Of a stretch of 64,000 nt of DNA, positions 1 through 64,000 are shown one piece after another. Positions within the stretch are counted from its first letter, which is position 1. The number at the start of each line of letters is the position of its first letter. A program made the position numbers and the translations under genes. This stretch comes from a virus. The notes under the pieces are model-generated. The model saw nothing but the letters and a program-made list of their open reading frames with translations, searched no databases and had not been told where the DNA came from. Location of the stretch: the IMG/VR virus record IMGVR_UViG_3300028392_000034, positions 1 to 64,000 of that record; one strand, 5' to 3'.

Positions 1-2232
1 CCAGTTGATAGTGAAAAAACACACCCATACTATTCAAACCCAAAACACCTTGATAATTACGGTAATTTACAAATCAAACCAGGTCAAGGCAAAGGCGTTG
101 CTGGCGGTCCAAACATGGCCGAAGCCGACATGGACGAATCAGCAGTGCGTATTATGGCCAAGCCCGAAGGGTCGCAAGTCACAAGAGGAACAGCCGCTTA
201 TGTTCCTAAAAATTCTATTGCTGGCAAAACACCACAAGGTCAAGCACATCGTGATGCCACAGCCGCAATGGCCAAGGCTGCTCGTGCCGCCGGTGGTAAA
301 CTGGCAATGAATAAAACCACTGATGCAACTGGTAAACGTGTGTCAGGTGGGTATGATGCAATGGCCAAAGGTGTAACACCGTACAGGTCCAGCACTGAAG
401 AAGGCAATGCGTTCACAGGCAAGTTAAAAGCCACACCCAAAGGTGGCAATTTTAAATTAGGCGACAAAACATTTAAAGATACCAGCAGTATTGAAGAAGG
501 CCACTGCCCTGCATGTGATTGTGCTCCGTGTGAATGCAATGAAGGCAATGCATTTAGCAAAGCCGTAGTTGATGCCAAACGTGATGGCATACAAAAAGGT
601 GAAAAGATCCGTGTTGGTGGCAAAGAGTTGCCGCTTAAAGAACTGGACATGAGATTACTCAAAGGCGCACAAGGTTCAATGAAAGCCAGCAATACCGACA
701 GCGAAAGTGAACGCAACCGACACAAAAAGTATGGCTATCGCAGTGACCGTGATGATACCGGCAATGACGATGACTATGATGAATACGGCAATTTGAAGAA
801 CAAGAAAAAAGCTGCAGTATCCGACGGTCCCAAGAAAAAAGGGCGCCCCACAAAAGAAAAACGCCCAGAACGTGTCACAGCCAAAAGTTACAAATATAAA
901 GACGGTCGTCCTACCAAGACCAAAGAAGACGTTGACACTGATGGCGTTATGATGACTCGCCCCAGCAACATGAGCAGTGAAAGTGTTAGCCCTGCTGAGC
1001 AAGGTGAATACAATGACGAAGCCGGTATGACCAAAGATTCATTGCACACCATTGTGCGTCATGCCCGCGAATTAGAAAAATGCCTACGCCAAAATGAAAA
1101 CTTGCCAGAATGGGTGCAGGAAAAGGTTGGCCAGATCAAAGGCATGATGAGCAGTGTTAGTGACTATATTATCAGCACACACGAACGTGATGCAGAGCAA
1201 CACCTGGGCCGTGAAGGCATTACCATTGAACCAATGGCCGAAGGTATTGACAAGGCACAGGCACAGGCAGTTTACAATGAACTTGCAAATTTACGCAAGT
1301 TTGCAAAACAAGTTCAAGGCGGCGGACAGTTCCCACAGGGCTTTGCTTCGCAATTAGAAAATACATTATGGTCAGCTATGAAACTGATACAAGCACAGCA
1401 ACCAAACGATGCTCAGGTGTTTGAAAAAGCAGTGAGTCAAGCACAGCGCAGAGCCGCTGGCATTGCACACGCAGCACAAAAGGGTGAAATCCCCAAGAGC
1501 AAATTGCGTGGTGCGTCAAAAGAAATGGCCAAGATGCCACAAGGTGAACTGCACAAGTTTGCTGCTACTAAAGAAAAAGGCCTGCCTAAAAAGGTCAAAG
1601 AAGGCGGTAAACCAGACTTTATTGACCTAGACAAAGATGGCAACAAAACTGAGCCAATGAAACAGGCTGCCAAACAGGCCAAAGGCAAAAAAGAAGAAAA
1701 AGTTGATGAAACAACTGTATCCGGATCAGTGGCCACAGCTTCTCCAAGCGGCAAGCCCAGCAAAGGCATGCAGTTTGGCAAAGGTGTTTACGAAAGTTTA
1801 GACCGTCAGTTCAAACAGGCCTTAACTGAAAGTATCAATATTGAATCCAAGATGCAAGAGTGCGGTGACGGCGAAATGGCTCCGGCAATCACTATCCAAG
1901 CCGATGGTGAAGAAGCGGCCAAGTTGATGATGTTGTTGAAGTTGGCCGGACTTGAAAGTCAAATTCCTAAGGCCTGTCCAACCTGCGGTGCCAGCCCATG
2001 CGGTTGCGATCAAATGGTAGACGAAAACGCACCAGACTGGCCAAGCAACACAGAAACACTGGCAGCAGATCCTAATCTACGCACCTACTCAGGTGGGTTG
2101 AATGGCCCTAAATCAACTGGACAATCAACAACACCAGTATTGGCCAGCCAGTTACGTCGTCAGGCCAGTATGGAAGAGTCATTAGAACTTGAGCGTAATT
2201 TGTTCAAAACTTGGCAAAATTATAAAGGTTAA
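1..2232 (+). CDS. Probable virion-associated protein, 5' end cut by window edge
   Basis: The frame is open from base 1 with no stop, so the gene very likely begins upstream; the ATG at 115 is probably internal and leaves 705 residues. The protein is hydrophilic, rich in Lys, Gly and Glu, with a basic low-complexity stretch around residues 225-270. A Cys motif CPxCxxxPCxC occurs twice, near residues 131-141 and again near the C-terminus (about bases 1975-2007), and could bind metal. The stretch EEGNAF or NEGNAF also recurs. The late segment QADGEEAAKLMMLLKLAG resembles, from memory, segments in uncharacterised structural proteins of marine T4-like phages. Function unknown; a head-core or internal protein is an inference from the neighbours. 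Confidence 0.8.
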   Translation, partial: PVDSEKTHPYYSNPKHLDNYGNLQIKPGQGKGVAGGPNMAEADMDESAVRIMAKPEGSQVTRGTAAYVPKNSIAGKTPQGQAHRDATAAMAKAARAAGGKLAMNKTTDATGKRVSGGYDAMAKGVTPYRSSTEEGNAFTGKLKATPKGGNFKLGDKTFKDTSSIEEGHCPACDCAPCECNEGNAFSKAVVDAKRDGIQKGEKIRVGGKELPLKELDMRLLKGAQGSMKASNTDSESERNRHKKYGYRSDRDDTGNDDDYDEYGNLKNKKKAAVSDGPKKKGRPTKEKRPERVTAKSYKYKDGRPTKTKEDVDTDGVMMTRPSNMSSESVSPAEQGEYNDEAGMTKDSLHTIVRHARELEKCLRQNENLPEWVQEKVGQIKGMMSSVSDYIISTHERDAEQHLGREGITIEPMAEGIDKAQAQAVYNELANLRKFAKQVQGGGQFPQGFASQLENTLWSAMKLIQAQQPNDAQVFEKAVSQAQRRAAGIAHAAQKGEIPKSKLRGASKEMAKMPQGELHKFAATKEKGLPKKVKEGGKPDFIDLDKDGNKTEPMKQAAKQAKGKKEEKVDETTVSGSVATASPSGKPSKGMQFGKGVYESLDRQFKQALTESINIESKMQECGDGEMAPAITIQADGEEAAKLMMLLKLAGLESQIPKACPTCGASPCGCDQMVDENAPDWPSNTETLAADPNLRTYSGGLNGPKSTGQSTTPVLASQLRRQASMEESLELERNLFKTWQNYKG

Positions 2233-2237
2233 TTAAA

Positions 2238-2528
2238 ATGGCTCAAGCAAATGTTTTTACAAGTCTGTCAGCAAATACTGTCTGGTATACTGACAAAGCC
2301 AGTATTAGCACAGGCAATACTGCTGTGACATTTAATGTATATGCTCCTGCAGTCGGCACAGCTGCCGCAGTCGGCAATATCTATAGCAACGCTGTAAGTG
2401 TTCCAGCCGCTACCGTTACAGAAATTTATGTAGGCGTTGGAAATTACATAACAATTACTGGCGCAAACTTTACTATTCAGGAACTAGGCACCGCAAGTTC
2501 AGCACAAGCCGGCGTAATTGGAGCCTAG
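2238..2528 (+). CDS. Small Ala/Thr/Val-rich protein, possible virion component
   Basis: A 96-residue protein with almost no charge, built of Ala, Thr, Val, Gly and Asn in beta-strand-like alternation (VTEIYVGVGNYITITGANF). It starts five bases after the preceding gene, with an AAAGG Shine-Dalgarno overlapping that gene's end. Composition and size resemble the late protein at 34316-34717, although no clear alignment is visible. Such proteins in T4-like phages are often capsid decoration or tail surface proteins, but nothing here proves that. Function unknown. Confidence 0.75.
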   Translation: MAQANVFTSLSANTVWYTDKASISTGNTAVTFNVYAPAVGTAAAVGNIYSNAVSVPAATVTEIYVGVGNYITITGANFTIQELGTASSAQAGVIGA

Positions 2529-2530
2529 TT

Positions 2531-2914
2531 GTGAGAGCAGATGAGTTTATCTCTGAGGACCGCAAAGGTAAAATTCCCGGTGGCCATGACAATTCAATGC
2601 CCGGCGCACATATCATGCGTGACAATGGCGGATATGATCGTACCAATCATTTGAATCGTATGATGATGGCAGCTGCTTGTCATGATGGTAAAACAAAAAA
2701 TGCTGTGCCAAGAGATCAAATGGATCCAGCAAGCTGGGTTGAAAAATACAACACAGCACATCCATATACCCGAGAAGAAGACAACATGATTCACGGTGCC
2801 ATGAAAACAATCGGCGCTGAAAGTCATCATGTTGTGTCAGACCATCGCAGTGTAGAACACCCAGACACACATCGAGTAAGTCCAATAAAAGCGTTCAAAG
2901 GCTACGGCCGATGA
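2531..2914 (+). CDS. Candidate internal head protein with T4-like capsid-targeting N-terminus
   Basis: A 127-residue protein starting with GTG. The N-terminus MRADEFISE is close in form to the capsid-targeting peptide of T4 internal proteins (MKTYQEFIAE), which the prohead protease cleaves after Glu. The remainder is His-, Asp- and Met-rich and ends SPIKAFKGYGR. The next gene encodes a protein with matching ends (MRAREFVTE at the start, SPVAGFKGYPR at the end) and overlaps by ATGA, so the two look like diverged tandem paralogues. Packaging into the capsid is inferred only from the N-terminal motif. Confidence 0.75.
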   Translation: MRADEFISEDRKGKIPGGHDNSMPGAHIMRDNGGYDRTNHLNRMMMAAACHDGKTKNAVPRDQMDPASWVEKYNTAHPYTREEDNMIHGAMKTIGAESHHVVSDHRSVEHPDTHRVSPIKAFKGYGR

Positions 2915-3303
2915 GAGCCAGAGAATTTGTCACCGAAGGTCGAACAGGTTCGATAACATATGATGTGGGTCGTTCGTTACCTGGTGCGTTTAAAATTCCA
3001 GCATTGAAAAATCAAGATCCTTATTTGCAGTATCGTTTTGGTGTGGCCATTGCCGGAGCCAAAGGTGCGGCTCAACGTGCAGCGGACGGTGTTCCACCAT
3101 TTGATGGCAAAGAATCAGAGTTTGGCGAAAACGAGATTGTAGTAAGCTATGATCCGCATGTAGTAGATTATATACATGATGCTCTCAGAGCCATGGGCAT
3201 GCCTCCAAGTGATGCAGTGCAGATTGGCACGATGGCCAGTGAAGAAATGCCCGATGTAGACAAACGCAGTCCTGTTGCAGGATTCAAAGGATATCCACGA
3301 TAA
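2911..3303 (+). CDS. Candidate internal head protein, paralogue of upstream gene
   Basis: A 130-residue protein whose ATG overlaps the upstream stop (ATGA). It opens with MRAREFVTE followed by Gly, matching the Leu/Ile/Val-x-Glu pattern cut by T4-type prohead protease gp21. The C-terminus SPVAGFKGYPR matches that of the preceding protein. The middle has an Ala-rich helix (IAGAKGAAQRAADG) and DPHVVDYIHDALRAMGMPPSDA, which aligns loosely with the GAMKTIGAESHH region of the neighbour. No enzymatic motif is visible. The role as an injected or head protein is an inference. Confidence 0.75.
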   Translation: MRAREFVTEGRTGSITYDVGRSLPGAFKIPALKNQDPYLQYRFGVAIAGAKGAAQRAADGVPPFDGKESEFGENEIVVSYDPHVVDYIHDALRAMGMPPSDAVQIGTMASEEMPDVDKRSPVAGFKGYPR

Positions 3304-3323
3304 TTAATAAGAAAGAAATTAAC

Positions 3324-4148
3324 ATGAAAAAAATCTTAACAAGTTTAATAATTGCGCTAATTGCATCATCAGCATTGGCCTGGACACAACGTGCCCCTGG
3401 CACCCTAGCACAATGTCAAGTGCATACACCATACGGTGTTCCACAAGTGCAAGGTGCTGTGCAACCAATTTGCCGTGAAGCTTATCTATCAGCCTATGAT
3501 TCTCAGGCCAAAGTTCCACGTTTTGTTATGTGGACCTTGACCCCTGGACACGCATTGGGTTGCGTAGCACGGTCAAATGCATTTGCCGCTGACCAAAGCA
3601 TCCAGGGTGGTGCAGTACCAGGTGACTACGCAGGCACAGGCTACGACAAAGGACACATGGCTCCAGACGGAGACCAAAGTTGGGATCAACAGGTTGAGTA
3701 TGAAAGTTTCTTGATGACCAACATGAGCCCACAGGCCGGCAGTTTAAATCGTGGTATTTGGAAACTGTTAGAAACATCAGTGCGTGGTTGGGCAGCTCAA
3801 ACTGGACACACATTCAACATAGTCAGTGGTGGATTATACACAGCACAAGACAAAAAGATTGGTGCTGGCGTAGTTGTTCCACATGCTTTCTACAAGATTG
3901 TCATAGACGAAAACACAGGACAATATGCAGGTTGGTTGTTTCCACACGTAGCACCATATCCTAATCTAGGCAATGACTTGACTAAATTCCGCGTACCAGT
4001 GGCACAGATTGAACAACAAGCAGGTGTTAATTATGCATTTCCTAAAGGCGCAGTAGAGCTACAACCTGGACAAGAATGGCCAGTGGACTTTGGCGCATTG
4101 ACTAATGCAAAACGCAAGTTGTGTGGCGCCAACGCCGACATCGATTAA
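3324..4148 (+). CDS. Secreted DNA/RNA non-specific endonuclease (NucA/EndoG family)
   Basis: A 274-residue protein with a clear signal peptide (MKKILTSLIIALIASSALA, cleavage before W20). The nuclease core has DKGHMAPDGD, the DRGH-type motif with Lys for Arg that carries the catalytic His, and the metal-site segment MTNMSPQAGSLNRGIW with the conserved Asn residues. Family members cleave DNA and RNA without sequence preference using one divalent metal ion. Export implies action in the periplasm or outside the cell, where it could destroy competing DNA or scavenge nucleotides; this is inference. It lies between the internal-head candidates and a radical SAM gene, with no strong Shine-Dalgarno. 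Confidence 0.9.
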   Translation: MKKILTSLIIALIASSALAWTQRAPGTLAQCQVHTPYGVPQVQGAVQPICREAYLSAYDSQAKVPRFVMWTLTPGHALGCVARSNAFAADQSIQGGAVPGDYAGTGYDKGHMAPDGDQSWDQQVEYESFLMTNMSPQAGSLNRGIWKLLETSVRGWAAQTGHTFNIVSGGLYTAQDKKIGAGVVVPHAFYKIVIDENTGQYAGWLFPHVAPYPNLGNDLTKFRVPVAQIEQQAGVNYAFPKGAVELQPGQEWPVDFGALTNAKRKLCGANADID

Positions 4149-4186
4149 AAGTTTGTTCCAGCAGTCAATCTGCTCATAATTACAGT

Positions 4187-5308
4187 ATGAGCAATTTCTT
4201 GTGTGCAGCTCCGTGGAGGGGTCTGCACATCAATCCACAAGGCAGTGTCAAAACCTGTTGTGCAGGTGATCCTAATATGTTGGGCAACTTAAACAGCCAA
4301 ACTATTGAGGAGATTCTACACGGCTCTGCACTGCAAGAAGTAAGACAAACCCTGCGTGAGGGACGCCCACATGAGCAGTATTGTCACAATTGTGTGCAGG
4401 CCGAACGCTATGGTCGTAGTGAACGTGACTGGCACAACAGAATAAATCCCGGCTTTGATGCTGGCCAAGCCTCAGATACAGAACACCATCCAGTGCTGAT
4501 TGACATACGCTGGAACACCACTTGCAATTTCAGTTGCAACTACTGCAACGAACACAGTAGTAGTCAATGGGCCAGTCTAAAACAATTGTCAGTTCAGTCC
4601 GGCACCAGACCCTATTCTGACCAAGTATGCAACTATCTCGAACAACATCAAGCACACATTAAGAAAGTGGCTCTAATTGGTGGTGAGCCGTTGTTGCTCA
4701 AAGAAAATGAACGACTACTAGATGCAATTCCTTTGGATTGTCAAGTTGACGTTATAACCAATCTTGGTGTAGACTTAGAAAGCAATCGGATATTTGCTAA
4801 GTTAGCACAACGACAACAGGTTGGGTGGAACATAAGCATTGACAATACGGGTGATAGATTTGAATATGTCAGGTATGGTGGTACATGGAGTCAAATTGAA
4901 CAAAATATCAAAATAATACAGGCCTGCTCAGGGCATAGATTAGGCATACATCCGCTTTACAACATTTACAATGCCACTAGACTATCTGAATTGATTTCTT
5001 GGGCACATGATCAAACAATACCCGTGCATTGGCAAAGCCTATATCATCCTGCTTGTTTAGATCCGCTACAACTGGGACCTGAGTTTAGGCAGTTGGCCTT
5101 AAAAGAATTACGAACAGTATTAAGTAGACCCGATTTGGATCACGGTCAACGCAACTTCCTACAAGAAACCGAAGCTCGACATCAGCTGGCCAACAACAAT
5201 ATGTTACCAGAATTTATAAATCACATTGCCGAAATTGAAAGTAAATATCATGCTGGTGCTGCAGGTCGCTTTGAACAACTGTGGCCTGAACTAGCAACTT
5301 TATTATGA
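4187..5308 (+). CDS. Radical SAM protein with N-terminal auxiliary cysteine cluster (copy 1 of 5)
   Basis: A 373-residue protein if the ATG at 4187 is used; an in-frame ATG at 4121 lies inside the nuclease gene and is unlikely. The radical SAM CxxxCxxC motif is C113-C117-C120 (CNFSCNYC), followed by a GGEP SAM-binding motif at 165-168. The N-terminus carries further Cys residues (FLCAAPW, KTCCAGD, YCHNC) arranged like a twitch/SPASM-type auxiliary Fe-S site placed before the core. The layout matches the protein at 13121-14275. Substrate unknown. Its stop overlaps the terminase start (ATGA). Confidence 0.9.
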   Translation: MSNFLCAAPWRGLHINPQGSVKTCCAGDPNMLGNLNSQTIEEILHGSALQEVRQTLREGRPHEQYCHNCVQAERYGRSERDWHNRINPGFDAGQASDTEHHPVLIDIRWNTTCNFSCNYCNEHSSSQWASLKQLSVQSGTRPYSDQVCNYLEQHQAHIKKVALIGGEPLLLKENERLLDAIPLDCQVDVITNLGVDLESNRIFAKLAQRQQVGWNISIDNTGDRFEYVRYGGTWSQIEQNIKIIQACSGHRLGIHPLYNIYNATRLSELISWAHDQTIPVHWQSLYHPACLDPLQLGPEFRQLALKELRTVLSRPDLDHGQRNFLQETEARHQLANNNMLPEFINHIAEIESKYHAGAAGRFEQLWPELATLL

Positions 5309-6870
5309 GCCAAACCGAATCTACTTTAGTTAAAACACCATACAAGAAAACAGCCTTTACTGATCAACAGTTAGAGGAGTTTGTAAAATGTGCTGATCCT
5401 GTAACAGGTCCGCAATATTTTCTTGATAACTTTTTTCATATACAGCATCCTACCAAAGGCAAGATGTTGTATCATCCGTTTGACTATCAAAAGCGACTGA
5501 TAGATACCTATCACAACTATCGCTTCAGCATCAGCATGATGCCGCGACAAACCGGTAAGAGTACCAGTGCCGCTGGCTATTTGTTATGGGTGGCCATGTT
5601 CCGTCCAGATTCAACTATTCTTATTGCCGCACACAAATACACTGGCTCACAAGAGATCATGCAACGTATTCGCTATGCCTACGAGCTGTGTCCAGATCAT
5701 ATCCGTGCCGGAGTTACTAGTTACAACAAAGGTAACTTGGACTTTGAAAACGGATCACGCATAGTTTCAACCACCACAACAGAAAATACCGGTCGTGGTA
5801 TGAGTATATCACTCTTATACTGTGACGAGTTCGCGTTTGTTCGCCCTGGCATTGCCAAAGAGTTCTGGACTTCTATTAGCCCTACACTGGCCACTGGTGG
5901 TAAGGCAATTATTACAAGCACTCCAAACAGTGACGAAGATCAGTTTGCCCTGTTGTGGAAAGGTGCTCTCAAGTGCGAAGATGAATTTGGTAACCCCACT
6001 GACGTTGGTATCAATGGATTTAAGAGTTATCGCAGTTATTGGAACGAACACCCAGACCGTGATGAAAAGTGGGCTAGCGAACAGCGAGCACAGTTAGGCG
6101 ATGATCGTTTCCGCCGTGAAATGGGGTGCGAATTTATTATCAACGATGAAACACTTATAGCACCAACTAAATTATTAGATTTGCAAGGGCATGAACCCTT
6201 GTATAAGACTGGGCAGGTTCGTTGGTATCAGCGCCCCAAGTCAGGCCGTACCTATGTAATTGGGCTTGACCCTAGTTTGGGCACTGGTGGTGATGCTGCT
6301 GCTATACAAATATTTGAAGCAGAAACTACAGAACAAGTGGCTGAGTGGCGTCACAATAGAACACCAATACCTGAGCAGGTTCGCATTTTAGCAGCTATTT
6401 GTGCTCACATCAATGAAACAGTTAAGGATCCACAAAAAATATACTACAGCATAGAAAACAATACCATTGGCGAAGCTGCATTGATCAGCATTGACGAATA
6501 TGGCGAGGAAAACATACAGGGCTATTTTCTAAGTGACCCGCACAATGGCGGAAATAAGAGATACCGCAAAGGATTCAACACCACAAACAAACCCAAGCTG
6601 GCCGCTTGTAACAAGTTAAAAACACTAATCGAATCAGGACGTATGAAGGTACGCAGTTCAAGCCTGGTCAGCGAACTCAAAACCTTTGTGGCTTCTGGTG
6701 CAGGCTATGCAGCCAAAATAGGAGAAACTGATGACTTGGTTATGAGCACAGTGCTGACGGTGCGTATGCTACAATTGCTACAAACCTACGATAACAGCAT
6801 TGATACTCAGCTGCGAGACCACGGAGATAACATAATCCCGCCGATGCCATTCATCAGCGTAAGGCGCTAA
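5305..6870 (+). CDS. 17: Terminase large subunit (T4 gp17-like)
   Basis: A 521-residue DNA-packaging motor. The ATPase domain has the Walker A segment PRQTGKS near residues 80-86 and Walker B LLYCDEFAF near 170-178. The nuclease domain begins at VIGLDPSLGTGGD, with metal-binding Asp at about 323. The family threads concatemeric DNA into proheads and cuts it at headful. T4 gp17 is somewhat longer (610 residues). ATGA overlap with the upstream radical SAM gene suggests translational coupling. The small terminase subunit was not recognised in this window. Confidence 0.95.
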   Translation: MSQTESTLVKTPYKKTAFTDQQLEEFVKCADPVTGPQYFLDNFFHIQHPTKGKMLYHPFDYQKRLIDTYHNYRFSISMMPRQTGKSTSAAGYLLWVAMFRPDSTILIAAHKYTGSQEIMQRIRYAYELCPDHIRAGVTSYNKGNLDFENGSRIVSTTTTENTGRGMSISLLYCDEFAFVRPGIAKEFWTSISPTLATGGKAIITSTPNSDEDQFALLWKGALKCEDEFGNPTDVGINGFKSYRSYWNEHPDRDEKWASEQRAQLGDDRFRREMGCEFIINDETLIAPTKLLDLQGHEPLYKTGQVRWYQRPKSGRTYVIGLDPSLGTGGDAAAIQIFEAETTEQVAEWRHNRTPIPEQVRILAAICAHINETVKDPQKIYYSIENNTIGEAALISIDEYGEENIQGYFLSDPHNGGNKRYRKGFNTTNKPKLAACNKLKTLIESGRMKVRSSSLVSELKTFVASGAGYAAKIGETDDLVMSTVLTVRMLQLLQTYDNSIDTQLRDHGDNIIPPMPFISVRR

Positions 6871-6873
6871 ATA
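6868..6873 (+). promoter_or_regulatory. Late promoter core (TAAATA)
   Basis: TAAATA overlaps the terminase stop codon and lies only 7 bases before the ATG at 6881. In T4, late transcription starts about six bases after this element, so the transcript would have virtually no leader. Confidence 0.6.
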
Positions 6874-6880
6874 CACTACT

Positions 6881-9800
6881 ATGGCAGATATTACACCCGC
6901 TCGAAAATTATTTGATCTACTGGTCAGTAGAGATTTTGACCCAGAAATGCTGGACAGTTCTGGTAAACCAGCCGCTGACCCTGCAGAAACTGAAATATAC
7001 AGTTTTGACTTCCGTGCCCAAAGCGGCAAAGACTATGGCACAGTGGTAATCATGCTGGGCGACGACAATGATCTTGAAGTTTATTGCTCGGACAATGTGG
7101 GCCGCAGCATGGAAGGTGACGACAAAAACGACTGGTTTGCTTTCTTGGAACAGTTGAAAAACTTTGCCGTTAGAAACTTCATGACGTTTGGCATCAAAAA
7201 CTTGAATCGTTTACGTTACAGTATGCAAGGGCAAGCTGCCATCAAAGAAGGCCTGTTTGAAAGTTGGACTGGAAATCGAACCACCAGCTGGAATGGTGCG
7301 CCAACTGAAGCTCGCTTGATGATCCGCCACAAAAAGAACATTGCCGAAGGTGATGCTCGTTTCCGCTACATCGAAAGTTTGTTTATTGAAACAGCTGATA
7401 GCGAGCGTTACAAGTTGCCATTTACCAGTTTAACTGCTGGCCGTGCCATGTTGGAGCATGTGCGCCAAGGCGGACGTCCTTACGATGCCAGAGGTAATCA
7501 CATCAGTGAAATAGTTACAGAACTGGCGGTGCTAAGTCGTTTCCGCCGAGCCAATCAAGGACAAATCTTTGAAGGTGATACACAGCAACTGGTAGAACAA
7601 GTTAAAGAATACCAATCAAACTTGCAACGCAGCCTTAAAGGGCTTGGTACTCGCACTGGATACACCACATATTTTGAATCATGGAGCCCGGCTGAAATTT
7701 CAGAACAGGATGTAGTGATTGAAAGTTTAAAGAATCTTTTTGTCAAGCAGAGCATTGACACAAGAATTGAGTCAGCACTACCGCTGCTGGCCAAAATACA
7801 ACAACAAGGAACTGAAATGAAAGAAGCCAACATATTTGAAGCCTGGGTCGAACGACTTGCAGAAGGAACTTGGGCGTTGCCAGATACTCCAGAAAAACAA
7901 GACCAATTGATTGAACTGTTGAGTACGGACTTGCCAGTGGGCGCTGATGCTACCAATGCCACAGAACAACTGTATGACCTTGTTGGCGATGACGAGTTAT
8001 TTGACCAGTTGGGCGAACTGGCTGACCGCGATGCCAATGCAGATGCACGTCAAGTTATCATGGATCGACTGCAAGAACTCAGTGACTTTCCTGAAGTTCG
8101 TGCGGTATTGGATCAATTGCAAATTGATGCTACTGCTGAAATGAATCCACCCGAAGCCACTAATCCGGCTGATCTTGAACAAACAGACGAAGCCATGTTT
8201 CCAGGTAGTGCCATTGGTGACAAGTTGCGAGACTTTAAGCGAAAACAAGGGCAATCTGGTTCTGCAAAATTTGCAATGGGAATGATGCCAGCAGCAGGTG
8301 CTGGTGCAATGGCTGGATCTACAATGGCAACTACTGCTGTAGGAGCATCTGCTTTGTTTGCACCAGCATTAGGCGCAGGTGCTTTAGGTGGTGCCGCTGC
8401 CGCATTAGGCGGATTCTTAACATACAAGGGTCTAAATTGGTTGGCACAAAAATTGTTTGGAACCAAAGAAGAAGCATTGGCATTTGCTGATGCACATTTA
8501 AAAGCCGCAGGATCGGGACAACCACAATTTGAATTCCAAGGTAAAACATATCCAGTCAAGATCAATAGTCCACAAGAAGCACAGCAACTATTACGCAAGA
8601 TTCGTGTTTTACAAAGTCAAATTGACGAAAGTGATTTGAATAGTTTACGTCGTACCGCCGGCTTGACTGAAAACGTTCTTACCGACAGCACCGGCAGCAC
8701 ATTCCAACACATACTTGACACATTCAAACGTGATGTTCGAGACTTCAAAGAAACTGGCGAAGTCAGTGACGAACTGCACAATGCCCTGTATGACTACTAC
8801 TTTGATGACATGCCATATGGCACAAAGAAAGCTCGTGACGGTGATCCGTACGAATGGGTAGCAGATCGTTTTGGTGCAGACTTGGGCATCGACGGCTATG
8901 GCGGAAACAGCCCTGGCATTCCAGATTCTGATTACGGAATGGAACGTGAAAGCGTAGGCGACTATGCTGACGAGTATCAAGACTCGCTGTCGGGCATACT
9001 GAAAATTGCTGGTGTTCCTGCTAAACCACGTCCTGCACCCGAATACGATCATGCCGACATGGAAGAAGGCCTAATAGGTACCGCACTAGGTGGCATTGGT
9101 GGAGCATTGGTAGGAGGTCCAGCCGGAGCAAGAATTGGTGCATCACTTGGCAACGCAATTGGCAATGCAATGGGTAGTGATGACAAAACTACCGATGAAG
9201 CTGTTATGGTCAACCCAGGCACTACTATCATGAACCCTGATACTGAAAAAATGGCCAACCCTGAATTAGAAAAACACAATACTTGGCAGAAACAAGATGC
9301 AGAAGCAGATAAAATAAAATGGGGCGGCGGCGGCGTTCCTGCCAAAACATCAGCACCTCAAAAATCTGGCCTGGCCGCTAAATCTGGTGATGTCATTGAT
9401 GTTGATGCCAAAGAAGTAGAAGAGGGCGATATTCCATCTGAATTTGTTAGCGGAGCACGTGGACAACCGACCCCACTTGATGTAATAAATTATAAAGATT
9501 ACACGTCTGACATGAAAAGTAATTTTGGTCAAGACTGGAAACCTGATCCAAAACCAACAGGACCGTACGATACGGCTAAACTTGGATCGCCTCGATATTC
9601 TCAACCACCAGCAGAAGAGTCTATTGATCCTACCAATCCTAGAGATTATGAAATTCCAGCCATCCAGCGCAAAGGTCAAGAGCCATTGACTGCCAAAGAC
9701 ATTGAGCAAAAGGATCGTAAAGCTGAATTTGATTACTATCAACGTGCTCACGGCCGTCCACACCCAGACTCGGCCACAGAAGAAAGTCGTTCGCCCTTGG

Positions 9801-9895
9801 CTGGACAATACGGACACGCCGGCAAAATGAAAGAAGTCTCCAAGGATGTTAGCTTTTTGGACCGACTCAAAGAACTTTCCGGAATGAAGAAGTAA
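6881..9895 (+). CDS. Large probable virion protein (1004 residues), internal-head candidate
   Basis: A 1004-residue protein directly after the terminase, behind its own late promoter. Recurring segments LFESW, YFESW and IFEAW, and several Leu/Ile-x-Glu sites, could be prohead-protease cuts. Residues around 465-525 form a Gly/Ala-rich hydrophobic stretch, and a second glycine-zipper-like segment (GTALGGIGGALVGGPAG and onward) lies near 730; such segments can insert in membranes. The last 200 residues are polar and Pro-rich. The size, late promoter and position beside gp17 suggest a head or ejection protein, but no family was recognised. Confidence 0.75.
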   Translation: MADITPARKLFDLLVSRDFDPEMLDSSGKPAADPAETEIYSFDFRAQSGKDYGTVVIMLGDDNDLEVYCSDNVGRSMEGDDKNDWFAFLEQLKNFAVRNFMTFGIKNLNRLRYSMQGQAAIKEGLFESWTGNRTTSWNGAPTEARLMIRHKKNIAEGDARFRYIESLFIETADSERYKLPFTSLTAGRAMLEHVRQGGRPYDARGNHISEIVTELAVLSRFRRANQGQIFEGDTQQLVEQVKEYQSNLQRSLKGLGTRTGYTTYFESWSPAEISEQDVVIESLKNLFVKQSIDTRIESALPLLAKIQQQGTEMKEANIFEAWVERLAEGTWALPDTPEKQDQLIELLSTDLPVGADATNATEQLYDLVGDDELFDQLGELADRDANADARQVIMDRLQELSDFPEVRAVLDQLQIDATAEMNPPEATNPADLEQTDEAMFPGSAIGDKLRDFKRKQGQSGSAKFAMGMMPAAGAGAMAGSTMATTAVGASALFAPALGAGALGGAAAALGGFLTYKGLNWLAQKLFGTKEEALAFADAHLKAAGSGQPQFEFQGKTYPVKINSPQEAQQLLRKIRVLQSQIDESDLNSLRRTAGLTENVLTDSTGSTFQHILDTFKRDVRDFKETGEVSDELHNALYDYYFDDMPYGTKKARDGDPYEWVADRFGADLGIDGYGGNSPGIPDSDYGMERESVGDYADEYQDSLSGILKIAGVPAKPRPAPEYDHADMEEGLIGTALGGIGGALVGGPAGARIGASLGNAIGNAMGSDDKTTDEAVMVNPGTTIMNPDTEKMANPELEKHNTWQKQDAEADKIKWGGGGVPAKTSAPQKSGLAAKSGDVIDVDAKEVEEGDIPSEFVSGARGQPTPLDVINYKDYTSDMKSNFGQDWKPDPKPTGPYDTAKLGSPRYSQPPAEESIDPTNPRDYEIPAIQRKGQEPLTAKDIEQKDRKAEFDYYQRAHGRPHPDSATEESRSPLAGQYGHAGKMKEVSKDVSFLDRLKELSGMKK

Positions 9896-9914
9896 TTCTG
9901 CAATTAGAACAACC

Positions 9915-9936
9915 GCGTCATAAATACACTTGACGC
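9915..9936 (+). promoter_or_regulatory. Inverted repeat enclosing a late-promoter core
   Basis: GCGTCA (9915-9920) and TGACGC (9931-9936) form a perfect inverted repeat around the loop TAAATACACT. The loop contains the TAAATA core at 9921-9926. This lies about 130 bases before gp32. A TTGACG/TATACT pair with 17-base spacing (9930-9958) follows, overlapping the next hairpin, so promoter assignment here is uncertain. Confidence 0.45.
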
Positions 9937-9944
9937 TGAGAAAT

Positions 9945-9980
9945 AAAGCGTATATACTACACATGTGTATGCGCTTTTTC
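9945..9980 (+). terminator. Probable Rho-independent terminator after the 1004-residue gene
   Basis: AAAGCGTATA (from 9945) can pair with TATGCGCTTT (ending near 9977), allowing one G-U pair. The intervening bases include the palindrome ACACATGTGT, and the stem runs into five T residues. It would end transcripts from the large virion gene before gp32. Confidence 0.55.
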
Positions 9981-9993
9981 TATTCAGCATCAC

Positions 9994-10053
9994 AGGCAAC
10001 TCAAATCTAAATTTTTAGATAGGCAACATAGTAACTAAACTTTGAAAGGCAAC
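9994..10053 (+). promoter_or_regulatory. gp32 leader with three AGGCAAC repeats
   Basis: AGGCAAC occurs at 9994-10000, 10021-10027 and 10047-10053, about 26 bases apart. The last copy overlaps the Shine-Dalgarno before the gp32 ATG at 10059. A small hairpin ATCTAAA/TTTAGAT (10005-10020) lies between copies one and two. T4 gp32 represses its own translation by binding its leader; these repeats are candidate sites for comparable control. Confidence 0.45.
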
Positions 10054-10058
10054 TAACT

Positions 10059-11063
10059 ATGGCATCATTAGCAGACATCCGTGCGAGACTCGCACAATCA
10101 GAAGGTAACAAACAAGGCGGCAACTCCACCGGTGGCGATAATGCAATTTATCCACACTGGAACATGGAAGAAGGCGCAAGCGCAACACTCCGATTCCTCC
10201 CAGACGGCAACACCAAGAACACATTCTTTTGGCAAGAACGAGCAATGATTCGTTTGCCATTCAATGGCGTCAAAGGTGAAATGGAATCCAAACAAGTATA
10301 TGTGCAAGTCCCTTGCGTGGAAATGTGGCAAGAAACTTGTCCTGTGCTGACAGAAGTTCGCACTTGGTTCAAGGACAAGAGCCTTGAAGAAATGGGTCGT
10401 AAGTATTGGAAAAAACGCAGTTACATTTTCCAAGGCTTTGTTCGTGAGAATCCACTAGGCGACGACAAGACTCCAGAAAATCCAATCCGTAGATTCATTA
10501 TTGGTCCACAAATCTTTACCACTATCAAGGGTGCATTGATGGATCCTGAGTTGGAAGAATTGCCAACAGACTACCTGCGTGGATTAGACTTCCGCATCAG
10601 CAAAGGTAGCAAAGGCGGCTTTGCTGACTACAACGGATCAAAGTGGGCTCGCAAAGAGACAGCACTCACTGAAGCCGAACAAGCAGCCATTGAAAAGCAT
10701 GGCCTGTTTGACTTGAGCACATTTATGCCCAAGAAGCCCGGTGAAGTTGAACTCAAGGTAATCAAAGAAATGTTTGAAGCAAGTGTTGATGGACAGAGTT
10801 ACGACACAGAACGTTGGGGTCAGTATTTCCGTCCAGCTGGTGTTAATGCTCCAGCAGGCAGTGCTACACCAGCGCCAGCAACAGCCGTTGTTGATGGACA
10901 CGGTGATGTTCACGAAGTTGAAGCCAAGTCAGCACCCGCAACAGCGGCATCAAGTGATTTTGATGATGAGCCAGCAGTGGCCAGTGCTCCAGTAGTGGCC
11001 AAGCCATCTTCAGACAAAGCTCAAGACATCTTGGCAATGATTAGGGCCCGTCAAAAAGCGTAA
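10059..11063 (+). CDS. 32: Single-stranded DNA-binding protein (T4 gp32-like)
   Basis: A 334-residue protein (T4 gp32 has 301). The core has hallmark segments of marine T4-like gp32: PHWNMEEGASATLRFLPDG, WQERAMIRLPFNG, a Cys pair near residues 87-95 in the zinc-site region, and FIIGPQIF. It ends with an Ala/Pro-rich linker, an acidic DFDDE patch and a terminal helix (DKAQDILAMIRARQ) likely to contact partner proteins. It coats ssDNA in replication, recombination and repair. An unusual repeat-bearing leader precedes it and a sulfotransferase-like gene follows four bases later. Confidence 0.92.
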   Translation: MASLADIRARLAQSEGNKQGGNSTGGDNAIYPHWNMEEGASATLRFLPDGNTKNTFFWQERAMIRLPFNGVKGEMESKQVYVQVPCVEMWQETCPVLTEVRTWFKDKSLEEMGRKYWKKRSYIFQGFVRENPLGDDKTPENPIRRFIIGPQIFTTIKGALMDPELEELPTDYLRGLDFRISKGSKGGFADYNGSKWARKETALTEAEQAAIEKHGLFDLSTFMPKKPGEVELKVIKEMFEASVDGQSYDTERWGQYFRPAGVNAPAGSATPAPATAVVDGHGDVHEVEAKSAPATAASSDFDDEPAVASAPVVAKPSSDKAQDILAMIRARQKA

Positions 11064-11066
11064 CAA

Positions 11067-11726
11067 ATGCTATCGCATTTAGATCGCGTTTTGTTTCCAG
11101 ACCGCTGTGAGGTAATTGAAATCATACCCTCACAGCGGTATGTCTATGTTATTTTTAAAAATGGACATACTAGTTTCTTTACGCCACAAAAAAAGAACAA
11201 CTGGCCAATACGTATCAATCAACAGATTCGACGAATCAACACAATTGATGTAATCATACGAAATCCTCAAGATCGATTAATTTCAGGAATCAACACATTT
11301 ATACAACACACCGTGAGAGATAATCCTGCGCTTGATCCGGTTACAGTAGAATGGTTCGCATTGAATTACATATCGTTGAATCGCCATTATGCTTCACAGT
11401 TTGTGTGGTTATTAAATTTAGCAAGGTATTTGAATCCCAATACCACGTTGAACTTGTTGCCAATGGCGGCCATCGGAGAACTCACAGGAAGAGATTCAAA
11501 GCCCGAAGGTGTGCTTCCGGCTAACACAGAACTAATAAAACGAATCTCATCAGTGAAAAACAACAACATGTATCAGCGTATCGATGCAGTGATATTTGAT
11601 TGTATTGGACAGTCGTTGACTTGGCAACAGTTATTACAACGGATAAAAACCGCTGATCCTACAGCATACGAGTATGTGATTGAGTATGCACAACAGATTT
11701 TAAATCCAACCTATGTATTGTCCTAG
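11067..11726 (+). CDS. Sulfotransferase-family-like protein
   Basis: A 219-residue protein. The segment YVIFKNGHTSFF resembles the 5'-phosphosulfate loop (K-N-x-x-S/T-S) of sulfotransferases, VIIRNPQDRLISGIN resembles the 3'-phosphate-binding region (R-x-P-x-x-R-x-x-S), and NRHYASQFVWLL resembles the RHxxPQ segment of the family. The cofactor would be PAPS. It overlaps the next radical SAM gene by 14 bases and opens a four-gene cassette. The family call rests on motif resemblance; the acceptor substrate is unknown. Confidence 0.6.
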   Translation: MLSHLDRVLFPDRCEVIEIIPSQRYVYVIFKNGHTSFFTPQKKNNWPIRINQQIRRINTIDVIIRNPQDRLISGINTFIQHTVRDNPALDPVTVEWFALNYISLNRHYASQFVWLLNLARYLNPNTTLNLLPMAAIGELTGRDSKPEGVLPANTELIKRISSVKNNNMYQRIDAVIFDCIGQSLTWQQLLQRIKTADPTAYEYVIEYAQQILNPTYVLS

Positions 11727-12588
11727 ACTAGATCATTTTGTTCGTTTCAACAGCAACGGCACAGTTAGTCGCTGTGGACACATGGTCAACGCACCAGAAT
11801 TTGCCACGCTTGAAGCAATGGAATCCAGTGAGTGGCTGGTCAATACCAAACATTTGATGAGTAGTGGACAATGGCCTGACGAATGTATACGTTGTGAAGA
11901 AACTGAACCTGACAGCATACGAGCGTATGCAACAGAGTTAGACCATCAAACTGAACAGAAAGATTATTTACAAGTAGGTGGTGTGTTGGACAATCTGTGC
12001 AATGCCGCTTGCCAAACATGCAATCAAAATCTCAGCAGTAGAATCGGCAGCTTAGCCGGACCTGTATTTCCAATTATCAATAATACGGATCAATTCTGGC
12101 AATTGCCACAAGAACGAATTATGCATTTAGATATCAATGGCGGCGAGCCCAGTTATAGTAAAAACTATAAACGACTGTTGAAAAATTTGCCACCTAATTT
12201 AAAAACGCTCAGATTAAATACAAATTGTAGCACAGTATTAACTGAACTAGTTGATATAGCCCGCAGTGGCATCGAAGTTACAGTCACAGTAAGTTGTGAC
12301 GGCATCGGCACAGTGCATGACTTTGTGCGCTGGCCTATACCTTGGCAAGATTTTTATCGTAATTTAATGACCTATAAAACAATGCCAGTCACATTGAATT
12401 TGTGGACAACAGTCAGTGTGTTGAATGTAGATGACTTGCCCAACATTCAAAAATTTGCCTTAGAGCACAGCATTGATCACAGTTATGCTTACTTAAAAAC
12501 GCCCGTTGAGTTGAGTGTTGATAATACTGACATTCCTGCTAGAGATGCATATATAGCAAAACAAAAACAACTAAGAGGCATAGTATGA
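11713..12588 (+). CDS. Radical SAM protein (copy 2 of 5)
   Basis: A 291-residue protein, the shortest of the five. The CxxxCxxC motif is C96-C100-C103 (CNAACQTC) and GGEP is at 143-146. N-terminal cysteines C3, C21, C58 and C61 follow the auxiliary-site pattern seen in the copies at 4187 and 13121. It overlaps the sulfotransferase-like gene by 14 bases and the SDR gene by ATGA, so the cassette is probably translated as one unit. The reaction is unknown; family members use a 5'-deoxyadenosyl radical to modify peptides, sugars or other small molecules. Confidence 0.9.
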   Translation: MYCPRLDHFVRFNSNGTVSRCGHMVNAPEFATLEAMESSEWLVNTKHLMSSGQWPDECIRCEETEPDSIRAYATELDHQTEQKDYLQVGGVLDNLCNAACQTCNQNLSSRIGSLAGPVFPIINNTDQFWQLPQERIMHLDINGGEPSYSKNYKRLLKNLPPNLKTLRLNTNCSTVLTELVDIARSGIEVTVTVSCDGIGTVHDFVRWPIPWQDFYRNLMTYKTMPVTLNLWTTVSVLNVDDLPNIQKFALEHSIDHSYAYLKTPVELSVDNTDIPARDAYIAKQKQLRGIV

Positions 12589-13124
12589 AAATAGCAATCA
12601 CTGGTCACACCGCCGGCATAGGTCAAGCTCTTGCTGAAGAATATCAACTCATGGGTTATGAAATTGTAGGTCTTAGTCAACGTGACGGCAACAATATTCG
12701 CAACACCGTTAAGATTTGTGATCAAATTGAACCGTGTGATGTTTTTGTTAACAACGCACAAGCCGGATATGCACAGACCGAGTTGTTGTTTGAAATGGCA
12801 CAACGCTGGTCGGGCACCGGCAAACAGATTATTGTGATCAGCACAATGATGACTCAAGAACCTGTGTCGTCGTTGACTGGACTAGACATGGATCATTATC
12901 GTTTGCAAAAAGTTACATTAGAAGAAGCTGTGCGTCAAATACGACATCGTCGACTCAAAGTAAAGATCGTAGTAGTTCGTCCTGGTAACATTGCCACAAA
13001 CTTGGATAAAACAGTGCCACCTGCCGCCGATGTCGATAACTGGGCTAAAACCTTATTGGGTCTATTAGATATGGCCGCAAAAAACAATCTTAGAATTCCA
13101 GATATTTCTTTAGGACCGGTATGA
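12585..13124 (+). CDS. Short-chain dehydrogenase/reductase-like protein
   Basis: A 179-residue Rossmann-fold protein. The NAD(P)-binding TGxxxGIG is at residues 6-13, NNA at 56-58, and the catalytic Ser86, Tyr105 and Lys109 (YRLQK) fit the SDR triad. It is shorter than typical SDRs (about 250) and lacks part of the C-terminal substrate region, although the RPGNIATNL segment after the core is present. It is joined by ATGA overlaps to radical SAM genes on both sides, suggesting one pathway. Substrate unknown. Confidence 0.85.
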   Translation: MKIAITGHTAGIGQALAEEYQLMGYEIVGLSQRDGNNIRNTVKICDQIEPCDVFVNNAQAGYAQTELLFEMAQRWSGTGKQIIVISTMMTQEPVSSLTGLDMDHYRLQKVTLEEAVRQIRHRRLKVKIVVVRPGNIATNLDKTVPPAADVDNWAKTLLGLLDMAAKNNLRIPDISLGPV

Positions 13125-14275
13125 CCCCCAAAGATATATTAACCAACAAGAATTTTTGCCCAATGCCATGGACTGGGTTGATGTATAACGTTGATGGCAA
13201 AGTAAAAAATTGTATTCGCAGTGATTTTACAACCGGTGGTCTAGGCAATATCAAAGACAACACCATTGAAGAAATACTGTTAGGACCTGTCAATGTTACC
13301 AAACAAACTAATATAATCAATAACCAGCCGGCTGCTGGCTGTCATACTTGTTACGATTTAGAACATGGTAAAGAAGGTTTTGATATTATCAGTGATAGAA
13401 TTTTCTACATACGAGAATTCAAACAAACCCCATTGGATACTTATCGACCCAATAATTTTAATCTACAAACCATTGATGTTCGGTGGACCAATTTGTGTAA
13501 TCTTGCTTGTGTATATTGTGGCCCTGTGTTTAGTAGTCGTTGGGCAGACGAATTGGGTAAAAAAATATCACAACCAACCGAACAACAGCAACAGGATTTC
13601 AGAGACTACATTTATCAACACGCCAAGAATCTCAAACATGTATACCTAGCCGGTGGCGAACCCTTGTTGATGAAGGAAAATTTAAAACTACTTCGAGAAT
13701 TAAACCCAGACGTTAATCTTAGGATAAACACAAATCTTAGCAAGGTTGATACAGGAGTGTTTGATGCAGTATGCCAATTCAAAAATGTTCATTGGACAGT
13801 GAGTGCAGAAACCATAGAAGATGAATTTGAATACATACGATTCGGCGGTAAGTGGCAGGATTTTTTAGACAATCTAAACACAATTAGAAAACTTGACCAT
13901 AAGATAAGTTTCAACATGCTATGGTTTCTTTTAAATTATGACTCGGTATTTGGATATGTAGACTACCTTAAAGGTCTAGGATTCCATAATAATAGTTTTG
14001 TCATTGGTGCGTTACTCACTCCTGATTACCTAAATATTAGACATTTACCAGAAAATGTGTTAAACTCGTTAAAGTTAAAATTACAATCAAAGATCAACGA
14101 AAATCCAGGGTACCTACTTGAAGATAGTTATCGGAATATGTTGCATTACATTGAGCAACCAATTGAGAAGAATTTAACAAATTCATTTGAACAATTGGCA
14201 ACAATGGATCAACGGCGTGGAGTAGACAGCAGTAAAATTTTTACAGAATTATACAAACTTAAAGAAGGAAAGTAA
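13121..14275 (+). CDS. Radical SAM protein with N-terminal auxiliary cysteine cluster (copy 3 of 5)
   Basis: A 384-residue protein. The CxxxCxxC motif is C126-C130-C133 (CNLACVYC), with a GGEP motif near 178-181. Auxiliary cysteines C13, C31, C74 and C77 precede the core. The N-terminal block (FCPMPWTGL, then GNIKDNTIEEILLG) aligns with the 4187 protein (FLCAAPWRGL, then GNLNSQTIEEILHG), so these two are paralogues. It closes the cassette and is followed two bases later by uvsX. Substrate unknown. Confidence 0.9.
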   Translation: MTPKDILTNKNFCPMPWTGLMYNVDGKVKNCIRSDFTTGGLGNIKDNTIEEILLGPVNVTKQTNIINNQPAAGCHTCYDLEHGKEGFDIISDRIFYIREFKQTPLDTYRPNNFNLQTIDVRWTNLCNLACVYCGPVFSSRWADELGKKISQPTEQQQQDFRDYIYQHAKNLKHVYLAGGEPLLMKENLKLLRELNPDVNLRINTNLSKVDTGVFDAVCQFKNVHWTVSAETIEDEFEYIRFGGKWQDFLDNLNTIRKLDHKISFNMLWFLLNYDSVFGYVDYLKGLGFHNNSFVIGALLTPDYLNIRHLPENVLNSLKLKLQSKINENPGYLLEDSYRNMLHYIEQPIEKNLTNSFEQLATMDQRRGVDSSKIFTELYKLKEGK

Positions 14276-14277
14276 TC

Positions 14278-15336
14278 ATGGCAAAACCATTTGATATAAG
14301 CAAGTTCCGCAAGGACATCACCAAAAGCATTGAAGGCCTAAGTATTGGTTTCAATGATCCAACTGATTGGATCTCAACAGGCAATTTTGCCTTGAACTAT
14401 CTTATCAGTGGAGACTTTAATCGAGGTATTCCACTGGGCAAGATTACAGTATTTGCCGGTGAGTCTGGTGCAGGAAAAAGCTATATTTGTTCAGGCAACA
14501 TTGTTAAGAACGCACAAGAGCAAGGTATCTTTGTCATCTTGGTTGATACAGAAAACGCACTAGACGAAACATGGCTACATGCGCTTGGTGTAGATACCGG
14601 TGCAGACAAGTTACTTAAATTAAACATGAGTATGATTGATGACGTTGCCAAGGCTATTTCAACATTCATGATTGATTACAAAGCTCTACCAGATGGTGAG
14701 CGCATGAAGGTATTATGGGTTATCGACTCATTGGGCATGTTGTTGACTCCAACTGATGTGAATCAATTTGAAGCCGGTGACATGAAAGGTGATATGGGTC
14801 GTAAGCCCAAAGCACTAACAAGTCTTGTTCGTAATTCAGTCAACATGTTTGGTGGCTTCAATGTTGGAATGGTTTGTACGAATCACACCTACGCAAGCCA
14901 GGATATGTTTGACCCAGATGATAAGATTTCAGGTGGCCAAGGCTTTATCTATGCATCAAGTATTGTTGTTGCTATGAAGAAAATGAAACTCAAAGAAGAT
15001 GAAGAAGGTAACAAAATCTCTGAAGTAATGGGTATCCGTGCTGGATGTAAGGTAATGAAAACTCGTTATGCTAAACCATTTGAAGGTATGCAGGTTAAGA
15101 TTCCGTATGAAACAGGCATGAACCCTTATAGTGGATTGACTGATCTAGCAGAGAAAAAAGGTATACTTAAGAAAGATGGCAATCGTTTGATGTTTGTTAC
15201 CAGCGAAGGTGAGATAATTAAACAGTTCCGTAAGGCTTGGGAATCCAACGAAGATGGTTGCTTGGACAAAGTAATGACAGATTTTAAAAATCAGAAAGAA
15301 ACAGTAACCACTGAAGAAACCGCAACGGAGGAATAA
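14278..15336 (+). CDS. uvsX: UvsX, RecA-like recombinase
   Basis: A 352-residue recombinase. Walker A is GESGAGKS at residues 61-68, followed by VILVDTENALDE. The Walker B-type strand is VLWVIDSLG, and FGGFNVGMVCTNHTY and SGGQGFIYASSIVV fit the RecA/UvsX core. It forms filaments on ssDNA for strand exchange and recombination-dependent replication. A GGAAAG Shine-Dalgarno precedes the ATG. It is followed by an acidic protein and UvsY, a grouping consistent with a recombination operon. Confidence 0.95.
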   Translation: MAKPFDISKFRKDITKSIEGLSIGFNDPTDWISTGNFALNYLISGDFNRGIPLGKITVFAGESGAGKSYICSGNIVKNAQEQGIFVILVDTENALDETWLHALGVDTGADKLLKLNMSMIDDVAKAISTFMIDYKALPDGERMKVLWVIDSLGMLLTPTDVNQFEAGDMKGDMGRKPKALTSLVRNSVNMFGGFNVGMVCTNHTYASQDMFDPDDKISGGQGFIYASSIVVAMKKMKLKEDEEGNKISEVMGIRAGCKVMKTRYAKPFEGMQVKIPYETGMNPYSGLTDLAEKKGILKKDGNRLMFVTSEGEIIKQFRKAWESNEDGCLDKVMTDFKNQKETVTTEETATEE

Positions 15337-15338
15337 CA

Positions 15339-15596
15339 ATGACAGTTGAATTAGCAAATGAAATTTGGTCAGAACTTAAAAGATATGTCAACACAGTAGA
15401 TCGTGATGAAGCGGCAGAAACATTGGTATCGGTCCTAATTGACAACGATGTCAGTGCCGACGAGATCAAAGCAGTTTTTAAAACCGACAGTGACGTTAAA
15501 AAAGCATTGACCAGTTACCTCAAAGAGCATGATGAAATTGAAGAGGAAGAAGTCGACGACGAAGATTACGACGAAGACGAAGACTGGGAAAACTAA
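15339..15596 (+). CDS. Small acidic protein between uvsX and uvsY
   Basis: An 85-residue protein with a GGAGG Shine-Dalgarno. The first 60 residues look helical (ANEIWSELKRYVNTVDRDEAAETLV). The C-terminal 25 are almost all Asp and Glu, a DNA-mimic-like tail. The stop overlaps the next start (TAATG), so it is probably made together with UvsY. Acidic tails often bind basic DNA-binding proteins or occupy their DNA sites; a modulator of recombination is an inference. No family recognised. Confidence 0.85.
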   Translation: MTVELANEIWSELKRYVNTVDRDEAAETLVSVLIDNDVSADEIKAVFKTDSDVKKALTSYLKEHDEIEEEEVDDEDYDEDEDWEN

Positions 15597-16048
15597 TGTG
15601 GTATAGCAAAGTTGTAGCGGATCTAGGTAATATTCCAGATTTTATCACACATTACGAACACGAACTTGACGAAGCCAAACGCGACTGTCGAGTTGGTGGA
15701 CTTGTTGAAAAAAATATTACAGCTTTGCCAGGCCTTACAGAACATAGGTTTAACCAGTTGCAAGAAGTTGAAGCAGTGTTAAATTACCTCAATATACAAC
15801 TACGCAAAATACGACGCAAGCACTTTCAAAAATATCTTGAAGGGTACGCTCGAGCATTGACAAGTCGTGATGCTGAAAAGTATGTTGATGGCGAAGACGA
15901 AGTCATTGAATTTGAAACCTTAATCAACGAAGTTGCACTGTTACGTAATCGATACTTGGGCATTCTTAAAGGAATGGAAAGTAAGAACTTTATGCTGGGA
16001 CACATTGTGAGATTACGAGCCGCCGGTATGGAGGATGTTCAAGTATAA
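15596..16048 (+). CDS. uvsY: UvsY-like recombination mediator
   Basis: A 150-residue protein, close to T4 UvsY (137). The C-terminal half (YVDGEDEVIEFETLINEV, then LRNRYLGILKGMESKNFML) fits the UvsY pattern of a Tyr-x-Asp-Gly segment followed by helices ending in a short basic tail. UvsY loads UvsX onto gp32-coated ssDNA. The call rests on that pattern plus location two genes after uvsX, with TAATG overlaps on both sides. Confidence 0.72.
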   Translation: MWYSKVVADLGNIPDFITHYEHELDEAKRDCRVGGLVEKNITALPGLTEHRFNQLQEVEAVLNYLNIQLRKIRRKHFQKYLEGYARALTSRDAEKYVDGEDEVIEFETLINEVALLRNRYLGILKGMESKNFMLGHIVRLRAAGMEDVQV

Positions 16049-16794
16049 TGTTTGCACATCCTGGCGACAGCCATCAACACAGTCTTGAAACACTACGTCA
16101 GTTGTATGAGTATGATGATTTCATGCTGAGTATACGCAACATGATTGATCTTGGATGTGGCTCTGGTGACGATTTGGTATGGTGGGCGACCCGAACAACT
16201 CGCGACGATCCCCAGCCGCTGAACATCAAATGTCACGGCATTGATCTAGGTGGAAACTCATTGGTTGTTAACGAACATGAAAATATTACCTATCAACAGT
16301 GTAATTTTGAAGATACATTAACTGTTCCAGATGGTGGATTTGATATACTATGGTGCCACGATGCATTTCAGTATGCTGTTAACCCAATACAAACTCTCAG
16401 CAATTGGTGGCATATTGCCAGCCCAGGCGGTATGCTGTCACTGACTGTACCAGTGACTCAACAAATACATCGTCGACAACTTAGTTATGTGTTGCCCAAT
16501 GGACATTACTATCATTACACCATGGTCAGTCTCATGTATATGTTGGCCACAGCCGGATGGGATTGTGGTGCTGGGTTTTTTAAACAAACACTCACTGAGC
16601 CGTGGATACATGCGGTGGTTTATAAAAGTGCTCAACCTCCTCAAAACCCACGTGATATCAATTGGAACACATTGGTAGAGCTTAATCTTTTACCCCAGTC
16701 TGCTGTAAAAAGCATTTATGCTCACAGTGCTTTAAGACAACAAGATTTAGTTATTCCTTGGATTGACGGCAGTTTATTGAGCATGGCCGTTTAA
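16048..16794 (+). CDS. Class I SAM-dependent methyltransferase
   Basis: A 248-residue protein. The SAM-binding motif I is IDLGCGSGDD near residues 32-41, and the motif IV/V region is FDILWCHDAFQYAVNP followed by SPGGMLSLTVP, typical of the Methyltransf_11/25 group that acts on small molecules. The start overlaps the uvsY stop (TAATG). The next gene is a cytidylyltransferase-cupin fusion, so a sugar or small-molecule substrate is more likely than DNA, but this is inference. Confidence 0.85.
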   Translation: MFAHPGDSHQHSLETLRQLYEYDDFMLSIRNMIDLGCGSGDDLVWWATRTTRDDPQPLNIKCHGIDLGGNSLVVNEHENITYQQCNFEDTLTVPDGGFDILWCHDAFQYAVNPIQTLSNWWHIASPGGMLSLTVPVTQQIHRRQLSYVLPNGHYYHYTMVSLMYMLATAGWDCGAGFFKQTLTEPWIHAVVYKSAQPPQNPRDINWNTLVELNLLPQSAVKSIYAHSALRQQDLVIPWIDGSLLSMAV

Positions 16795-16799
16795 CGGGC

Positions 16800-16807
16800 T
16801 ATAAATA
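16800..16807 (+). promoter_or_regulatory. Late promoter (TATAAATA, exact T4 consensus)
   Basis: Exact TATAAATA five bases before the ATG at 16813, which places the expected +1 at the start codon itself. Confidence 0.75.
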
Positions 16808-16812
16808 TTTGC

Positions 16813-17574
16813 ATGAAAAAAATAGTAATAGTAAGCGGCGGATTTGATCCGGTACATTCGGGACACATTAAACTGATAAAGGAAGCCCGTTTATTGGGTG
16901 ATATGTTGATCGTAGGAATCAACAGTGACGAGTGGCTGACTCGCAAAAAAGGTCGCGCCTTTATGCCGTGGAACGAAAGACTGTGCGTATTAAACAACTT
17001 ATCTTCAGTAGATGAAGTATATACTTTTGACGACGAAGACGGAACTGCTTGTCATTTGCTACGTCAAGTTCGAGCACATTATCCTGATGATAAAATTATT
17101 TTTGCAAACGGTGGTGATCGCACACACTCAAATATTCCAGAAATGGACGCCGATGATGATAATTTAGCATTTGCATTTGGTGTTGGCGGAGTTGACAAAG
17201 CAAATAGTAGTAGTTGGATTTTGGAAGAATGGAAAGCACCTAAGGCACTACGCCCATGGGGCTATTACCGGGTATTACATGATGTACCTGGTACCAAAGT
17301 CAAAGAACTTACTGTTATGCCTGGCCAGCGTCTTAGTATGCAACGCCACCAAGATCGAGCCGAACATTGGCATGTTTCTGAAGGTACAGCCACAGTTTAC
17401 AGCATAAATAGAAAAAGCGATCCAGAGTTGGTGGGTATCTTTGAAATACACAAACATATACATATCAATTGTAACGAATGGCATCAGTTGTGCAATGAAA
17501 CTGACGCTCCGTTAAAAATTGTAGAAATACAATACGGTGACAATTGCGTTGAAGAAGATATCGAACGCCGATAA
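16813..17574 (+). CDS. Cytidylyltransferase-like domain fused to mannose-6-phosphate isomerase type II cupin
   Basis: A 253-residue two-domain protein. Residues 1-130 form an RfaE2/TagD-type nucleotidyltransferase: GGFDPVHSGH carries the HxGH-type site. Residues 145-253 are a PMI type II cupin: PWGYYRVL, VKELTVMPGQRLSMQRHQDRAEHW with metal-binding His residues, and a C-terminal QYG-x-EEDIERR signature. The N-domain would activate a phosphorylated sugar or alcohol with CTP, and the cupin would isomerise a sugar. Both point to glycan or nucleotide-sugar metabolism. Transcribed from an exact late promoter, probably leaderless. Confidence 0.88.
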   Translation: MKKIVIVSGGFDPVHSGHIKLIKEARLLGDMLIVGINSDEWLTRKKGRAFMPWNERLCVLNNLSSVDEVYTFDDEDGTACHLLRQVRAHYPDDKIIFANGGDRTHSNIPEMDADDDNLAFAFGVGGVDKANSSSWILEEWKAPKALRPWGYYRVLHDVPGTKVKELTVMPGQRLSMQRHQDRAEHWHVSEGTATVYSINRKSDPELVGIFEIHKHIHINCNEWHQLCNETDAPLKIVEIQYGDNCVEEDIERR

Positions 17575-17582
17575 CAGCTCGA

Positions 17583-17588
17583 TAAATA
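17583..17588 (+). promoter_or_regulatory. Late promoter core (TAAATA)
   Basis: TAAATA 23 bases before the ATG at 17612, with an AGGAG Shine-Dalgarno between them, so this late mRNA has a conventional short leader. Confidence 0.6.
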
Positions 17589-17611
17589 ATCGTAATTAGG
17601 AGAAGGATAAA

Positions 17612-18094
17612 ATGGTAAACAGAACTGTAAAAGCATTAGGATGGGGCTCGGGCACAGCTGAAATAACTGCGATCCTAGATGGATTAACTGTATTCTCTGG
17701 TCCAGTTGAGTTGGTAGAAAAGACCAACGATAATGAAAGTGAGCAAACATCACCTGTATTATTTTCTTTTGAAATTCCATTGGATTTTACCGGAACTAAA
17801 CATATGACGATTTCTGTAAAAGGAAACACAGTGGAATTTGGCCAAATTGTAGCAAATTACACCGAGCTACATATGGACACAGTAACATTCAGTACCGGTC
17901 CAGATGACTATGTGGACATTGCCGAAGACGACGACAATGGTGTTAAAGATCCTCGCACCAATGTAACCATTGACGGTGTCAAGCAAACAGCTGACAGATT
18001 GTTAGGAAAAGGAACATGGCACTGGACAGTAGATCCTGGGTCAATACTGGAACACGATCTCACTGTATCTACTACTGGATTCAATGACGAATAA
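17612..18094 (+). CDS. Unknown late protein, beta-rich
   Basis: A 160-residue, mostly beta-strand and acidic protein (KALGWGSGTAEITAILDGLTV near the start; TVFSGPVEL; DYVDIAEDDDNGVKD). The pattern is suggestive of a carbohydrate-binding or virion surface module, but no signature was recognised. A late promoter and Shine-Dalgarno precede it and a strong terminator follows, so it is the last gene of its transcript. Confidence 0.75.
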   Translation: MVNRTVKALGWGSGTAEITAILDGLTVFSGPVELVEKTNDNESEQTSPVLFSFEIPLDFTGTKHMTISVKGNTVEFGQIVANYTELHMDTVTFSTGPDDYVDIAEDDDNGVKDPRTNVTIDGVKQTADRLLGKGTWHWTVDPGSILEHDLTVSTTGFNDE

Positions 18095-18118
18095 AGTTAG
18101 TCTGCACTAACCTACTAG

Positions 18119-18146
18119 AAACCCTTCATTTTGGAGGGTTTTTTTA
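18119..18146 (+). terminator. Rho-independent terminator
   Basis: AAACCCT (18119-18125) pairs with AGGGTTT (18135-18141), followed by a T run. It separates late gene 17612-18094 from the early promoters downstream. Confidence 0.85.
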
Positions 18147-18149
18147 TGG

Positions 18150-18178
18150 TTGACCCGAAATGACCCATTTGCTACAAT
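18150..18178 (+). promoter_or_regulatory. Sigma70-type early promoter
   Basis: TTGACC (18150-18155), a 17-base spacer, then TACAAT (18173-18178). The spacer is nearly the same as in the two promoters that follow. The ATG of the next small gene is 9 bases past the -10. Confidence 0.75.
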
Positions 18179-18187
18179 TATACTATT

Positions 18188-18331
18188 ATGAAAGTCAAGC
18201 AAAATACCCGCAAAACTCGCGCTCATTGGGTGTTGTTTTCCTGCAACACCCCTTTTAAGCCCAAACAAGTTGAGCTTAAAACCCGTTATCAGCGCCAGCC
18301 CAAGCATAAAAAGAGTGCAGATTTTGGTTGA
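18188..18331 (+). CDS. Very small basic protein (47 residues)
   Basis: A 47-residue protein rich in Lys, Arg, Gln and His (about 14 basic residues), with only one Cys (residue 19). No Shine-Dalgarno is visible and the start is about two bases past the expected transcription start, so it would be leaderless. Its stop TGA lies inside the TTGACC -35 box of the next promoter. Small basic early phage proteins often bind nucleic acid or host polymerase; this is only a class resemblance. Confidence 0.6.
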   Translation: MKVKQNTRKTRAHWVLFSCNTPFKPKQVELKTRYQRQPKHKKSADFG

Positions 18332-18356
18332 CCTAAAATGGTCCATTTGCTATAAT
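18328..18356 (+). promoter_or_regulatory. Sigma70-type early promoter, repeated module copy A
   Basis: TTGACC (18328-18333), 17-base spacer, TATAAT (18351-18356), then the leader with an AAAAAGGAG Shine-Dalgarno shared with copies at 18630, 50100 and 50582. The -35 contains the stop codon of the previous gene. Confidence 0.85.
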
Positions 18357-18387
18357 ACTTGTATAGAAACTAAAAAGGAGCCCAGAA

Positions 18388-18633
18388 ATGAGTAAGATTG
18401 CAGTTACAGTAGAGTTTTCAGAAAAAGAGTTTAAAAGCATTATTGAAGCGACTGGACTTGACATTACAAACGATGCCAAGTTTAAAAAGATCTTTAACAG
18501 CAAGGCATTTGCTAAAATGCTGGCTGCAGACTTGAAGCAAGTGTGGGAAGAAAACAACAGTGGCGAAGGCGACCTAGACTGCCTGTTAGAAAGTATTTTT
18601 GAAGATTGTGTTGGATTTGGCGAAAATGCTTGA
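18388..18633 (+). CDS. Small acidic early protein
   Basis: An 81-residue protein with N-terminal VTVEFSEKEFKSIIEATGLD and an acidic C-terminal part (EENNSGEGDLDCLLESIFEDCVGFG). It follows a strong early promoter and an AAAAAGGAG site. Its TGA stop is part of the next promoter's -35 box. No family recognised; early expression suggests a role in host takeover. Confidence 0.8.
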   Translation: MSKIAVTVEFSEKEFKSIIEATGLDITNDAKFKKIFNSKAFAKMLAADLKQVWEENNSGEGDLDCLLESIFEDCVGFGENA

Positions 18634-18658
18634 CCAGAAATGGTCCATTTGCTATAAT
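18630..18658 (+). promoter_or_regulatory. Sigma70-type early promoter, repeated module copy B
   Basis: TTGACC (18630-18635), 17-base spacer, TATAAT (18653-18658). Nearly identical to copy A across the spacer, leader and Shine-Dalgarno. Confidence 0.85.
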
Positions 18659-18688
18659 ACTTGTATAGAAACTAAAAAGGAGCCCAAA

Positions 18689-18940
18689 ATGCGCCACGTA
18701 GCAGGATTTAGTAACAGCACACGAATTCGTTTCGTCATTGACGGGTTTGGCATGTATGGTACAGTAAACGATATCTTTACAAAAACAGCCACAGTCACAC
18801 ATGGTGCCGCCCTGCGCCTTGCAATCCAAAAACTGGCTTACGATCGCCGTCACAGTAGTTTTACTGGTGAAGCCCGCCCAGTGGGGGTTGGTATCACCCA
18901 CGAGGGCATTGACGTTCAAATCACTTTAATGGCCAACTAA
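18689..18940 (+). CDS. Small early protein
   Basis: An 83-residue protein. The start at 18689 follows the conserved leader's AAGGAG; longer in-frame starts would lie inside the promoter. It has mixed beta/alpha character (RIRFVIDGFGMYGTVNDIF; ALRLAIQKLAYDRRH). Function unknown. Confidence 0.8.
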   Translation: MRHVAGFSNSTRIRFVIDGFGMYGTVNDIFTKTATVTHGAALRLAIQKLAYDRRHSSFTGEARPVGVGITHEGIDVQITLMAN

Positions 18941-18942
18941 GG

Positions 18943-18971
18943 TTGACCATTAAATCCATTTAGTTTATAAT
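18943..18971 (+). promoter_or_regulatory. Sigma70-type early promoter
   Basis: TTGACC (18943-18948), 17-base spacer, TATAAT (18966-18971). The spacer and leader differ from the repeated module. An AAGGAG site lies before the ATG at 19007. Confidence 0.8.
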
Positions 18972-19006
18972 ATACACATATTAACAACATAGTTAAGGAG
19001 CTAAAA

Positions 19007-20032
19007 ATGTCTACAATTCTTGTAAAACATGGTAGTTATCGCAATCAACCCGTAAACAATGTAACCTTTGCTCTTGTTAAAGGTTACCAAACAGGAGCCA
19101 AAGGAGGCTATGTGACAGTAAACGCTGAAGGTTACTTTGGTGAAGACACTCCGGACGTAGTTCGTATCCGTGTCAATTCAATTGAAGATATAGAGTTTAC
19201 CACAGGTGACTCTGTTGCGGCACCTGTTGCCCAGGCTCCAGCCAAGGCGCCAGTGGAAACTGACGAGGAAGTTATGACTCGTATTGGCGAGCGTTTTGAT
19301 ATCCTGGACCAAATGACCAAGGCCACCATTGCCGGTGACGTCCGTGCTATGATTGTGGTTGGCCCTCCGGGTGTGGGCAAGAGCTACGGTGTAGAAAAAC
19401 AGTTGGAGCACTCGGGCTTGTTTGACCAGTTGAGTGGTCGCAAGATCAAATACGAAGTTATCAAAGGTGCAATGACTCCGATTGGTTTGTATTGCACTTT
19501 GTATAAACATTCAGACCGGAACAATGTGTTGGTGTTCGACGACTGTGACTCAGTATTCCAAGATGACTTATCGTTAAACATTTTAAAAGCGGCACTGGAC
19601 TCTGGCAAGAAACGTCGTATCTACTGGAACAGTGACAGTGCCATGTTGCGTCGTGAAGGAGTGCCAGACATGTTTGACTTCAAAGGTGCTTGTATCTTCA
19701 TCACCAATTTGCAGTTCAGTAATCTCAAGAGCAAGAAGTTGCAAGACCATTTAGAGGCATTGCAGAGTCGTTGTCACTTTTTGGACCTCACACTCAACAC
19801 CATGCGTGATCGCTTTTTGCGTATCAAGCAAATTTACCTCAAAGGTGAACTGTTCGCAGACTACGATTTTAGCTCGGAACAAGGCGATGAAATCATTGGA
19901 TTCATGGAAGCAAATCAAACTCGTCTACGTGAAATGAGCCTGCGTATGGCGCTCAAGATTGCTGACTTGACCAAAGTGTCCGAGACAAATTGGAGGGCCC
20001 TGGCCGCCAGCACCTGTATGAAGAACAGTTAA
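19007..20032 (+). CDS. AAA+ ATPase
   Basis: A 341-residue protein. Residues 1-75 form a beta-rich domain, followed by an Ala/Pro linker (VAAPVAQAPAKAPVET). The ATPase core has Walker A VVGPPGVGKS near residue 122, Walker B VLVFDDCDS near 170, and a sensor-1-like Asn in FITNLQF. The C-terminal helices would be the lid. No helicase or protease signature was seen. Early promoter; a large terminator follows. Confidence 0.85.
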   Translation: MSTILVKHGSYRNQPVNNVTFALVKGYQTGAKGGYVTVNAEGYFGEDTPDVVRIRVNSIEDIEFTTGDSVAAPVAQAPAKAPVETDEEVMTRIGERFDILDQMTKATIAGDVRAMIVVGPPGVGKSYGVEKQLEHSGLFDQLSGRKIKYEVIKGAMTPIGLYCTLYKHSDRNNVLVFDDCDSVFQDDLSLNILKAALDSGKKRRIYWNSDSAMLRREGVPDMFDFKGACIFITNLQFSNLKSKKLQDHLEALQSRCHFLDLTLNTMRDRFLRIKQIYLKGELFADYDFSSEQGDEIIGFMEANQTRLREMSLRMALKIADLTKVSETNWRALAASTCMKNS

Positions 20033-20045
20033 TCAATTAGCTCCT

Positions 20046-20102
20046 GGGCAGTGCAAACTGCCCATTTACAACAGGTATCTGTAAAAAGATACCTGTTTTT
20101 TT
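20046..20102 (+). terminator. Tandem hairpins ending in a Rho-independent terminator
   Basis: A first hairpin, GGGCAGT/ACTGCCC with a GCAA tetraloop (20046-20063), is followed by ACAGGTATC (20071-20079) pairing with GATACCTGT (20088-20096) and about eight T residues. The T run touches the next promoter's -35. Confidence 0.88.
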
Positions 20103-20130
20103 GACTTTACTAGACTAAGTATGTTATACT
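20101..20130 (+). promoter_or_regulatory. Sigma70-type promoter for uvsW
   Basis: TTGACT (20101-20106), 18-base spacer, TATACT (20125-20130). The ATG at 20137 sits six bases past the -10, at the expected +1, so uvsW mRNA is probably leaderless. Confidence 0.75.
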
Positions 20131-20136
20131 AGCACA

Positions 20137-21597
20137 ATGCGAACAGCTAAAATTATAATCCGTGACGAAGTTAATATCAAAATAGAAGGACTTGAGCTTG
20201 ATGCTCGTCGTGCATTGGTTACGGCTTTCAAGTATGATGTTCCGGGCGCTCGTTACTTGCCAGCAGTTAGATTAGGACGATGGGACGGCAAGGTCAGTTA
20301 TTTTCAACTGGGTGGCAGCACTTATGTGAACCTGTTGCCAGAGATCATTCCCATCTTGGAAAAGTTCAACTATGATATTGAACTAGATGACCAGCGCGAC
20401 TACTTGACTACATTCAAGTTTGAGAGTGTGACTGAACAATCATTTAGTCACATTGCTTGGAGTAAAGGTCATCCGCTAGAAGGCGAACCAATGGTGTTGC
20501 GTGATTATCAAGTTGAGATTATCAATAACTTTTTGGCTGATCCACAATGTATACAAGAGATTGCCACCGGCGCAGGTAAAACTGTTATTACGGCTGCACT
20601 ATCGAATGCAGTGGCGCCATATGGTCGTACAGTTGTAATTGTGCCCAACAAGAATCTAGTGACACAAACAGAAAAAGACTACATCAACATGCAACAGGAT
20701 GTGGGTGTTTACTTTGGTGATCGCAAGGAATGGGGACGACAGCACACCATCTGCACTTGGCAAAGTTTAAATGTCTTGCTTAAAAACACAAAGAACTCGG
20801 TAGGTGATGTAACCATACAAGAGTTCTTGGAAGATGTAGTGTGTGTTATTGTTGACGAAGTTCACATGGCCAAAGCCGACGCATTAAAGAGTTTGCTGAC
20901 TGGTGTAATGAGTCGTGTACCTATACGTTGGGGACTCACAGGAACCATACCCAAAGAACCATTTGAATTCCAAGCACTCAAGTGTAGCCTTGGTCCAGTA
21001 ATTGGTCGACTCACTGCTAGTGAACTACAAAGCCAAGGTGTGTTGGCACAATGCCACGTGAACATTGTTCAGTTGGTTGACCACGCTGAGTTCACCAACT
21101 ACCAAAGTGAATTGAAGTTTCTATTGGAAGAACCTGATAGACTTAAAACAATAGCCCAATTGATCGCACAAGTCAACGCCACAGGCAATACATTGGTGCT
21201 GGTAGATCGAGTAGCCGGGGGCCATGCCCTGGTAGAGTTACTAGGTGACTTGGCTGTTTTTGTCAGTGGCGCAACCAAAGCAAAGGATAGACAAGATGAG
21301 TATGATGAAGTTGCCACCAGCACTGGCAAGATTATTGTGGCAACTTACGGTGTGGCCGCTGTGGGTATTAATTTGCCTAGGATTTTTAATCTGGTTCTTG
21401 TGGAGCCCGGAAAGAGCTTTGTCCGCGTTATACAATCAATTGGGCGCGGCATTAGAAAAGCGGAAGACAAAGACCATGTCCAGATCTGGGACGTAACCAG
21501 CACTTGTAAATTTGCCAAGCGTCACTTGACCAAACGTAAAACTTTTTATAAAGAGGCCAACTACCCATTTACACAAGAGAAGTTGGAATGGAAATAA
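20137..21597 (+). CDS. uvsW: UvsW, superfamily 2 DNA/RNA helicase
   Basis: A 486-residue helicase (T4 UvsW has 587 including its UvsW.1 part). It has an N-terminal DNA-binding domain of about 115 residues, motif I EIATGAGKT near 146-154, motif II VDEVHMAK near 247-254, motif III LTGTIPKE, and motif VI QSIGRGIRK near 450. It unwinds branched DNA and R-loops and drives the switch from origin-dependent to recombination-dependent replication. There is no Shine-Dalgarno and the promoter lies directly before the ATG. Confidence 0.95.
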   Translation: MRTAKIIIRDEVNIKIEGLELDARRALVTAFKYDVPGARYLPAVRLGRWDGKVSYFQLGGSTYVNLLPEIIPILEKFNYDIELDDQRDYLTTFKFESVTEQSFSHIAWSKGHPLEGEPMVLRDYQVEIINNFLADPQCIQEIATGAGKTVITAALSNAVAPYGRTVVIVPNKNLVTQTEKDYINMQQDVGVYFGDRKEWGRQHTICTWQSLNVLLKNTKNSVGDVTIQEFLEDVVCVIVDEVHMAKADALKSLLTGVMSRVPIRWGLTGTIPKEPFEFQALKCSLGPVIGRLTASELQSQGVLAQCHVNIVQLVDHAEFTNYQSELKFLLEEPDRLKTIAQLIAQVNATGNTLVLVDRVAGGHALVELLGDLAVFVSGATKAKDRQDEYDEVATSTGKIIVATYGVAAVGINLPRIFNLVLVEPGKSFVRVIQSIGRGIRKAEDKDHVQIWDVTSTCKFAKRHLTKRKTFYKEANYPFTQEKLEWK

Positions 21598-21600
21598 AGG

Positions 21601-21628
21601 TTGCACTTGTGACAAAATATGTTATAAT
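21601..21628 (+). promoter_or_regulatory. Sigma70-type promoter
   Basis: TTGCAC (21601-21606), 16-base spacer, TATAAT (21623-21628). The next ATG (21635) is six bases downstream, so the transcript would be leaderless. Confidence 0.7.
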
Positions 21629-21634
21629 ACACTT

Positions 21635-22135
21635 ATGAGAATACTAACACTTGACAATGAACCATTTGATCTAGATCACCTTCCGGAAGAAGTAGATGAC
21701 ATGCGTTTTGCTATTTTTGACAATAGCGATCCCAAGGATCCAGACTATCACTATATTCCGCTAATCTTCTTAGAAAGTTTTACAGCGCCAGCTTTGGTGT
21801 TACGAATAGGTTCGCACAGAATTCGCATGCCAGTTGATTGGCAGATCCTAATAGGAGAACCCGACATTGGTGATTTAGAAGTGTTACCTCTTACCAGTAT
21901 AAACGATCGTGGGTTTAAGGCATTTCAATTTAATCCACTCAGCAGTTTTAGACCCAGCTTTCCAGACATTGAAATCATTGACATCTATCAAGAAGTGTCC
22001 TGGTATGCTCCTAAACTAAAGAATGGTCAGATGTTGTGTGTGCCAATCAGCGAAGGAGATGAACCCGAGTGTGTGTATTTTGTCAAAGACATCAGTCGTA
22101 ACTGTGAAGTGGTAAACTATAACTTGGCGTGGTAA
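21635..22135 (+). CDS. Unknown protein downstream of uvsW
   Basis: A 166-residue acidic protein. Segments such as FAIFDNSDPKDPDYHYIPLIFLESF and MPVDWQILIGEPD suggest a mixed alpha/beta fold. The form looks familiar from uncharacterised marine T4-like phage proteins, but no function can be assigned. It has its own promoter, no Shine-Dalgarno, and a stop overlapping the next start (TAATG). Confidence 0.8.
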   Translation: MRILTLDNEPFDLDHLPEEVDDMRFAIFDNSDPKDPDYHYIPLIFLESFTAPALVLRIGSHRIRMPVDWQILIGEPDIGDLEVLPLTSINDRGFKAFQFNPLSSFRPSFPDIEIIDIYQEVSWYAPKLKNGQMLCVPISEGDEPECVYFVKDISRNCEVVNYNLAW

Positions 22136-22581
22136 TGGATAAGCTCAGTATCAATAACGAAATGGCTGTGTTTGATCGCAAGGATCGAGAGTTTTACAAT
22201 AACCTAACACCAGAAGAACGTAAAAAGTTCAGTAACTTCTTGATGATTCGATATGGGTCAAGTGTGCAAGGCAGTCGAGATCTGCAAGAGTTTTACTTGA
22301 TATCCACAAACGAAAGACTTAACAAACAGTTTTTTAATATCAACCGGCATCCAAAACTACAATGGCTATGTGCTACAACTGTGAGTCCGGGGTTAGGCAC
22401 ACAGCGTCATCAGTGGATTGCTCCTAAGAAAAAGGAACCTGGCGCTGGTAGTATTCGTAAACAATTAGCAGAACTATATCCACATCTCAAAGACGATGAA
22501 CTAGAACTAATGGCACAAATCAATACCAAAAAAGACATTGATGAATATTTAAAAGCCTCAGGGCAAGACGCAAAGAAATGA
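22135..22581 (+). CDS. Unknown replication-region protein, possibly clamp-loader small subunit-like
   Basis: A 148-residue protein from ATG 22135; a GTG at 22129 is an alternative. It has FDRKDREFYNNLTPEERKKF, then MIRYGSSVQGS, and PKLQWLCATTVSPGLGTQRHQW. This pattern of a DRKD helix, a Met-Arg segment and an LQW segment recalls, from memory, the short gp62-like clamp-loader subunits of cyanophages. That is a weak call. The C-terminus is Lys-rich. TAATG and ATGA overlaps join it to both neighbours. Confidence 0.75.
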   Translation: MDKLSINNEMAVFDRKDREFYNNLTPEERKKFSNFLMIRYGSSVQGSRDLQEFYLISTNERLNKQFFNINRHPKLQWLCATTVSPGLGTQRHQWIAPKKKEPGAGSIRKQLAELYPHLKDDELELMAQINTKKDIDEYLKASGQDAKK

Positions 22582-23252
22582 CCTATACCTGTCAGTATTG
22601 TCGGAAAGACTTTATGAAAGAGTCCAGTCTTGCGGTGCATTCATGTGAGCCGCGACGTCGACGCATAGAAAAAGACGAAGCAGGTGTGCGTCTTGGCTTT
22701 AACGCCTACTTGAAATTTTATGAACTGACACAGGGTAGTGCCAAGCTAAAAACCTACGATGACTTTTGTGAAAGTGCCTACTATCGTGCGTTTGTAAAGT
22801 TTGGTCGCTATTGTGTAGATATCCGTGCTGTTAATCCTGCACGTTTTGTAGAATGGGTATTGAAACAAAACAAAAAGATTGACCATTGGTGCAAAGACAC
22901 AGTATACACAGAATACCTAACTGACTACTTGCGTGTGGAAAATATAAACGATGCTCTGGCTCGTGCTGTGGAGTTTGGTATTGATTGGTCAGAACAGTCG
23001 GGACACCCGGCAGAAGATTGCTTGCGTTATGGCAACACCAATGCAATGGTGTATGCAGTAACCGCAGGTCGCATAAGTCCTTGGATCATTTACAACAGTG
23101 AATCAGGACAAAAGTTCCTAGCCGAATTAGATGCCACACAAATAGCTATGGTGTGGCCTTACATTGACGCAGACTTTTGGATGAAAAAATTTAAAGACTA
23201 TCCAGCAGACCAAGAGTATGCCCGGGATATATTAGCAAAGGCAGGATGGTAG
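22578..23252 (+). CDS. Unknown protein with N-terminal C2H2 zinc finger
   Basis: A 224-residue protein. The N-terminus is a zinc-finger-like motif (CQYCRKDFMKESSLAVHSC; C-x2-C, then H-x-C). The remainder is helical, with many Tyr and Trp residues (AYLKFYELTQGSAKLKTYDDF; AMVWPYIDADFWMKKF). A DNA- or protein-binding role in the replication region is plausible but not shown. It overlaps the upstream gene by ATGA. Confidence 0.82.
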   Translation: MTYTCQYCRKDFMKESSLAVHSCEPRRRRIEKDEAGVRLGFNAYLKFYELTQGSAKLKTYDDFCESAYYRAFVKFGRYCVDIRAVNPARFVEWVLKQNKKIDHWCKDTVYTEYLTDYLRVENINDALARAVEFGIDWSEQSGHPAEDCLRYGNTNAMVYAVTAGRISPWIIYNSESGQKFLAELDATQIAMVWPYIDADFWMKKFKDYPADQEYARDILAKAGW

Positions 23253-23253
23253 C

Positions 23254-23610
23254 ATGATCAAAGCAATTCATACCAGTGGAAAGTATATACAAGTAATAGG
23301 CGGCAGTGCCAGCACCTATGTGAGTGCCCAAGCCGGGTCACAAGGAGTTGGTAACTTGCGTTTCAACACCAGTCAGCAACGATTAGAAGTGTATGATGGC
23401 ATGACTTGGTTGGAATTAAACACGCCACATGCCAGTGTAGGACTTAATGGGGCGGCTGAGGAAGCAATTGATTGGGTACAACGACAGATGGCAGAAGAAA
23501 AAAGACTTGAGGTATTGGCAAAAAAACATCCAGCGGTAGCAGATGCACTTAAAGCAGTTCAGCAAGCACAGGAACAAGTTAGAATCGTAGCCGCATTGGT
23601 GCAAGAATGA
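23254..23610 (+). CDS. Unknown protein with beta N-terminus and coiled-coil tail
   Basis: A 118-residue protein. Residues 1-55 are beta-rich, with GNLRFNTSQQRLEVYDGMTW, a repeat-like unit common in phage fibre proteins. Residues 65-118 form an Ala/Glu/Gln-rich helix likely to be a coiled coil. A small fibre, neck or chaperone component is possible. ATGA overlap with the DnaE-like gene. Confidence 0.75.
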   Translation: MIKAIHTSGKYIQVIGGSASTYVSAQAGSQGVGNLRFNTSQQRLEVYDGMTWLELNTPHASVGLNGAAEEAIDWVQRQMAEEKRLEVLAKKHPAVADALKAVQQAQEQVRIVAALVQE

Positions 23611-24167
23611 GCGCAGACATTGACATTGACTTAGCCGACAGGGATCAACTGTTAAAGTTGATTCGTGCTACTCCAGCACGTCAACTGCATCAAGGCCAGG
23701 TACGTCGACACAACAGTGGTGTATATGTTACAGATATTCCGTATGATCCAGTCAATACCTGTGCCGCTATAGATTACGAGGAGGCCGAGCAGTTGGGTTA
23801 TTTTAAAATTGATTTGTTAAACATGAGTGTGTATCAATTAATAACCGGTCCAGAACATTACCAAGCAATGTTAGCAAAAGAACCGCCTTGGTCTCGCTTA
23901 TGGACCGACGTAGAGTGGGCTCAGCAACTGGTTCACGTGGGCAACTATACAGATTTGTTACAAACAATGAGGCCAGATAGCATACCCAGGATGGCAGCAT
24001 TTATAAGTATTATTCGTCCGGGCAAAGCACATTTACAAACACGCCCGTGGGCTGAAGTTTTCGAGTCAGTGTGGGACGGTGATGCAAGTCGTGGATTTGT
24101 ATTCAAACACGCACATGCCATTGGATATGCTGCATTGGTGGCACTACATATGAACTTGCTGGTATGA
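23607..24167 (+). CDS. Miniature DnaE-like protein (DNA polymerase III alpha motifs)
   Basis: A 186-residue protein that collects, in order, motifs spread over about 500 residues of bacterial DnaE. DIDIDLADRDQLL (4-16) matches the PDFDVDF catalytic strand, HNSGVYV (35-41) the HAAGVVI-type segment, GYFKIDLLNMS (64-74) the KFDFLGL strand with the third catalytic Asp, LLQTMRPDSIPRMAAFISIIRPGK (split at 118-140) the RPD...LFRPG region, and FKHAHAIGYAAL the NKSHAAAYAL segment. The catalytic Asp residues (D4/D6/D8, D69) are present, but fingers, PHP, tau-binding and clamp domains are missing. Activity is doubtful; it may be a polymerase-derived regulator. Confidence 0.7.
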   Translation: MSADIDIDLADRDQLLKLIRATPARQLHQGQVRRHNSGVYVTDIPYDPVNTCAAIDYEEAEQLGYFKIDLLNMSVYQLITGPEHYQAMLAKEPPWSRLWTDVEWAQQLVHVGNYTDLLQTMRPDSIPRMAAFISIIRPGKAHLQTRPWAEVFESVWDGDASRGFVFKHAHAIGYAALVALHMNLLV

Positions 24168-25090
24168 TTCAGTGTCCTAATCCGTATCAAAGAATTACAC
24201 TAGTTGGTCATCCTAGTTTTGCTGGCGGCCATTTTTTGATCAATTGCCTGGGTCTAAATGATCAATCAGTTTTTCAACATGCTGAGTTGGCAAAAAAACA
24301 AATAGCCGGGCAATTTCAATATGCTAACAAACTGCAATACCTACATGAAAAATTGAAAATTGCCGGGCAGTCATCTACTTGGACTGATTTAGATCTTGGT
24401 AACATTCAATTGTTAGGAATTGAACACACTCAATTTTGCACACACTATCACGAAATTTTGGCTCGCCAAATGTTGCCAGTGGTTGAAGACATTATGAATC
24501 AAAATTTACACATGATGTTGAGCGCACATTCGCCAAATTTGATAAACGCTTTTTTAAAATTTTGGCCCAATGCCCGGGTAATTTTTTTTACCAACTATAG
24601 AAAATTTATCAACGCACGACAGCAGGCAACAGTGCAACCGCACAAGAACAAATCTGGACTACTAGACAGCGGATATTATTCCAAGGTTGGCGAATGGGTA
24701 TTTGTGCCAACGCAATCAGCTGAATTGACTGAATATTGGGACTCAGTTAAAGAACTTAACTGGCCACTGAATCCACCCACTGATCAACACAAATTGGAAC
24801 AGTTGCCAATGTTTATCCAACAACAACTAAGGTCGCAGACTCATCAATATATAGGTAAATTTTTAAATTATCAGCCGCTAATAGATGAAATATATGACAG
24901 TATGGTTCAGCAGTATCAAGACCAAGCAGGCGAACAATGTTTTATCTGGGACACAGGCAATAATTTTAAAAATAGTCAAGAGTTTTTAAAAAATATTAAA
25001 AAATGTTTAGACTGGTTGAATTTACCTGCCACCAATGATCAAGATTTGATAAATTATTTCGAACATTGGTTCCAAGTAATTCTTGATTAA
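24164..25090 (+). CDS. P-loop or sulfotransferase-like protein
   Basis: A 308-residue protein. The N-terminus ITLVGHPSFAGGHFLINCL resembles a degenerate phosphate-binding loop followed by a helix, as in sulfotransferase-type proteins, and ARVIFFTNYRKFINAR resembles the second cofactor-binding segment. The rest is helical and Gln-rich. The call is low confidence. It overlaps the DnaE-like gene by ATGA and precedes the SGNH-like gene. Confidence 0.7.
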   Translation: MIQCPNPYQRITLVGHPSFAGGHFLINCLGLNDQSVFQHAELAKKQIAGQFQYANKLQYLHEKLKIAGQSSTWTDLDLGNIQLLGIEHTQFCTHYHEILARQMLPVVEDIMNQNLHMMLSAHSPNLINAFLKFWPNARVIFFTNYRKFINARQQATVQPHKNKSGLLDSGYYSKVGEWVFVPTQSAELTEYWDSVKELNWPLNPPTDQHKLEQLPMFIQQQLRSQTHQYIGKFLNYQPLIDEIYDSMVQQYQDQAGEQCFIWDTGNNFKNSQEFLKNIKKCLDWLNLPATNDQDLINYFEHWFQVILD

Positions 25091-25102
25091 ATTAAAAAGT
25101 TT

Positions 25103-25789
25103 ATGACACTTTTATACAGTAATGGATGCAGTTTTACAGCCAACCGTGACGTGCCAAGATGGCATCGATATCCGTTTGTAATCAGCAAACATTTTGGTTG
25201 GAGGTCGGTTGACCGAGCCGTATCGGGCTCGTGCAACAGTAAAATTATTCGGTGTGCCATGCGAGACTGCATTGATCTGTTGACGCACAATGAACCAATC
25301 GTGGCGCTGATTCAGTTAACGTTCAAAGAGAGATTTGAGTATGCTGGAACCCCAGATGATTCCAACCGTTGGAAATACGGAGAGATCAACACAGGAATAG
25401 ATTTTGTTCCAGCACAAGATCAATTTGAATCTCTCAAACCCAGCGACTACGAAAACTGGCCCGACGAAGTAAAGCAGTATGGAAAACTTCATACGGTGTT
25501 ACAAAAACCCGATGCGGTTGATGCTGAATTGTTTTCTAGATTGGTAGGACTTGTTTCGTTTTTTCGAGCAAACAATATTCAATATTTGATATACGCTGGA
25601 CCAGCTGACTTTAAAAGTCATTTAAATGTCAATGATCCGTTTTATCAGTGGCTAACTGCTGATCCAAATGTATTGAACTTTTTGAATTTTGATATGCTTG
25701 CATTAACTGGCCAACAACGCCATCCGGACCGTGATGGAATGAAAGCGATAGCAGATTATTTTGTCAATCGACTCGGCGAACCAAAGTGA
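25103..25789 (+). CDS. SGNH-hydrolase-like protein
   Basis: A 228-residue protein. YSNGCSFT near residues 5-12 is the block I segment with the nucleophile Ser, and the C-terminal HPDRDGMKAIADYFVNRL matches block V with the Asp-x-x-His order reversed (H then D), as in some phage SGNH-like proteins. Such enzymes are esterases or deacetylases on glycans. Substrate unknown. The last 26 bases overlap a convergent leftward gene. Confidence 0.7.
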   Translation: MTLLYSNGCSFTANRDVPRWHRYPFVISKHFGWRSVDRAVSGSCNSKIIRCAMRDCIDLLTHNEPIVALIQLTFKERFEYAGTPDDSNRWKYGEINTGIDFVPAQDQFESLKPSDYENWPDEVKQYGKLHTVLQKPDAVDAELFSRLVGLVSFFRANNIQYLIYAGPADFKSHLNVNDPFYQWLTADPNVLNFLNFDMLALTGQQRHPDRDGMKAIADYFVNRLGEPK

Positions 25790-26141
25790 TTGATTTGCGT
25801 TTGCTTTTTTTACGACTCATTTCACTCAGACTGCAAATAGGCCCATGCAATACTTCTAGATCTTTATTGGTAAAAGTTTTAAGGTAAGGCCTAAATACGT
25901 CCCAATCACCTTTGAGGAATATGTTGATAGGGATACTACGATTACTTTCCCACCACCAAACATTGGCTAATTCTAAAAAATGACGTTTCAGATCCGCGTT
26001 TGATATAGCACCAAAGTCATAGATGGTGGTTATTGCGTCATCTTGATTTTGTATAATACCCACATATTCCGTTGAGGCATAGACACATAGGGTAATGAAT
26101 GGGTATTTTTCAGCTAATTTATTAATAAAATCGTTTGTCAT
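25764..26141 (-). CDS. Conserved unknown protein on the minus strand
   Basis: A 125-residue protein, one of only two leftward genes. It has FINKLAEKYPFITLCVYASTEY, VGIIQNQDDAITTIYDFG, NVWWWESNRSIPINIFLKGDW and a basic tail (MSRKKSKRKSITLVRRV). The WWWES segment and the tail look familiar from uncharacterised T4-like marine phage proteins. A minus-strand late-promoter core lies 9 bases before its ATG. Function unknown; the basic tail suggests nucleic-acid binding. Confidence 0.85.
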   Translation of the reverse strand: MTNDFINKLAEKYPFITLCVYASTEYVGIIQNQDDAITTIYDFGAISNADLKRHFLELANVWWWESNRSIPINIFLKGDWDVFRPYLKTFTNKDLEVLHGPICSLSEMSRKKSKRKSITLVRRVD

Positions 26142-26150
26142 GTCTACGGA

Positions 26151-26156
26151 TATTTA
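26151..26156 (-). promoter_or_regulatory. Late promoter core on minus strand
   Basis: TATTTA on the plus strand is TAAATA on the minus strand, nine bases before the ATG of the leftward gene. It is divergent from the plus-strand core at 26190. Confidence 0.55.
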
Positions 26157-26189
26157 CCAGACCAATTTCGTCAGGTCTAGCAAAAGCAC

Positions 26190-26195
26190 TAAATA
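26190..26195 (+). promoter_or_regulatory. Late promoter core (TAAATA)
   Basis: TAAATA six bases before the ATG at 26202. The predicted transcript would be leaderless or nearly so. Confidence 0.6.
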
Positions 26196-26201
26196 TAATG
26201 T

Positions 26202-27347
26202 ATGTATTCAACCCAAGTCTATATCTACCAGCAAATTACCCAAGTGTTACTCATGGACACCGGTGCAGGCGAAACTTTTATCTATAGGTACGATCCCGTG
26301 TATGCAAAACAACTAACCATAAACAAAGGCGTTGACAATGTGCTTTTATTTGAGTTCATCAATCAACAAGAAAAGCCTGTCAACATCACAGGAAGCGACT
26401 TCCTGTTCCGTGCTATCAGCACCAATGGCGCTGATATTTTAGTTGAAAAACCCATGGTTATACTCAACGCTGCCACAGGCCGTGCAAAAGTTACGCTAAC
26501 CAGTGCAGATTTATTAGAAGTATTGGCACAGCCTGCTAGCTATAGTATCCAACGTGTCAGTGGTAATTTAACAGAAGCTGTGTTTACCAATGCACAAGCA
26601 GGTGCTCGTGCTCCTGCCAACATTGTAGACAGCATATTGCCACAGCATGTTCCTAGTGCTCCATTGACAATTCCCACCACCAAATTGAGTGCTCAGGCCA
26701 GTTTAGATGGCACAGCCTGGGGCAGCTATAGTCCCGGAACCTATTGGTCAGGCAATCCCAACGGTGGCAACTACTGGAACAGTTTTGCCAACACAGAATT
26801 TTATAGCAGTTTCATTGAACCCACTAACGCCATTACAACTATACAAATGACCTTGGTAGGATATACAGGTACAATCAAAGCTCAGGCCGCGCCAAACTAC
26901 GAAAGTATTTGGTACAATGTTTCTGAGTCAACCACCTACTACAATGAAACTCGTACTATCTATATGAACATTGTAGGATGGCATCCTTTGCTTAGATTAG
27001 CTTTTAACAACAGCATATTTGCTGTACCAACACAACCCGGAACTCCGGCCATTGGTTATGCAACTACTGAAAACGGAGTAGTGACCAGCGTTACTATCAC
27101 CAACGGCGGTACAGGTTATTTGGCACCGCCACATATCAACTTCATTGGCGATGGCGCTGGTGCCACTGCTGTGGCCACAGTTGACCAAGGTGTAGTAACC
27201 GGTGTTGAAGTAACCAATGGCGGTTCGGGCTATTGGTACCTGCCCAACGCAGGTATGGGTGCAGGTGTGTATCCAAATAATCCTAACCAAACAGGTGCTG
27301 CAGTTATAATCAGCACAGGTTATGTAGTCGATCTTCTTTATAGATAA
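26202..27347 (+). CDS. Probable virion structural protein (tail or fibre)
   Basis: A 381-residue, Thr/Asn/Gly-rich beta protein with few charges. Near the C-terminus a unit recurs: VVTSVTITNGGTGYLAPP and VVTGVEVTNGGSGYWYLP, a G-G-x-G-Y repeat common in phage structural proteins. The N-terminal 150 residues (QLTINKGVDNVLLFEF) resemble a phage particle-assembly domain. A late promoter supports a structural role. Which structure it belongs to is unknown. Confidence 0.8.
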   Translation: MYSTQVYIYQQITQVLLMDTGAGETFIYRYDPVYAKQLTINKGVDNVLLFEFINQQEKPVNITGSDFLFRAISTNGADILVEKPMVILNAATGRAKVTLTSADLLEVLAQPASYSIQRVSGNLTEAVFTNAQAGARAPANIVDSILPQHVPSAPLTIPTTKLSAQASLDGTAWGSYSPGTYWSGNPNGGNYWNSFANTEFYSSFIEPTNAITTIQMTLVGYTGTIKAQAAPNYESIWYNVSESTTYYNETRTIYMNIVGWHPLLRLAFNNSIFAVPTQPGTPAIGYATTENGVVTSVTITNGGTGYLAPPHINFIGDGAGATAVATVDQGVVTGVEVTNGGSGYWYLPNAGMGAGVYPNNPNQTGAAVIISTGYVVDLLYR

Positions 27348-27359
27348 TACCAAACTCAC

Positions 27360-27388
27360 TTGTGATTCAGTAATAAATCTGCTATAAT
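27360..27388 (+). promoter_or_regulatory. Sigma70-type promoter for primase
   Basis: TTGTGA (27360-27365), 17-base spacer, TATAAT (27383-27388). The ATG is six bases downstream, so the transcript is probably leaderless. Confidence 0.7.
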
Positions 27389-27394
27389 CGTAGC

Positions 27395-28357
27395 ATGATT
27401 GATGTGATTTCTTTTCTTCCGAATAAAAGAAAACAAACAGCTAGTGGTTGGATAAGTTTCAACGCACCCTGTTGTGTTCATCGCGGAGATACTCAAGACA
27501 AACGACAGCGTGGCGGCATCAAGCCCAACACAGATGGTGCATGGAGTTACCACTGTTTCAATTGTGGCTATACTGCAAGTTTTGTATTGGGTCGTAACCT
27601 AACATTTAAAGCTCGTCGATTACTTGAATGGCTAAATGTACCACAAGAAGAAATTGAGCGAATTAATCTTGAAAGTCTGAAGCATCGATCAATCCAAGGC
27701 TGGTTAGGCGAACGTCAAGCTATTATGCAACAACTGCAAACGATCTCGTTTGAAGATCGAGACTTGCCGGTAACTACACAACCACTTAACGATGCTGCTA
27801 TAGAATATTTGCAGAATAGGCGCATACCTTTAGACTATCCGTTCTTGTATAAAACAATGCCCAGACCCGGTGTGGTAATTCCGTTTACCTATGAAAATCA
27901 AGTGGTAGGACACACCACACGGTTCTTAGACAATCGTACACCTAGATATATTCAAGATATACAACCGGGCTATGTGTTTGGAACAGATTTGTTGCACGAT
28001 AACTGGACCTGTGTTATTGTGCTGGAAGGAGTGTTTGATGCACTTAGTATCAATGGCCTAGCGGTGTTACACGCAGAGATCAACGATGCACAGGCTAGAT
28101 TAATTCGCAGTCTAGGACGTGATATTATTGTTGTTCCGGATCAAGACGAAGCCGGTATGCGGTTAGTAGACCGTGCAGTAGAACTAGGATGGGCAGTTAG
28201 TATGCCCGATTGGCCTGTGGATGTAAAGGATGTAAACGATGCTGTGATTCGTTGGGGTAGATTGGCAACTTTGCTAACTATAATGCAGGCCCGAGAAACC
28301 AGTAAGATTAAAATAGAACTAAGGAAGAAACAACTTGTTAAAAGATTACGGACTTGA
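27395..28357 (+). CDS. 61: DNA primase (T4 gp61-like, DnaG type)
   Basis: A 320-residue protein. The N-terminal zinc-binding site is C26-x2-H29 with C54-x2-C57 (CFNCGY). The Toprim core has the Glu of VIVLEGVFDALS and IVVPDQDEAG with the Asp-x-Asp metal site. It makes RNA primers for lagging-strand synthesis with the gp41 helicase, whose gene overlaps its end by 23 bases. T4 gp61 has 342 residues. It sits directly after a promoter with no Shine-Dalgarno. Confidence 0.95.
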   Translation: MIDVISFLPNKRKQTASGWISFNAPCCVHRGDTQDKRQRGGIKPNTDGAWSYHCFNCGYTASFVLGRNLTFKARRLLEWLNVPQEEIERINLESLKHRSIQGWLGERQAIMQQLQTISFEDRDLPVTTQPLNDAAIEYLQNRRIPLDYPFLYKTMPRPGVVIPFTYENQVVGHTTRFLDNRTPRYIQDIQPGYVFGTDLLHDNWTCVIVLEGVFDALSINGLAVLHAEINDAQARLIRSLGRDIIVVPDQDEAGMRLVDRAVELGWAVSMPDWPVDVKDVNDAVIRWGRLATLLTIMQARETSKIKIELRKKQLVKRLRT

Positions 28358-29777
28358 CGTCCAACGCTTATTCTTAGAAATGATGTTGCAGGACGCAGAA
28401 AGTTATGTTCGCGTTCAAAACATTTACAACCCAGAAAACTTTGACCGCAGTCTCAGGCCAGCAGCTGAGTTTATTGCCAAACACAGTGACCAACACAAGA
28501 CACTGCCCACAACGGAACAGATCAGTGCCAGCACCGGCGTTAAACTTAACAACATTCCTGATTTAAATGAAGGACATTTTGAATGGTTCATGGATGAGTT
28601 TGAAGGCTTTACTCGCAGACAAGAATTGGAACGAGCAATTTTAAAGAGTGCAGATTTGTTGGAAAAGGGCGAGTATGACCCTGTAGAGAAATTAATCAAA
28701 GATGCGGTACAGATATCACTTACTAAAGACATGGGCACGGATTACTTCAGTGATCCTAGTGCTCGTATTAACCGATACTTCAACTCAGGCGGGCAAGTAA
28801 GCACTGGCTGGCCACAGATGGACAAAATCTTGTATGGTGGATTTAGTCGCGGAGAACTAAATATTTTTGCTGGTGGATCTGGATCTGGTAAAAGTTTGGT
28901 CATGATGAACATAGCCCTGAGTTGGTTACAAGCCGGACTCAGTGGTGTGTATATCAGTTTAGAACTGAGCGAAGAATTGTGTGCATTAAGAACTGATGCC
29001 ATGCTGGCTGGAATGAGCACAAAAGAAATTCGCAAAGATATTGACCAGGCAACTCTTAAAGTCAAATTGATTTCAAAGAAAACCGGTCAATATCGTATTA
29101 AGGCATTGCCAGCACAAAGCAACATCAATGACATTCGTAGTTACATCAAAGAAGTTCAAGTGCAAACAGGAATCAAGATTGACTTTGTCATGTGTGATTA
29201 CTTGGACTTGTTAATGCCAGTCAGTGCCAAGGTCAGTCCAAACGATTTGTTTGTCAAAGACAAGTATGTTTCAGAAGAATTGCGTAACTTGGCCAAAGAA
29301 CTCAATGTGTTGTTTGTAACAGCATCGCAGTTGAATCGTAGTGCAGTGGAAGAGATTGAATTTGACCACAGTCACATTTCGGGTGGTATTTCAAAGATCA
29401 ATACTGCAGATAACGTGTTTGGTATCTTTACAAGTCGTGCTATGCGTGAACGTGGCAAGTATCAAATACAATGTATGAAATCGCGTAGTAGTACCGGTGT
29501 TGGTATGAAAATTGACTTGGATTATAACATTGAAACTATGCGTATCACTGATCCGGGCGAAGATGCAGGACCGGTTAATTCGTTTGCTAAAGGTAATCTA
29601 TTAGATAGTATCAAAGCCAAGAGCCAAGTCAAGTCTGCTGACTCCGGTAACGAAAGCACATCACCAAAGTGGGAACGTCCCACAGGAACTCCAGCTTGGG
29701 AACAAGAACCCAAGATAACTGCTGATGTGCAAAGTGCCAAACTAAAACAATTACTAGGACAGATTAAACAGTCATGA
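28335..29777 (+). CDS. 41: Replicative DNA helicase (T4 gp41-like, DnaB family)
   Basis: A 480-residue helicase starting with TTG and overlapping the primase gene. An N-terminal helical domain is followed by the RecA-like motor: Walker A FAGGSGSGKS near residues 176-185, DYLDLLMP as Walker B, and a TASQLNRSAV segment typical of DnaB. T4 gp41 is similar in length (475). It unwinds the fork 5' to 3' on the lagging strand. Its stop overlaps the next radical SAM gene (ATGA). Confidence 0.95.
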   Translation: MLKDYGLDVQRLFLEMMLQDAESYVRVQNIYNPENFDRSLRPAAEFIAKHSDQHKTLPTTEQISASTGVKLNNIPDLNEGHFEWFMDEFEGFTRRQELERAILKSADLLEKGEYDPVEKLIKDAVQISLTKDMGTDYFSDPSARINRYFNSGGQVSTGWPQMDKILYGGFSRGELNIFAGGSGSGKSLVMMNIALSWLQAGLSGVYISLELSEELCALRTDAMLAGMSTKEIRKDIDQATLKVKLISKKTGQYRIKALPAQSNINDIRSYIKEVQVQTGIKIDFVMCDYLDLLMPVSAKVSPNDLFVKDKYVSEELRNLAKELNVLFVTASQLNRSAVEEIEFDHSHISGGISKINTADNVFGIFTSRAMRERGKYQIQCMKSRSSTGVGMKIDLDYNIETMRITDPGEDAGPVNSFAKGNLLDSIKAKSQVKSADSGNESTSPKWERPTGTPAWEQEPKITADVQSAKLKQLLGQIKQS

Positions 29778-30778
29778 TAGCCTATCAAGATATACAAGAT
29801 GTTCATCTTGAAATTTCTAGTTTATGTAATGCTAGTTGCCCGTTGTGTCCTAGGACGTTTTGGGGATATTCGTTCAACGCTGGATACCCAGAAACTAACT
29901 TAACATTAACACACGCTAAACAAATCTTTACTGAAGATTTTTTAACACAGTTGACCAGTATTCGAATCAATGGTAATTTTGGGGATATTGTAATGAATCC
30001 CGAAGGACCTGATATTGTTGAATATTTTATTAGTATTAATCCCAATTTAAAAATTACTATCAGCACCAATGGCGGAGCAAGAGATCAAACGTTCTGGACC
30101 AGGCTGGCAAAAAGCAGAGTCACAGTTTATTTTTGTTTAGACGGATTAGAAGATACCCATCACCTGTATAGGCAAAATACAGTATGGGCCACAGTTATAC
30201 GTAATGCACAAACATTTATAGCCGCCGGTGGTGATGCCATTTGGAAAATGATACCATTTGATCATAATCGTCACCAAATTGAGCAGTGCCGCGCACTTAG
30301 TAAAGAGCTTGGCTTTACACAATTTTTACTATCACCTGATAGTGGGCGTGACACCGGCCCGGTTTTTAATAATCACGGTGAACTCACACATGTAATAGGC
30401 AATTATACCGGAGAGAAAGATTTTGAAATATTATACCACGAGAAAAAAGCATATAAAATTCTACTAGAAGATATTCTTCCTGGGCGTATTCCTGCAAAAT
30501 CTTTAAATTGTGAGACTAAAAGACTAAAGAGTATCTACATTGCTGCTAACGGAGATGTAAGTCCTTGTTGTTATCTTGGGTTTTATCCAAAAACATATGG
30601 CGCTCATCGGTTTCATGAAGCCGCTAATGCTCAATTAATTCCATTGATTGCAAAAAATAATGCGTTAGAATACCCATTAGAAGAATGTATTGAGTGGTTT
30701 AAATCTGTCAAAAACGCCTGGGAAATTGATAATTATGAACAAGGGCGATTAGTAATTTGCGATGAGTCATGTGGATAA
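29774..30778 (+). CDS. Radical SAM protein with C-terminal SPASM-like region (copy 4 of 5)
   Basis: A 334-residue protein. The CxxxCxxC motif is C18-C22-C25 (CNASCPLC), at the very N-terminus. The C-terminal cysteines (NCETKRLKSIYIAANGDVSPCC split by 16 residues, CIEW, ICDESCG) form a SPASM/twitch-type auxiliary site. The order therefore differs from the copies at 4187, 11713 and 13121, which carry theirs first. SPASM proteins commonly modify peptides. It is joined by ATGA overlap to the helicase gene. Substrate unknown. Confidence 0.9.
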   Translation: MIAYQDIQDVHLEISSLCNASCPLCPRTFWGYSFNAGYPETNLTLTHAKQIFTEDFLTQLTSIRINGNFGDIVMNPEGPDIVEYFISINPNLKITISTNGGARDQTFWTRLAKSRVTVYFCLDGLEDTHHLYRQNTVWATVIRNAQTFIAAGGDAIWKMIPFDHNRHQIEQCRALSKELGFTQFLLSPDSGRDTGPVFNNHGELTHVIGNYTGEKDFEILYHEKKAYKILLEDILPGRIPAKSLNCETKRLKSIYIAANGDVSPCCYLGFYPKTYGAHRFHEAANAQLIPLIAKNNALEYPLEECIEWFKSVKNAWEIDNYEQGRLVICDESCG

Positions 30779-30784
30779 AAACAA

Positions 30785-30790
30785 TAAATA
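30785..30790 (+). promoter_or_regulatory. Late promoter core (TAAATA)
   Basis: TAAATA 21 bases before the ATG at 30812, with an AAAAAGG site between. Serves the three-gene run ending at 34252. Confidence 0.6.
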
Positions 30791-30811
30791 ATAAAAAGGT
30801 TCTGGCCCAAA

Positions 30812-31060
30812 ATGCAAAAGAAAACTCGCAGTTTATTAGAAGAATTAGACTCAATGTATATTGAGCGCGATCAGCGCCACATCATTGAAAACCGCGCATC
30901 TAACGTGATAGCCAGTGCTATACGCTTGTTGGAGCAAATTGACTCTACTTATAGCAGCGACGATGCTCAAAACCTACAGCGTAAATTGATCAATGCCATT
31001 AGCCAGCGTGATCCAGTAAAATTTACCCGCACTGTGAGACGCACCGATGCAAATTCATGA
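30812..31060 (+). CDS. Small conserved helical protein
   Basis: An 82-residue helical, highly charged protein (KKTRSLLEELDSMYIERDQ; RRTDANS at the end). The form is familiar from uncharacterised marine T4-like phage proteins. It is the first gene after a late promoter and overlaps the following gene by 14 bases. A structural or scaffold accessory is possible. Function unknown. Confidence 0.8.
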   Translation: MQKKTRSLLEELDSMYIERDQRHIIENRASNVIASAIRLLEQIDSTYSSDDAQNLQRKLINAISQRDPVKFTRTVRRTDANS

Positions 31061-32330
31061 AATAACTTTAATACAAGAAGGCCTAGGCGATATAGCTAGA
31101 ACAATAGGGTCAGACATTAAAAATGCTGTCAAGGCTCCGTTTGACAAGGCCAAAGTCGCTATGAACACGCCCAACTCATTTACCAGCGCAAGAGGATATC
31201 AAGATGCCAGAGACAAATATTATCAAGGGCTAGTAGGACAACAGCAACAAGCTAAACTAGGCACCTGGGCAAAACAACTGGCTGGCGAATGGTCGAAACA
31301 GTCTGGCCAAGCACCTGCGGCAACAGCACCTACATCAACACCAACCAAAACTCCGAGTTTTGGTCCTGCATATAAAAATGTAACAACTAACGCACCAGCA
31401 GGTATACCCAATCCAACTGCTAACACTGGATTACCACAACCAACTACAGCAACCAAGCCCACCGTTGTAGCCAAACCCACACCTACTACGGCACCAGTTA
31501 CAACGCCAGCTGTAGCAAAATCGCGCACCGGTGGAAAACAACCTGGTGTTATAAGTCAAACTCCTAACGCTATACGTCAACGCAATAGTCGTGCCCAAGC
31601 AACTGCACCAACAGGAAACTCATTTGGACAAATGGCTCAACAGTTGAGTGGTGCCAACAAATCTGTTTCCAGCACTGGCGGCACAACTACACAGATGCCA
31701 ACAGGACGATTCCATGCGGCCAAGCCACAAACCGCCCCTGCGGCAGTGCCGGCTACTACTGCGGCAAAGACAGCACCAAAATGGTTAACACCTACTACTA
31801 AAATTACCAAGTCGTCTCCAGGCTTGCCATCTGCGGACGAGTATGAAATATTACAACAACGAATCGCGGCCGCAGATGCCAAACAAAGAGGCACGACCAA
31901 CGAAGATAATTCTACTGTTCCTGGAGCTCCTGATGAAGCCAGTCAACGCAAGTATGCTCAAGACTTTAAAACCTGGGTGACATCAAAAGTTGCCGATAAA
32001 TCTTCCGGACTTGGATTAGCTGATGTAGAAAAAATGCCAGACATGAGTCAGAGTTTAGATCAAGCCTTGTCCAACGTTGTTACAACTCAACAAGACCCTA
32101 AAAACAATCAATTGGCAGTGGAAAAATATTTGATTCTGGTTGGTCAAGCCATGCAAAAATTGTCTGCCGAACAGCGAGCAAAAACACGACAACAAGGCGG
32201 CGGAAACAGAGTTTCTTCTCTTATTCCATTATCAAGAGTGTTGAATCCTGATCAAATTGAAACTCTTAAAACTATGGCCAAAGATCCAGCTGCTGCAAAC
32301 GAAATTAAAATAGCATTGGGATTAAGATGA
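31047..32330 (+). CDS. Low-complexity protein with possible capsid-targeting N-terminus
   Basis: A 427-residue protein. It begins MQIHEITLIQE followed by Gly, a possible prohead-protease site. Residues 85-270 are Thr/Pro/Ala/Gln-rich and look disordered. The C-terminal part (residues 285-427) is helical and acidic (SQRKYAQDFKTWVTSKVADK; LDQALSNVVTTQQDP). It overlaps both neighbours and shares a late promoter with them. A head-internal or ejected protein is inferred from the N-terminus and the disordered composition. Confidence 0.75.
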   Translation: MQIHEITLIQEGLGDIARTIGSDIKNAVKAPFDKAKVAMNTPNSFTSARGYQDARDKYYQGLVGQQQQAKLGTWAKQLAGEWSKQSGQAPAATAPTSTPTKTPSFGPAYKNVTTNAPAGIPNPTANTGLPQPTTATKPTVVAKPTPTTAPVTTPAVAKSRTGGKQPGVISQTPNAIRQRNSRAQATAPTGNSFGQMAQQLSGANKSVSSTGGTTTQMPTGRFHAAKPQTAPAAVPATTAAKTAPKWLTPTTKITKSSPGLPSADEYEILQQRIAAADAKQRGTTNEDNSTVPGAPDEASQRKYAQDFKTWVTSKVADKSSGLGLADVEKMPDMSQSLDQALSNVVTTQQDPKNNQLAVEKYLILVGQAMQKLSAEQRAKTRQQGGGNRVSSLIPLSRVLNPDQIETLKTMAKDPAAANEIKIALGLR

Positions 32331-34252
32331 TACAATCTTTACAAGAAGGCGGCAATGTATTCAAGAACGCCAAAGGGCAGGCAGTAACACAGCGCATCAA
32401 TCAAACGGATGTTCGGCCTACTCTGGCCTGGTTGGAAGAGCTTCTGCCTGGTCTAGATTTACAAAGCAATACACTGGGATCCACCGGTATCAAAGATACG
32501 TCGGGCGATTTAGACATTGCTGTAGATGCCAATACCGTTACCAAAGAACAACTAGAAGCCAGACTCAAGCAGTGGGCTGCCAGCCACGGATTTAAACCCG
32601 AAGACTATGTTAAAAAGTCCGGAACAGCGGTACATTTTCTTACACCCATCGTTGGAAATCCTGCTAATGGCTATGTTCAAACAGATTTTATGTTGTTGAA
32701 GAATGTACCTTGGTCAAAATTTGTGTTGGGTGCAATGCCAGCTGATAGCAAATACAAAGGACGTGAACGTAATGTGTTAATGAACAGCTTGGCAAAAAGC
32801 ATGGGCTATAAATTAAATCAAATTGGCGGTATTGCTGATCGCAACACCAACGAAATTATTTCAGACGATCCAGATCAAGTGGCCAAAATGTTGTTGAACA
32901 AATCAGCCACACGTCAAGATTTAGCGTCGGTAGAAAACATATTACAAGCTCTCAGCACAGATCCTCAACGTGAAGCCAAACTAGCTGACTTCCGTCAGCA
33001 CATGGAACGTGAAGGTTTACCATTTTTAGAAAGTGCTGAATTTTACAAGCCAGTTTCGGATGTTCACTTTCTAGCACGTCTGCGTGACCGTATTGTAAAC
33101 CAAGGTATGCAGGTCATTGTGGAAGCCGAAGTGCAAGGCGGCCGCGCCAAAGGTATTGAGCATTTGGAAGACTATGTGTTCCGTAACGGCAGTGACGGTA
33201 TTAAAAAAGCCATGGACATTGTAAAACACACAGCCGCTGACACAGGTAAAACTACCACAGTCAAATGGGACGGTAAGCCAGCATTGATATTTGGTCGTGA
33301 TGCCAACGGAACATTTATTCTAACTGATGTTTCTGGATTCACAGCCAAAGGCTATAACGGCTTGTTTACAAGTCCTCGACAAGTTACACAACATTTAGCC
33401 GCCAGAGACGCTGATGCTGCGGCGTTGGGCAAACCTGCTACTCGTGTGCAGGATCTTGCACCAATTTATAACAAACTGTGGGGTATGTTAGATGCCGCAG
33501 TACCACCAAACTATCGAGGATTTGTGCAAGGCGACCTGTTGTATATGGATACCCCTCCATTGGAAGCCGGCAACTATGTGTTTACACCCAACACCATAGA
33601 ATACAAAATTCCAGCCAACAGTGATGTGGGCAAGCGCATTGGCGCCAGCGAAGTTGGCATTGCCATGCACACTAGATATGCCGAACCAGGTGCCGCCAAA
33701 GAACCCATTGGTACAGTTAAATTTAAACCAGTTTCTGGATTACTTTTATTAGAGCCAGTGTATGCCAAAGAAAATGTCAAACCCGATCGAGAATTAACGC
33801 AACAGCTGAGAACAGTTTACAGTAGTCAAGGAGCTGCAATTGACCAACTGTTTAATCCTGCTGAACTTCGTGCGCTACAGATCACTGACTTGCCCAAGTT
33901 ATGTATAGACTATATCAACAGTCGTGTGGGTGTTGGATTTGATAACTTAGTAGCTGATTTTGGCCCTTGGTTACAACAACGTGTTACACCTAAAAAGTTT
34001 CGAAATATTGTAGAATACTTACAAAGTCCACGTAGCAACCTGTCGGGTATGGCCGCGGCATTCACGGCTTGGGGACTACTACACGATATCAAAATGGATG
34101 TGCTACAACAATTGGATCTACAGCATCCAGGGCAAGAAGGTTGGGTTATGGCCACTCCGGCTGGTATGGCCAAGGCTGTGAATCGTCTCGCCGGTGGATT
34201 CACCGCGGCAAATCGTCAAATAAACAACCCAGAATCTGTGCCTAACTCCTAA
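32327..34252 (+). CDS. Nucleotidyltransferase-like domain fused to a ligase-like KxDG domain
   Basis: A 641-residue protein. An N-terminal pol-beta-type nucleotidyltransferase signature is visible: GS at 51-52, DLD at 61-63 and a third Asp at about 120 (VQTDFM). From about residue 305 a second domain has VKWDGKPALIFGR, with K313-x-D-G matching the nucleotidyl-transfer motif of nucleic-acid ligases, and later RGFVQGDLLY and GTVKFKPV in the positions expected for motifs III and V. The N-terminus MIQSLQE followed by Gly resembles a prohead-protease site. A DNA or RNA end-repair role is inferred. Related proteins seem to occur in other marine T4-like phages, uncharacterised as far as I know. Confidence 0.78.
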   Translation: MIQSLQEGGNVFKNAKGQAVTQRINQTDVRPTLAWLEELLPGLDLQSNTLGSTGIKDTSGDLDIAVDANTVTKEQLEARLKQWAASHGFKPEDYVKKSGTAVHFLTPIVGNPANGYVQTDFMLLKNVPWSKFVLGAMPADSKYKGRERNVLMNSLAKSMGYKLNQIGGIADRNTNEIISDDPDQVAKMLLNKSATRQDLASVENILQALSTDPQREAKLADFRQHMEREGLPFLESAEFYKPVSDVHFLARLRDRIVNQGMQVIVEAEVQGGRAKGIEHLEDYVFRNGSDGIKKAMDIVKHTAADTGKTTTVKWDGKPALIFGRDANGTFILTDVSGFTAKGYNGLFTSPRQVTQHLAARDADAAALGKPATRVQDLAPIYNKLWGMLDAAVPPNYRGFVQGDLLYMDTPPLEAGNYVFTPNTIEYKIPANSDVGKRIGASEVGIAMHTRYAEPGAAKEPIGTVKFKPVSGLLLLEPVYAKENVKPDRELTQQLRTVYSSQGAAIDQLFNPAELRALQITDLPKLCIDYINSRVGVGFDNLVADFGPWLQQRVTPKKFRNIVEYLQSPRSNLSGMAAAFTAWGLLHDIKMDVLQQLDLQHPGQEGWVMATPAGMAKAVNRLAGGFTAANRQINNPESVPNS

Positions 34253-34266
34253 TTTTTGCCAAAAGG

Positions 34267-34274
34267 TATAAATA
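34267..34274 (+). promoter_or_regulatory. Late promoter (TATAAATA)
   Basis: Exact T4 late consensus. A 40-base leader with an AAGGAG Shine-Dalgarno leads to the ATG at 34316. Confidence 0.8.
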
Positions 34275-34315
34275 AAAGTAGGCCCACAGTGGCCATATAC
34301 TAAGGAGATTTAAAA

Positions 34316-34717
34316 ATGGCTTATATTACTAAAGTTTCTGGTGGTTCACAACCAGTATTTGCAACTGACGTATTGAATGGTAACGTTGCTCCAACAGCAG
34401 CAATGAACGTTCAAGGTCCAATTCAAGTAGCAGGTCCAAAGTTAGACTTTTTCAGCGTAACAGCTAACGGTAACGTGTCGCTTCAAGGCGCTGTTAATGG
34501 TTATGTTGCTAACGTGTTGCAAGCAGTTCAACAAACAGCTACAGTTTCTATGTACCAAGTGGCTGCTAACGGCACCACAATCAGTTTTGGTGTTTACCCA
34601 GCTGGTGCATACACTAGTGCTACATTTGTTGCCGCTGTTCAAACAGCCAATACAACAACCATTGGTGTTCCAACAGGAAACGTTTCTACTACAGCTTCGT
34701 TTACAAACCTTGCATAA
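34316..34717 (+). CDS. Small uncharged beta-rich protein, likely virion component
   Basis: A 133-residue protein rich in Ala, Val, Thr, Asn and Gln with almost no charged residues. Regular strands (FFSVTANGNVSLQGAVNGYV) suggest a beta-sandwich or capsid decoration protein. It has a perfect late promoter, a strong Shine-Dalgarno and its own terminator, so it is a monocistronic late gene, an arrangement typical of an abundantly made virion protein. The exact part is unknown. Confidence 0.82.
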   Translation: MAYITKVSGGSQPVFATDVLNGNVAPTAAMNVQGPIQVAGPKLDFFSVTANGNVSLQGAVNGYVANVLQAVQQTATVSMYQVAANGTTISFGVYPAGAYTSATFVAAVQTANTTTIGVPTGNVSTTASFTNLA

Positions 34718-34740
34718 TTAAGTTTTTGCATAAAACATCA

Positions 34741-34762
34741 AACCTGCTGAGGCAGGTTTTTT
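34741..34762 (+). terminator. Rho-independent terminator
   Basis: AACCTGC (34741-34747) and GCAGGTT (34752-34758) pair around TGAG, followed by a T run. Confidence 0.88.
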
Positions 34763-34763
34763 G

Positions 34764-34862
34764 TTGACTGAATTTTACAGGTATAAGTAATTGTGCTCGT
34801 GTAGCAATCTTGTCCTGCATAGGGCGGGACCGGAACGACACACACATACACAGGAGAAAAAC
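34764..34862 (+). promoter_or_regulatory. Leader region with hairpin, promoter unclear
   Basis: TTGACT at 34764-34769 resembles a -35, but no -10 with good spacing is seen. GTCCTGC (34812-34818) pairs with GCGGGAC (34824-34830) with one G-T pair. A GGAG site precedes the ATG at 34863. Something must start transcription here because terminators lie on both sides of the gene. Confidence 0.4.
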
Positions 34863-35090
34863 ATGAGCAAAACACCTTACGAGATTCGTCTCGAACTTTT
34901 ACATCTGGCCAAGGAAATACTTCAAACGCCAGTGCATGACAAGCGCAGTAGCCTAAGCGATGAATATCATTCCAAGCTGAATGATGCTAATCGTGGAACT
35001 CTTCCGTATCCAACCATGCCTGATTTTCCAAGTACCACAGACATTGTGGTCAAGGCTGAAGAACTCAAAAAGTTTGTAGACGCAGCGTAA
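34863..35090 (+). CDS. Small conserved unknown protein
   Basis: A 75-residue protein. The start at 34863 follows AGGAG; an earlier in-frame ATG lies within the hairpin leader. It is helical (YEIRLELLHLAKEILQT), followed by a polar linker and a final short helix (VVKAEELKKFVDAA). It stands alone between two terminators, suggesting independent, probably strong expression. Function unknown. Confidence 0.8.
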   Translation: MSKTPYEIRLELLHLAKEILQTPVHDKRSSLSDEYHSKLNDANRGTLPYPTMPDFPSTTDIVVKAEELKKFVDAA

Positions 35091-35094
35091 TTGA

Positions 35095-35117
35095 AAAGCA
35101 CCTTCGGGTGCTTTTTT
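35095..35117 (+). terminator. Rho-independent terminator with UUCG loop
   Basis: AAAGCACC (35095-35102) and GGTGCTTT (35107-35114) enclose TTCG, followed by T residues. Confidence 0.92.
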
Positions 35118-35150
35118 GTTGACTTTAATATGGGTCTTGCAACAACGACT

Positions 35151-35156
35151 TAAATA
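35151..35156 (+). promoter_or_regulatory. Late promoter core (TAAATA)
   Basis: TAAATA seven bases before the ATG at 35164, implying an almost leaderless late transcript. Confidence 0.6.
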
Positions 35157-35163
35157 CTAGATC

Positions 35164-35418
35164 ATGATGGTCAGCAAAATAACAGAATTAACAGTGTTTG
35201 AAAGTCCAGATGGCGGGCGAACAGTATATGCTCGCAGCCCTGGCGCAACCAAACGAGAACTACATTGGCAAGATCCTAAACTACAACAAGAACTCAAAGA
35301 CTTAGAAAAATCAAAACGTTGGGTTGAAATTTTTCAAGCTCGCCGCGATGACCCAGAACTTGATCACTTGTGTGAACAAGTAGAAATACTCTATGAACTA
35401 AGCAGGCGCCCTGAATGA
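35164..35418 (+). CDS. Small conserved unknown protein
   Basis: An 84-residue protein. It opens SKITELTVFESPDGGRTVYAR and has helical segments (QELKDLEKSKRWVEIFQARRD). The N-terminal pattern is familiar from uncharacterised cyanophage and other marine T4-like proteins. The start could be the ATG at 35164 or the next codon. ATGA overlap with the following gene. Function unknown. Confidence 0.82.
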   Translation: MMVSKITELTVFESPDGGRTVYARSPGATKRELHWQDPKLQQELKDLEKSKRWVEIFQARRDDPELDHLCEQVEILYELSRRPE

Positions 35419-35843
35419 AATTTGCCTGCCAAACCCTGTTTGATATTACAGCCACCGGAGTAACCGGTCACTGTAAACAAAGCCGAATGCCATTTCATGA
35501 CCATGCTGGACAACTAATACACGATTCTGAATCTTGGAATCGCAGTCGCAACCAACAACGCAATTGGGAAACAATTACACAAATTTTAAGTCTACGTACC
35601 CAGTTGTTTGCGTTGACTGATCCTATACCAGATCAAACAGGCACACGTTGGATGTTTGAATTTGAAACAGAATCCGCCGGCATTTACGGCCCAGAATCAG
35701 ACCCTGTATCAGTGCTACGTGCTGATGCAGCGGGTGTGCCTATGTTGCGTGAGCTTGATAACGACCCAGACATTGACACTGCATTGATCACTGAAGGGGA
35801 CAGACAGAATATTTGGTTTGCACCCATTTCCATAAATACTTGA
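35415..35843 (+). CDS. Conserved unknown protein
   Basis: A 142-residue protein. It begins FACQTLFDITATGVTGHCKQS and has QQRNWETITQILSLRTQLF and later WMFEFETESAGIYG. The arrangement looks like a small alpha/beta phage protein with conserved Trp residues. It follows the previous gene by ATGA, and its end carries the next late-promoter core. Function unknown. Confidence 0.82.
   Translation: MKFACQTLFDITATGVTGHCKQSRMPFHDHAGQLIHDSESWNRSRNQQRNWETITQILSLRTQLFALTDPIPDQTGTRWMFEFETESAGIYGPESDPVSVLRADAAGVPMLRELDNDPDIDTALITEGDRQNIWFAPISINT
35833..35838 (+). promoter_or_regulatory. Late promoter core (TAAATA)
   Basis: TAAATA 17 bases before the ATG at 35856, with a GGAG Shine-Dalgarno in between. Confidence 0.6.
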
Positions 35844-35855
35844 TGGAGATTAATC

Positions 35856-36119
35856 ATGGTTGAGCCAACTGATATTGAAAAGAAAAGCCTGGAAGCACAC
35901 GTAGAACTATGTGCCGAACGCTACAATGCATTAGAAGACAAAATGACTGCCATGAGTGTTAGCATTGCACATCTGTGCGATATGGTTGCAGAAGTTAAAG
36001 ACAATGTAAGCCAAATGAACAATCAACGAAATACTCAACTGATCAATTGGGCAGTGGGTTCTATTGGAGTATTGACAGCAGCATTGGGCTACATGATCTC
36101 TCACTACATCATTAAATGA
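35856..36119 (+). CDS. Tail-anchored membrane protein with coiled coil
   Basis: An 87-residue protein. Residues 5-60 form a coiled coil (LEDKMTAMSVSIAHLCDMVAEV) and residues 66-85 are one membrane helix (WAVGSIGVLTAALGYMISHY). This topology fits a C-terminally anchored protein facing the cytoplasm, and resembles some phage holin or anti-holin accessory proteins, though no such evidence is present. Late promoter; ATGA overlap with the next gene. Confidence 0.8.
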   Translation: MVEPTDIEKKSLEAHVELCAERYNALEDKMTAMSVSIAHLCDMVAEVKDNVSQMNNQRNTQLINWAVGSIGVLTAALGYMISHYIIK

Positions 36120-36610
36120 AACCAGACCAAGAATTTGAACGCATGTTCCGCCAGGAATTTAAAAATGTTGCACCCAATTTGATCTGGGTCAGTGATGATG
36201 GATACGAAGTATTTGGGCACTATCGAATACAGCCTGTATCACCAGGTTATCAAGTTGTTTGTGGCATTACAGAAGTGGGCACGTTCAGCAGCACACGCAC
36301 AGCACTCAGCTGGTGCATAGCCGATAAAAATCATGGTTATAACACAGCCCGAGAAATACTAAGAACCGATAATAAATTAACAGCACTTAAAAACGACATT
36401 AATACCAGAGCAGCAATTGGTGATCGTAGCCGAGATCCTAATTTACGAGAAATTATTCTAACCAAGCTGGAAAGCAAAATCATACAAAAGAAATTGCTGG
36501 AAAATCAGTTAAACAAATATGTAAACTGGGCTAAATATATACAATTAAGAGGATTCAATAATGAAACTGCAAGAACTGGCCGTAGCCAACCCAATACAAC
36601 AAGCCGCTAA
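36116..36610 (+). CDS. Unknown late protein
   Basis: A 164-residue protein. The N-terminal half is alpha/beta (LIWVSDDGYEVFGHYRIQPV; GYQVVCGITEVGTF) and the C-terminal half a long helix (REIILTKLESKIIQKKLLENQ) likely to form a coiled coil. Its last 50 bases lie inside the next gene's start, and a late promoter for that gene lies within it. Function unknown. Confidence 0.8.
   Translation: MKPDQEFERMFRQEFKNVAPNLIWVSDDGYEVFGHYRIQPVSPGYQVVCGITEVGTFSSTRTALSWCIADKNHGYNTAREILRTDNKLTALKNDINTRAAIGDRSRDPNLREIILTKLESKIIQKKLLENQLNKYVNWAKYIQLRGFNNETARTGRSQPNTTSR
36532..36537 (+). promoter_or_regulatory. Late promoter core inside upstream gene
   Basis: TAAATA 23 bases before the ATG at 36561, with an AAGAGG site between. 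The promoter lies within the preceding coding region. Confidence 0.55.
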
Positions 36611-37751
36611 GGTTTTTGAAAGCTATTTTGGCAACCGTGTTGATTTCAACACAGTATCAAAAGGCCAAGCACGAAACATGCTCAAGCGTGTGCGTGGCTT
36701 AATTGCTGAACATCGTCGCACTCCAGAATTTCACTACAGTGAGCGAAATCCATCATACTTGAAATTGGTCATGATGGAACAGGCTCTGGCCGCGGCCGCA
36801 ACTACTCCAGGCGCCGCTCCTGCTGCAAATCCTCAGGCACAAGCTGGAATGCAAGCCGCACAGATCCAGCAAAAGAAAAAGCAAATTCAAGATGCTATCA
36901 AAGCCAAGCAAGGCGAGATTGCTCAATTGCAAAAGCAAATGAATGATCCAACCATGATGGCCATGGCCGAAGCTCAACTTGATGAACTAAGTCCGGCAAC
37001 ATTGACTAGTTATGCCGGTAAGAGAGCAGGTCAAGGAACATGGGCAGGTGGTGTTGCTAAAGGATTAGCAGGACGTCCTGCTGAAAGAGATGGTTACGCA
37101 GATAGTCATTGGACTGACCCTAAAGTAAATTACGGCCCTGAAGGTGAAAAATATGCCAAGTTCAATCAAAAGGCTTTGGGCAATATAAAGAAAGCACATG
37201 CTAAAGGTGCAACTCCTAACAATCAATCTTACGATTGGGGAAAAGAAGGTGGCTACGGTGATGCAAGTAATCCTGTAACTAGAAAAAAGGGCGTAGCAGA
37301 AGGCAGTCGTGCTCGTCGTTTGCGTGAAGCCAGTGAAATTCAACAAGCTCAAGTTGTGTTGGCAAGCCAAGACATGGTAGACCAAGTTCAAAAGATGAGT
37401 GAGCAAGTGTCTGCTATGCAGTTTAAAGATTTGCCAGCCCTGTTGGATCAAATTAGAAATGAAGTCGGGGTCGATCAAGCTACACAATACAATGCTGATG
37501 CCAGTGCTGCATTGAGTGGCCTATTAGGAAACTTGCAAGGTGCTAAACAACAGTTGGAAGCCGCACTGGGTGTAATCACTGGACAAGCACCACAAGTTCC
37601 TGGTGCCGAAATAGGTGCCGCTCCAGACATGGGTGCTGACATGGGTGCTGAACTTCCTGCCCCGGGCGAAGAAGTTGCAGACTTAGATGCCGCTGGTGCA
37701 GACTTGGATGCTGCCGCACAAGCAGCCGGTTTAGGCCGTGAACGCAGATAA
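36561..37751 (+). CDS. Probable head-associated protein with coiled-coil domain
   Basis: A 396-residue protein. It opens MKLQELAVANPIQQAAKVFES, a possible targeting region, followed by NMLKRVRGLIAEHRR. Residues 75-145 are Ala/Gln-rich and contain a coiled coil (QQKKKQIQDAIKAKQGEIAQL). A middle section is Gly-rich and a second helical part (DQVQKMSEQVSAMQF) precedes an Asp/Ala/Pro-rich tail. Similar layouts occur in prohead core or internal virion proteins of marine T4-like phages; the match is by form only. TAATG overlap with the next gene. Confidence 0.75.
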   Translation: MKLQELAVANPIQQAAKVFESYFGNRVDFNTVSKGQARNMLKRVRGLIAEHRRTPEFHYSERNPSYLKLVMMEQALAAAATTPGAAPAANPQAQAGMQAAQIQQKKKQIQDAIKAKQGEIAQLQKQMNDPTMMAMAEAQLDELSPATLTSYAGKRAGQGTWAGGVAKGLAGRPAERDGYADSHWTDPKVNYGPEGEKYAKFNQKALGNIKKAHAKGATPNNQSYDWGKEGGYGDASNPVTRKKGVAEGSRARRLREASEIQQAQVVLASQDMVDQVQKMSEQVSAMQFKDLPALLDQIRNEVGVDQATQYNADASAALSGLLGNLQGAKQQLEAALGVITGQAPQVPGAEIGAAPDMGADMGAELPAPGEEVADLDAAGADLDAAAQAAGLGRERR

Positions 37752-38086
37752 TGTTAATTCGAGAAGTTGCAGATCCCAACACACAACGACTGGCTGCATT
37801 AAGCCAGTTTTTGCTTGGACGGAGTGAAGATGAAGCCGCCGCAAAACAAATTAGTCAACAGGCTTTTATCGACGCTGCAAAAAGTTTAGGTGTTAATGTT
37901 ACTTCGGCCAACCTAGGCGATTTGATTAGTAAAGAACCTTTAAGCAATATATTAGAACCGCTTGAACCCAATTCGGGTGTGGTTCGTTTCAAAGGCAATA
38001 CCGAAGCCGAAACCGGTATGAGCGTGGACCAAGCTCGAGCCGTGGTAGACAGCAATGCCAAAGCGGCATTAAAACGTCGCCAGTAA
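37751..38086 (+). CDS. Unknown late protein
   Basis: A 111-residue helical, Ala-rich protein. It begins MLIREVADPNTQ, sharing the M-x-[AIL]-x-E start of the head-associated candidates. EDEAAAKQISQQAFIDAAKSLGV and a central NLGDLISKEPLSN follow. It is translationally coupled to the preceding gene and probably belongs to the same particle. Function unknown. Confidence 0.78.
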   Translation: MLIREVADPNTQRLAALSQFLLGRSEDEAAAKQISQQAFIDAAKSLGVNVTSANLGDLISKEPLSNILEPLEPNSGVVRFKGNTEAETGMSVDQARAVVDSNAKAALKRRQ

Positions 38087-38098
38087 ACACATTAGTCG

Positions 38099-38104
38099 TA
38101 AATA
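38099..38104 (+). promoter_or_regulatory. Late promoter core (TAAATA)
   Basis: TAAATA 22 bases before the first possible ATG (38127) of the fifth radical SAM gene. Confidence 0.55.
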
Positions 38105-38109
38105 TCTAA

Positions 38110-38132
38110 CATCATCTGATTATTAGATGATG
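38110..38132 (+). promoter_or_regulatory. Hairpin covering the first two ATGs of a radical SAM gene
   Basis: CATCATCT (38110-38117) pairs perfectly with AGATGATG (38125-38132) around a 7-base loop. The 3' arm contains the ATGs at 38127 and 38130, leaving the ATG at 38142 free. It could control initiation. No T run follows, so it is not a terminator. Confidence 0.55.
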
Positions 38133-39044
38133 CACTATACTATGAAAAAACACTTATTCTCCAAACTCGAGTTCTATATAACCAACGTTTGTAATTTGAC
38201 CTGCGAAGGTTGTAATCGATTCAACAACTACTCATTTGCTGGTTGGCAACGATGGAGTGACTACGAAGCCGACTATGCCAAATGGGCCGAACATGTAGAT
38301 GTTGATCGGATTGTAATACTAGGTGGAGAACCCCTGCTTAATCCAGATATACTTGATTGGGTATATGGAATCAATCGTATCTTTAAGAGAAATGTGCAGA
38401 TTTTGTCAAACGGCACACGTCTAAACAATGTAAAAGGACTTTACGAAGCACTACAGGCCAATGGCAACTGGATGGGTATCAGCTGGCACAATCCCAACAC
38501 CATTGATGAGTTTGAAACAGAGGTTTACAAGTTCCTTAAAGGTAATATTACAAAAATAGAAAAAAATGATCCTCGCAACGAATATGGTGCCGACGTAGCA
38601 TGGGTAGATGAAAATAAAGTTGTTATTCCTTTGTGGATACAATATGATTTTTATGACAGTGCAATTGGTCGTGATGCTACTGGTCGATTTACACTACACA
38701 ATAGTAGACCCGAAGTAGCACACAACAGTTGTGGATTTAGGCGCCATAAAAATTATCATATGATCAAAGGTAAACTGTATAAATGTGGCCCAGCTGCATT
38801 ATTTCCAGAGTTTGATCAACAACACGGATTTGATATTTCGGACGCGGATCGAGCCGTATTAAATTCTTACCGGCCATTATCTCCTTATGAGTATGCAGAA
38901 CGCGGACAAGAGTTTTTGGACACGATTGATGAGCAATTGACCATGTGTAAATTCTGCCCAGAAAGTCTGGACTATAAAAATAGATTATTTGCAGTTACCA
39001 AAAATCAAGCTCGAAAACAATACACCCTAGAACCAGTCGTATAA
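38127..39044 (+). CDS. Radical SAM protein (copy 5 of 5), beside IscU/IscA
   Basis: A 305-residue protein; the start may be 38127 or the in-frame ATG 38142. The CxxxCxxC motif is C22-C26-C29 (CNLTCEGC) counted from 38127, and GGEP is at about 66-69. C-terminal cysteines (NSCGFRRH, KCGPAA, CKFCPE) form a SPASM-like auxiliary site. It directly precedes the Fe-S assembly genes iscU and iscA, 62 bases upstream. A late promoter and a start-covering hairpin precede it. Substrate unknown. Confidence 0.9.
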   Translation: MMHYTMKKHLFSKLEFYITNVCNLTCEGCNRFNNYSFAGWQRWSDYEADYAKWAEHVDVDRIVILGGEPLLNPDILDWVYGINRIFKRNVQILSNGTRLNNVKGLYEALQANGNWMGISWHNPNTIDEFETEVYKFLKGNITKIEKNDPRNEYGADVAWVDENKVVIPLWIQYDFYDSAIGRDATGRFTLHNSRPEVAHNSCGFRRHKNYHMIKGKLYKCGPAALFPEFDQQHGFDISDADRAVLNSYRPLSPYEYAERGQEFLDTIDEQLTMCKFCPESLDYKNRLFAVTKNQARKQYTLEPVV

Positions 39045-39058
39045 TCCGTTCAAAAAGG

Positions 39059-39087
39059 TTGTAAATACAACAGTTACATGTTATAAT
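39059..39087 (+). promoter_or_regulatory. Overlapping early and late promoters for iscU
   Basis: TTGTAA (39059-39064), 17-base spacer, TATAAT (39082-39087) fits sigma70. The TAAATA late core is at 39062-39067, overlapping the -35. The gene may therefore be read both early and late. AGGAG lies before the ATG at 39106. Confidence 0.6.
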
Positions 39088-39105
39088 ATAAAACAGGAGA
39101 AGTAA

Positions 39106-39483
39106 ATGGCATATTCAGAAAAAGTAATTGATCACTACGAAAATCCACGTAATGTAGGGTCGTTTGACAAAAGTGACGACTCGATTGGAACCGGTATGGT
39201 TGGAGCTCCTGCATGTGGCGACGTCATGAAACTTCAAATCAAAGTAAATACTGAAGGAGTAATAACTGATGCCAAATTTAAAACGTACGGGTGCGGATCA
39301 GCAATCGCCAGCTCAAGTCTTGTCACCGAGTGGGTTAAAGGAAAAACGCTTGACCAAGCAGGAACGATTAAAAATTCGGATATTGCTGGAGAACTTGCCT
39401 TACCACCGGTTAAAATACATTGTAGCATACTTGCAGAAGATGCTATAAAAGCCGCAATCGAAGACTACCGTAAAAAACACTGA
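39106..39483 (+). CDS. iscU: IscU-type Fe-S cluster scaffold
   Basis: A 125-residue protein, full length for the IscU/NifU-N family. The three ligand cysteines are C37 (ACGD), C63 (GCGSA) and C106 (HCS), with Asp39 next to the first. The HscA-recognition motif LPPVK is intact at 99-103. It builds [2Fe-2S] clusters from cysteine-desulfurase sulfur and passes them on with HscA/HscB. No desulfurase gene was seen, so host IscS would be required. Its stop overlaps the iscA start. Confidence 0.93.
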   Translation: MAYSEKVIDHYENPRNVGSFDKSDDSIGTGMVGAPACGDVMKLQIKVNTEGVITDAKFKTYGCGSAIASSSLVTEWVKGKTLDQAGTIKNSDIAGELALPPVKIHCSILAEDAIKAAIEDYRKKH

Positions 39484-39803
39484 TGATTTCAGTTACTGAC
39501 GTCGCCTCTAAAAAAATTGTATCTAACTTGACTCGACGTGGCCAAGGGGTAGGTATTCGACTTGGTGTTCGTACCACTGGTTGCTCAGGGCTTGCTTATG
39601 TATTAGAATATGTTGATACCATTAATGCAGAAGACATTGCAGTTGAACAAGATGGCTTTGTTGTAGTGATTGATCCTAAGAGTTCAGCATACTTAAATGG
39701 AGTCGAAGTAGACTATGTGCGCCAGGGTCTTAACGAAGGCTTTGAATTTAACAATCCTCTTGAACGAGACCGTTGTGGATGTGGAGAAAGTTTTAGGATT
39801 TGA
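39483..39803 (+). CDS. iscA: IscA/A-type Fe-S carrier
   Basis: A 106-residue protein. The ligand cysteines are C34, C98 and C100 (CGCGESF), with a GCSG motif at 33-36. A-type carriers receive clusters from IscU and deliver [4Fe-4S] clusters to targets such as radical SAM enzymes. It shares a one-base overlap (TGATG) with iscU and a TTGA overlap with the dCMP deaminase, forming a three-gene operon. Confidence 0.93.
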   Translation: MISVTDVASKKIVSNLTRRGQGVGIRLGVRTTGCSGLAYVLEYVDTINAEDIAVEQDGFVVVIDPKSSAYLNGVEVDYVRQGLNEGFEFNNPLERDRCGCGESFRI

Positions 39804-40246
39804 AAAGTAAATTTATCAAATATTTTATGGACATTGCTCAGCGCACTGCTGAACTTAGCCATGCTCGTCGATTACATGTTGGCGCTATTGTAGTAAAAAA
39901 TGATAGAATTATCAGTATCGGCTATAATGGCATGCCAGCAGATTGGGACAACAATTGTGAAGATGAAATTAAATGGCCCAATGGTGACATAAAATTTTTA
40001 ACAACCAAACCGGAGGTACTTCATGCTGAAACTAATGCAATCGCTAAGTTGGCAAGGTCGAATGAATCTGGCCTTGGCAGTGATATGTTTATTACTCATA
40101 GTCCTTGCTTGGATTGTGCCAAACTAATTTTTCAAAGTGGTATCAAGCGTGTTTTTTACAGAGAAAAATACAGGGATGATACTGGCACCCAGTTTCTTAA
40201 AAAATCAGGAATAGAAGTAAACCATGTTGACGATGAAAATGTATAA
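39800..40246 (+). CDS. cd: dCMP deaminase
   Basis: A 148-residue protein starting with TTG. The zinc site is H75-A-E77 with PCLDC at 102-106 (C103, C106). It converts dCMP to dUMP for thymidylate synthesis. T4 Cd is longer (193), mostly in an insertion. It overlaps the iscA stop and the next nuclease gene by 23 bases. With NrdAB and MazG it forms a nucleotide supply set. Confidence 0.92.
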   Translation: MKSKFIKYFMDIAQRTAELSHARRLHVGAIVVKNDRIISIGYNGMPADWDNNCEDEIKWPNGDIKFLTTKPEVLHAETNAIAKLARSNESGLGSDMFITHSPCLDCAKLIFQSGIKRVFYREKYRDDTGTQFLKKSGIEVNHVDDENV

Positions 40247-40952
40247 CCCAAAATTTGATTACAAACCTCTGAGTCGTGTTACTGAAGATGGTCGACGTCT
40301 TTATGCTACACCAGATGGAAAACGATTGCCTAGTGTAACAACAGTTCTTGACCGGACTAAACCTGAAGAAAAAAAACAGGCGCTCAACGAATGGCGCAAA
40401 CGTGTTGGAGTAGAAAACGCACAAAAGATTACTACTGAAGCGGCTAACCGTGGCACACGTATGCACACCTACCTTGAAGACTATATCAAACAAGGTGAAT
40501 TAAAAGAACGTGGATCAAACCCATTTGGGTGGGCAAGTCACGCAATGGCACAGACTGTAATTGAAGACGGCCTTAAGAATGTCAACGAAATTTGGGGTGT
40601 AGAAATTCCCTTGTATTTTCCTAGTTTGTATGCCGGTACTACAGATGGCTGTGGGTTGCACTTAAACGAGGAAAGTATTTTAGATTACAAGCAAACAAAC
40701 AAACCCAAACGAGAAGAATGGATTGAGGATTACTATCTACAGTTAACAGCGTATGCCCTGGCACACAATGAAGTTTACGGAACTAATATACGCAAAGGTG
40801 TTGTGTTGATGTGTGTTAAACCCCCAGTAGACGATATGGGTAACCCACAGGCCCGCCCTGTTTACCAAGAATTTGTATTAAAACCTGAACGTTTTGACTA
40901 TTGGGCAGATCAATGGTGGCGCCGCTTAGAGCAGTATTACCTACTGGCCTAA
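40224..40952 (+). CDS. PD-(D/E)XK exonuclease-like protein
   Basis: A 242-residue protein; in-frame ATGs at 40233 and 40239 are alternatives. Motifs: LPSVTTVL, ANRGTRMHTYLEDYI (RecB/Cas4-like helix), YAGTTDGCG with the first metal-binding Asp, ILDYKQTNK with D-x-K, and YYLQLTAYA, which fits the QhxxY motif. This is the AddB/RecB-type nuclease fold, common in marine T4-like phages. Likely role: processing DNA ends in recombination or degradation of host DNA. Confidence 0.85.
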   Translation: MLTMKMYNPKFDYKPLSRVTEDGRRLYATPDGKRLPSVTTVLDRTKPEEKKQALNEWRKRVGVENAQKITTEAANRGTRMHTYLEDYIKQGELKERGSNPFGWASHAMAQTVIEDGLKNVNEIWGVEIPLYFPSLYAGTTDGCGLHLNEESILDYKQTNKPKREEWIEDYYLQLTAYALAHNEVYGTNIRKGVVLMCVKPPVDDMGNPQARPVYQEFVLKPERFDYWADQWWRRLEQYYLLA

Positions 40953-40957
40953 CCAGC

Positions 40958-40963
40958 TAAATA
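40958..40963 (+). promoter_or_regulatory. Late promoter core (TAAATA)
   Basis: TAAATA 26 bases before the TTG start at 40990, with AAGGAAG between. Confidence 0.6.
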
Positions 40964-40989
40964 CTGAATAGAATTCAAGGAAGACTAAA

Positions 40990-42567
40990 TTGGCCATTGT
41001 TCAAATATCCCAAATTACAAACCGTAAAGGTTTAGCAGAAAATCTACCACAACTAGCCGGCGCAGAGTTTGGCTGGAGTACCGACACACGTCAACTCTGG
41101 ATTGGCAATGGCACCTTGGAAGATGGTGCACCAGTCATTGGCAACACTGAAATCTTAACGGAATTCAGTGATATTTTGAATTTTTCTACAACCTACACTT
41201 ACAAAGGACTGGCCGCTGGTTACACAGTGCAAACTGGCCCTACTTCGGGTACGCCAATTGATCTAAGTTTACAAAGTTGGCTTGATCAGTTTGCTTCAGT
41301 ATTAGATTTTGGTGCAGTAGGTGACGGCTCAACAGACTGCACAGCAGCAATCAATCGTGCGTTGTATCAATTGTATTGTAGAGAAGTTAACCCACAAATA
41401 CGTCGTAGTTTATTTTTCCCAGCCGGAGTATACAAAGTAACTGGCACGATCAACATTCCTCCCTATGCTACCTTGTATGGTGAAGGCCTAGATAATTCTG
41501 TAATTTCATTAGATTCAGGAGCAGCCTATGTGGCACAAACGGCTGACAGCTTGCAACAGACAGGAGTCAACATTGGATCTGGTGGAGCAACACCACCACA
41601 AAATATCACTATCACCAATCTTGGATTTCAAACGGTTGATACTGCAGCCAGCGTATTTTTAGTTGGCCAAGCCACTAATTGTCGTTTTAATAATGTAGGA
41701 TTTTATGGCCCAAATCAATCTGCACCAACTACAGACACTGCTGCTACTATTGCAGTAGATTTTAATACAACTGCTTCTTATTCATGCGAAAACATAATTT
41801 TTGATGGATGTGTATTAAGTGGAACAGTTTATGGAATCAACACCAATGAAGAAGTCAGTGGTGTTGCTATTTCAAATTCTGAATTTAATACATTATATCA
41901 AGGTGTGTTATTAGGAACTTTAGCACCTACACTGGTTTCGCCAACTGGTATTCGTATTACTAGTAATTTGTTTGATAACATTTATGCTGAAGGAATTATA
42001 TTTGGTGAGTACTCTAATTCAAATGCCTCTGGACATAATATTTTTTATAATGTAGGAAATCACGCACCCGACACTACTCCGTTTACTTCTATTATTGTTC
42101 TTAATAACAGTAATAACATTAGTATCAGCGATTTATTTTCTCGCAGTGACGCAGATGCTGTAACTTATCCTAGAGTGTATGCTGACATAGCCACCAACTT
42201 TGTTGCTACCACAAACGGTTCACAGATTGTATTGGCCACTGGAACTTATATAAGACAAAGTGGATCTCAAACTGAAATATCCAACGATGATACCAATACA
42301 GTTACTACGGTATCTACAGATCAAACTAGTGCGTTTGCAGTCAACTATACCATTGCAAGAGGCACTACACACCGCACAGGAACCATATTGATATCATCGG
42401 TTAACGGAACCGGTAATCCTGTTTGGTCTGATGACTTTGTGCAAAACGCAGACACCGGAGTTACATTGTCAGTTACTCAAGTTAACACTACAATAACAAT
42501 AACATACTCCGCTGAAAATACCTTGGGTAACGGAACAATTAACTATTCTATCAACTACCTAGCCTGA
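40990..42567 (+). CDS. Tailspike-like protein with pectate-lyase-type beta-helix
   Basis: A 525-residue protein starting with TTG. Residues 1-55 form a short particle-binding head (ELAGAEFGWSTDTRQLWIGNG-like; NRKGLAENLPQ). VLDFGAVGDGSTDCTAAINRAL (split at residues 99-120) is the Pectate_lyase_3 signature, followed by a parallel beta-helix with many Asn and Thr residues. The C-terminal 120 residues form a beta domain. Such proteins bind or degrade surface polysaccharide. Late promoter; probable receptor-binding component. Confidence 0.88.
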   Translation: MAIVQISQITNRKGLAENLPQLAGAEFGWSTDTRQLWIGNGTLEDGAPVIGNTEILTEFSDILNFSTTYTYKGLAAGYTVQTGPTSGTPIDLSLQSWLDQFASVLDFGAVGDGSTDCTAAINRALYQLYCREVNPQIRRSLFFPAGVYKVTGTINIPPYATLYGEGLDNSVISLDSGAAYVAQTADSLQQTGVNIGSGGATPPQNITITNLGFQTVDTAASVFLVGQATNCRFNNVGFYGPNQSAPTTDTAATIAVDFNTTASYSCENIIFDGCVLSGTVYGINTNEEVSGVAISNSEFNTLYQGVLLGTLAPTLVSPTGIRITSNLFDNIYAEGIIFGEYSNSNASGHNIFYNVGNHAPDTTPFTSIIVLNNSNNISISDLFSRSDADAVTYPRVYADIATNFVATTNGSQIVLATGTYIRQSGSQTEISNDDTNTVTTVSTDQTSAFAVNYTIARGTTHRTGTILISSVNGTGNPVWSDDFVQNADTGVTLSVTQVNTTITITYSAENTLGNGTINYSINYLA

Positions 42568-42571
42568 TTTG

Positions 42572-42985
42572 ATGTGGCCTGTAACATTTGATAATAGGCT
42601 ACAAGCCTGGGTAGAACTTCGCAGTCGTTGCCAAACTCTTAATTTAGAATCCGCATTAACTGCCGTTAATCAATGGTGGTTCAATTCCCCTTGGCAACCT
42701 TACTATTTACATTGGGACGACCAAACAGATTGGCCCGATCCTTGGCAACTTCTGAGCGACAATGTCTATTGTGATCTTGCTCGCGGGCTAGGAATCATGT
42801 ATACTATAAGTCTACTGGAACGTGCGGATATGGCGGATGCAGAGCTGGTTTTAGCTGAAGATGGCACTAATTTAGTCCTAGTAGCAAAAGAAAAATATAT
42901 ACTTAATTGGAACCGAGATTCAATCGTAAATAACGAATCCAAAGTTAATATCATTCAACGGTTTAGAAAAACCCAAGTTACGTAG
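42572..42985 (+). CDS. Conserved unknown protein
   Basis: A 137-residue protein (ATG 42572; a TTG one codon earlier is also possible). It has a Trp-rich N-terminal half (NQWWFNSPWQPYYLHWDDQ; WPDPWQLL), a central helix (CDLARGLGIMYTISLL) and a beta C-terminus. It follows the tailspike gene within five bases. A tailspike chaperone or baseplate accessory is possible. Function unknown. Confidence 0.82.
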   Translation: MWPVTFDNRLQAWVELRSRCQTLNLESALTAVNQWWFNSPWQPYYLHWDDQTDWPDPWQLLSDNVYCDLARGLGIMYTISLLERADMADAELVLAEDGTNLVLVAKEKYILNWNRDSIVNNESKVNIIQRFRKTQVT

Positions 42986-43017
42986 TAAAATTTAAAATTA
43001 GAACAAGAAAGTAAAAG

Positions 43018-45333
43018 ATGCAGATAAGTGTAGTTAAAAGAAGCGGACTAAAAGAGCCACTGCAAATTGATAAATGGCAGGCCCAAGTTGCTAAAGTCTG
43101 CCAAGGAATTGCTGATGTAAGTCAGAGCATGATAGAAATCAAAGCACAATTGCATTTTTATGATGGAATCACCACACAAGAAATTGATGGCATTACGCTA
43201 CGAGCCATTGTAGATTTAATTGACGTTGAAAGTAATCCTGATATTGGTCACACAAATTATCAATTTGTTGCTGGCAAACAAAGATTGAGTATGTTACGAA
43301 AAGATGTATATGGAACATACGAAGTCCCTCATCTATTAGACATTGTAAAAAAGAATGTAGCAACTGGTCTATATACCAACGAACTTCTTGAGTGGTATAC
43401 TGAAGAAGAATGGAATCGTATGAATGACATGTTGGACCATAGCAAGGATGAACAGTATTCGTATGCCGCAATTGAACAATTGATTGAAAAATACCTTGTG
43501 CGTAATCGTGCTACTAAAGAAATTTACGAAACTCCACAAATTCGTTATATGATTGCAGCCGCTACAGTGTTTCACAAGGAAGAACCTAACAGCGCAAGGA
43601 TGCGTTACATAAAGGAATACTACAATGCCGCAAGTGATGGATTATTTACCCTTGCTACTCCCGTCCTTGCTGGTCTCGGTACCCCTACTAAGCAATTCAG
43701 TTCGTGCGTTCTCATTCGCAGTGATGATGACCTGGATAGTATTTTTGCTAGTGGTGAGATGATGGCCAAGTATGCGGCTAAACGAGCCGGCATTGGTCTT
43801 GAAATTGGTCGATTACGGCCTTTGGGCGCACCTATCCGTGGTGGAGAAGTAATGCACACCGGTATGGTACCATTCTTAAAGAAATGGTTTGGTGATCTGC
43901 GTAGTTGCAGTCAAGGAGGTATTCGTAATGCAAGTGCTACAGTTTTTTATCCTATTTGGCATTATCAGTTTGATGATCTTATTGTGCTTAAGAACAACCA
44001 AGGAACAGACGAAACCCGAGTCCGTCATATGGATTATGGGGTTGTGCTTAGTGCTCTCTTCTGGAGACGATTTAAAAATAAAGAAAACATAACATTCTTT
44101 GATCCTAATGAAGTTCCGGACTTGTACGAAGCATTTTATAAAAACACAGAACGATTTGAACAGCTCTATGTCAAGTACGAAAAACGTAAAGATCTACGCA
44201 CCAAGACTATGGCCGCAGAAGATGTATTCAAAGGCGGCATATTAAAAGAGAGAACAGACACCGGTCGTATCTACCTGGTGTTCATAGATAATGTTCAGAA
44301 TCAAGGTTCGTTTGATACTGAATATCATACCATTTACCAAAGTAATCTTTGCTGTGAAATCCTATTACCTACTAAGTCTTTTAAACGTCTTGATGACAGC
44401 GATGGTCGCATTGCTTTATGCACCCTGGGTAGTATCAACTGGGGGGCCTTCAGGAATCCAGAAGACATGCGTCGTGCTTGTCGCATACTTCAGCGTAGCC
44501 TGTGCAACATTCTTGACTACCAAGACTTTCTCTCTATTCAGAGTCAACTTTCAAACGACGAGATTCAGCCATTGGGTATTGGAATCACTAATCTGGCCTA
44601 CTGGCATGCCAAGAGAGGCATGCAGTACGGAGAAAAAGACGCCTTGCATGAAGTCAAGACATGGATGGAACACCAGGCCTACTACCTGACAGAAGCCACT
44701 GTGGAGCTGGCCAAGGAACGTGGCCGTTGCAAAGATTCAGATCACACCTGGTATGGCAAAGGTGTATTTCCATGGGAACGTCGTGCCAAAGGAGTCAATG
44801 AACTAACAGACTTTGCTCCTGAACTAAACTGGGAAAGCCTACGTGCAGAAATGCGAGCGTATGGTGTGCGTAATGCTACTCTAATGGCAGTGGCACCGGT
44901 TGAATCTAGCAGTGTTGTTATTAACAGCACCAATGGTATTGAAATGCCTATGAGCCTTATTACTGTTAAAGAAAGCAAGGCCGGCAGTTTAATTCAAGTG
45001 GCACCGGAATACAATAAATTGAAAAACAAATATCAACTAATGTGGGCACAAAAAGATTGTGATGGCTATTTAAAAACCGCGGCTGTGTTGGCCGCCTATG
45101 TAGATCAAAGTATCAGTACCAACACATTCTACAATCCGGCACACTTTGCTGACCGTAAAGTGCCAACCACATTGATTGCTCAAAACTTAATGTTAGCCCA
45201 CCGTTGGGGACTAAAAACATTCTACTATAGTTTGATCAACAAACAAGGTAGCAAAGGCCAAGACGAACCCACAGCAGCATTGGAAGTAATAGACTTTGAC
45301 GATCAAGAAGATTGTGAAGCATGTAAACTTTAA
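43018..45333 (+). CDS. nrdA: Ribonucleotide reductase class Ia, large subunit
   Basis: A 771-residue protein, full length. It has an N-terminal ATP-cone (VVKRSGLKEPLQIDKWQ), the active-site cysteine segments FSSCVLI and LCTLGS with the Asn and Glu of the 10-stranded barrel, and a C-terminal CEACKL redox pair that receives electrons. It reduces NDPs to dNDPs with NrdB. A glutaredoxin follows nrdB and is the likely donor. nrdB starts eight bases after its stop. Confidence 0.95.
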   Translation: MQISVVKRSGLKEPLQIDKWQAQVAKVCQGIADVSQSMIEIKAQLHFYDGITTQEIDGITLRAIVDLIDVESNPDIGHTNYQFVAGKQRLSMLRKDVYGTYEVPHLLDIVKKNVATGLYTNELLEWYTEEEWNRMNDMLDHSKDEQYSYAAIEQLIEKYLVRNRATKEIYETPQIRYMIAAATVFHKEEPNSARMRYIKEYYNAASDGLFTLATPVLAGLGTPTKQFSSCVLIRSDDDLDSIFASGEMMAKYAAKRAGIGLEIGRLRPLGAPIRGGEVMHTGMVPFLKKWFGDLRSCSQGGIRNASATVFYPIWHYQFDDLIVLKNNQGTDETRVRHMDYGVVLSALFWRRFKNKENITFFDPNEVPDLYEAFYKNTERFEQLYVKYEKRKDLRTKTMAAEDVFKGGILKERTDTGRIYLVFIDNVQNQGSFDTEYHTIYQSNLCCEILLPTKSFKRLDDSDGRIALCTLGSINWGAFRNPEDMRRACRILQRSLCNILDYQDFLSIQSQLSNDEIQPLGIGITNLAYWHAKRGMQYGEKDALHEVKTWMEHQAYYLTEATVELAKERGRCKDSDHTWYGKGVFPWERRAKGVNELTDFAPELNWESLRAEMRAYGVRNATLMAVAPVESSSVVINSTNGIEMPMSLITVKESKAGSLIQVAPEYNKLKNKYQLMWAQKDCDGYLKTAAVLAAYVDQSISTNTFYNPAHFADRKVPTTLIAQNLMLAHRWGLKTFYYSLINKQGSKGQDEPTAALEVIDFDDQEDCEACKL

Positions 45334-45341
45334 GAGAAAAA

Positions 45342-46442
45342 ATGTCAAAAGAACAATACAATTTAAAAACAAAAACAGATTACCTACATCGCAAGATGTT
45401 TCTGGATCCAGCGGGTCCTGTGACCATACAGAGATTTGAGGAAGTCAAATATTCAAAACTAACTAAATTTGAAGCAGAGGCCAGAGGATTCTTTTGGGTA
45501 CCAGAAGAGATCAGTCTGACCAAAGATGCCAACGACTTCAAAGAAGCTAGTGACACAGTGCGTCATATCTTTACCAGTAACCTGTTGCGTCAAACTGCCT
45601 TGGACAGTTTGCAAGGTCGTGGCCCTACACAGGTGTTTACACCGGTATGTAGTATTCCTGAACTAGAAGCACTGATGTTTAATTGGGGTTTCTTTGAAAC
45701 CAACATTCACAGTCGTAGTTATAGCCACATCATTCGCAACATCTACAACATACCTAAGGATGTGTTCAACACAATTCACGACACACAAGAGATTGTGGAT
45801 ATGGCGTCAAGCGTGGGCAAGTATTATGATGCCTTGCATACAATCAACTGTTACAAAGAAACAGGCACTGATGTCGCTGAAAGTCATCACATCAAACATA
45901 TCTGGCTAGCACTCAATGCCAGCTATGCTCTGGAAGCATTCCGCTTTATGGTAAGTTTTGCCACAAGCCTGGCCATGGTTGAGAATCGCATCTTCATTGG
46001 CAACGGCAATATCATCAGCTTGATCCTACAAGACGAAATTTTACACAAAGACTGGACAGCCTGGATTATCAATCAAGTGGTCAAAGAAGATCCACGATTT
46101 GCACAGGCCAAACGAGACTGCGAGGCGGAAGTATATCAGCTGTATTTAGATGTTATTCGTGAAGAGAAACAATGGGCAGACTACTTGTTTAACAAAGGCC
46201 CAGTTATTGGACTTAACGCTAACATTCTTAAGGACTTTGTTGATTACACGGCCGTAGGCGCACTCAAAGAAGTAGGGATCAAGTATCAAACTCCTGCTCC
46301 TAAGACCACACCTATTCCGTGGTTTAATAAACATGTAAATACCAGTAATAAACAAACTGCATTACAAGAATCAGAATCGACTAATTATGTTATTGGAGTC
46401 ATGAGTGATGTTCTTGACTACGATGCATTACCCAATCTATAA
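45342..46442 (+). CDS. nrdB: Ribonucleotide reductase class Ia, small subunit
   Basis: A 366-residue ferritin-like protein. The metal-site segments are recognisable: TKDANDF (Asp ligand), EALMFNWGFFETNIHSRSY with the radical Tyr, LEAFRFMVSF and DEILHKDW. The usual E-x-x-H spacing before the Tyr is E-T-N-I-H here, one residue longer than in E. coli NrdB. It generates the tyrosyl radical used by NrdA. The C-terminal peptide (DVLDYDALPNL) is the NrdA-docking tail. Confidence 0.95.
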   Translation: MSKEQYNLKTKTDYLHRKMFLDPAGPVTIQRFEEVKYSKLTKFEAEARGFFWVPEEISLTKDANDFKEASDTVRHIFTSNLLRQTALDSLQGRGPTQVFTPVCSIPELEALMFNWGFFETNIHSRSYSHIIRNIYNIPKDVFNTIHDTQEIVDMASSVGKYYDALHTINCYKETGTDVAESHHIKHIWLALNASYALEAFRFMVSFATSLAMVENRIFIGNGNIISLILQDEILHKDWTAWIINQVVKEDPRFAQAKRDCEAEVYQLYLDVIREEKQWADYLFNKGPVIGLNANILKDFVDYTAVGALKEVGIKYQTPAPKTTPIPWFNKHVNTSNKQTALQESESTNYVIGVMSDVLDYDALPNL

Positions 46443-46458
46443 TATCAAGGAGTATAAA

Positions 46459-46683
46459 ATGAAAGCAACAGTATGGAGCAAGTATCACTGCCCTTATTGC
46501 GACCAAGCAAAGGCATTGTTAAAACAAAAAGGTATTGAATTTGAAGAGAAAAAAATTGGTGACGGATATACTAGAGAAGATTTGTTAGAAGCAATTCCTG
46601 ATGCTAGAACTGTGCCACAGATTTTTTTAGACGATAAATTAATAGGCGGGTTTACAGAACTACGAGCACATTTACAAGGATAA
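46459..46683 (+). CDS. nrdC: Glutaredoxin
   Basis: A 74-residue thioredoxin-fold protein. The active site is CPYC in WSKYHCPYCDQA, followed by ARTVPQIFLDDKLIGGFTEL with the cis-Pro and GG glutathione site. The start at 46459 follows AAGGAG; earlier ATGs lie in nrdB. It is the likely electron donor for NrdAB. The stop is two bases from the next gene. Confidence 0.93.
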   Translation: MKATVWSKYHCPYCDQAKALLKQKGIEFEEKKIGDGYTREDLLEAIPDARTVPQIFLDDKLIGGFTELRAHLQG

Positions 46684-46684
46684 C

Positions 46685-46987
46685 ATGATAGTAGAAAAAG
46701 ACAAAGTTTACACATTTAAATTGACCAATGCTGACGAACTGGTTGGAAAAATTGTTGATATTACCGACAATGCCTACGTTGTTTCACAGCCACTCAGTGC
46801 TGTGCCCACAGAAAAAGGCATACAATTGATTTTTACAGTATTTACTGGCAATCCCAAGGAAAATGCGACTATAAATAAAACAGCAGTAGCAATGATCTGT
46901 CAAACTCGTGAAGAAGTTTGTGATCATTACTTGGAGGCCACCACTGGTATCAAAGCCGTGCGTAAGCCATCAATTATAATGGGGTAA
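46685..46987 (+). CDS. Small protein with Lsm-like N-terminus
   Basis: A 100-residue beta-rich protein. KVYTFKLTNADELVGKIVDITDNAYVV is the sort of N-terminal strand set found in Sm/Lsm-like folds, where strands 1-3 carry a T-N-G-D-E-type loop. The rest has IQLIFTVFTGN and a Cys-containing helix. The fold resemblance is suggestive only. It sits between the glutaredoxin and PAAR genes. Confidence 0.75.
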   Translation: MIVEKDKVYTFKLTNADELVGKIVDITDNAYVVSQPLSAVPTEKGIQLIFTVFTGNPKENATINKTAVAMICQTREEVCDHYLEATTGIKAVRKPSIIMG

Positions 46988-46991
46988 TACG

Positions 46992-47285
46992 ATGCCAGGC
47001 GTTCAACGTGTAGGAGATTTTAATTCCGGTGGCGGTATTGCCATTGGTCCAGGTCATAACAACGTGTTGATCAACGGCCGCCCGGCACTGATACCTATGA
47101 CTCCGTTTACACCACATCCTTTTTGCAGTCCTAAAGCTCCGCTGTGTTGCATCGGAGTGGTTGCTATAACCGGCACATCAAAGTCGGTATTTGCCAATGG
47201 TCAACCGTTGGTATTGGATGGTGGCAAAGACAGTTGTCTTAAACACGCTCGCGCTGGTGGCAGTCCCAACGTCAAGGCACGATAA
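46992..47285 (+). CDS. 5.4: PAAR-domain baseplate spike tip protein
   Basis: A 97-residue protein. The pattern PGVQRVGDFNSGGG, VLINGRPALIP, HPFC, CCIGVV, GTSKSVFANGQPLVLDGG and CLKHARAGGSPNV fits PAAR proteins: beta hairpins with metal-coordinating His and Cys residues that sharpen the spike. T4 gp5.4 has the same role. It introduces the structural genes 47285-49242. Confidence 0.88.
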   Translation: MPGVQRVGDFNSGGGIAIGPGHNNVLINGRPALIPMTPFTPHPFCSPKAPLCCIGVVAITGTSKSVFANGQPLVLDGGKDSCLKHARAGGSPNVKAR

Positions 47286-48256
47286 TGACCACTGGCACAT
47301 TAAGCAGTGTAAACCTTATTGCTGGTGCCGGTATCCTGGGAAATGTTGGCGGATATCCCATTGATGCCAATGCTGATCTTACAAATGCAATCTCAAGCTA
47401 TACATCAACCAGCGTGGTTGCAAGATTTTTAGCCATTGCATCGTCTGGATATGTCAATCAAAATATTGTGGCCAATACATTTCCAGCATTGACTGATGCT
47501 GTTCCTACAGCATATCAAAGTAACCTAGGAAACGCTACCTTGACCTCGACTGTAGTTGCGGCCAATAACCAAATACTGGGCGACAATGACATAGGAAAAT
47601 TTGAACAGGTATTTTCTTCAGCACAGGCGTTTGTTAGCCAAACCAATCAATTGATCAAGACCACACTGAATGCCGACTCATCGACTAACACCACTGGATA
47701 TACTTCGCAAGATAATTTAGCCACTGGCGGAATCAGTTCAATCAGCCAGGCCTTCTCTGCATTTGGTGCAGACTTAGCGCAATTAGGATTTTTAATTGAT
47801 CTAACCAATCTAAACAATTTAGGAAATCCAGCGGCAGTGCTACAGCAATTGGCCAAAGTGGCCAGCACAACTCCGGCATTGAACACAGCCCTGTTAAATG
47901 TTGGCATACCTGAGTCAGCAGCGGTTGATCCTCAGTCGGTGACTTTTACCGCCCAGCAACAACGTCTTATCTACATAGCAATGACACAGATCACCGGTAC
48001 TGACCTGCAACAAATTTTAAGTTTGTTGCGTGTGACCACTGCTGGTTTGACCACCATGGCTGATCTATTGAATCCTGTAAAAACTTTTCCAAGAAGTTAC
48101 AACACTCTGACCGCTCCTACTGCCAATGGTCTACGTGGTATCTATATCAACAGCTCTGGCGCAGTCAATAGTCGATTGGAAACTGAGTTACCAACCAATG
48201 TGCTTGTACCTCTAACTGGTAATCCGATACAGAACATGTCAACTCAACTAACATGA
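47285..48256 (+). CDS. Probable tail/baseplate structural protein
   Basis: A 323-residue protein, Ala/Thr/Asn/Leu-rich and low in charge. It has repeated helices (LAQLGFLIDLTNLNNLGNPA) and a C-terminal TELPTNVLVPLTGN. It starts at the PAAR stop (TAATG) and overlaps the next gene by ATGA, so the three proteins are probably made in register. It shares composition with the following protein, which suggests related parts of one structure. Location next to PAAR suggests the baseplate hub. Confidence 0.8.
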   Translation: MTTGTLSSVNLIAGAGILGNVGGYPIDANADLTNAISSYTSTSVVARFLAIASSGYVNQNIVANTFPALTDAVPTAYQSNLGNATLTSTVVAANNQILGDNDIGKFEQVFSSAQAFVSQTNQLIKTTLNADSSTNTTGYTSQDNLATGGISSISQAFSAFGADLAQLGFLIDLTNLNNLGNPAAVLQQLAKVASTTPALNTALLNVGIPESAAVDPQSVTFTAQQQRLIYIAMTQITGTDLQQILSLLRVTTAGLTTMADLLNPVKTFPRSYNTLTAPTANGLRGIYINSSGAVNSRLETELPTNVLVPLTGNPIQNMSTQLT

Positions 48257-49242
48257 GCACCTACAGTCAACTACGTCAAATAATTCCGCCTGATCAGGCT
48301 CTGGCCAGTAAAGCACTACAGGCCGGACTTCAACAGGTTAAAAATATTTTTGACACTGAACTTCCTCAGTTGGCCATAGCCACAGAAGGGTTAGAAAGCA
48401 ATGTTGGGCTTGAGGATATCGGCAACCTAACTGGCCCATTGCCAGCCAATGTCACAGCATATTTTACAGACACCTTGGCCACAGGAACTGGACCACAAGG
48501 CCTGTTGTTGTTAACTGATGTGATTGGCAGTATTACCGGCTACAACATTACCGGTGAAATCGCCAATACCACTGCTATTTTAAGCAACATGACCTCATCA
48601 GGAGATTTTGCCGCATTGACCAATCTCACCACAGGTGTGTATACTGTAATGGAAAACTGTATAGCCGGTGATTATACTCAGGTAATAGGATCAGTTCCAC
48701 CTTATACCTATCGTGTAGTAATTCCAGGAGGACTTCCAGGAGCCGGTACTTATGGACCAGACGGTACAGCCAATGCAGCCGTCGGCAATGCATTTACTAA
48801 TGGGCTAAATCCAGCCATGGTTACCACAGTAGGAAACATTATTGCTGCATATCCGACTGATGTGGCCAACACCACTGCCAATTTCAATATCATATGTGAT
48901 CAATTGCAAACACAGAACGTCAATTTAGCCCTGGCTGGAGTATCGTTTGCCAACTTGGTTCCAGGACTACAACCCTGGAGTTTGGTTTATAATTTAGCAT
49001 CAACTGGGTTGGAAGTAGTTGAAGGTGGACCAGCTTATGTATTGCAAAGCATATCCAACGTCAATACACAAGGCGGCCAAGCTATCATAAGCACCATGCG
49101 TCAAGCTCGTAATCAAGAGCGATTAAGTGCAGCCGGTATGCAAACGGATATTACCATAAGCGATCAATATCCAGAACCTCGAGCCAATTTCGGTACCACA
49201 CAATACACTGTGGCTCAGGCCACTAGTCAAAAAATTATTTAA
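48253..49242 (+). CDS. Probable tail/baseplate structural protein
   Basis: A 329-residue protein. Again low in charge and rich in Ala, Thr and Asn, with helices (QALASKALQAGLQQVKNIFDTEL) and a Gly/Pro loop region (VVIPGGLPGAGTYGPDGTANA). It overlaps the previous gene by ATGA. A paired baseplate role with the 47285 protein is inferred. It is followed by a gap of 64 bases before the exported-protein genes. Confidence 0.8.
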   Translation: MSTYSQLRQIIPPDQALASKALQAGLQQVKNIFDTELPQLAIATEGLESNVGLEDIGNLTGPLPANVTAYFTDTLATGTGPQGLLLLTDVIGSITGYNITGEIANTTAILSNMTSSGDFAALTNLTTGVYTVMENCIAGDYTQVIGSVPPYTYRVVIPGGLPGAGTYGPDGTANAAVGNAFTNGLNPAMVTTVGNIIAAYPTDVANTTANFNIICDQLQTQNVNLALAGVSFANLVPGLQPWSLVYNLASTGLEVVEGGPAYVLQSISNVNTQGGQAIISTMRQARNQERLSAAGMQTDITISDQYPEPRANFGTTQYTVAQATSQKII

Positions 49243-49306
49243 TTTAGCCAAACCTTGTCAACTGACCGCAATGGTCAGGCGTTGTATTATTACACAAGGA
49301 GGGTTT

Positions 49307-49621
49307 ATGAAAAAACTCTTGATAGCAAGTCTAATTGGTTTCGCTGTGGTCAGCGCCCAAGCACATGGTCCTTATTACCACGGTTATGGACGAGGATGGC
49401 AAAGTAATCCGGGTTGGTGGGTAGCACCGGCTGTGATTGGCGGTGTAATAGGATATGAAATTAACCGACCCCCGGTTTACACTGCACCGCCAGTGATTGT
49501 CCAACCACAGCCGATGGTAATACAATCAAATCCTACAATTGTTTCGGGTCAGAATTGTGGTCCATGGACTGAAATTCGCAATGCCGACGGATCTACCACA
49601 TACCAAAGGACTTGTCAATAA
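49307..49621 (+). CDS. Exported small protein
   Basis: A 104-residue protein with a signal peptide (MKKLLIASLIGFAVVSAQA, cleavage before H20). The mature part is Gly/Tyr/Trp-rich (HGPYYHGYGRGWQSNPGWWV), then Pro/Val-rich, and ends SGQNCGPWTEIRNADGSTTY, reminiscent of small surface or SH3-like periplasmic domains. The start at 49307 follows AGGAGG. It may be host-derived. Function unknown. Confidence 0.83.
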   Translation: MKKLLIASLIGFAVVSAQAHGPYYHGYGRGWQSNPGWWVAPAVIGGVIGYEINRPPVYTAPPVIVQPQPMVIQSNPTIVSGQNCGPWTEIRNADGSTTYQRTCQ

Positions 49622-49639
49622 TGTTAATGAGGACAAAAA

Positions 49640-50020
49640 TTGTTTCGTACAAAGATAAAGATTGTTGGTTTGACGTTAAGCCTGGCAAGTATAGTATCGA
49701 ACGTGCAAGCACACGATATTCCTACAGGTGCGTTTGTTCGGACTGTGATCAAAAAAGAACAGGACCGTGCAACCACCAGGCCTCGTATCCCAAAAAATAA
49801 ACTTTTTCGCAGCAATCCGTTAAGAAAAAGTCTAATACTTGGAGGCACAGATCCTTGGGATACAGTCGACGATGAAGATGTCATTGCCAATGCTTATCGT
49901 AGGCCCATTGAGCCCAACACAATTAGCAATGATGACGATGAGTTGTCAGACCATGTAAAATTTAGATTATGGCTTGCCAGGCAGTTGGCACTTAAAAAAT
50001 ATTACGAAACCTGGGGGTAA
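49640..50020 (+). CDS. Exported small protein, TTG start
   Basis: A 126-residue protein starting with TTG, with GAGG eight bases upstream. A signal peptide is visible (MFRTKIKIVGLTLSLASIVSNVQA). The mature part has RTVIKKEQDRATTRPRIPKNK, DPWDTVDDEDVIANAYRRP and a C-terminal helix KFRLWLARQLALKKYYETWG. A terminator hairpin begins inside the 3' end. Another frame here also holds an open reading frame, but the signal peptide favours this one. Confidence 0.75.
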   Translation: MFRTKIKIVGLTLSLASIVSNVQAHDIPTGAFVRTVIKKEQDRATTRPRIPKNKLFRSNPLRKSLILGGTDPWDTVDDEDVIANAYRRPIEPNTISNDDDELSDHVKFRLWLARQLALKKYYETWG

Positions 50021-50035
50021 AAGCCCGGGTTTTTT
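50008..50035 (+). terminator. Rho-independent terminator overlapping gene end
   Basis: AACCTGGG (50008-50015) and CCCGGGTT (50024-50031), with one G-T pair, are followed by T residues. The first arm lies in the last codons of the preceding gene. Confidence 0.85.
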
Positions 50036-50099
50036 GTTGTAAAAACGCCACACACAATGGATCCTAAAAATGTAACTAAAAGTATTACATTTTGATTGG

Positions 50100-50128
50100 T
50101 TGACCAAAAACACCCGTTCGGTTATAAT
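50100..50128 (+). promoter_or_regulatory. Sigma70-type early promoter, repeated module copy C
   Basis: TTGACC (50100-50105), 17-base spacer, TATAAT (50123-50128), with the same leader and AAAAAGGAG as at 18328 and 18630. Confidence 0.85.
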
Positions 50129-50159
50129 ACTTGTATAGAAACTAAAAAGGAGTTGCAAA

Positions 50160-50576
50160 ATGGTTAACTGGACTGACTCTATCATACATTGGAATCAACT
50201 GCCTGGTACCGAAGTCAAGCGTCTGCTGGACACCTGGGGCAAGGATGAAGCATTCATTGCCCGATATGATAAGAAGCATGGTTATGCTGTGTCACCTGCA
50301 AAGACTGTGACCAAATCGGCCGCCAAAACGGAAGCCACGACTCCTGCAAAGGCTGTCAAAAAGGCAACCACGGCGGCACCTAAAAAGGTCACCACTCGTC
50401 AGAAGCATACCGGTCCTGACGGTGCGGTCAAATATGTTGAGCATCGTGAACTGTATGTGGGTTTCTTTGGCGGTAAGGTTGTAGTGACCAAACGCACCGA
50501 AGCGGCTTGCCGAGAAGTTTTGGCCAGAGAATACGGTGTAGAACCTGTTGGCAGCTGGGAAACTGTTAATGTATAA
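50160..50576 (+). CDS. Lys/Ala-rich early protein
   Basis: A 138-residue protein with three parts. Residues 1-45 are helical (WTDSIIHWNQLPGTEVKRLLD), 46-85 are a Lys/Ala/Thr/Pro-rich, histone-like linker, and 86-138 are a folded unit (VEHRELYVGFFGGKVVVTKRTE). The basic linker suggests DNA or nucleoid binding. It comes from a strong early promoter of the repeated type. Function unknown. Confidence 0.82.
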   Translation: MVNWTDSIIHWNQLPGTEVKRLLDTWGKDEAFIARYDKKHGYAVSPAKTVTKSAAKTEATTPAKAVKKATTAAPKKVTTRQKHTGPDGAVKYVEHRELYVGFFGGKVVVTKRTEAACREVLAREYGVEPVGSWETVNV

Positions 50577-50581
50577 ACCGG

Positions 50582-50610
50582 TTGACCAAAAAACCTAAAT
50601 CGGTTATAAT
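50582..50610 (+). promoter_or_regulatory. Sigma70-type early promoter, repeated module copy D
   Basis: TTGACC (50582-50587), 17-base spacer, TATAAT (50605-50610), same leader and Shine-Dalgarno as the other copies. Confidence 0.85.
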
Positions 50611-50640
50611 ACTTGTATAGAAACTAAAAAGGAGCCCGGT

Positions 50641-50973
50641 ATGAAACTAATGATTGCTACCCAGATCCAAGAGAACTATGGAGCCCACGATTGGGACGGT
50701 GAGGGTGAGTGCCCTCAATATTGGAAGTTCAAGGGCGGCAACGATTATTCGTATGCCTTGGGCAATTATAGTCGCAACCAAGAAGCTCTGGCCGAGTTGG
50801 TCACAGCCCTGTCAGAACAGATCAACGAAGACGGCCCTTACTACCGAGAGTATGTGATTGGCTGGTCAGTTGAGGCTGATGACTACCTTACTGAGTTTGA
50901 ACAAAGTCAGTTGGAGTATGATGGTCGTATTGTTTTCCCTACCAAACAACTCACCTTAAAGGAAATTGCATAA
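50641..50973 (+). CDS. Early unknown protein
   Basis: A 110-residue acidic, Tyr/Trp-rich protein (IQENYGAHDWDGEGECPQYW; YSYALGNYSRNQEALAELV; YYREYVIGWSVEADDY). It resembles an alpha/beta early phage protein, but no family was recognised. AAAAAGGAG Shine-Dalgarno. Its stop overlaps the next start (TAATG), beginning a run of small early genes that extends to about 51968. Confidence 0.8.
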   Translation: MKLMIATQIQENYGAHDWDGEGECPQYWKFKGGNDYSYALGNYSRNQEALAELVTALSEQINEDGPYYREYVIGWSVEADDYLTEFEQSQLEYDGRIVFPTKQLTLKEIA

Positions 50974-51200
50974 TGGCAAGCAAATACGTCGAAGGTTTGG
51001 CAGTAGAAATTGCCTGGATGACTAACGAATCACTTGGCCAATTGGCCCGAGAATTGGTAGCACGGCATAGCGAACGTGCTGACTACTTGGACATGATGAT
51101 CCGGGCCGAGTTCCAAGAAAAGTTAATGGCCTACAACGAGCGCCAGTCTCGCAAACAGCAAGTGGTACAGGCCATTGCAAAAGATTTGGTTGGAATATAA
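50973..51200 (+). CDS. Small helical early protein
   Basis: A 75-residue, mostly helical charged protein (AVEIAWMTNESLGQLARELVA; FQEKLMAYNERQSRKQQVVQ). It is coupled by TAATG to the previous gene. No family recognised. Confidence 0.78.
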   Translation: MASKYVEGLAVEIAWMTNESLGQLARELVARHSERADYLDMMIRAEFQEKLMAYNERQSRKQQVVQAIAKDLVGI

Positions 51201-51201
51201 C

Positions 51202-51447
51202 ATGTCTGAAATCCGACTTGAAGGCCTGAATCATCGTCAGCAGGTACTGGCTGACATCATGTGGAGCATTGAAGAATGGGATGACGTAGAGCGTTTTATT
51301 GCCGCCCTACCCGCTCGTGAACGTATCGAGTGTGAAGGCATCATCGAAATGATGCGTTTAGAATTGGTTGAGCAATATCGTGCCTACCAGGAATCAGAAA
51401 ACACCCTGGAAGCTGATCAGGTGATTGACAAGATTCGAAAACTCTAA
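51202..51447 (+). CDS. Small helical early protein
   Basis: An 81-residue acidic helical protein (MSEIRLEGLNHRQQVLADIMW; DDVERFIAALPARERIECEG). An in-frame start at 51175 would overlap the previous gene; 51202, two bases after its stop, is preferred. No clear Shine-Dalgarno. Function unknown. Confidence 0.75.
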   Translation: MSEIRLEGLNHRQQVLADIMWSIEEWDDVERFIAALPARERIECEGIIEMMRLELVEQYRAYQESENTLEADQVIDKIRKL

Positions 51448-51481
51448 TACAATAACATAAACTACACAACTGGAGTCGCAC

Positions 51482-51625
51482 ATGGGATCTTTTAAAGACA
51501 TTGAAATTGACATTATGGAATGGCAATCGCTGGGTCGTAGCATTGATGAAACTTATATCTATTTCAAAGACTATGTGACTCTTGAAGATGTGGTGCGTAT
51601 TTTTGCTCGTGAGGAAATACTGTAA
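51482..51625 (+). CDS. Very small early protein (47 residues)
   Basis: A 47-residue acidic protein (MGSFKDIEIDIMEWQSLGRS, then IDETYIYFKDYVTLEDVVRI and so on). GGAG precedes the ATG by eight bases, and the stop overlaps the next start (TAATG). The surrounding run of coupled small genes supports that it is real. Confidence 0.7.
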   Translation: MGSFKDIEIDIMEWQSLGRSIDETYIYFKDYVTLEDVVRIFAREEIL

Positions 51626-51810
51626 TGGAATCCGGTAAGCGTCACTTGTATACCATGCGGTATACCATGAAGAAGCAGGACCTTGATGCTTTCTTGGGTG
51701 GCTTGCATCAGATGCAAATGGACATGATTGAAACTGTGGTCACCAGTAAGGAACGCCAAGGTTTTCCTGAAGCGACAGTTTTAATAAAACACATTATGGA
51801 AAAGAAATGA
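51625..51810 (+). CDS. Small early protein
   Basis: A 61-residue Met-rich helical protein (AFLGGLHQMQMDMIETVVTS). Starts in the stop of the previous gene and overlaps the next by ATGA. Function unknown. Confidence 0.7.
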   Translation: MESGKRHLYTMRYTMKKQDLDAFLGGLHQMQMDMIETVVTSKERQGFPEATVLIKHIMEKK

Positions 51811-51968
51811 AACGACAAAGTCCCTTCCGTACATGGTTACAAAATCTATGGTTAGAAAATTGTGACGAGCATGACGGTTATGGACAGCCGCGAATGACCA
51901 TGGACGAATACTTTTCTCGATACAAATATTGGCTCAAACGCGAATACCGTTTCCAACAGAAAAAATGA
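51807..51968 (+). CDS. Very small basic protein (53 residues)
   Basis: A 53-residue protein rich in Arg, Lys, Trp and Tyr (MKRQSPFRTWLQNLWLENCD; YFSRYKYWLKREYRFQQKK at the end). It overlaps both neighbours by ATGA, so it belongs to the same translationally coupled run. Function unknown. Confidence 0.68.
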   Translation: MKRQSPFRTWLQNLWLENCDEHDGYGQPRMTMDEYFSRYKYWLKREYRFQQKK

Positions 51969-52246
51969 TTAAACATCTTGTTCTCGTCAGTGCCGTTGTG
52001 TTGGGTGGGTGTGCCAGTCAGGCACCTGTGGTACCGATATCTGTGATGTTGCCCTACTACACCATGGACACGTTCAAAGCGGATTGTGCATACAGCGAAA
52101 CTCAACGTAAATTCTTAGAAGATAGAATTGCTGAGTATAATCAGTATCATCTGACTCGTCCTTATACAGAACAAGATCGAACTTACTACACCAAATTGAA
52201 AAATGCACTATGGGGGCTAAGATCAGCATGTGGCGCAAATCGATAA
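51965..52246 (+). CDS. Lipoprotein
   Basis: A 93-residue protein. MIKHLVLVSAVVLGGC is a type II signal peptide with lipobox LGGC, so Cys16 would be lipidated. The mature part has CAYSETQRKFLEDRIAEYNQ and a second Cys near the end, possibly forming a disulphide in the periplasm. It overlaps the preceding gene by ATGA. Phage lipoproteins can block superinfection, as in coliphage T5 Llp; that role is a guess here. Confidence 0.85.
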   Translation: MIKHLVLVSAVVLGGCASQAPVVPISVMLPYYTMDTFKADCAYSETQRKFLEDRIAEYNQYHLTRPYTEQDRTYYTKLKNALWGLRSACGANR

Positions 52247-52791
52247 TCACAATGGCCATGGCTGTGACAGCCACTGCACAAGCCGAATGCTTTGTTAGGT
52301 CTGCAATAACCAACCAAACTGCCATACAAATCACCAGTATCGCTGATGTAAAGCCGTGGGTGGTACCTGTCTCACCTACACAGAACAAGTGTATAGTGAA
52401 TTTTAGGGCACAAGTAAATGGTGAATGGATCACTGCCGAAGGTGAAAATGTTGGTCCAAAAAGCCTAAGTGACGCCTTGCTTTGTCGAGGTGCAATGGAT
52501 CAAGGACGCACTCAAATTTTGAGTCGTGCAGATGGAAAGACTTTGGCCGTAGAACAAAACATGGTATGTACCGATCAGACACTGCCCAAGGTACGACGAG
52601 TTGAAGTGGGAGATCGGGTGTTAGAAAGCGAAGTGTTGCCGCACCCACATTTTCCAAAACAATTTGTTTACCATAATGCCACGTGTCGTTGGTTCGCAGA
52701 ACAAGAAGTTAGATCTGGAGATTTGCGACATCGTCAAGGTATCATTTGTCGTTCACATGACAACGAATGGCTAGTGGTTGACAAATGGTAA
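52228..52791 (+). CDS. Exported Cys-rich protein
   Basis: A 187-residue protein from ATG 52228; an in-frame ATG at 52210 would add six residues. The signal peptide is MWRKSIITMAMAVTATAQA. Mature cysteines (ECF, KCIV, LCRG, VCTD, TCRW, ICRS) are spaced so as to form disulphides in the periplasm. A paired unit recurs (GEWITAEGE, and NEWLVVDKW at the end). It overlaps the lipoprotein gene by 19 bases. Function unknown. Confidence 0.8.
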   Translation: MWRKSIITMAMAVTATAQAECFVRSAITNQTAIQITSIADVKPWVVPVSPTQNKCIVNFRAQVNGEWITAEGENVGPKSLSDALLCRGAMDQGRTQILSRADGKTLAVEQNMVCTDQTLPKVRRVEVGDRVLESEVLPHPHFPKQFVYHNATCRWFAEQEVRSGDLRHRQGIICRSHDNEWLVVDKW

Positions 52792-52806
52792 CATTTGTAG
52801 TATAGT
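52778..52806 (+). promoter_or_regulatory. Sigma70-type promoter
   Basis: TTGACA (52778-52783), 17-base spacer, TATAGT (52801-52806). It overlaps the end of the previous gene and drives the second lipoprotein gene. Confidence 0.8.
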
Positions 52807-52840
52807 ATTGTTATTGTAACCAAACCCGAAAGGTAATTGA

Positions 52841-53509
52841 ATGAAAAAACTATTAATTATAACAGCAGTGGCAAGTGTGCTAACCGCGTGTGGCACAACC
52901 AACAACACCGCACAACTGCAAAATGGCGGTGTGGCGCCAGTTTCACACATGGCTGCGGCCGTGAAAGAAGCTCCGGAGTGGATGAGCAAAATGCCCAAGG
53001 TACAGGGCTATGTATTCGAAAACGGAACTGCTACCAGTAGCGATTTTGGATTTGCAGATATCAAAGCCAAGACCATGGCTTACAGTAAGATTTGTAACAG
53101 TGCTGGCGGAACAGTTCGTAGCCAAACTAAGATTTACAAAGCTGACAACGGTGATACCGGAACCGAGCAGAGTGAATTGGCCATTCGTAGCATGTGTGCA
53201 GACGTAGACATTTCTGGTGTAGAAACTGTGGAAATGAAACACGTGGCCGAAGGCAATCGCATTCGCACCTATGTATTGGTGGCCTTACCGTTAAATGGTA
53301 ATGCAAATAAAAATACACGACGCAGTGCCCGAGAAGCATTCAAAGAACTAGACGAAATGTCACGTGAACAAAAAGGTGTCGATGCCACACCAGGTCGACC
53401 CACAACATTGAATTTGTTGCCAGTGGACAATGAGGAATACAAGGCTCGTCGAGATGCGGCACTGCAAAAACCCGGTGCTGTGATTGGACAAGTTACCATT
53501 GCCAACTAA
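52841..53509 (+). CDS. Lipoprotein, LPP20-like
   Basis: A 222-residue protein. MKKLLIITAVASVLTAC has a lipobox LTAC, with Cys17 lipidated. The mature domain (EWMSKMPKVQGYVFENGTAT; DIKAKTMAYSKICNSAGG) has the layout of LPP20-type lipoproteins: a Pro-Lys/Tyr segment, an alternating strand, and an Ala/Lys helix. It looks bacterial rather than phage-like. It has its own promoter. Confidence 0.83.
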   Translation: MKKLLIITAVASVLTACGTTNNTAQLQNGGVAPVSHMAAAVKEAPEWMSKMPKVQGYVFENGTATSSDFGFADIKAKTMAYSKICNSAGGTVRSQTKIYKADNGDTGTEQSELAIRSMCADVDISGVETVEMKHVAEGNRIRTYVLVALPLNGNANKNTRRSAREAFKELDEMSREQKGVDATPGRPTTLNLLPVDNEEYKARRDAALQKPGAVIGQVTIAN

Positions 53510-53512
53510 TCA

Positions 53513-53812
53513 GTGACCGAACAGCAACAACTGATGTGGGATATGTTGAGAGCCGACCCGGCTACAATGTGTCATGTTTGGGCCCAGGATATTATGAAAT
53601 CCAAAAGAAATATGCATCGCAAAGCCGACCAATATTTAGGACTTGCTCTCAATTGGTTTACAGTTGAAGATATCACTGGCATAATGAAAACATGGATCTC
53701 GCATTATGACATGCCACTCAATCCCGGAAAGTTGACAAACTACGAAACGTTTCATCGCAAATGTGGACCGTATGTTTTTGCAAATTCGTGTTCGATTAAG
53801 GGTTTTGTATGA
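53513..53812 (+). CDS. Unknown small protein
   Basis: A 99-residue protein starting with GTG three bases after the lipoprotein gene. Helical with many Met, Trp and Lys residues (QLMWDMLRADPATMCHVWAQ; NWFTVEDITGIMKTWISHYD). ATGA overlap with the next gene. No family recognised. Confidence 0.75.
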   Translation: MTEQQQLMWDMLRADPATMCHVWAQDIMKSKRNMHRKADQYLGLALNWFTVEDITGIMKTWISHYDMPLNPGKLTNYETFHRKCGPYVFANSCSIKGFV

Positions 53813-54267
53813 AAAAGATTTATTATGAAAAAAAGGGTCGTAGATATGTTCCTGTTGCAGAATATGATAACGAATATTTGGACAGCTTTCCAAAGGGCAA
53901 TCATTTGGTTATGTGCTATCCCGGAGGTAGTAGTCGTCGTTTTCGCATTGACCCTGCTCTGGCTCCAATGATTGCAGCCGGGCGGTACGCAAAAGATGCT
54001 ATCTGTGATGCACTTCGTAAAGCCAGCGAAATCCAGCCAGCAGTCAAGGCTCTCACGCCGGAACAACTAGCGGCTTGGGAACATTTAGTCACGGTGTTTG
54101 GCGATGATGCCAGATGTCTACACAGGGCAAGTAGTCTTGATATTGCCGAAGCAGGTGTAACAGCTATGCAAGTAGAAGCTGACAAATTGATGCAAAACGC
54201 AAGTGTGCGTCAAGCATATGAACAGTTCCTTTTAGTATGTAAACTAACATCTAGCAAGATAGAGTAA
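53809..54267 (+). CDS. Unknown protein
   Basis: A 152-residue protein. N-terminal beta strands (KKIYYEKKGRRYVPVAEYDN; GNHLVMCYPGGSSRRFRIDP) are followed by helices with Ala/Glu (ALRKASEIQPAVKALTPEQL). It is translationally coupled to the previous gene and ends five bases before the DNA ligase. Function unknown. Confidence 0.8.
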   Translation: MKKIYYEKKGRRYVPVAEYDNEYLDSFPKGNHLVMCYPGGSSRRFRIDPALAPMIAAGRYAKDAICDALRKASEIQPAVKALTPEQLAAWEHLVTVFGDDARCLHRASSLDIAEAGVTAMQVEADKLMQNASVRQAYEQFLLVCKLTSSKIE

Positions 54268-54271
54268 ATAT

Positions 54272-55645
54272 ATGGACATAGATTTTACTGGTGAACAATT
54301 TAATGAGATCAAAGTGGCCGCAGACTGGATAAGAGACCTCGAGAGTAGCGACAGCCGTTTACACAAAGAATCAGTAATTGAAAAAGCACTAATGGCATCC
54401 AAGTTAGGATCGGCCAATGCTCAATGCTTCTTGTTCAACTGCTATCAGGCCTACAACCCCTATTTCGTATTTGGTGTAAAGAAAGTTCCTGAGACCAAAG
54501 ATCTCACAGACCGTCCAAATCCTTGGCCAAAGTTTTGGGCCATGTTAGAAGCTCTACGCACCCGTAGCCTTACTGGACACAACGCTAAAGAATCCATTGA
54601 GTGGATGAGTGAACAGTTTGACTCAGCAGAGTGGAATGGCCTGTGTCGTAGAGTCATTATCAAAGACCTACGCTGTGGTATCAGCGACAAGACACTGAAC
54701 AAAGTTCTAGGCAACACCGAGTGGAAAATTCCTGTATTTACTTGTCAGTTGGCCACAGACAGTGAAAAGCATACAGCCAAAATGACCGGACTGAAACGCA
54801 TCGAACAAAAGTTAGATGGTGTGCGTGTGTTAGCGGTAGTAACTAAAACCACAGTTAATCTATACAGTCGTAATGGTAAACCGTTTGATAACTTTCCACA
54901 GATTGTAGAAGCAATCGAAAATATCAAAAACAAATTTGCCATATTTCAAACTGCACCACATGGGTTTGTGTTGGATGGCGAAATCATTGGAGAAAGTTTT
55001 CAAGCCTTAATGAAGCAAGCTCAACGCAAGAGCAATGTCGAAACAACAGGCATGACATACAGTGTGTTTGATGTTGTGCCTCTGGTGGACTTTGAACGCG
55101 GTTTTTGGAATGCCCAGCAACATAAACGCTTGGCCATGTTGGAAGAATACCGTGCGGCGTTTGAATCAACTGACTGTGTTCGTATCATGGATGGTATTAC
55201 GGTAGATTTGGGCACGGCCGAAGGACACGACATTATGCATCGCTATGCAGAAGATGCTGTGTCTTTGGGCTTTGAAGGTATCATGATCAAAGATCTAGGC
55301 GCACCATATGAATGTCGTCGTAGCACTTTTTGGATGAAATGGAAACCTACTATAACAGTAGATCTCAATATTGTGGGTTTTGAAGAAGGCACTGGTCGCA
55401 ATCTTGGCCGCTTGGGTGCTATAATTTGTGAAGGAGTTGACAATGAGCGAAGTATTCATGTTAATGTTGGTAGTGGTTTGTCTGATGCTAATCGTGATGA
55501 GTATTGGATGGTCAGAGATCAATTACTTGGTAATGTTATTGAAGTCGAAGCTGACGCAGTTACGCAAAACCAAGACGGATCATACAGTTTAAGATTCCCT
55601 CGGTTTGTTCGTTTCCGTGGGTTTGAAGCAGGAGAAAAACTGTAA
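54272..55645 (+). CDS. 30: ATP-dependent DNA ligase (T4 gp30-like)
   Basis: A 457-residue protein, near T4 ligase length (487). The AMP-accepting lysine is K180 in RIEQKLDGVR. Motif III is in VLDGEIIGESF, motif IV in GFEGIMIKDL and motif V in FWMKWKP. The C-terminal OB domain carries VNVGSGLSD. It seals nicks in replication and repair. The stop overlaps a small membrane-protein gene (TAATG). Confidence 0.95.
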   Translation: MDIDFTGEQFNEIKVAADWIRDLESSDSRLHKESVIEKALMASKLGSANAQCFLFNCYQAYNPYFVFGVKKVPETKDLTDRPNPWPKFWAMLEALRTRSLTGHNAKESIEWMSEQFDSAEWNGLCRRVIIKDLRCGISDKTLNKVLGNTEWKIPVFTCQLATDSEKHTAKMTGLKRIEQKLDGVRVLAVVTKTTVNLYSRNGKPFDNFPQIVEAIENIKNKFAIFQTAPHGFVLDGEIIGESFQALMKQAQRKSNVETTGMTYSVFDVVPLVDFERGFWNAQQHKRLAMLEEYRAAFESTDCVRIMDGITVDLGTAEGHDIMHRYAEDAVSLGFEGIMIKDLGAPYECRRSTFWMKWKPTITVDLNIVGFEEGTGRNLGRLGAIICEGVDNERSIHVNVGSGLSDANRDEYWMVRDQLLGNVIEVEADAVTQNQDGSYSLRFPRFVRFRGFEAGEKL

Positions 55646-55737
55646 TGCATTGGCTATTGGTAGTGATACTGGCGTTTGTTAACTTGCCGCTGGCGTTGGC
55701 ATTGACAGCAATTTTTTTATTTTTTGAAAATCGATAA
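55645..55737 (+). CDS. Micro-membrane protein (30 residues)
   Basis: A 30-residue protein that is nearly all one membrane helix (HWLLVVILAFVNLPLALALT) and ends FFENR. It is coupled to the ligase stop by TAATG. A second small single-helix gene lies at 56311. These could help holin function or lie in the inner membrane for other reasons; the evidence is only hydrophobicity and gene overlap. Confidence 0.6.
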   Translation: MHWLLVVILAFVNLPLALALTAIFLFFENR

Positions 55738-55743
55738 TAAACT

Positions 55744-56025
55744 ATGAATAAGACAACCGGTGAAGTGATGGATATCCTTCAAGAAGAATGCGCTGAAGTA
55801 ATTCAGGCTGTTAGTAAAATTCGACGCTTTGGTATAGACAATGCCAAACCCGGCAAGGATAAAACCAATCGAGAGCATCTTGAAGATGAGATTGGTGACC
55901 TGTATGCCATGATTGATATCTTGCAGGAGTTAGATATTGTCAGTTGGTCTGGAATCGAAAAAGCCGCAGAGGCCAAACGTGAAAAGCTGAAGATTTGGAG
56001 CACCATTTTTGAAAAGGCCGCTTGA
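55744..56025 (+). CDS. MazG-like nucleotide pyrophosphohydrolase
   Basis: A 93-residue protein. The EExxE...ExxD helix motif is present: EECAEVIQ near 14-21 and HLEDEIGDLYAMID near 45-58, with Glu and Asp metal ligands. The family hydrolyses noncanonical or excess NTPs and dNTPs. Small phage MazG-like proteins often act on nucleotide pools or alarmones; the substrate here is not shown. Confidence 0.85.
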   Translation: MNKTTGEVMDILQEECAEVIQAVSKIRRFGIDNAKPGKDKTNREHLEDEIGDLYAMIDILQELDIVSWSGIEKAAEAKREKLKIWSTIFEKAA

Positions 56026-56026
56026 T

Positions 56027-56311
56027 ATGGAAATTACATATGATACTGTTACAGAAGACGTAGATTCACGTAATCAAGAAATTCGTGACCTATTGCAACA
56101 TGGTATTTCTGAAATTACATTTACTAAACTAAATGGCGAACTACGAACTATGCCTTGCACCTTAGACACCACTTTACTACCGCCACAGCCGCTTAACGAG
56201 TCTCCTAAGACTCGTCCTTACAAGCCCGAGACATTAAGTGTTTGGTGTGTAGATAAATCAGAGTGGCGATCATTTCGTGTCGCTAACGTGACACGGATTG
56301 TGCAAATATAA
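56027..56311 (+). CDS. SH3-like fold protein (DUF2693-like)
   Basis: A 94-residue protein. EITFTKLNGELRTMPCTLDT and later LSVWCVDKSEWRSFRVANVT match the pattern of a small phage and plasmid family with a proposed SH3 beta-barrel fold (DUF2693), from memory. The start at 56027 is preferred to 56009, which lies inside the previous gene. The stop overlaps the next gene (TAATG). Function unknown. Confidence 0.75.
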   Translation: MEITYDTVTEDVDSRNQEIRDLLQHGISEITFTKLNGELRTMPCTLDTTLLPPQPLNESPKTRPYKPETLSVWCVDKSEWRSFRVANVTRIVQI

Positions 56312-56421
56312 TGGATTGGTTACTGCAGGCTTGGTTTGTTGAGGCTGTAGGAACTATATTGTTGGCTATACTGTTGGTATGGCTTCTTAGTAAGATATTT
56401 GAATTTTTAGACCGGGAATAA
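56311..56421 (+). CDS. Micro-membrane protein (36 residues)
   Basis: A 36-residue protein with one membrane helix (EAVGTILLAILLVWLLSKIF), acidic ends and two Trp residues. Coupled to the upstream gene by TAATG, with the next ATG two bases after its stop. It resembles the 55645 micro-protein in size and topology but not in sequence. Confidence 0.6.
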   Translation: MDWLLQAWFVEAVGTILLAILLVWLLSKIFEFLDRE

Positions 56422-56422
56422 T

Positions 56423-57589
56423 ATGGCAACAAAGTCAGAAAAACAACAACTTATTGACACACTGAAATTCACACCACGCACCTACAAGATTAGCATGTGG
56501 GGCTATGGCGGTGAAAAAGTCATGGGCACAGTAGACCGAGCGGTGTGGGATTACTGTATGGAGAACCAAGTCGACTTGTCTGAAATTGCCTGGAGTGATG
56601 AAGAAACAGTGCAAGATGAAATGGGCTTAGATGTAGACCGTCTGCCATTCGCTCCAGGATCGTGGTATGAATGCGATGATATGGCACATACTAACGGTGT
56701 TAGCCGTAATGCTGGCACACTACAAATTGAAGACGAAAACGGCACGGTAGTGTTTGAACGGAGATTAGAGGATTGCGATGGCGGCAGTGAAGACAGCCCA
56801 GTATGGAGTTGCAATGATGAATCTTGGGTTGGTAGTAAGCCTGCCGGCACTGTGGTGTTCATTGGCACTAGCAATGAAAAAGGCACATTCTTCGAAGGTG
56901 AGATTGCGCTTACACAACCATTTGACATTGAACTATTAGAACTGCACTACGATGACATCGACGGCGAAGAACTAGTCAATGGCGTTGTGTATGATGGTGA
57001 GGACATTGACAACTATGGCGGTAGTACCGATGGTAAGAGTTCAGACTTTGGAATGTATCTTGTAAAAGATAGTAATTCGTGGGAAACTTACGCCCCAGAG
57101 GAAAAAGACTGGGGACATCCTCCATACGGAACCGGCCCAAGTACCTGGGAAAAGTCTGAGACTTTTAAGTTCAAGAAAGTTAAACCTACACTGCCTGGCT
57201 ATTACAGTTGTACCTGGCGACATTTTGGCACAACATACGGCTCGGCCTACTGGGATGGGGAACAGTTTGGAGAATGGGAATACGGCAAGTTCAATCCAAT
57301 CACTGGAGAAATTGTTTCTTGGTCGGGATATAACTGGGATACCAGTAGTTGGGTCAACCAACCGCCGGAACCTGTAAATGTCAGTTGCGACAATAAAAAA
57401 TGTGGTTGGGTTGGTCAAGGCGAAGAACGTCGTACTGACGATGACTACACGGATCACTGTCCTGCATGTGATGGCACCGAGTTTACTTGGATTGATTATG
57501 ATCCAGATAGTAAACAAGGTCGTGCCAATCGTGCTAAGTATTGCAAGGAATGGGATCCTGCTGTGGCACTGGAGAAAATATGCAAGTAA
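56423..57589 (+). CDS. Acidic Trp-rich protein with C-terminal zinc-ribbon-like segment
   Basis: A 388-residue protein, strongly acidic and rich in Trp, Tyr and Gly. Repeated segments such as WYECDDM, PVWSCNDESW and STWEKSETF suggest a modular beta protein. The C-terminal CDNKKCGW and CPACDG pairs form a zinc-ribbon-like Cys4 set. No family was recognised. It overlaps the next small Cys-rich gene by 10 bases. Confidence 0.8.
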   Translation: MATKSEKQQLIDTLKFTPRTYKISMWGYGGEKVMGTVDRAVWDYCMENQVDLSEIAWSDEETVQDEMGLDVDRLPFAPGSWYECDDMAHTNGVSRNAGTLQIEDENGTVVFERRLEDCDGGSEDSPVWSCNDESWVGSKPAGTVVFIGTSNEKGTFFEGEIALTQPFDIELLELHYDDIDGEELVNGVVYDGEDIDNYGGSTDGKSSDFGMYLVKDSNSWETYAPEEKDWGHPPYGTGPSTWEKSETFKFKKVKPTLPGYYSCTWRHFGTTYGSAYWDGEQFGEWEYGKFNPITGEIVSWSGYNWDTSSWVNQPPEPVNVSCDNKKCGWVGQGEERRTDDDYTDHCPACDGTEFTWIDYDPDSKQGRANRAKYCKEWDPAVALEKICK

Positions 57590-57786
57590 GAGTCAAAGAA
57601 AACCCAGAAGAATTCGGCCGGTGTGGTTGCGGTCGTAGTCCAACAGGCAAATGCTGTGGTTGGCATGGCCTTACCGAAGAAGCCTATCAAGCGGCATTGG
57701 AGCAATACGAGTTAGACAAATACAAGAAGCAAGCACAAGATATTTGGTTTAGTGATGGATCATGCACAGGTGGTCAACCAGGATGA
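57580..57786 (+). CDS. Small CDGSH-like cysteine/histidine protein
   Basis: A 68-residue protein from ATG 57580 inside the end of the previous gene. The motif C-x-C-x2-S-x4-C-C-G-W-H (CGCGRSPTGKCCGWH) resembles the CDGSH Fe-S motif, in which C-x-C-x2-S/T-x3-P-x-C-D-G-x-H binds a [2Fe-2S] cluster. Here the spacing is one residue short and Asp is replaced. It may bind a cluster or zinc. The link to IscU/IscA is an inference. Confidence 0.65.
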   Translation: MQVRVKENPEEFGRCGCGRSPTGKCCGWHGLTEEAYQAALEQYELDKYKKQAQDIWFSDGSCTGGQPG

Positions 57787-57805
57787 ATACTGCCATACTA
57801 TTAAC

Positions 57806-57811
57806 TAAATA
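57806..57811 (+). promoter_or_regulatory. Late promoter core (TAAATA)
   Basis: TAAATA seven bases before the ATG at 57819, again leaving no real leader. Confidence 0.6.
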
Positions 57812-57818
57812 TTAAACT

Positions 57819-59678
57819 ATGCTCTTTGGATACTCGATACTCGCTACAGCATTACTATTAAGCCTAACAGCCGCTTACTATTCCATTATGGGTCTTACGG
57901 CCATCTTTGCGGCAGCCACCTTACCAGTTATGATCATGGGCGGTAGTCTGGAACTAGGAAAAATTGTAGCCACAGTATGGTTACATAATAATTGGAAACG
58001 AGCTGGTATAGTATTTAAAACGTATCTTGTGCCGGCGGTGGTATTCTTAATGCTACTAACATCGATGGGTATTTTTGGATACCTATCCAAGGCCCACTTA
58101 GATCAAAATATCCCATCCGGTGATGCACAAAGCAAGGTTGCCATTTACGATGAGAAAATTAAAACAGCCAAGGACAATATTGAGGCCGCTCGTAAAGCTC
58201 TCAAACAGATGGATGAATCAGTTGACCAACTGATGGCCAGAACCACAGACGATACCGGTGCTCAACGTGCGGCCAACATGAGGCGCAGTCAGGCCAAAGA
58301 ACGCAGTGCCTTTCAAGCAGACATACAAAAGAATCAAGCCGAGGTGGCCAAATTCAATGAAGAACGAGCGCCATTGGCTGCTGAGTTCCGTAAGATAGAA
58401 GCCGAAGTTGGGCCGATCAAATATGTGGCCGCACTTTTATACAACGAAAGTGCCGACGAAGCAGTGTTAGAAAAGGCTGTGCGTTTTGTAATCATAATGA
58501 TTGTTATTGTGTTTGATCCGTTGGCACTTACATTAATCTTGGCCGCCAACAAACAGTTTGAATGGGCACGACAGGGCACCGGAGGCTTTGTTCACGATGA
58601 AGAAACTGACGAAGAAGCCAATAAAAGAATCGAACAAGAGTTAACAGAAACAATGCAGGATCTTGGCATATCGGCCGAGCCCAAGTATGAAGCCGATGAT
58701 GGTCCTTTAACCGACGAACAATTACAACAGATTCAAGAGTTGGCAAACAAAGATTTACCAACCGGCGAAGTAATTATTGAATATGAACTATTTCCGCAAG
58801 CAAAAGATCCACACCCTCCGGGTTGGATGTGGACTATTACTGCCGCACCGCAACCCACTTACCCTGATACTGATGAAGAAGTAGAAGAGTTTTCACAGGC
58901 CAAACAAACGGCCAAAGAAGAAGTAATCACAGCGGCTCTACCGGATCCATGGTCCCACATTGAAGTACCAGAAATCCATCCTGAAGACCAACATCATCAT
59001 TTAGCAAAACAATCTTATCTGGCACAACATCCTGAAATTGATGAAAGAACATTTTATGCACAACACCAAGACGGAGAAATAGATCATTTACCGTGGCATG
59101 ATGCAGAACATATTAATACTTTACCAATTAGTGATAGTGAGCGTAAACAATTGATCGACCGGTTTGCAAATAATTCTACGTCTGAGCAAGAAAAAAAGCA
59201 ACCAGAACTTGATTATCAATTTGTAGACGAAATCCACGAACCCGATCTCCATGTGTACGATGATGAACGCCTGGTATCAAAGTTTGACAAGATACAAGAC
59301 GATGGTAATCTATGGGTTTCTCAACCCGATGGTACGTGGGTCAATGCTGGCCCAGTGGATCAATTTGATTTAGGATTGTCTGCTGATAACGCACCCAAGT
59401 CTGCCGCTGGTGAAATGCGGGGCTTTGGAACTAGCTTTCCTGACAACTGCAACAAAGGCGATATGTTCCTTAGAGTTGACCAATTGCCAAGTGCCTTGTA
59501 TAAATTTAATGGTACCGGTTGGATTGAAGTAGATAAAAAATTAAGTGACCAATATCTTTATGACGAAGCATACATTGATCATCTTATTGAAAAAATTGGT
59601 ACCGGCGAGTATGATCCAGAGTTATTGAGTGATGCTGAACGGGAAAGTATCGAAAAACGATTAATAAAGAAAGTATAA
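57819..59678 (+). CDS. Large membrane protein with coiled coil and acidic C-terminus
   Basis: A 619-residue protein. It has two or three N-terminal membrane helices (ILATALLLSLTAAYYSIMGL; AVVFLMLLTSMGIFGYL), a coiled coil from about 115 to 195 (IYDEKIKTAKDNIEAARKAL), a further membrane helix near 225 (FVIIMIVIVFDPLALTLIL), and a Glu/Asp-rich, probably disordered remainder with a Pro-rich part (QPDGTWVNAG). The form is familiar from uncharacterised marine T4-like phage proteins. Late promoter. Function unknown; it might act in lysis or in the virion. Confidence 0.82.
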   Translation: MLFGYSILATALLLSLTAAYYSIMGLTAIFAAATLPVMIMGGSLELGKIVATVWLHNNWKRAGIVFKTYLVPAVVFLMLLTSMGIFGYLSKAHLDQNIPSGDAQSKVAIYDEKIKTAKDNIEAARKALKQMDESVDQLMARTTDDTGAQRAANMRRSQAKERSAFQADIQKNQAEVAKFNEERAPLAAEFRKIEAEVGPIKYVAALLYNESADEAVLEKAVRFVIIMIVIVFDPLALTLILAANKQFEWARQGTGGFVHDEETDEEANKRIEQELTETMQDLGISAEPKYEADDGPLTDEQLQQIQELANKDLPTGEVIIEYELFPQAKDPHPPGWMWTITAAPQPTYPDTDEEVEEFSQAKQTAKEEVITAALPDPWSHIEVPEIHPEDQHHHLAKQSYLAQHPEIDERTFYAQHQDGEIDHLPWHDAEHINTLPISDSERKQLIDRFANNSTSEQEKKQPELDYQFVDEIHEPDLHVYDDERLVSKFDKIQDDGNLWVSQPDGTWVNAGPVDQFDLGLSADNAPKSAAGEMRGFGTSFPDNCNKGDMFLRVDQLPSALYKFNGTGWIEVDKKLSDQYLYDEAYIDHLIEKIGTGEYDPELLSDAERESIEKRLIKKV

Positions 59679-59679
59679 C

Positions 59680-60879
59680 ATGAGCCTAGCTATAGAGCAT
59701 TGCAGTTTCTGTGACAAGCACAAGGACCGTGTTGGTAAATTAATTGTCAGTCACACTGTGGCCATATGTAATGAATGTGTTGATCTTTGTGGCGGCCTAC
59801 TTAAAGATAGTAAAACCACTGCACAACCAATTTCAGACGCACCCACAGTCATTGATCCTAAGGACATACGAGATTATCTTGACCAGCATGTGGTCGGTCA
59901 AGACCAAGCCAAAATTATACTCGGTGTAGCCATTGCCAACCACTACAAACGTATCAGTCGGTCAGATTCAACCATTGCCAAATCCAACATACTCATGATT
60001 GGTCCTACTGGCACAGGAAAAACTCTTATGGCTCGAACTGTTGCTCAGTATCTCAATGTTCCATTTGTCATTGCTGATGCTACCTGTCTAACCGAAGCCG
60101 GTTACGTTGGAGATGATGTAGAAAGTATGATTGCTCGTTTATACACTGCTGCAGATGGTGATGTAGAACGATGCCAACAGGGTATTGTGTTCTTAGATGA
60201 GATAGACAAAATTGCCCGTAAAAGCGAAAGTGCCACAGTAAGCCGAGATGTATCAGGAGAAGGTGTCCAACAAGCCCTGCTTAAATTGGTTGAAGGCACC
60301 AAGTGTAGGATATCGGCACATGGTACTAAAAAAACTAGTAACACAGAAATGGTTGAAATTGATACTACAAATATTTTATTTGTTGCCAGCGGTGCATTTG
60401 TGGGATTAGATCGTGTTATACAAACTCGTGTGCAAGGAACTGCTATGGGATTTGGTGCAACTATTAATTCAAAAAATCTTCCAAGCACTGAGCCGGCTAC
60501 ACCAGATGACTTGGTCAAGTATGGAATGATTCCTGAATTTGTTGGCAGATTTAACAGTTATGTAAATTTACACGATTTGACCAAAGCGCAGTTGGTCAAC
60601 ATATTAACTGAAGTAAAAGGCAATTTTGTAGAACAATATAAATGGTTGTTTAATCAAGACAATGTAGAATTAGAATTTGATAGTGAAAGTTTAGATATAA
60701 TTGCTGAACGCACATTAAAAACTCGAACTGGTGCCAGAGGCCTACACAGTGAATTAGAGCGAGTTTTATTACCTCATATGTTTGATTTACCTAGATATTG
60801 TAAGCAGTCTATCCTGCAGGTCACTATTAATAAGACCCAGGTAAATACTCCAATGACATTAATACAGGAAAATTCGTGA
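59680..60879 (+). CDS. clpX: ClpX, AAA+ unfoldase with zinc domain
   Basis: A 399-residue ClpX. The N-terminal zinc domain has C8, C11, C30 and C33. Walker A is GPTGTGKT (108-115), the pore loop GYVG (141-144), and Walker B FLDEID (171-176). The ClpP-docking loop has MGF (256-258) where E. coli has IGF. The RKH pore-entrance loop has changed to a GTKKT segment near 215-219, which may alter substrate choice. Host ClpP would be needed for proteolysis. bS21 follows with overlap. Confidence 0.95.
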
Positions 60880-61097
60880 AAGAATACAAAAATTCAGTTC
60901 GTGTAGTCGATGGCAATGTAGAAAAAGCCTTGAGAAAATTCAAAAAGCGAATACAAGAATCCGGATTACTCGACGATCTTCGAGCCAGAGAATTCTACGA
61001 AAAACCCACAACCGAACGCAAACGCAAAAAAGGTGCGGCTCAAGCCCGTTTGCGTAAAAAATTACGCGAACAAGCACTGCCAAAAAAACTCTACTGA
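60876..61097 (+). CDS. rpsU: Ribosomal protein bS21-like
   Basis: A 73-residue basic protein starting with GTG, overlapping clpX by four bases. [20 protein letters not shown] near the N-terminus and the [21 protein letters not shown] segment match bS21, which in the 30S subunit contacts the Shine-Dalgarno helix. Phage-encoded bS21 is known in some marine phages and may favour phage mRNAs. The frequency of leaderless starts in this window makes its presence notable. Confidence 0.9.
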
Positions 61098-61098
61098 T

Positions 61099-61323
61099 GT
61101 GTTTATAGAATTTGATTTGCGACAGACACACAATTATCATTACGATTTAAATCTTATTAAACTGGACATTGCAGAATGGGCAAATCGTTACGGTATTCCT
61201 TACACACAAAAAACAATAAAATATACGCATAGATTGGCCTTTGATCAAGACCGTTTCTATACTGTGTTTGCTACTACCTGGAATAGTGAATTCGACTATC
61301 GACTTATTGACAGGAAGTGGTAA
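61099..61323 (+). CDS. Small unknown protein
   Basis: A 74-residue protein starting with GTG (61099); an earlier in-frame ATG lies inside the bS21 gene. Tyr/His-rich alpha-beta (FIEFDLRQTHNYHYDLNLIK; GIPYTQKTIKYTHRLAFDQD). It shares a start-stop overlap with bS21. Function unknown. Confidence 0.72.
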   Translation: MFIEFDLRQTHNYHYDLNLIKLDIAEWANRYGIPYTQKTIKYTHRLAFDQDRFYTVFATTWNSEFDYRLIDRKW

Positions 61324-61329
61324 ATGTGT

Positions 61330-61337
61330 TATAAATA
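61330..61337 (+). promoter_or_regulatory. Late promoter (TATAAATA)
   Basis: Exact T4 late consensus, followed by a 63-base leader for the Hsp20 gene containing a hairpin: GTAGA/TCTAC and CCGA/TCGG (61344-61367). AAGGAG lies at about 61390. Confidence 0.8.
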
Positions 61338-61400
61338 TATTATGTAGATGCCGATGGTCGGGTCTACTGTATATGTCACTTGCTTAATAAGGAGAAAACA

Positions 61401-61847
61401 ATGACAAAAATCACAACTCTGGATCTCAATCCATTCTATCGCAATTCAATTGGTGTTGACCGATTATTTGATCGTATGATGCATCAAATTGATACTGCAG
61501 CTTCATCAACAACTAACTACCCACCTTACAATATTGTAAAAACAGGCGAGAGCACCTACGAAATTCAAGTGGCTGTTGCTGGCTTTACACAAGGTGAAGT
61601 CTCAGTTAATGTAAACGATGGACAATTGGTCATTACTGGTGAAAAGGAAAAGACCGATCTGCCTGAAGGATATGCGTATGAGTATCAAGGCATCAGTGCC
61701 CGACGTTTCATTCGCACATTTACATTGGCTGATTATGTAGAAGTAACTGATGCTGTCAGCAAGGACGGTATTCTTACTGTTAGCCTAGAGCGTCAAATTC
61801 CTGAAGCGATGAAGCCTAAAACTATTGCTATTACTTACAAAAAGTAA
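61401..61847 (+). CDS. hsp20: Small heat-shock protein (Hsp20/alpha-crystallin)
   Basis: A 148-residue protein. The alpha-crystallin domain runs from about 42 to 130, with YEIQVAVAGFTQGEVSVNVNDG, ITGEKEK and RRFIRTFTLADYV; the GILTVSL strand precedes a C-terminal extension with a basic motif. It would keep unfolded proteins soluble and may help assemble virions. T4-like marine phages commonly carry this gene. The start at 61401 follows AAGGAG. Confidence 0.92.
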   Translation: MTKITTLDLNPFYRNSIGVDRLFDRMMHQIDTAASSTTNYPPYNIVKTGESTYEIQVAVAGFTQGEVSVNVNDGQLVITGEKEKTDLPEGYAYEYQGISARRFIRTFTLADYVEVTDAVSKDGILTVSLERQIPEAMKPKTIAITYKK

Positions 61848-61857
61848 TATAATATAG

Positions 61858-61890
61858 TAAATACAGTGGAGAGCACGGTGTTCTCCACTG
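61858..61890 (+). promoter_or_regulatory. Late promoter core with immediate hairpin
   Basis: TAAATA (61858-61863) is followed at once by CAGTGGAGA (61864-61872) and TCTCCACTG (61882-61890), a 9-base perfect stem. No T run follows. The expected transcription start falls inside the 5' arm, so whether the hairpin forms on the nascent RNA or serves as a DNA site is unclear. Confidence 0.5.
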
Positions 61891-61910
61891 TTACTACTAA
61901 AGGATCTGAG

Positions 61911-62219
61911 ATGTCACATATTGGAACAATAACAAAAACACAAGTTAATGTAGGACTCACAGAACCACCTATGTTTAAACTTATCTATCTCAATGATAAT
62001 GCCACGCCAATGGAATTTGTAATTGAAACACTAATTGACTCATTTAATTACAATACAGAAACTGCTGAAAAGATCACTATAGATATCCACGAAGCCGGAT
62101 CAGCTGTGGTTGCAGTATTACCATATGAAATAGCCGAACAAAAAGGTATTGAAGTAACAGTTCAGGCTCGTAACAATAACTATCCGTTACAAATTAAATT
62201 AGAGCCCGAGACAGTTTAA
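61911..62219 (+). CDS. clpS: ClpS-like N-end rule adaptor
   Basis: A 102-residue protein (ATG 61911, after AAAGGA). The ClpS core is plain: YLNDNATPMEFVIETL (about 26-41) aligns with E. coli LNDDYTPMEFV, IHEAGSAVVAVLPYEIAEQK follows, and it ends with YPLQIKLEPE. The pocket residues Asn28, Asp29, Met34 and His60 match those that hold N-degrons. E. coli ClpS works with ClpA; here ClpX is encoded nearby, so host ClpA is the probable partner. The last bases overlap the leftward gene. Confidence 0.9.
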   Translation: MSHIGTITKTQVNVGLTEPPMFKLIYLNDNATPMEFVIETLIDSFNYNTETAEKITIDIHEAGSAVVAVLPYEIAEQKGIEVTVQARNNNYPLQIKLEPETV

Positions 62220-63034
62220 ACGTCAATTTCTATGCGTCGGGGATAGAACACAGATCGACTCCATTGGGTATTGCCTCGCCCTTTGGGATTGCTTAGATAT
62301 TGTATTCCACCTAGTTGTTGATCTACGGGTTGATGATAGTGCCCAAAACACCATGTTTTAATTTTATTTTCAGTGTCCCCGTTGATGGCCCTGGCAATGT
62401 GTGTGTTGCCCATACCATTAAATCTCCAAGTATCTATTAGATCTAAATCATGCGCGATTATCCACGGTGCTGGAACAGTATGGCTAGCTAACACTATTGC
62501 TTTTACCTCACTGTGTTTTTGTAGTTTCTCTACACTCTTGATCAAGTAGGCTGCGTCATGGTATGCTATACCGATTATACTAGTAGCAGCCGAATTACTA
62601 ATATGAAAATGCTCTTGAACGTGCATTACGCTTTGATCCACGTCCATTACAGGATCAAAATCATAGGTCCACCATCCATTAGTTCCTAATATAGCCACAC
62701 CGTTGACAATGACCACATTGTCTTGAAGATACACTACATTTTTAATTTGACTAACCCGTTGATATAAGTCACGGTAGCTTTCGCTTAGATCTTCGTAGTG
62801 GTTTTTGTGTTCTTCGTTGCCGTCGATATAAAATACTCCACCTGGATAACATTTTCCAAGATGTGTCAGCGTGTTGATCAAAACGTCTCTGTCTTGGGCA
62901 ACATCGCCTGCTACTACGCAGTAAGGCGCGGTGGCTTGACCGGTCCAATCAAAGTCGGGCCAAGTTTCTACGTGTAAATCGGAGATCAAATCAAATGCAA
63001 ATTTCATAACGTATTTAATTCGATAAATACCCAT
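62216..63034 (-). CDS. Calcineurin-like metallophosphoesterase
   Basis: A 272-residue protein on the minus strand; the ATG at 63007 (263 residues) is an alternative start. Metal motifs: SDLHVE, VVAGDVAQD, DGNEEH (the GNHE-type variant), LASHTV and GHYHQPV. It cleaves phosphomono- or diesters; the substrate is not clear. It is convergent with clpS and overlaps its end by four bases. It is one of two leftward genes in the window. Confidence 0.9.
   Translation of the reverse strand: MGIYRIKYVMKFAFDLISDLHVETWPDFDWTGQATAPYCVVAGDVAQDRDVLINTLTHLGKCYPGGVFYIDGNEEHKNHYEDLSESYRDLYQRVSQIKNVVYLQDNVVIVNGVAILGTNGWWTYDFDPVMDVDQSVMHVQEHFHISNSAATSIIGIAYHDAAYLIKSVEKLQKHSEVKAIVLASHTVPAPWIIAHDLDLIDTWRFNGMGNTHIARAINGDTENKIKTWCFGHYHQPVDQQLGGIQYLSNPKGRGNTQWSRSVFYPRRIEIDV
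63024..63029 (+). promoter_or_regulatory. Late promoter core (TAAATA)
   Basis: TAAATA 24 bases before the ATG at 63054, with AAGGAG. It lies inside the N-terminal codons of the long form of the leftward gene. Confidence 0.6.
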
Positions 63035-63053
63035 ATAATAATAAGGAGCTGAT

Positions 63054-63608
63054 ATGTCAACTATTCAAGATCCAAAACCACTATCACGGTCTGAACGTGA
63101 AGCACAAATCAAAGACAAAGCCGGTTGGGTTATTGTTGTTTTAGCTGCACTGTTGGCCATTAACACATACCTGGGTAATGGCAACAGCGGAAAAGTATTA
63201 AACAATACCATTGATGCCAACAACACCTGGGCGTTTTATCAGGCAAAATCGATCAAAGTTACCCTGGCAGAAATGGCTCTAGATGATGCTGTGGTTCGTA
63301 AAGATGTAGCCAAGGTAGCTGTGCTCAGTAAAAAAATTGCCAGATATGAATCAGACCCTGCAACAGGCGAAGGTAAGAAAGAATTAATGGCCAAAGCCCG
63401 GTCTCTAGAAGCAGATCGTGCAGTGGCCAAACAACGTAGTCCTTGGTATACGTTTGCTGGATCACTGTTTCAAATTGCTATTGTGCTATTATCAGCTAGT
63501 ATATTAGCAGTCAACACGAGATTGTATACTGCCAGCTTGTATGTAGGCAGCGGCGCGATGATCTTGATGAGTCAAGCAATTTGGCTCTGGATTCCTACTA
63601 TACTTTAA
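63054..63608 (+). CDS. Membrane protein, DUF4337-like
   Basis: A 184-residue protein. Membrane helices lie near 25-42 (WVIVVLAALLAINTYLG), 135-155 and 162-182. NNTWAFYQAKSIKVTLAEMA in the first loop is typical of DUF4337-type proteins, from memory. A charged helix (AVLSKKIARYESDPATGEGK) faces one side. Late promoter. Function unknown. Confidence 0.85.
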   Translation: MSTIQDPKPLSRSEREAQIKDKAGWVIVVLAALLAINTYLGNGNSGKVLNNTIDANNTWAFYQAKSIKVTLAEMALDDAVVRKDVAKVAVLSKKIARYESDPATGEGKKELMAKARSLEADRAVAKQRSPWYTFAGSLFQIAIVLLSASILAVNTRLYTASLYVGSGAMILMSQAIWLWIPTIL

Positions 63609-63637
63609 ACCCAGCTTAATGTAACCTAAGAATCCTG

Positions 63638-63643
63638 TAAATA
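63638..63643 (+). promoter_or_regulatory. Late promoter core (TAAATA)
   Basis: TAAATA 31 bases before the ATG at 63675. Confidence 0.5.
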
Positions 63644-63674
63644 CTTCAAGCTCTGACCAACAAGAGCATGGAGT

Positions 63675-63932
63675 ATGATGAAAAAATATAGGGCTATCCA
63701 CAGTGCTGTAATCTTGGTATTATTGTCGATACTATGCGGTTCTACGATGGTGTCAAGTTCGCCCATGTACGGTGGCGATCGTCCCAGTGTAGCACAAGAA
63801 CTACCTGCCAGAGAACGAGAAGTCAGACTCAATCACGGAGTTGCTGAATGTGTTAGGACCGCTTGGATCGGTGACGTCAACAATAGAAAACTGATCTGTG
63901 TTGAGTATCGCTATCGGAAAGAGGTTAAGTAA
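63675..63932 (+). CDS. Exported small protein
   Basis: An 85-residue protein with a signal-like N-terminus (MKKYRAIHSAVILVLLSILC, then GSTMVSSS). The mature part is charged (PSVAQELPAREREVRLNHGV) with two Cys residues. The Leu-Cys at the end of the hydrophobic stretch is lipobox-like but not clear. Start 63675 or 63678. It shares a TAATG overlap with the next gene. Function unknown. Confidence 0.7.
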   Translation: MMKKYRAIHSAVILVLLSILCGSTMVSSSPMYGGDRPSVAQELPAREREVRLNHGVAECVRTAWIGDVNNRKLICVEYRYRKEVK

Positions 63933-64000
63933 TGGATCCATTAACCCTCTTTGCTCTGGCCAATGGCGCTGTGTCTGCAGTCAAGGCCGGATGTAAACTC
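63932..64000 (+). CDS. Unknown protein, 3' end cut by window edge
   Basis: Only 23 residues are visible (MDPLTLFALANGAVSAVKAG and three more). The hydrophobic Ala/Leu/Val start, coupled by TAATG to the preceding gene, resembles the N-terminus of small phage virion or membrane proteins. No further call is possible. Confidence 0.55.
   Translation, partial: MDPLTLFALANGAVSAVKAGCKL

Follow-up and report, generated by a model that had tools for sequence, protein, structure and literature searches.

A sulfotransferase-like protein and its radical SAM partner in a gene cassette at the gp32-uvsX junction of T4-like phages, with a hairpin inside the first reading frame

Introduction

Sulfotransferases and radical SAM enzymes are frequently listed among the auxiliary genes of phages, their role being missing. 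What could such genes do when they occur side by side between core recombination genes? This question is raised by the window analysed here, a stretch of 64,000 nucleotides from a viral record (IMG/VR IMGVR_UViG_3300028392_000034, positions 1 to 64,000), in which the junction between gp32 and uvsX is filled by four genes, designated O1 to O4, leaving over 3 nt and 2 nt (Table 1). A sequence-only reading had named them sulfotransferase-like, radical SAM, SDR and radical SAM and had taken them for one unit and a small biosynthetic pathway. The four overlapping frames that it described (14 nt for O1/O2, 4 nt for O2/O3 and 4 nt for O3/O4) are confirmed by the ORF coordinates and by the PHROG matches of the flanking genes. 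The four names hold as well, that of O1 at the level of fold and profile only.

Table 1. Features of the gp32-uvsX junction in the window (positions in nt unless given as residues)
Feature	Position	Strand	Remarks
gp32-like single-strand DNA binding protein, gene before the cassette	10059..11063	+	PHROG 1192, E 5.7e-66
O1, putative minimal sulfotransferase-fold protein	11067..11726	+	219 aa, ATG start
12-bp hairpin in the O1 reading frame	stem 11101-11112 / 11128-11139	+	loop 15; candidate counterpart of the post-gp32 hairpin in empty-site relatives
O1 5'-PSB-like loop, IFKNGHTS	residues 29-36
O1 3'-PB-like motif, RNPQDRLISG	residues 65-74
O1 motif LNRHYASQ	residues 104-111
O2, putative N-twitch radical SAM protein	11713..12588	+	291 aa, ATG start
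O3, putative short SDR oxidoreductase	12585..13124	+	179 aa, ATG start
O4, putative N-twitch radical SAM protein	13121..14275	+	384 aa, ATG start
UvsX-like recombinase, gene after the cassette	14278..15336	+	PHROG 97, E 1.1e-65

Results

Gene overlaps, selection and the O1-O2 pair

The frame overlaps recur in the 86 four-gene loci that were fetched, some of which represent one contig fetched twice. O1 and O2 share 14 nt in 59 of these loci, 19 nt in 3 and 20 nt in 24, and the overlap amounts to 4 nt for O2/O3 in 80/86 and for O3/O4 in 74/86. Median dN/dS values of 0.151 for O1 (66 close pairs), 0.075 for O2 (284), 0.078 for O3 (307) and 0.071 for O4 (459) indicate purifying selection on each of the four genes, the fastest-changing being O1, whose ratio is twice as high as those of the other three. 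Scanning the window against Rfam and for tRNAs gave no match.

O1 and O2 form an obligate pair with overlapping frames. O2 is located downstream of all 86 O1 genes, and O1 directly upstream of 85 of the 87 distinct O2 genes, the remaining two of which lie at contig ends. Distant relatives situated away from gp32 still keep the O1-O2 overlap; two of them have an SDR gene upstream, and one shows the order O3-O4-O1-O2 with the SDR gene in front. Since O3 and O4 are absent beside O1-O2 in five loci (L116, L176, L191, L193 and L194), the pair does not need them; they are partners whose position may change or which may be missing. The idea of a single unit, against which separated and unlinked genes in relatives were to count, therefore stands for O1 and O2, which never occur apart in the fetched loci, but is weakened for O3 and O4 by the relatives lacking them and by the one permuted order.

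The cassette at the gp32-uvsX junction

The junction was surveyed in the 80 contigs nearest by uvsX, 62 of which also show gp32 and hence both flanks. Twelve of these uvsX-selected two-flank loci contain the full cassette in order, 2 contain O1-O2 only, 17 are empty and 31 harbour other inserts; alternative cargo in this slot includes formyltransferase, AMP-binding, hexapeptide transferase and Asp/Asn hydroxylase genes. Another 72 two-flank loci, fetched via O1 or O2, all show O1-O2-O3-O4 in order (67 plain, 5 with a second O3). On the uvsX tree of the 62 loci the presence state changes at least 10 to 11 times, with a scatter like that of shuffled labels. Relatives carry, lack or replace the cassette as a block, as the sequence-only reading had expected of one unit, and the cassette takes the place of their gp32-uvsX gap. 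Such variable presence of a block at a conserved site is characteristic of cargo (auxiliary metabolic) cassettes, and we read the four genes as a swappable metabolic cargo cassette in the gp32-uvsX slot of a T4-like phage.

A tblastn search of 50,697 cultured phage records retrieved no match for O1 (limit 1) nor for O2 or O3 (limit 0.001), and for O4 only radical SAM relatives at 21-33%. Among cellular genome contigs, a single-sequence search with O2 found 0 relatives and an alignment search a single one, L189, which is filed as a Porticoccaceae MAG contig. A cellular origin via L189 was considered and rejected; the contig is treated as phage because a DnaB/gp41-like helicase ORF, as read from its sequence, lies alongside. 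When 398 genomes of the phylum of L189 were searched, the O1 profile gave 1 match, the L189 contig itself, and the O2 profile this contig plus one weakly matching genome.

O1 resembles sulfotransferases

The O1 protein of the window matches no Pfam, NCBIfam or PHROG family and does not reach the Pfam gathering score for PF03567 (Sulfotransfer_2). Among 67 O1 relatives, 14 match PF03567 at E <=0.5, the best of them (0.0015) with 19.1 bits vs 22 needed, and of 10 distant relatives scanned 2 match Sulfotransfer_2, both under the cut-off. As direct family searches were thus empty or under cut-off, we resorted to profile-profile comparison with shuffles. HHalign of the O1 profile against 19 bacterial PF03567 rows yields 83.7% and a score of 42.8, compared to a maximum of 21.0 for 60 column shuffles, 14.5 for the reversed profile and 13.6-17.5 for three decoys. 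The known motifs are in register in this alignment, which covers both phosphate-binding motifs.

The AF2 model of O1 has a pLDDT of 90.4. In the VIA structure comparison its 37 best-ranked rows are sulfotransferases, the best Z of 5.4 (rmsd 5.0 over 154 residues) being middling, and the best Foldseek E is 0.05. R65, R70, G74, H107 and Q111 are invariant in 67 rows, R65, R70, H107 and Q111 remaining unchanged down to 25% identity, while K31 is exchanged for R in L194 and L152 and S73 for T, A or G in some rows. The aligned relatives are 177-221 aa long and fall into several discrete types, which sit on a conserved O2. By model, motifs and profile, O1 looks like a sulfotransferase, the window protein itself being free of any family match, and we consider it quite likely that it binds PAPS/PAP.

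O2, O3 and O4

To judge from their cysteines, O2 and O4 are radical SAM proteins, each with seven kept residues, three of the radical SAM type and four of the N-twitch. In O2 these are the CX3CX2C motif at C96/C100/C103, present in 76/76 rows, and the N-terminal C3, C21, C58 and C61, all seven being kept in 75-76 of 76 rows; in O4, C126/C130/C133 are accompanied by C13, C31, C74 and C77, with seven in 72/72 rows. O4 resembles NF033640 (twitch domain-containing radical SAM protein) in its N-terminal four-Cys twitch and radical SAM core and, with 250.1 bits, lies above the curated cut-off of 170; its match to PF04055 (56 bits) is above cut-off, too. In contrast, O2 is shorter than NF033640 members and, with 126.1 bits, remains below that cut-off.

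With a pLDDT of 88.9, the model of O2 matches radical SAM enzymes (E 6.4e-7). SkfB and SuiB head the Foldseek ranking, with BlsE, viperin and MoaA scoring nearly as well, and SkfB is also the best solved sequence relative (E 1.7e-5). Among the nearest solved relatives of O2, peptide maturases feature no less than enzymes acting on sugars or nucleotides. O3 is, by its motifs, an SDR: its matches to adh_short (27.2 bits) and Epimerase (25.6 bits) are both above cut-off, and TGxxxGIG, NNA and YxxxK are found in 74, 73 and 74 of 74 rows, respectively. Elsewhere the genome encodes two A-type Fe-S carriers (PF01521, above cut-off) and shows 9 NF033640-like matches.

A hairpin within the O1 coding sequence

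The 17 empty junctions are clean and possess a hairpin after gp32. In 71/76 cassette loci the gap between gp32 and O1 amounts to <=12 nt, and from these short gaps came the first idea that the hairpin is lost in cassette loci. This idea was dropped: a stem of >=9 bp within 80 nt is present in 25/76 cassette loci if loops <=14 are allowed, and a wider-loop search (loops <=22, within 90 nt) finds the stem in 73/76. Because the loop limit had been widened post hoc, the controls were run at the identical limit; the hairpin is located inside the coding sequence of 68/69 O1 genes, while 4.8 are expected when codons are redrawn. Synonymous constraint peaks at the stem, the neighbouring 5' codons of O1 being low too. 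As stem registers differ between O1 types, covariation was not counted across types. A double compensatory stem change occurs in one row of type A (L012), and two more compensatory cases were read by eye (L035; L096 vs L069). By sequence comparison, the gp32 hairpin of relatives is kept within O1 codons.

A gene-embedded terminator such as that of T4 mobE is recognised by a GC stem with an immediate U-run, together with measured termination. The O1 stem is present and constrained, and in the window no U-run directly follows it. With its loop of 15 it was not listed by the promoter/terminator scan of the window (loop limit 8). A hairpin common to O1 and gp32 is absent from the sequence-only reading.

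Discussion

At about even odds, we read the four genes as a tailoring cassette which is expressed with gp32 and which probably sulfates and redox-edits a small molecule or a surface sugar; with respect to the proposed biosynthetic pathway, we infer one with PAPS chemistry. The cassette would be transcribed through from gp32, the hairpin setting the amount of message that continues past gp32 or protecting the end of the gp32 message. O1 would transfer sulfate from host PAPS, O2 and O4, supplied by the phage-encoded A-type Fe-S carriers, would perform a radical oxidation or isomerisation, and a carbinol or ketone would undergo an NAD(P) step through O3. The outcome would be a small molecule or sugar that is sulfated and redox-edited, most likely a building block of a cell-surface glycan, which would alter the surface of the infected cell. 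Acceptor specificity may be set by O1, the gene which changes fastest and whose discrete types share a conserved O2. We lean slightly towards a sulfated product; a surface glycan as the target is a possibility that we consider rather doubtful, the sole direct glycan sign near a relative being a sub-threshold GT8 match in L189.

Alternatively, the cassette could modify a protein or peptide of host or virion in the style of SPASM/twitch RiPP maturation, with the target being sulfated, or no more than bound, by O1. The rank of SkfB and SuiB among the relatives of O2 points in this direction and the rapid divergence of O1 would fit target recognition, but BlsE, viperin and MoaA come close behind in the comparison with the O2 model and no precursor peptide gene is present in the cassette or the junctions, where 2-3 nt are left; we regard this reading as unlikely. 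The same low probability is assigned to O1 being a degenerate sulfotransferase fold which is dedicated to O2, as its partner or regulatory subunit, instead of transferring sulfate. Obligate pairing, small size, the loosely kept K31 and S73 and the elevated dN/dS would suit such a subunit, whereas the invariance of R65, R70, H107 and Q111 down to 25% identity is expected of an active site in use.

It appears less probable still that the enzymes act on nucleotides, DNA or tRNA, whether of the host or of the phage, and modify them for counter-defence or takeover, as the site between replication and recombination genes and the nearness of the O2 fold to viperin and MoaA might suggest. Since empty-junction relatives are common, phage DNA chemistry across the group cannot depend on the cassette, and the slot also holds unrelated metabolic cargo. 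Finally, the block might be hitch-hiking DNA with enzymes of little benefit, retained on account of the gp32 hairpin within O1; this hairpin would make a clean deletion costly, as is argued for embedded promoters in T4 homing endonucleases in an excerpt of PMC2988022. Purifying selection on O1 to O4, invariant catalytic residues and the 17 cleanly empty junctions which possess the hairpin render this highly improbable.

Returning to the tailoring cassette, we tentatively extend it, at somewhat less than even odds, to the following model: a phage-only pair, a minimal sulfotransferase coupled obligately to an N-twitch radical SAM enzyme, may lie at the heart of exchangeable cassettes, where replacing one O1 type by another would change the sulfated target, and O1 may double as the gp32 3' hairpin, an RNA element of an essential gene being written into the codons of a metabolic enzyme and tying the cargo to the core genome. 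In every complete fetched case the sulfotransferase-like and the radical SAM gene are inseparable. Relatives with empty sites or other cargo represent natural controls, so that function is testable by comparing near-identical phages. The hairpin within O1 would mean cargo built into an essential transcription unit, beyond homing endonucleases, and offers a test of why T4-like phages gather cargo at the gp32-uvsX junction.

Comparison with known systems

O1 shares with the PAPS sulfotransferases of Sulfotransfer_2 (PF03567), represented by heparan sulfate 3-OST and NDST structures, 5'-PSB- and 3'-PB-style motifs and an H..PQ-like motif, and its model would suit their fold. It differs from them in its length of 177-221 aa, the lack of a family match for the window protein, its restriction to phages in the searches made and its obligate radical SAM partner. 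The literature searched, which included few subscription papers, yielded no paper that links a sulfotransferase to radical SAM genes in a T4-like phage.

Radical SAM cassettes of T4-like phages as such are already known. According to an excerpt of PMC7029224, pelagimyophages, likewise aquatic and T4-like, differ from one another in variable regions with cassettes of radical SAM genes; their LPS-type genes also occur dispersed, two or three to a cluster, and freshwater SAR11 phages are said to be without radical SAM genes. In contrast to the present locus, those cassettes are located in the host recognition region, and no sulfotransferase pair is described in this excerpt, 'sulfotransfer' being absent from the main text. 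The T4-like environmental genome of PMC5332604 resembles ours, as far as the main text goes, in combining an A-type Fe-S carrier with 12 radical SAM genes (here 2 PF01521 and 9 NF033640-like), but differs in that 'sulfotransferase' is absent from that main text. The closest parallel to the hairpin is provided by the homing endonuclease genes mobE and segF of T4, for which an excerpt of PMC2988022 describes a hairpin in the 5' coding end of the inserted gene and proposes an effect on the expression of the neighbours. There the hairpin is a terminator, whereas O1 is a putative metabolic gene, not an endonuclease, and its stem is not immediately followed by a U-run. Compared to these systems, the obligate O1-O2 pair and the embedded hairpin seem to be new.

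Anatomy of the cassette and its phage setting

ORF calling confirms the coordinates which the sequence-only reading had assigned to the four frames O1 to O4, as well as their overlaps of 14, 4 and 4 nt (see the table). The virus record containing the window comprises 148,970 bases. The nearest cultured relatives of its gp32 are Pseudomonas PA5oct-type phages (49.9% across the entire gp32), that of UvsX is Sinorhizobium phage Phosso (65.8%), all of them large myoviruses.

Coordinates of the cassette, its surroundings and related features in other loci
Feature	Location	Strand	Remark
gp32 (single-strand DNA binding protein)	ends 11063
O1, sulfotransferase-like	11067-11726	+
O2, radical SAM	11713-12588	+
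O3, SDR	12585-13124	+
O4, radical SAM	13121-14275	+
uvsX (recombinase)	starts 14278
Stem	11101-11139		stretch 11064-11150 folds with z -4.86
DNA/RNA non-specific endonuclease	3324-4148		PF01223, E 5.3e-42; two genes upstream of terminase
Further radical SAM gene	4121-5308		above NF033640 cut-off
Further radical SAM gene	29774-30778
Further radical SAM gene	38127-39044
A-type Fe-S carrier	39483-39803		PF01521; near preceding entry
A-type Fe-S carrier, second copy	record 111575-111877		PF01521
Methyltransferase, then fused nucleotidyltransferase (RfaE domain II-like) and mannose-6-phosphate isomerase cupin	16048-17574		shortly past uvsX/uvsY-like genes
O4-like radical SAM, second slot	L018:5184-6362
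O4-like radical SAM, second slot	L028:5582-6343
O4-like radical SAM, second slot	L195:12025-13281
ORF of ~228-239 aa	L189-L192, ~9005-9720	-	runs toward O2, overlapping its 3' end on the opposite strand

O4 belongs to the N-twitch radical SAM proteins (250 bits on the NCBIfam family NF033640, cut-off 170); O2, scoring below this cut-off with 126 bits, is a shorter relative. The three radical-SAM and four N-terminal cysteines of O4 occur in 72 of 72 aligned rows and the seven cysteines of O2 in 76 of 76, except for C3 and C21, which are present in 75. The O2 model (pLDDT 88.9) resembles radical SAM enzymes, SkfB and SuiB ranking first, MoaA, viperin and BlsE next. O3 is an SDR of 179 residues; among 74 rows TGxxxGIG is retained in 74, NNA in 73 and YxxxK in 74. 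Among the three further radical SAM genes of the window that at 4121-5308 scores above the NF033640 cut-off, and the entire record holds nine matches to this family, three of them above it.

The cassette as exchangeable cargo between gp32 and uvsX

Eighty loci were picked on UvsX similarity alone (the best 80 of at least 600), 18 of which lack gp32 on the contig while 62 show both flanks. The check proposed with the sequence-only reading, whether relatives hold or lack the cassette as a block, finds O1-O2-O3-O4 in order at 12 of these 62 junctions and an empty gap of 60-77 nt at 17; two carry O1-O2, and the remaining 31 are occupied by other genes. In 72 further two-flank loci, which were fetched via O1 or O2, hence are biased to presence and include some double fetches of one contig, the four genes are always in order, five loci harbouring a second O3-like gene. 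On the uvsX tree of the 62 loci cassette presence requires 11 changes, 10 of them forced by well supported branches, and clusters no more than shuffled labels do. As uvsX may itself recombine, these changes measure exchange at the locus. Of the 54 proteins encoded by other inserts 10 were scanned for families, yielding a formyltransferase, an AMP-binding enzyme, a hexapeptide transferase and an Asp/Asn hydroxylase above cut-off and nothing above it for the remaining six. The most frequent alternative cargo is a 14-member family of ~260-320 residues (e.g. at L102, L111, L122, L128 and L151), whose single scanned member has no Pfam match above cut-off. In relatives, an additional O4-like radical SAM gene is often found at a second cargo slot, which adjoins an 85-aa gene preceding the uvsY-like gene.

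Pairing of O1 with O2 and divergence of O1

Counted with profiles over all fetched loci, O1 lies directly upstream of 85 of 87 distinct O2 genes, the other two being situated at contig ends, and O2 follows 86 of 86 O1 genes. In distant relatives, found through L189, the overlapping pair persists away from gp32, the order being SDR-O1-O2 in L189 and L190 and SDR-O4-O1-O2 in L192, while L191, L193 and L194 contain O1-O2 without O3. Thus gene order changes and O1-O2 stays; the supposed unity of all four genes, which separated and unlinked genes in relatives would contradict, holds for this pair among the fetched loci, whereas O3 and O4 can be reordered or absent. L189 (NZJL01000003.1), filed in a Porticoccaceae MAG, is phage-like, a helicase-like ORF adjoining phage-type cassettes; its placement is possibly a host hint or a binning error.

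Compared pairwise over 63 distinct four-gene sets, O1 has a median identity of 0.397, O2 of 0.735, O3 of 0.725 and O4 of 0.680. O1 identity is two-peaked among pairs whose O2 is >70% alike, its sequences form eight clusters at 50% distance, and its dN/dS is about twice that of the partner genes. Such a pattern would be expected if specificity variants were exchanged, but faster drift could also produce it.

O1 resembles PAPS sulfotransferases

Family searches with O1 of the window gave no match. Its predicted model is confident (pLDDT 90.4, pTM 0.88), and the 37 top-ranked rows of its VIA comparison are all PAPS sulfotransferases, the best being heparan sulfate 3-OST-5 with a middling Z of 5.4 (rmsd 5.0, 154 residues). 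An O1 profile of 73 sequences matches the bacterial PF03567 (Sulfotransfer_2) profile of 19 proteins with 83.7% probability and a score of 42.8, compared to at most 21.0 for 60 column shuffles, 14.5 for the reversed profile and 13.6-17.5 for three cassette decoys. The motifs IFKNGHTS, RNPQDRLISG and LNRHYASQ are in register with the corresponding stretches of the bacterial proteins; the former two we take to be the 5'- and 3'-phosphate loops, respectively, of PAPS enzymes. R65, R70, G74, H107 and Q111 are invariant across 67 rows and also in 16 rows reaching down to 25% identity.

A hairpin, apparently of gp32, encoded within O1

All 17 empty junctions contain a stem of 10-15 bp (whole-junction folding energy -16.8 to -25.4 kcal/mol), and all eight cultured large-phage junctions examined (seven gp32-uvsX, one gp32-next gene) fold into a stem. 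Of 76 distinct cassette junctions, 71 leave a gap of at most 12 nt between gp32 and O1, yet 73 of the 76 have a stem of at least 9 bp within 90 nt past the gp32 stop; for comparison, such a stem occurs in 67 of 885 random stretches and, deeper within O1, in 16 of 304. The five loci with a gap of 41-81 nt have the stem (6-12 bp) inside the gap and none of 9 bp at the O1 start, and six O1 genes away from gp32 (L189-L194) show no such stem. With codons redrawn from O1's own usage and the protein kept, 4.8 of the 69 junction-adjacent O1 genes would be expected to form a stem in their first 90 nt; 68 do. Synonymous variation is 0.07 bits in the six stem codons versus 0.84 in 106 other conserved codons, and none of 20,000 random codon sets is as low as the stem codons; the 5' neighbour codons are low too. 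Of the 31 junctions with other inserts, 21 possess a stem of at least 9 bp within the first 90 nt. The hairpin therefore seems to be an element of gp32 which adjoining cargo encodes in its own codons; at the RNA level it might act in termination, pausing or protection.

Proposed function and comparison with known systems

Anatomy, linkage, conservation and hairpin of the cassette are matters of observation. Beyond them, it would be expressed by read-through with gp32; O1 would transfer sulfate, O2 and O4 would carry out radical chemistry, supported by two A-type Fe-S carriers, and O3 would perform an NAD(P) step. The weakest step is the target, perhaps a surface glycan, suggested because of the kind of other cargo at the gp32-uvsX slot, the neighbouring heptose-type nucleotidyltransferase/cupin gene and passages on pelagimyophages in PMC7029224.

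Terminators within 5' coding regions are described for T4 mobE and segF in parts of PMC2988022, where embedded promoters are argued to promote retention of inserted genes. A literature search for a phage sulfotransferase joined with radical SAM genes found no such paper, and on that basis this combination seems to be the new part. Its components are known separately: passages of PMC7029224 and PMC5332604 present radical SAM cassettes and A-type carriers, respectively, of T4-like aquatic phages, and a section of PMC10580990 presents phage sulfotransferases, whose role is termed unclear there.

Follow-up and report, generated by a model that had tools for sequence, protein, structure and literature searches.

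Gene B and its relatives

The window, the whole 64,000-nucleotide stretch analyzed here, comes from an uncultivated phage and contains an open reading frame of 186 amino acids, here called B. It starts with ATG and shares 4 nucleotides (ATGA) with the upstream stop. Its place, given with the stop codon included, and the motifs placed on the E. coli DnaE numbering are as follows.

23607–24167, + strand: B (PHROG_11778), which by profile, alignment and model forms the C-terminal half of a minimal DnaE-type palm split over two genes
23616–23630, + strand: DIDID strand, D4/D6/D8 aligned with D401/D403/D405 of DnaE
23709–23723, + strand: HxxGV, with H35 and G38, aligned with H511AGGV
23805–23813, + strand: K67-x-D69, aligned with K553-F-D555, with the third catalytic Asp
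24012–24026, + strand: I136-R137-P138-G-K140, aligned with RPG639-641 at the start of the fingers
24102–24131, + strand: F-K-x-x-H-x-x-x-Y-A helix (F166-A175), aligned with F756NKSHSAAYA765

The single sequence of B found nothing useful in Pfam, NCBIfam or PDB, and it matched PHROG_11778, named 'DNA polymerase', with an E-value of 4.6e-51 over 184 residues. Relatives occur at no fewer than 590 IMG/VR loci and in 90 records of cultured phages with 35–42% identity, 89 of which span at least 80% of the length. The cultured carriers are almost all jumbo phages: the PA5oct group, whose B is 42% identical to that of the window, RaK2, GAP32, 121Q, Atu_ph07, Phosso, XaC1 and Vibrio 2.275.O. The gene is under purifying selection, with a median dN/dS of 0.07 in 24 unsaturated pairs, a rough value as synonymous sites are saturated in most pairs.

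Homology of B to DnaE

B is a DnaE homolog. When its profile, built from the non-redundant family, was aligned by hhalign to an alignment of E. coli DnaE with eight phage DnaE proteins, the match had a probability of 94.8%, an E-value of 5e-8 and a score of 61.8. Because E-values from a single template are not calibrated on a database, shuffled copies served as controls. None of the 40 column shuffles scored above 22.7, and the reversed profile reached 18.3, far below the match in both cases.

The AlphaFold2 model of B has a mean pLDDT of 92 and a pTM of 0.84. In a Foldseek comparison, its PDB matches 1–12 were all Pol III alpha, with probabilities of 0.75–1.00, TM-scores of 0.36–0.53 and a best E-value of 1.7e-3, and the probability fell to 0.01 at match 13. 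These E-values are modest to marginal, and the weight of the comparison lies in the consistency of all twelve matches rather than in their strength. The family match, the hhalign alignment and the model thus bear out the preliminary description, which had read B as a 186-residue protein with the DnaE motifs in the DnaE order. Of the two outcomes that would have refuted that description, namely the lack of a significant profile match to Pol III alpha and a model lacking the Pol-beta-like palm, neither occurred.

That description had also claimed that the catalytic Asp residues are kept, and they are, D4/D6/D8 and D69 all being aligned with their DnaE counterparts. D401 and D403 of DnaE are metal ligands. 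Invariance was counted in non-redundant sequences (93 of A, the partner introduced below, and 148 of B) wherever the region is present, and the active-site positions are invariant in both sets. The H and G of HxxGV, the K and D of KxD and the I, R, P and K of the fingers start are each found in 148 of 148 B sequences, and neither HxxG, KxD and RPxK nor Y76 and W95 belonged to the scan patterns. DIDID is invariant in 130/130 and the F, K, H and Y of the helix in 148/148, although the scan patterns had included DIDID and FKxxH, and for A also GRGS, so that their invariance is partly selected.

The reading of the last segment as (N)K-x-H held in part. The F-K-x-x-H...Y-A segment is present, but 'NK' is not literally there, as B of the window has F-K-H-A-H and most relatives have F-K-K-[AS]-H. 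The AlphaFold2 model places the helix of this segment at 168–185. The GAP32 homolog (L087:13275-13925) is noted with one transmembrane domain and is called 'putative membrane protein' in another record. This label is probably a misannotation, as the helix concerned is probably the conserved FKxxHxxxYA fingers helix.

Partner gene A and family-B polymerase

A search of the window's own 149-kb record with PF07733 led to a second place, G000:C1:121249-121467, within the following gene.

G000:C1:120949–121470, + strand: A, the N-terminal half with the GRGS nucleotide-binding element, 173 amino acids from its ATG; about 97 kb from B and beyond the window

The match of A to PF07733 has an E-value of 5e-5, just under the cut-off of that family, and A belongs to phrog_11127, 'DNA polymerase' (E 4.8e-36). 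Its profile matched only DnaE in PDB, and hhalign placed it on residues about 309–392 of E. coli DnaE with an E-value of 3.5e-12. The AlphaFold2 model of A has a pLDDT of 86, and its top 12 Foldseek matches are all entries for DNA polymerases, with Pol III alpha in the title of nearly every one. This structural comparison is marginal by itself, with a best E-value of 6e-2; the TM-scores of the A and B matches are 0.35–0.53.

We searched 28 records for both families. A, B and a family-B polymerase (PolB) are all present in 12/12 single IMG/VR records longer than 230 kb (G002, G006, G007, G010, G014, G015, G018-G022 and G027) and in 6/6 cultured jumbo phages tested, so the pair comes with PolB in all 18 relatives whose genome is complete or whose record exceeds 230 kb. 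Most shorter records carry one half only, as is to be expected of fragments. The window's record, a 149-kb fragment, has no PF00136 match, and PolB is present in a 130-kb record (G012) from that sample whose A is identical.

In phage Paride (OR805295.1, L083), the PolB matches at about 88.9–92.7 kb lie in separate open frames of 825 and 379 amino acids, in agreement with the split, intein-bearing PolB of the related phage MIJ3 (PMC6892783). No fused A–B protein exists among the 172 B and 108 A open reading frames. The two genes lie tens to hundreds of kilobases apart, and their co-expression is an assumption.

The scan of genomes for B gave six matches, all in contigs of metagenome-assembled genomes labelled archaeal or bacterial (L286-L291). 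They are most simply phage contigs binned with their hosts. One of the six genomes (G028) has A, B and PolB together on contig C57, which thus looks like the contig of a jumbo phage that ended up in a bacterial bin. A cellular origin of B was rejected on this confinement to such contigs and on the phage-like C57.

Break point and lost segments

A ends with ...GVGRGSSVASYVLYKLGVHRIDSLFYNLDCREFLR, finishing in EFLR, and its spacing from GRGS to FLN is 30 residues, the same as in E. coli DnaE. B begins with MSADIDIDL, 3 residues ahead of the first Asp of the DxD strand. From the equal spacing and this start, the stop of A and the start of B fall in the same DnaE loop. This puts the chain break in the loop from FLN to P400 of the E. 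coli enzyme, with about four loop residues lost.

Kept are GRGS in A and, in B, the Asp triad and the equivalents of H511-x-x-G, K553-x-D555, R639-P and F756..H760...Y764, so that the C-family features GRGS, DxD and KxD come in order over A and B together. The successive motif spacings within B change from E. coli DnaE as 111 to 32, 42 to 32, 86 to 70 and 117 to 29. HxxGV, which follows the thumb in E. coli, is just 32 residues from DxD in B, about 79 residues being lost at the thumb site. Another 88–90 or so fingers residues are lost between RPG and FNKSH.

The PHP, thumb, OB, clamp-binding and tau-binding domains are established parts of the DnaE structure. The PHP domain is lost, and nothing in the pair corresponds to E. 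coli DnaE beyond about residue 776, so that the clamp-binding, OB and tau-binding regions are gone as well. By length and alignment, the thumb, full fingers, PHP, clamp, OB and tau regions that DnaE unites in one chain are absent from A and B. The pair amounts to 359 amino acids in two chains, covering the palm and some of the fingers but nothing else. The earlier statement that most of the enzyme had been removed is right for the thumb, much of the fingers and the C-terminal regions, but the other half of the palm exists as the separate gene A.

Gene neighborhood

The conserved order around B is uvsW, phrog_11279 (166 amino acids), phrog_11758 (150), phrog_11058 (224), B, phrog_11637 (125, minus strand), structural genes, primase and gp41 helicase. 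Among the loci with room for each, UvsW was found in 42/42, the 224-residue gene in 141/146, the minus-strand gene in 134/134 and primase in 39/39. The T4-type replication context, for which uvsX, uvsY, uvsW, gp61/gp41 and gp44 are characteristic, is conserved in the relatives; in the window, primase was recognized by search and UvsX and gp41 by eye. The neighbors in the window are these.

22578–23252, + strand: phrog_11058, 224 amino acids, direct upstream neighbor of B
24164–25087 and 25103–25786, + strand: a pair of inserted genes that separate B from the minus-strand gene and are seldom found elsewhere (2/144 and 10/131)
25764–26141, − strand: phrog_11637, 125 amino acids, convergent neighbor, on the opposite strand at all 134 loci with room

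The phrog_11058 protein has a zinc-finger-like CxxC...H motif at its start. The phrog_11637 gene, whose product has no Pfam match, adjoins B directly in the relatives and is separated from it in the window by the two inserted genes. No replication gene is linked to B more tightly than this one, which could encode a partner or a regulator. The inserted genes gave no family matches and look by eye like a sulfotransferase and an SGNH hydrolase. Around A, a 167-residue gene is found at 97/104 loci, a GroES-like gene at 51/52 loci with room and a gp44-like clamp-loader gene at 45/52.

Discussion

The preliminary description knew of no well-described protein like B, yet the kind had been predicted. 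Iyer et al. (2021, PMC7824862) described a phage-specific, split minimal Pol III alpha in the 'group 2.2' T4-like jumbo phages, including Atu_ph07. There, an N-terminal NTP-binding protein and a C-terminal Mg2+- and template-binding protein are encoded by distant genes beside a family-B polymerase. This minimal enzyme may cooperate in the synthesis of one strand or in repair, and the phage versions were proposed to resemble an ancestral Pol III (PMC7824862). Hence, B is a member of an already predicted kind from an uncultivated phage, and we see no difference in kind between that enzyme and the present pair.

PHROGs and RefSeq label the B family 'DNA polymerase', and the pair has gone under either that name or 'hypothetical protein'. 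In the open-licence literature, we found no laboratory test or biochemical study of this two-piece polymerase predicted in 2021. The present work adds the position of the break, the sizes of the thumb and finger losses, the family-wide conservation, the counts of co-occurrence and synteny, and the structure models.

E. coli DnaE shares with the pair the order and identity of GRGS, DxD, HxxGV, KxD, RPG and FxKSHxxxYA and the Pol-beta-like palm, but is a single chain of 1160 amino acids with PHP, thumb, full fingers, clamp, OB and tau regions, whereas A and B are two chains without those. Full-length phage DnaE proteins (phrog_405), as in the Pbunavirus phiKT28 and the Streptomyces phage Aaronocolus, are C-family enzymes too but have about 1030–1160 amino acids. 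DnaE is divided otherwise in the Mycobacterium phage Leopard and the Microbacterium phage Pharpay (L297, L299), with two nearby DnaE-annotated genes, the larger of which (about 765 amino acids) has the whole palm-to-fingers region.

We consider it likely that A and B together form a minimal two-gene polymerase core of the C family (DnaE/Pol III alpha-type) in the T4-superfamily jumbo phages. A would supply GRGS to bind the dNTP phosphates, and B would contribute the Asp triad that binds the two metals, together with the K-x-D strand and a pair of fingers motifs. Docking at the FLN/PDIDID loop would rebuild the Pol-beta-like palm with its active site across the interface. The analysis demonstrates homology, conserved motifs, the place of the break, co-occurrence, synteny and purifying selection, and from there we infer the complex, its catalysis and its biological role.

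Such a complex would be a nucleotidyltransferase or short-patch polymerase that depends on Mg2+ and acts next to the family-B replicase, not as the main replicase. As the thumb and the clamp site are missing, a distributive enzyme of low processivity is expected, probably operating alongside that replicase. Its jobs might be gap filling, repair or recombination-coupled synthesis. It counts against this reading that the phages already possess a family-B polymerase. Templated activity is not assured either, since the parts of the thumb and fingers with which DnaE positions DNA and dNTP are absent from the two sequences.

The main rival is an untemplated nucleotidyltransferase formed by A and B and acting on DNA, RNA or protein ends, with a Pol-beta-like palm without thumb. 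The losses from DxD to HxxGV (111 to 32) and of 88 fingers residues (117 to 29), next to invariant metal- and NTP-binding residues, would suit such an enzyme. On the other hand, invariance extends to the RP-x-K and FKxxHxxxYA fingers motifs, which the template-dependent DnaE has too, and each of the two genes belongs to a replication block, with uvsW, primase, helicase and clamp-loader genes nearby, so we hold this reading to be rather unlikely. Less likely still is a non-catalytic regulator, in which B, with or without A, would mimic the DnaE core and thereby bind or poison Pol III, clamp or tau of the host, or would scaffold the phage replisome. Its small size, its homology to the host enzyme and the existence of a separate phage replicase are in line with this. 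But the catalytic Asp and Lys and GRGS, unneeded for mimicry, are invariant family-wide, which makes a pure regulator unlikely, and the missing parts are just the regions of host contact (the clamp, tau and PHP/epsilon sites). The preliminary description offered a mimic and a remnant; B is neither of these on its own, since A, the GRGS half, goes with it in all sufficiently complete genomes tested.

A degrading remnant of a captured host dnaE can be practically dismissed. B is far shorter than DnaE, as a remnant would be, but its dN/dS is about 0.07, its active site is invariant, its synteny is fixed, about 600 relatives exist in viral databases, the 90 cultured-phage records match it over nearly its full length at 35–42% identity, and the complementary half is equally conserved. 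Virtually the same holds for protein trans-splicing of A and B as split-intein exteins. DnaE is a classic host gene of split inteins. Inteins also occur in the PolB of these phages (PMC6892783), but the end of A and the start of B lie a few residues at most from where the homology breaks off. Moreover, the longest of the 108 A and 172 B open reading frames has 216 amino acids, which leaves no space in either chain for half an intein and makes trans-splicing unlikely. The remnant was rejected on selection, invariance and synteny and the split intein on lengths and boundaries.

Returning to the two-gene polymerase core, a bolder version of it is more tentative than the core itself. In nearly every jumbo T4-like phage of the group, the active site of a polymerase-superfamily enzyme might be assembled in trans from the products of two unlinked genes, with no trans-splicing involved, and the loss of the thumb and much of the fingers might have turned it to something else than regular templated extension, such as end-tailing or repair at recombination intermediates; we regard this as conceivable rather than probable. 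The pair is strictly conserved and belongs to the core genes of large phages that form a very common group. Should the two proteins together prove active, they would make the smallest C-family polymerase core known to us, in two independent chains. One could then test which part of DnaE is enough for catalysis and if the phage versions are like an ancestral Pol III.

Apart from the polymerase, at least five proteins of the window have radical-SAM-like cysteine motifs by eye (4121–5308, 11713–12588, 13121–14275, 29774–30778 and 38127–39044). Further radical-SAM-like genes lie elsewhere on the record, for example at G000:C1:76536-77780 and 125213-126121, and their count is unusually high for a phage. 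Neighboring genes at 39106–39803 (+ strand) look by eye like an Fe-S scaffold (IscU/NifU-like) and IscA, and are perhaps linked to the radical-SAM-like genes.
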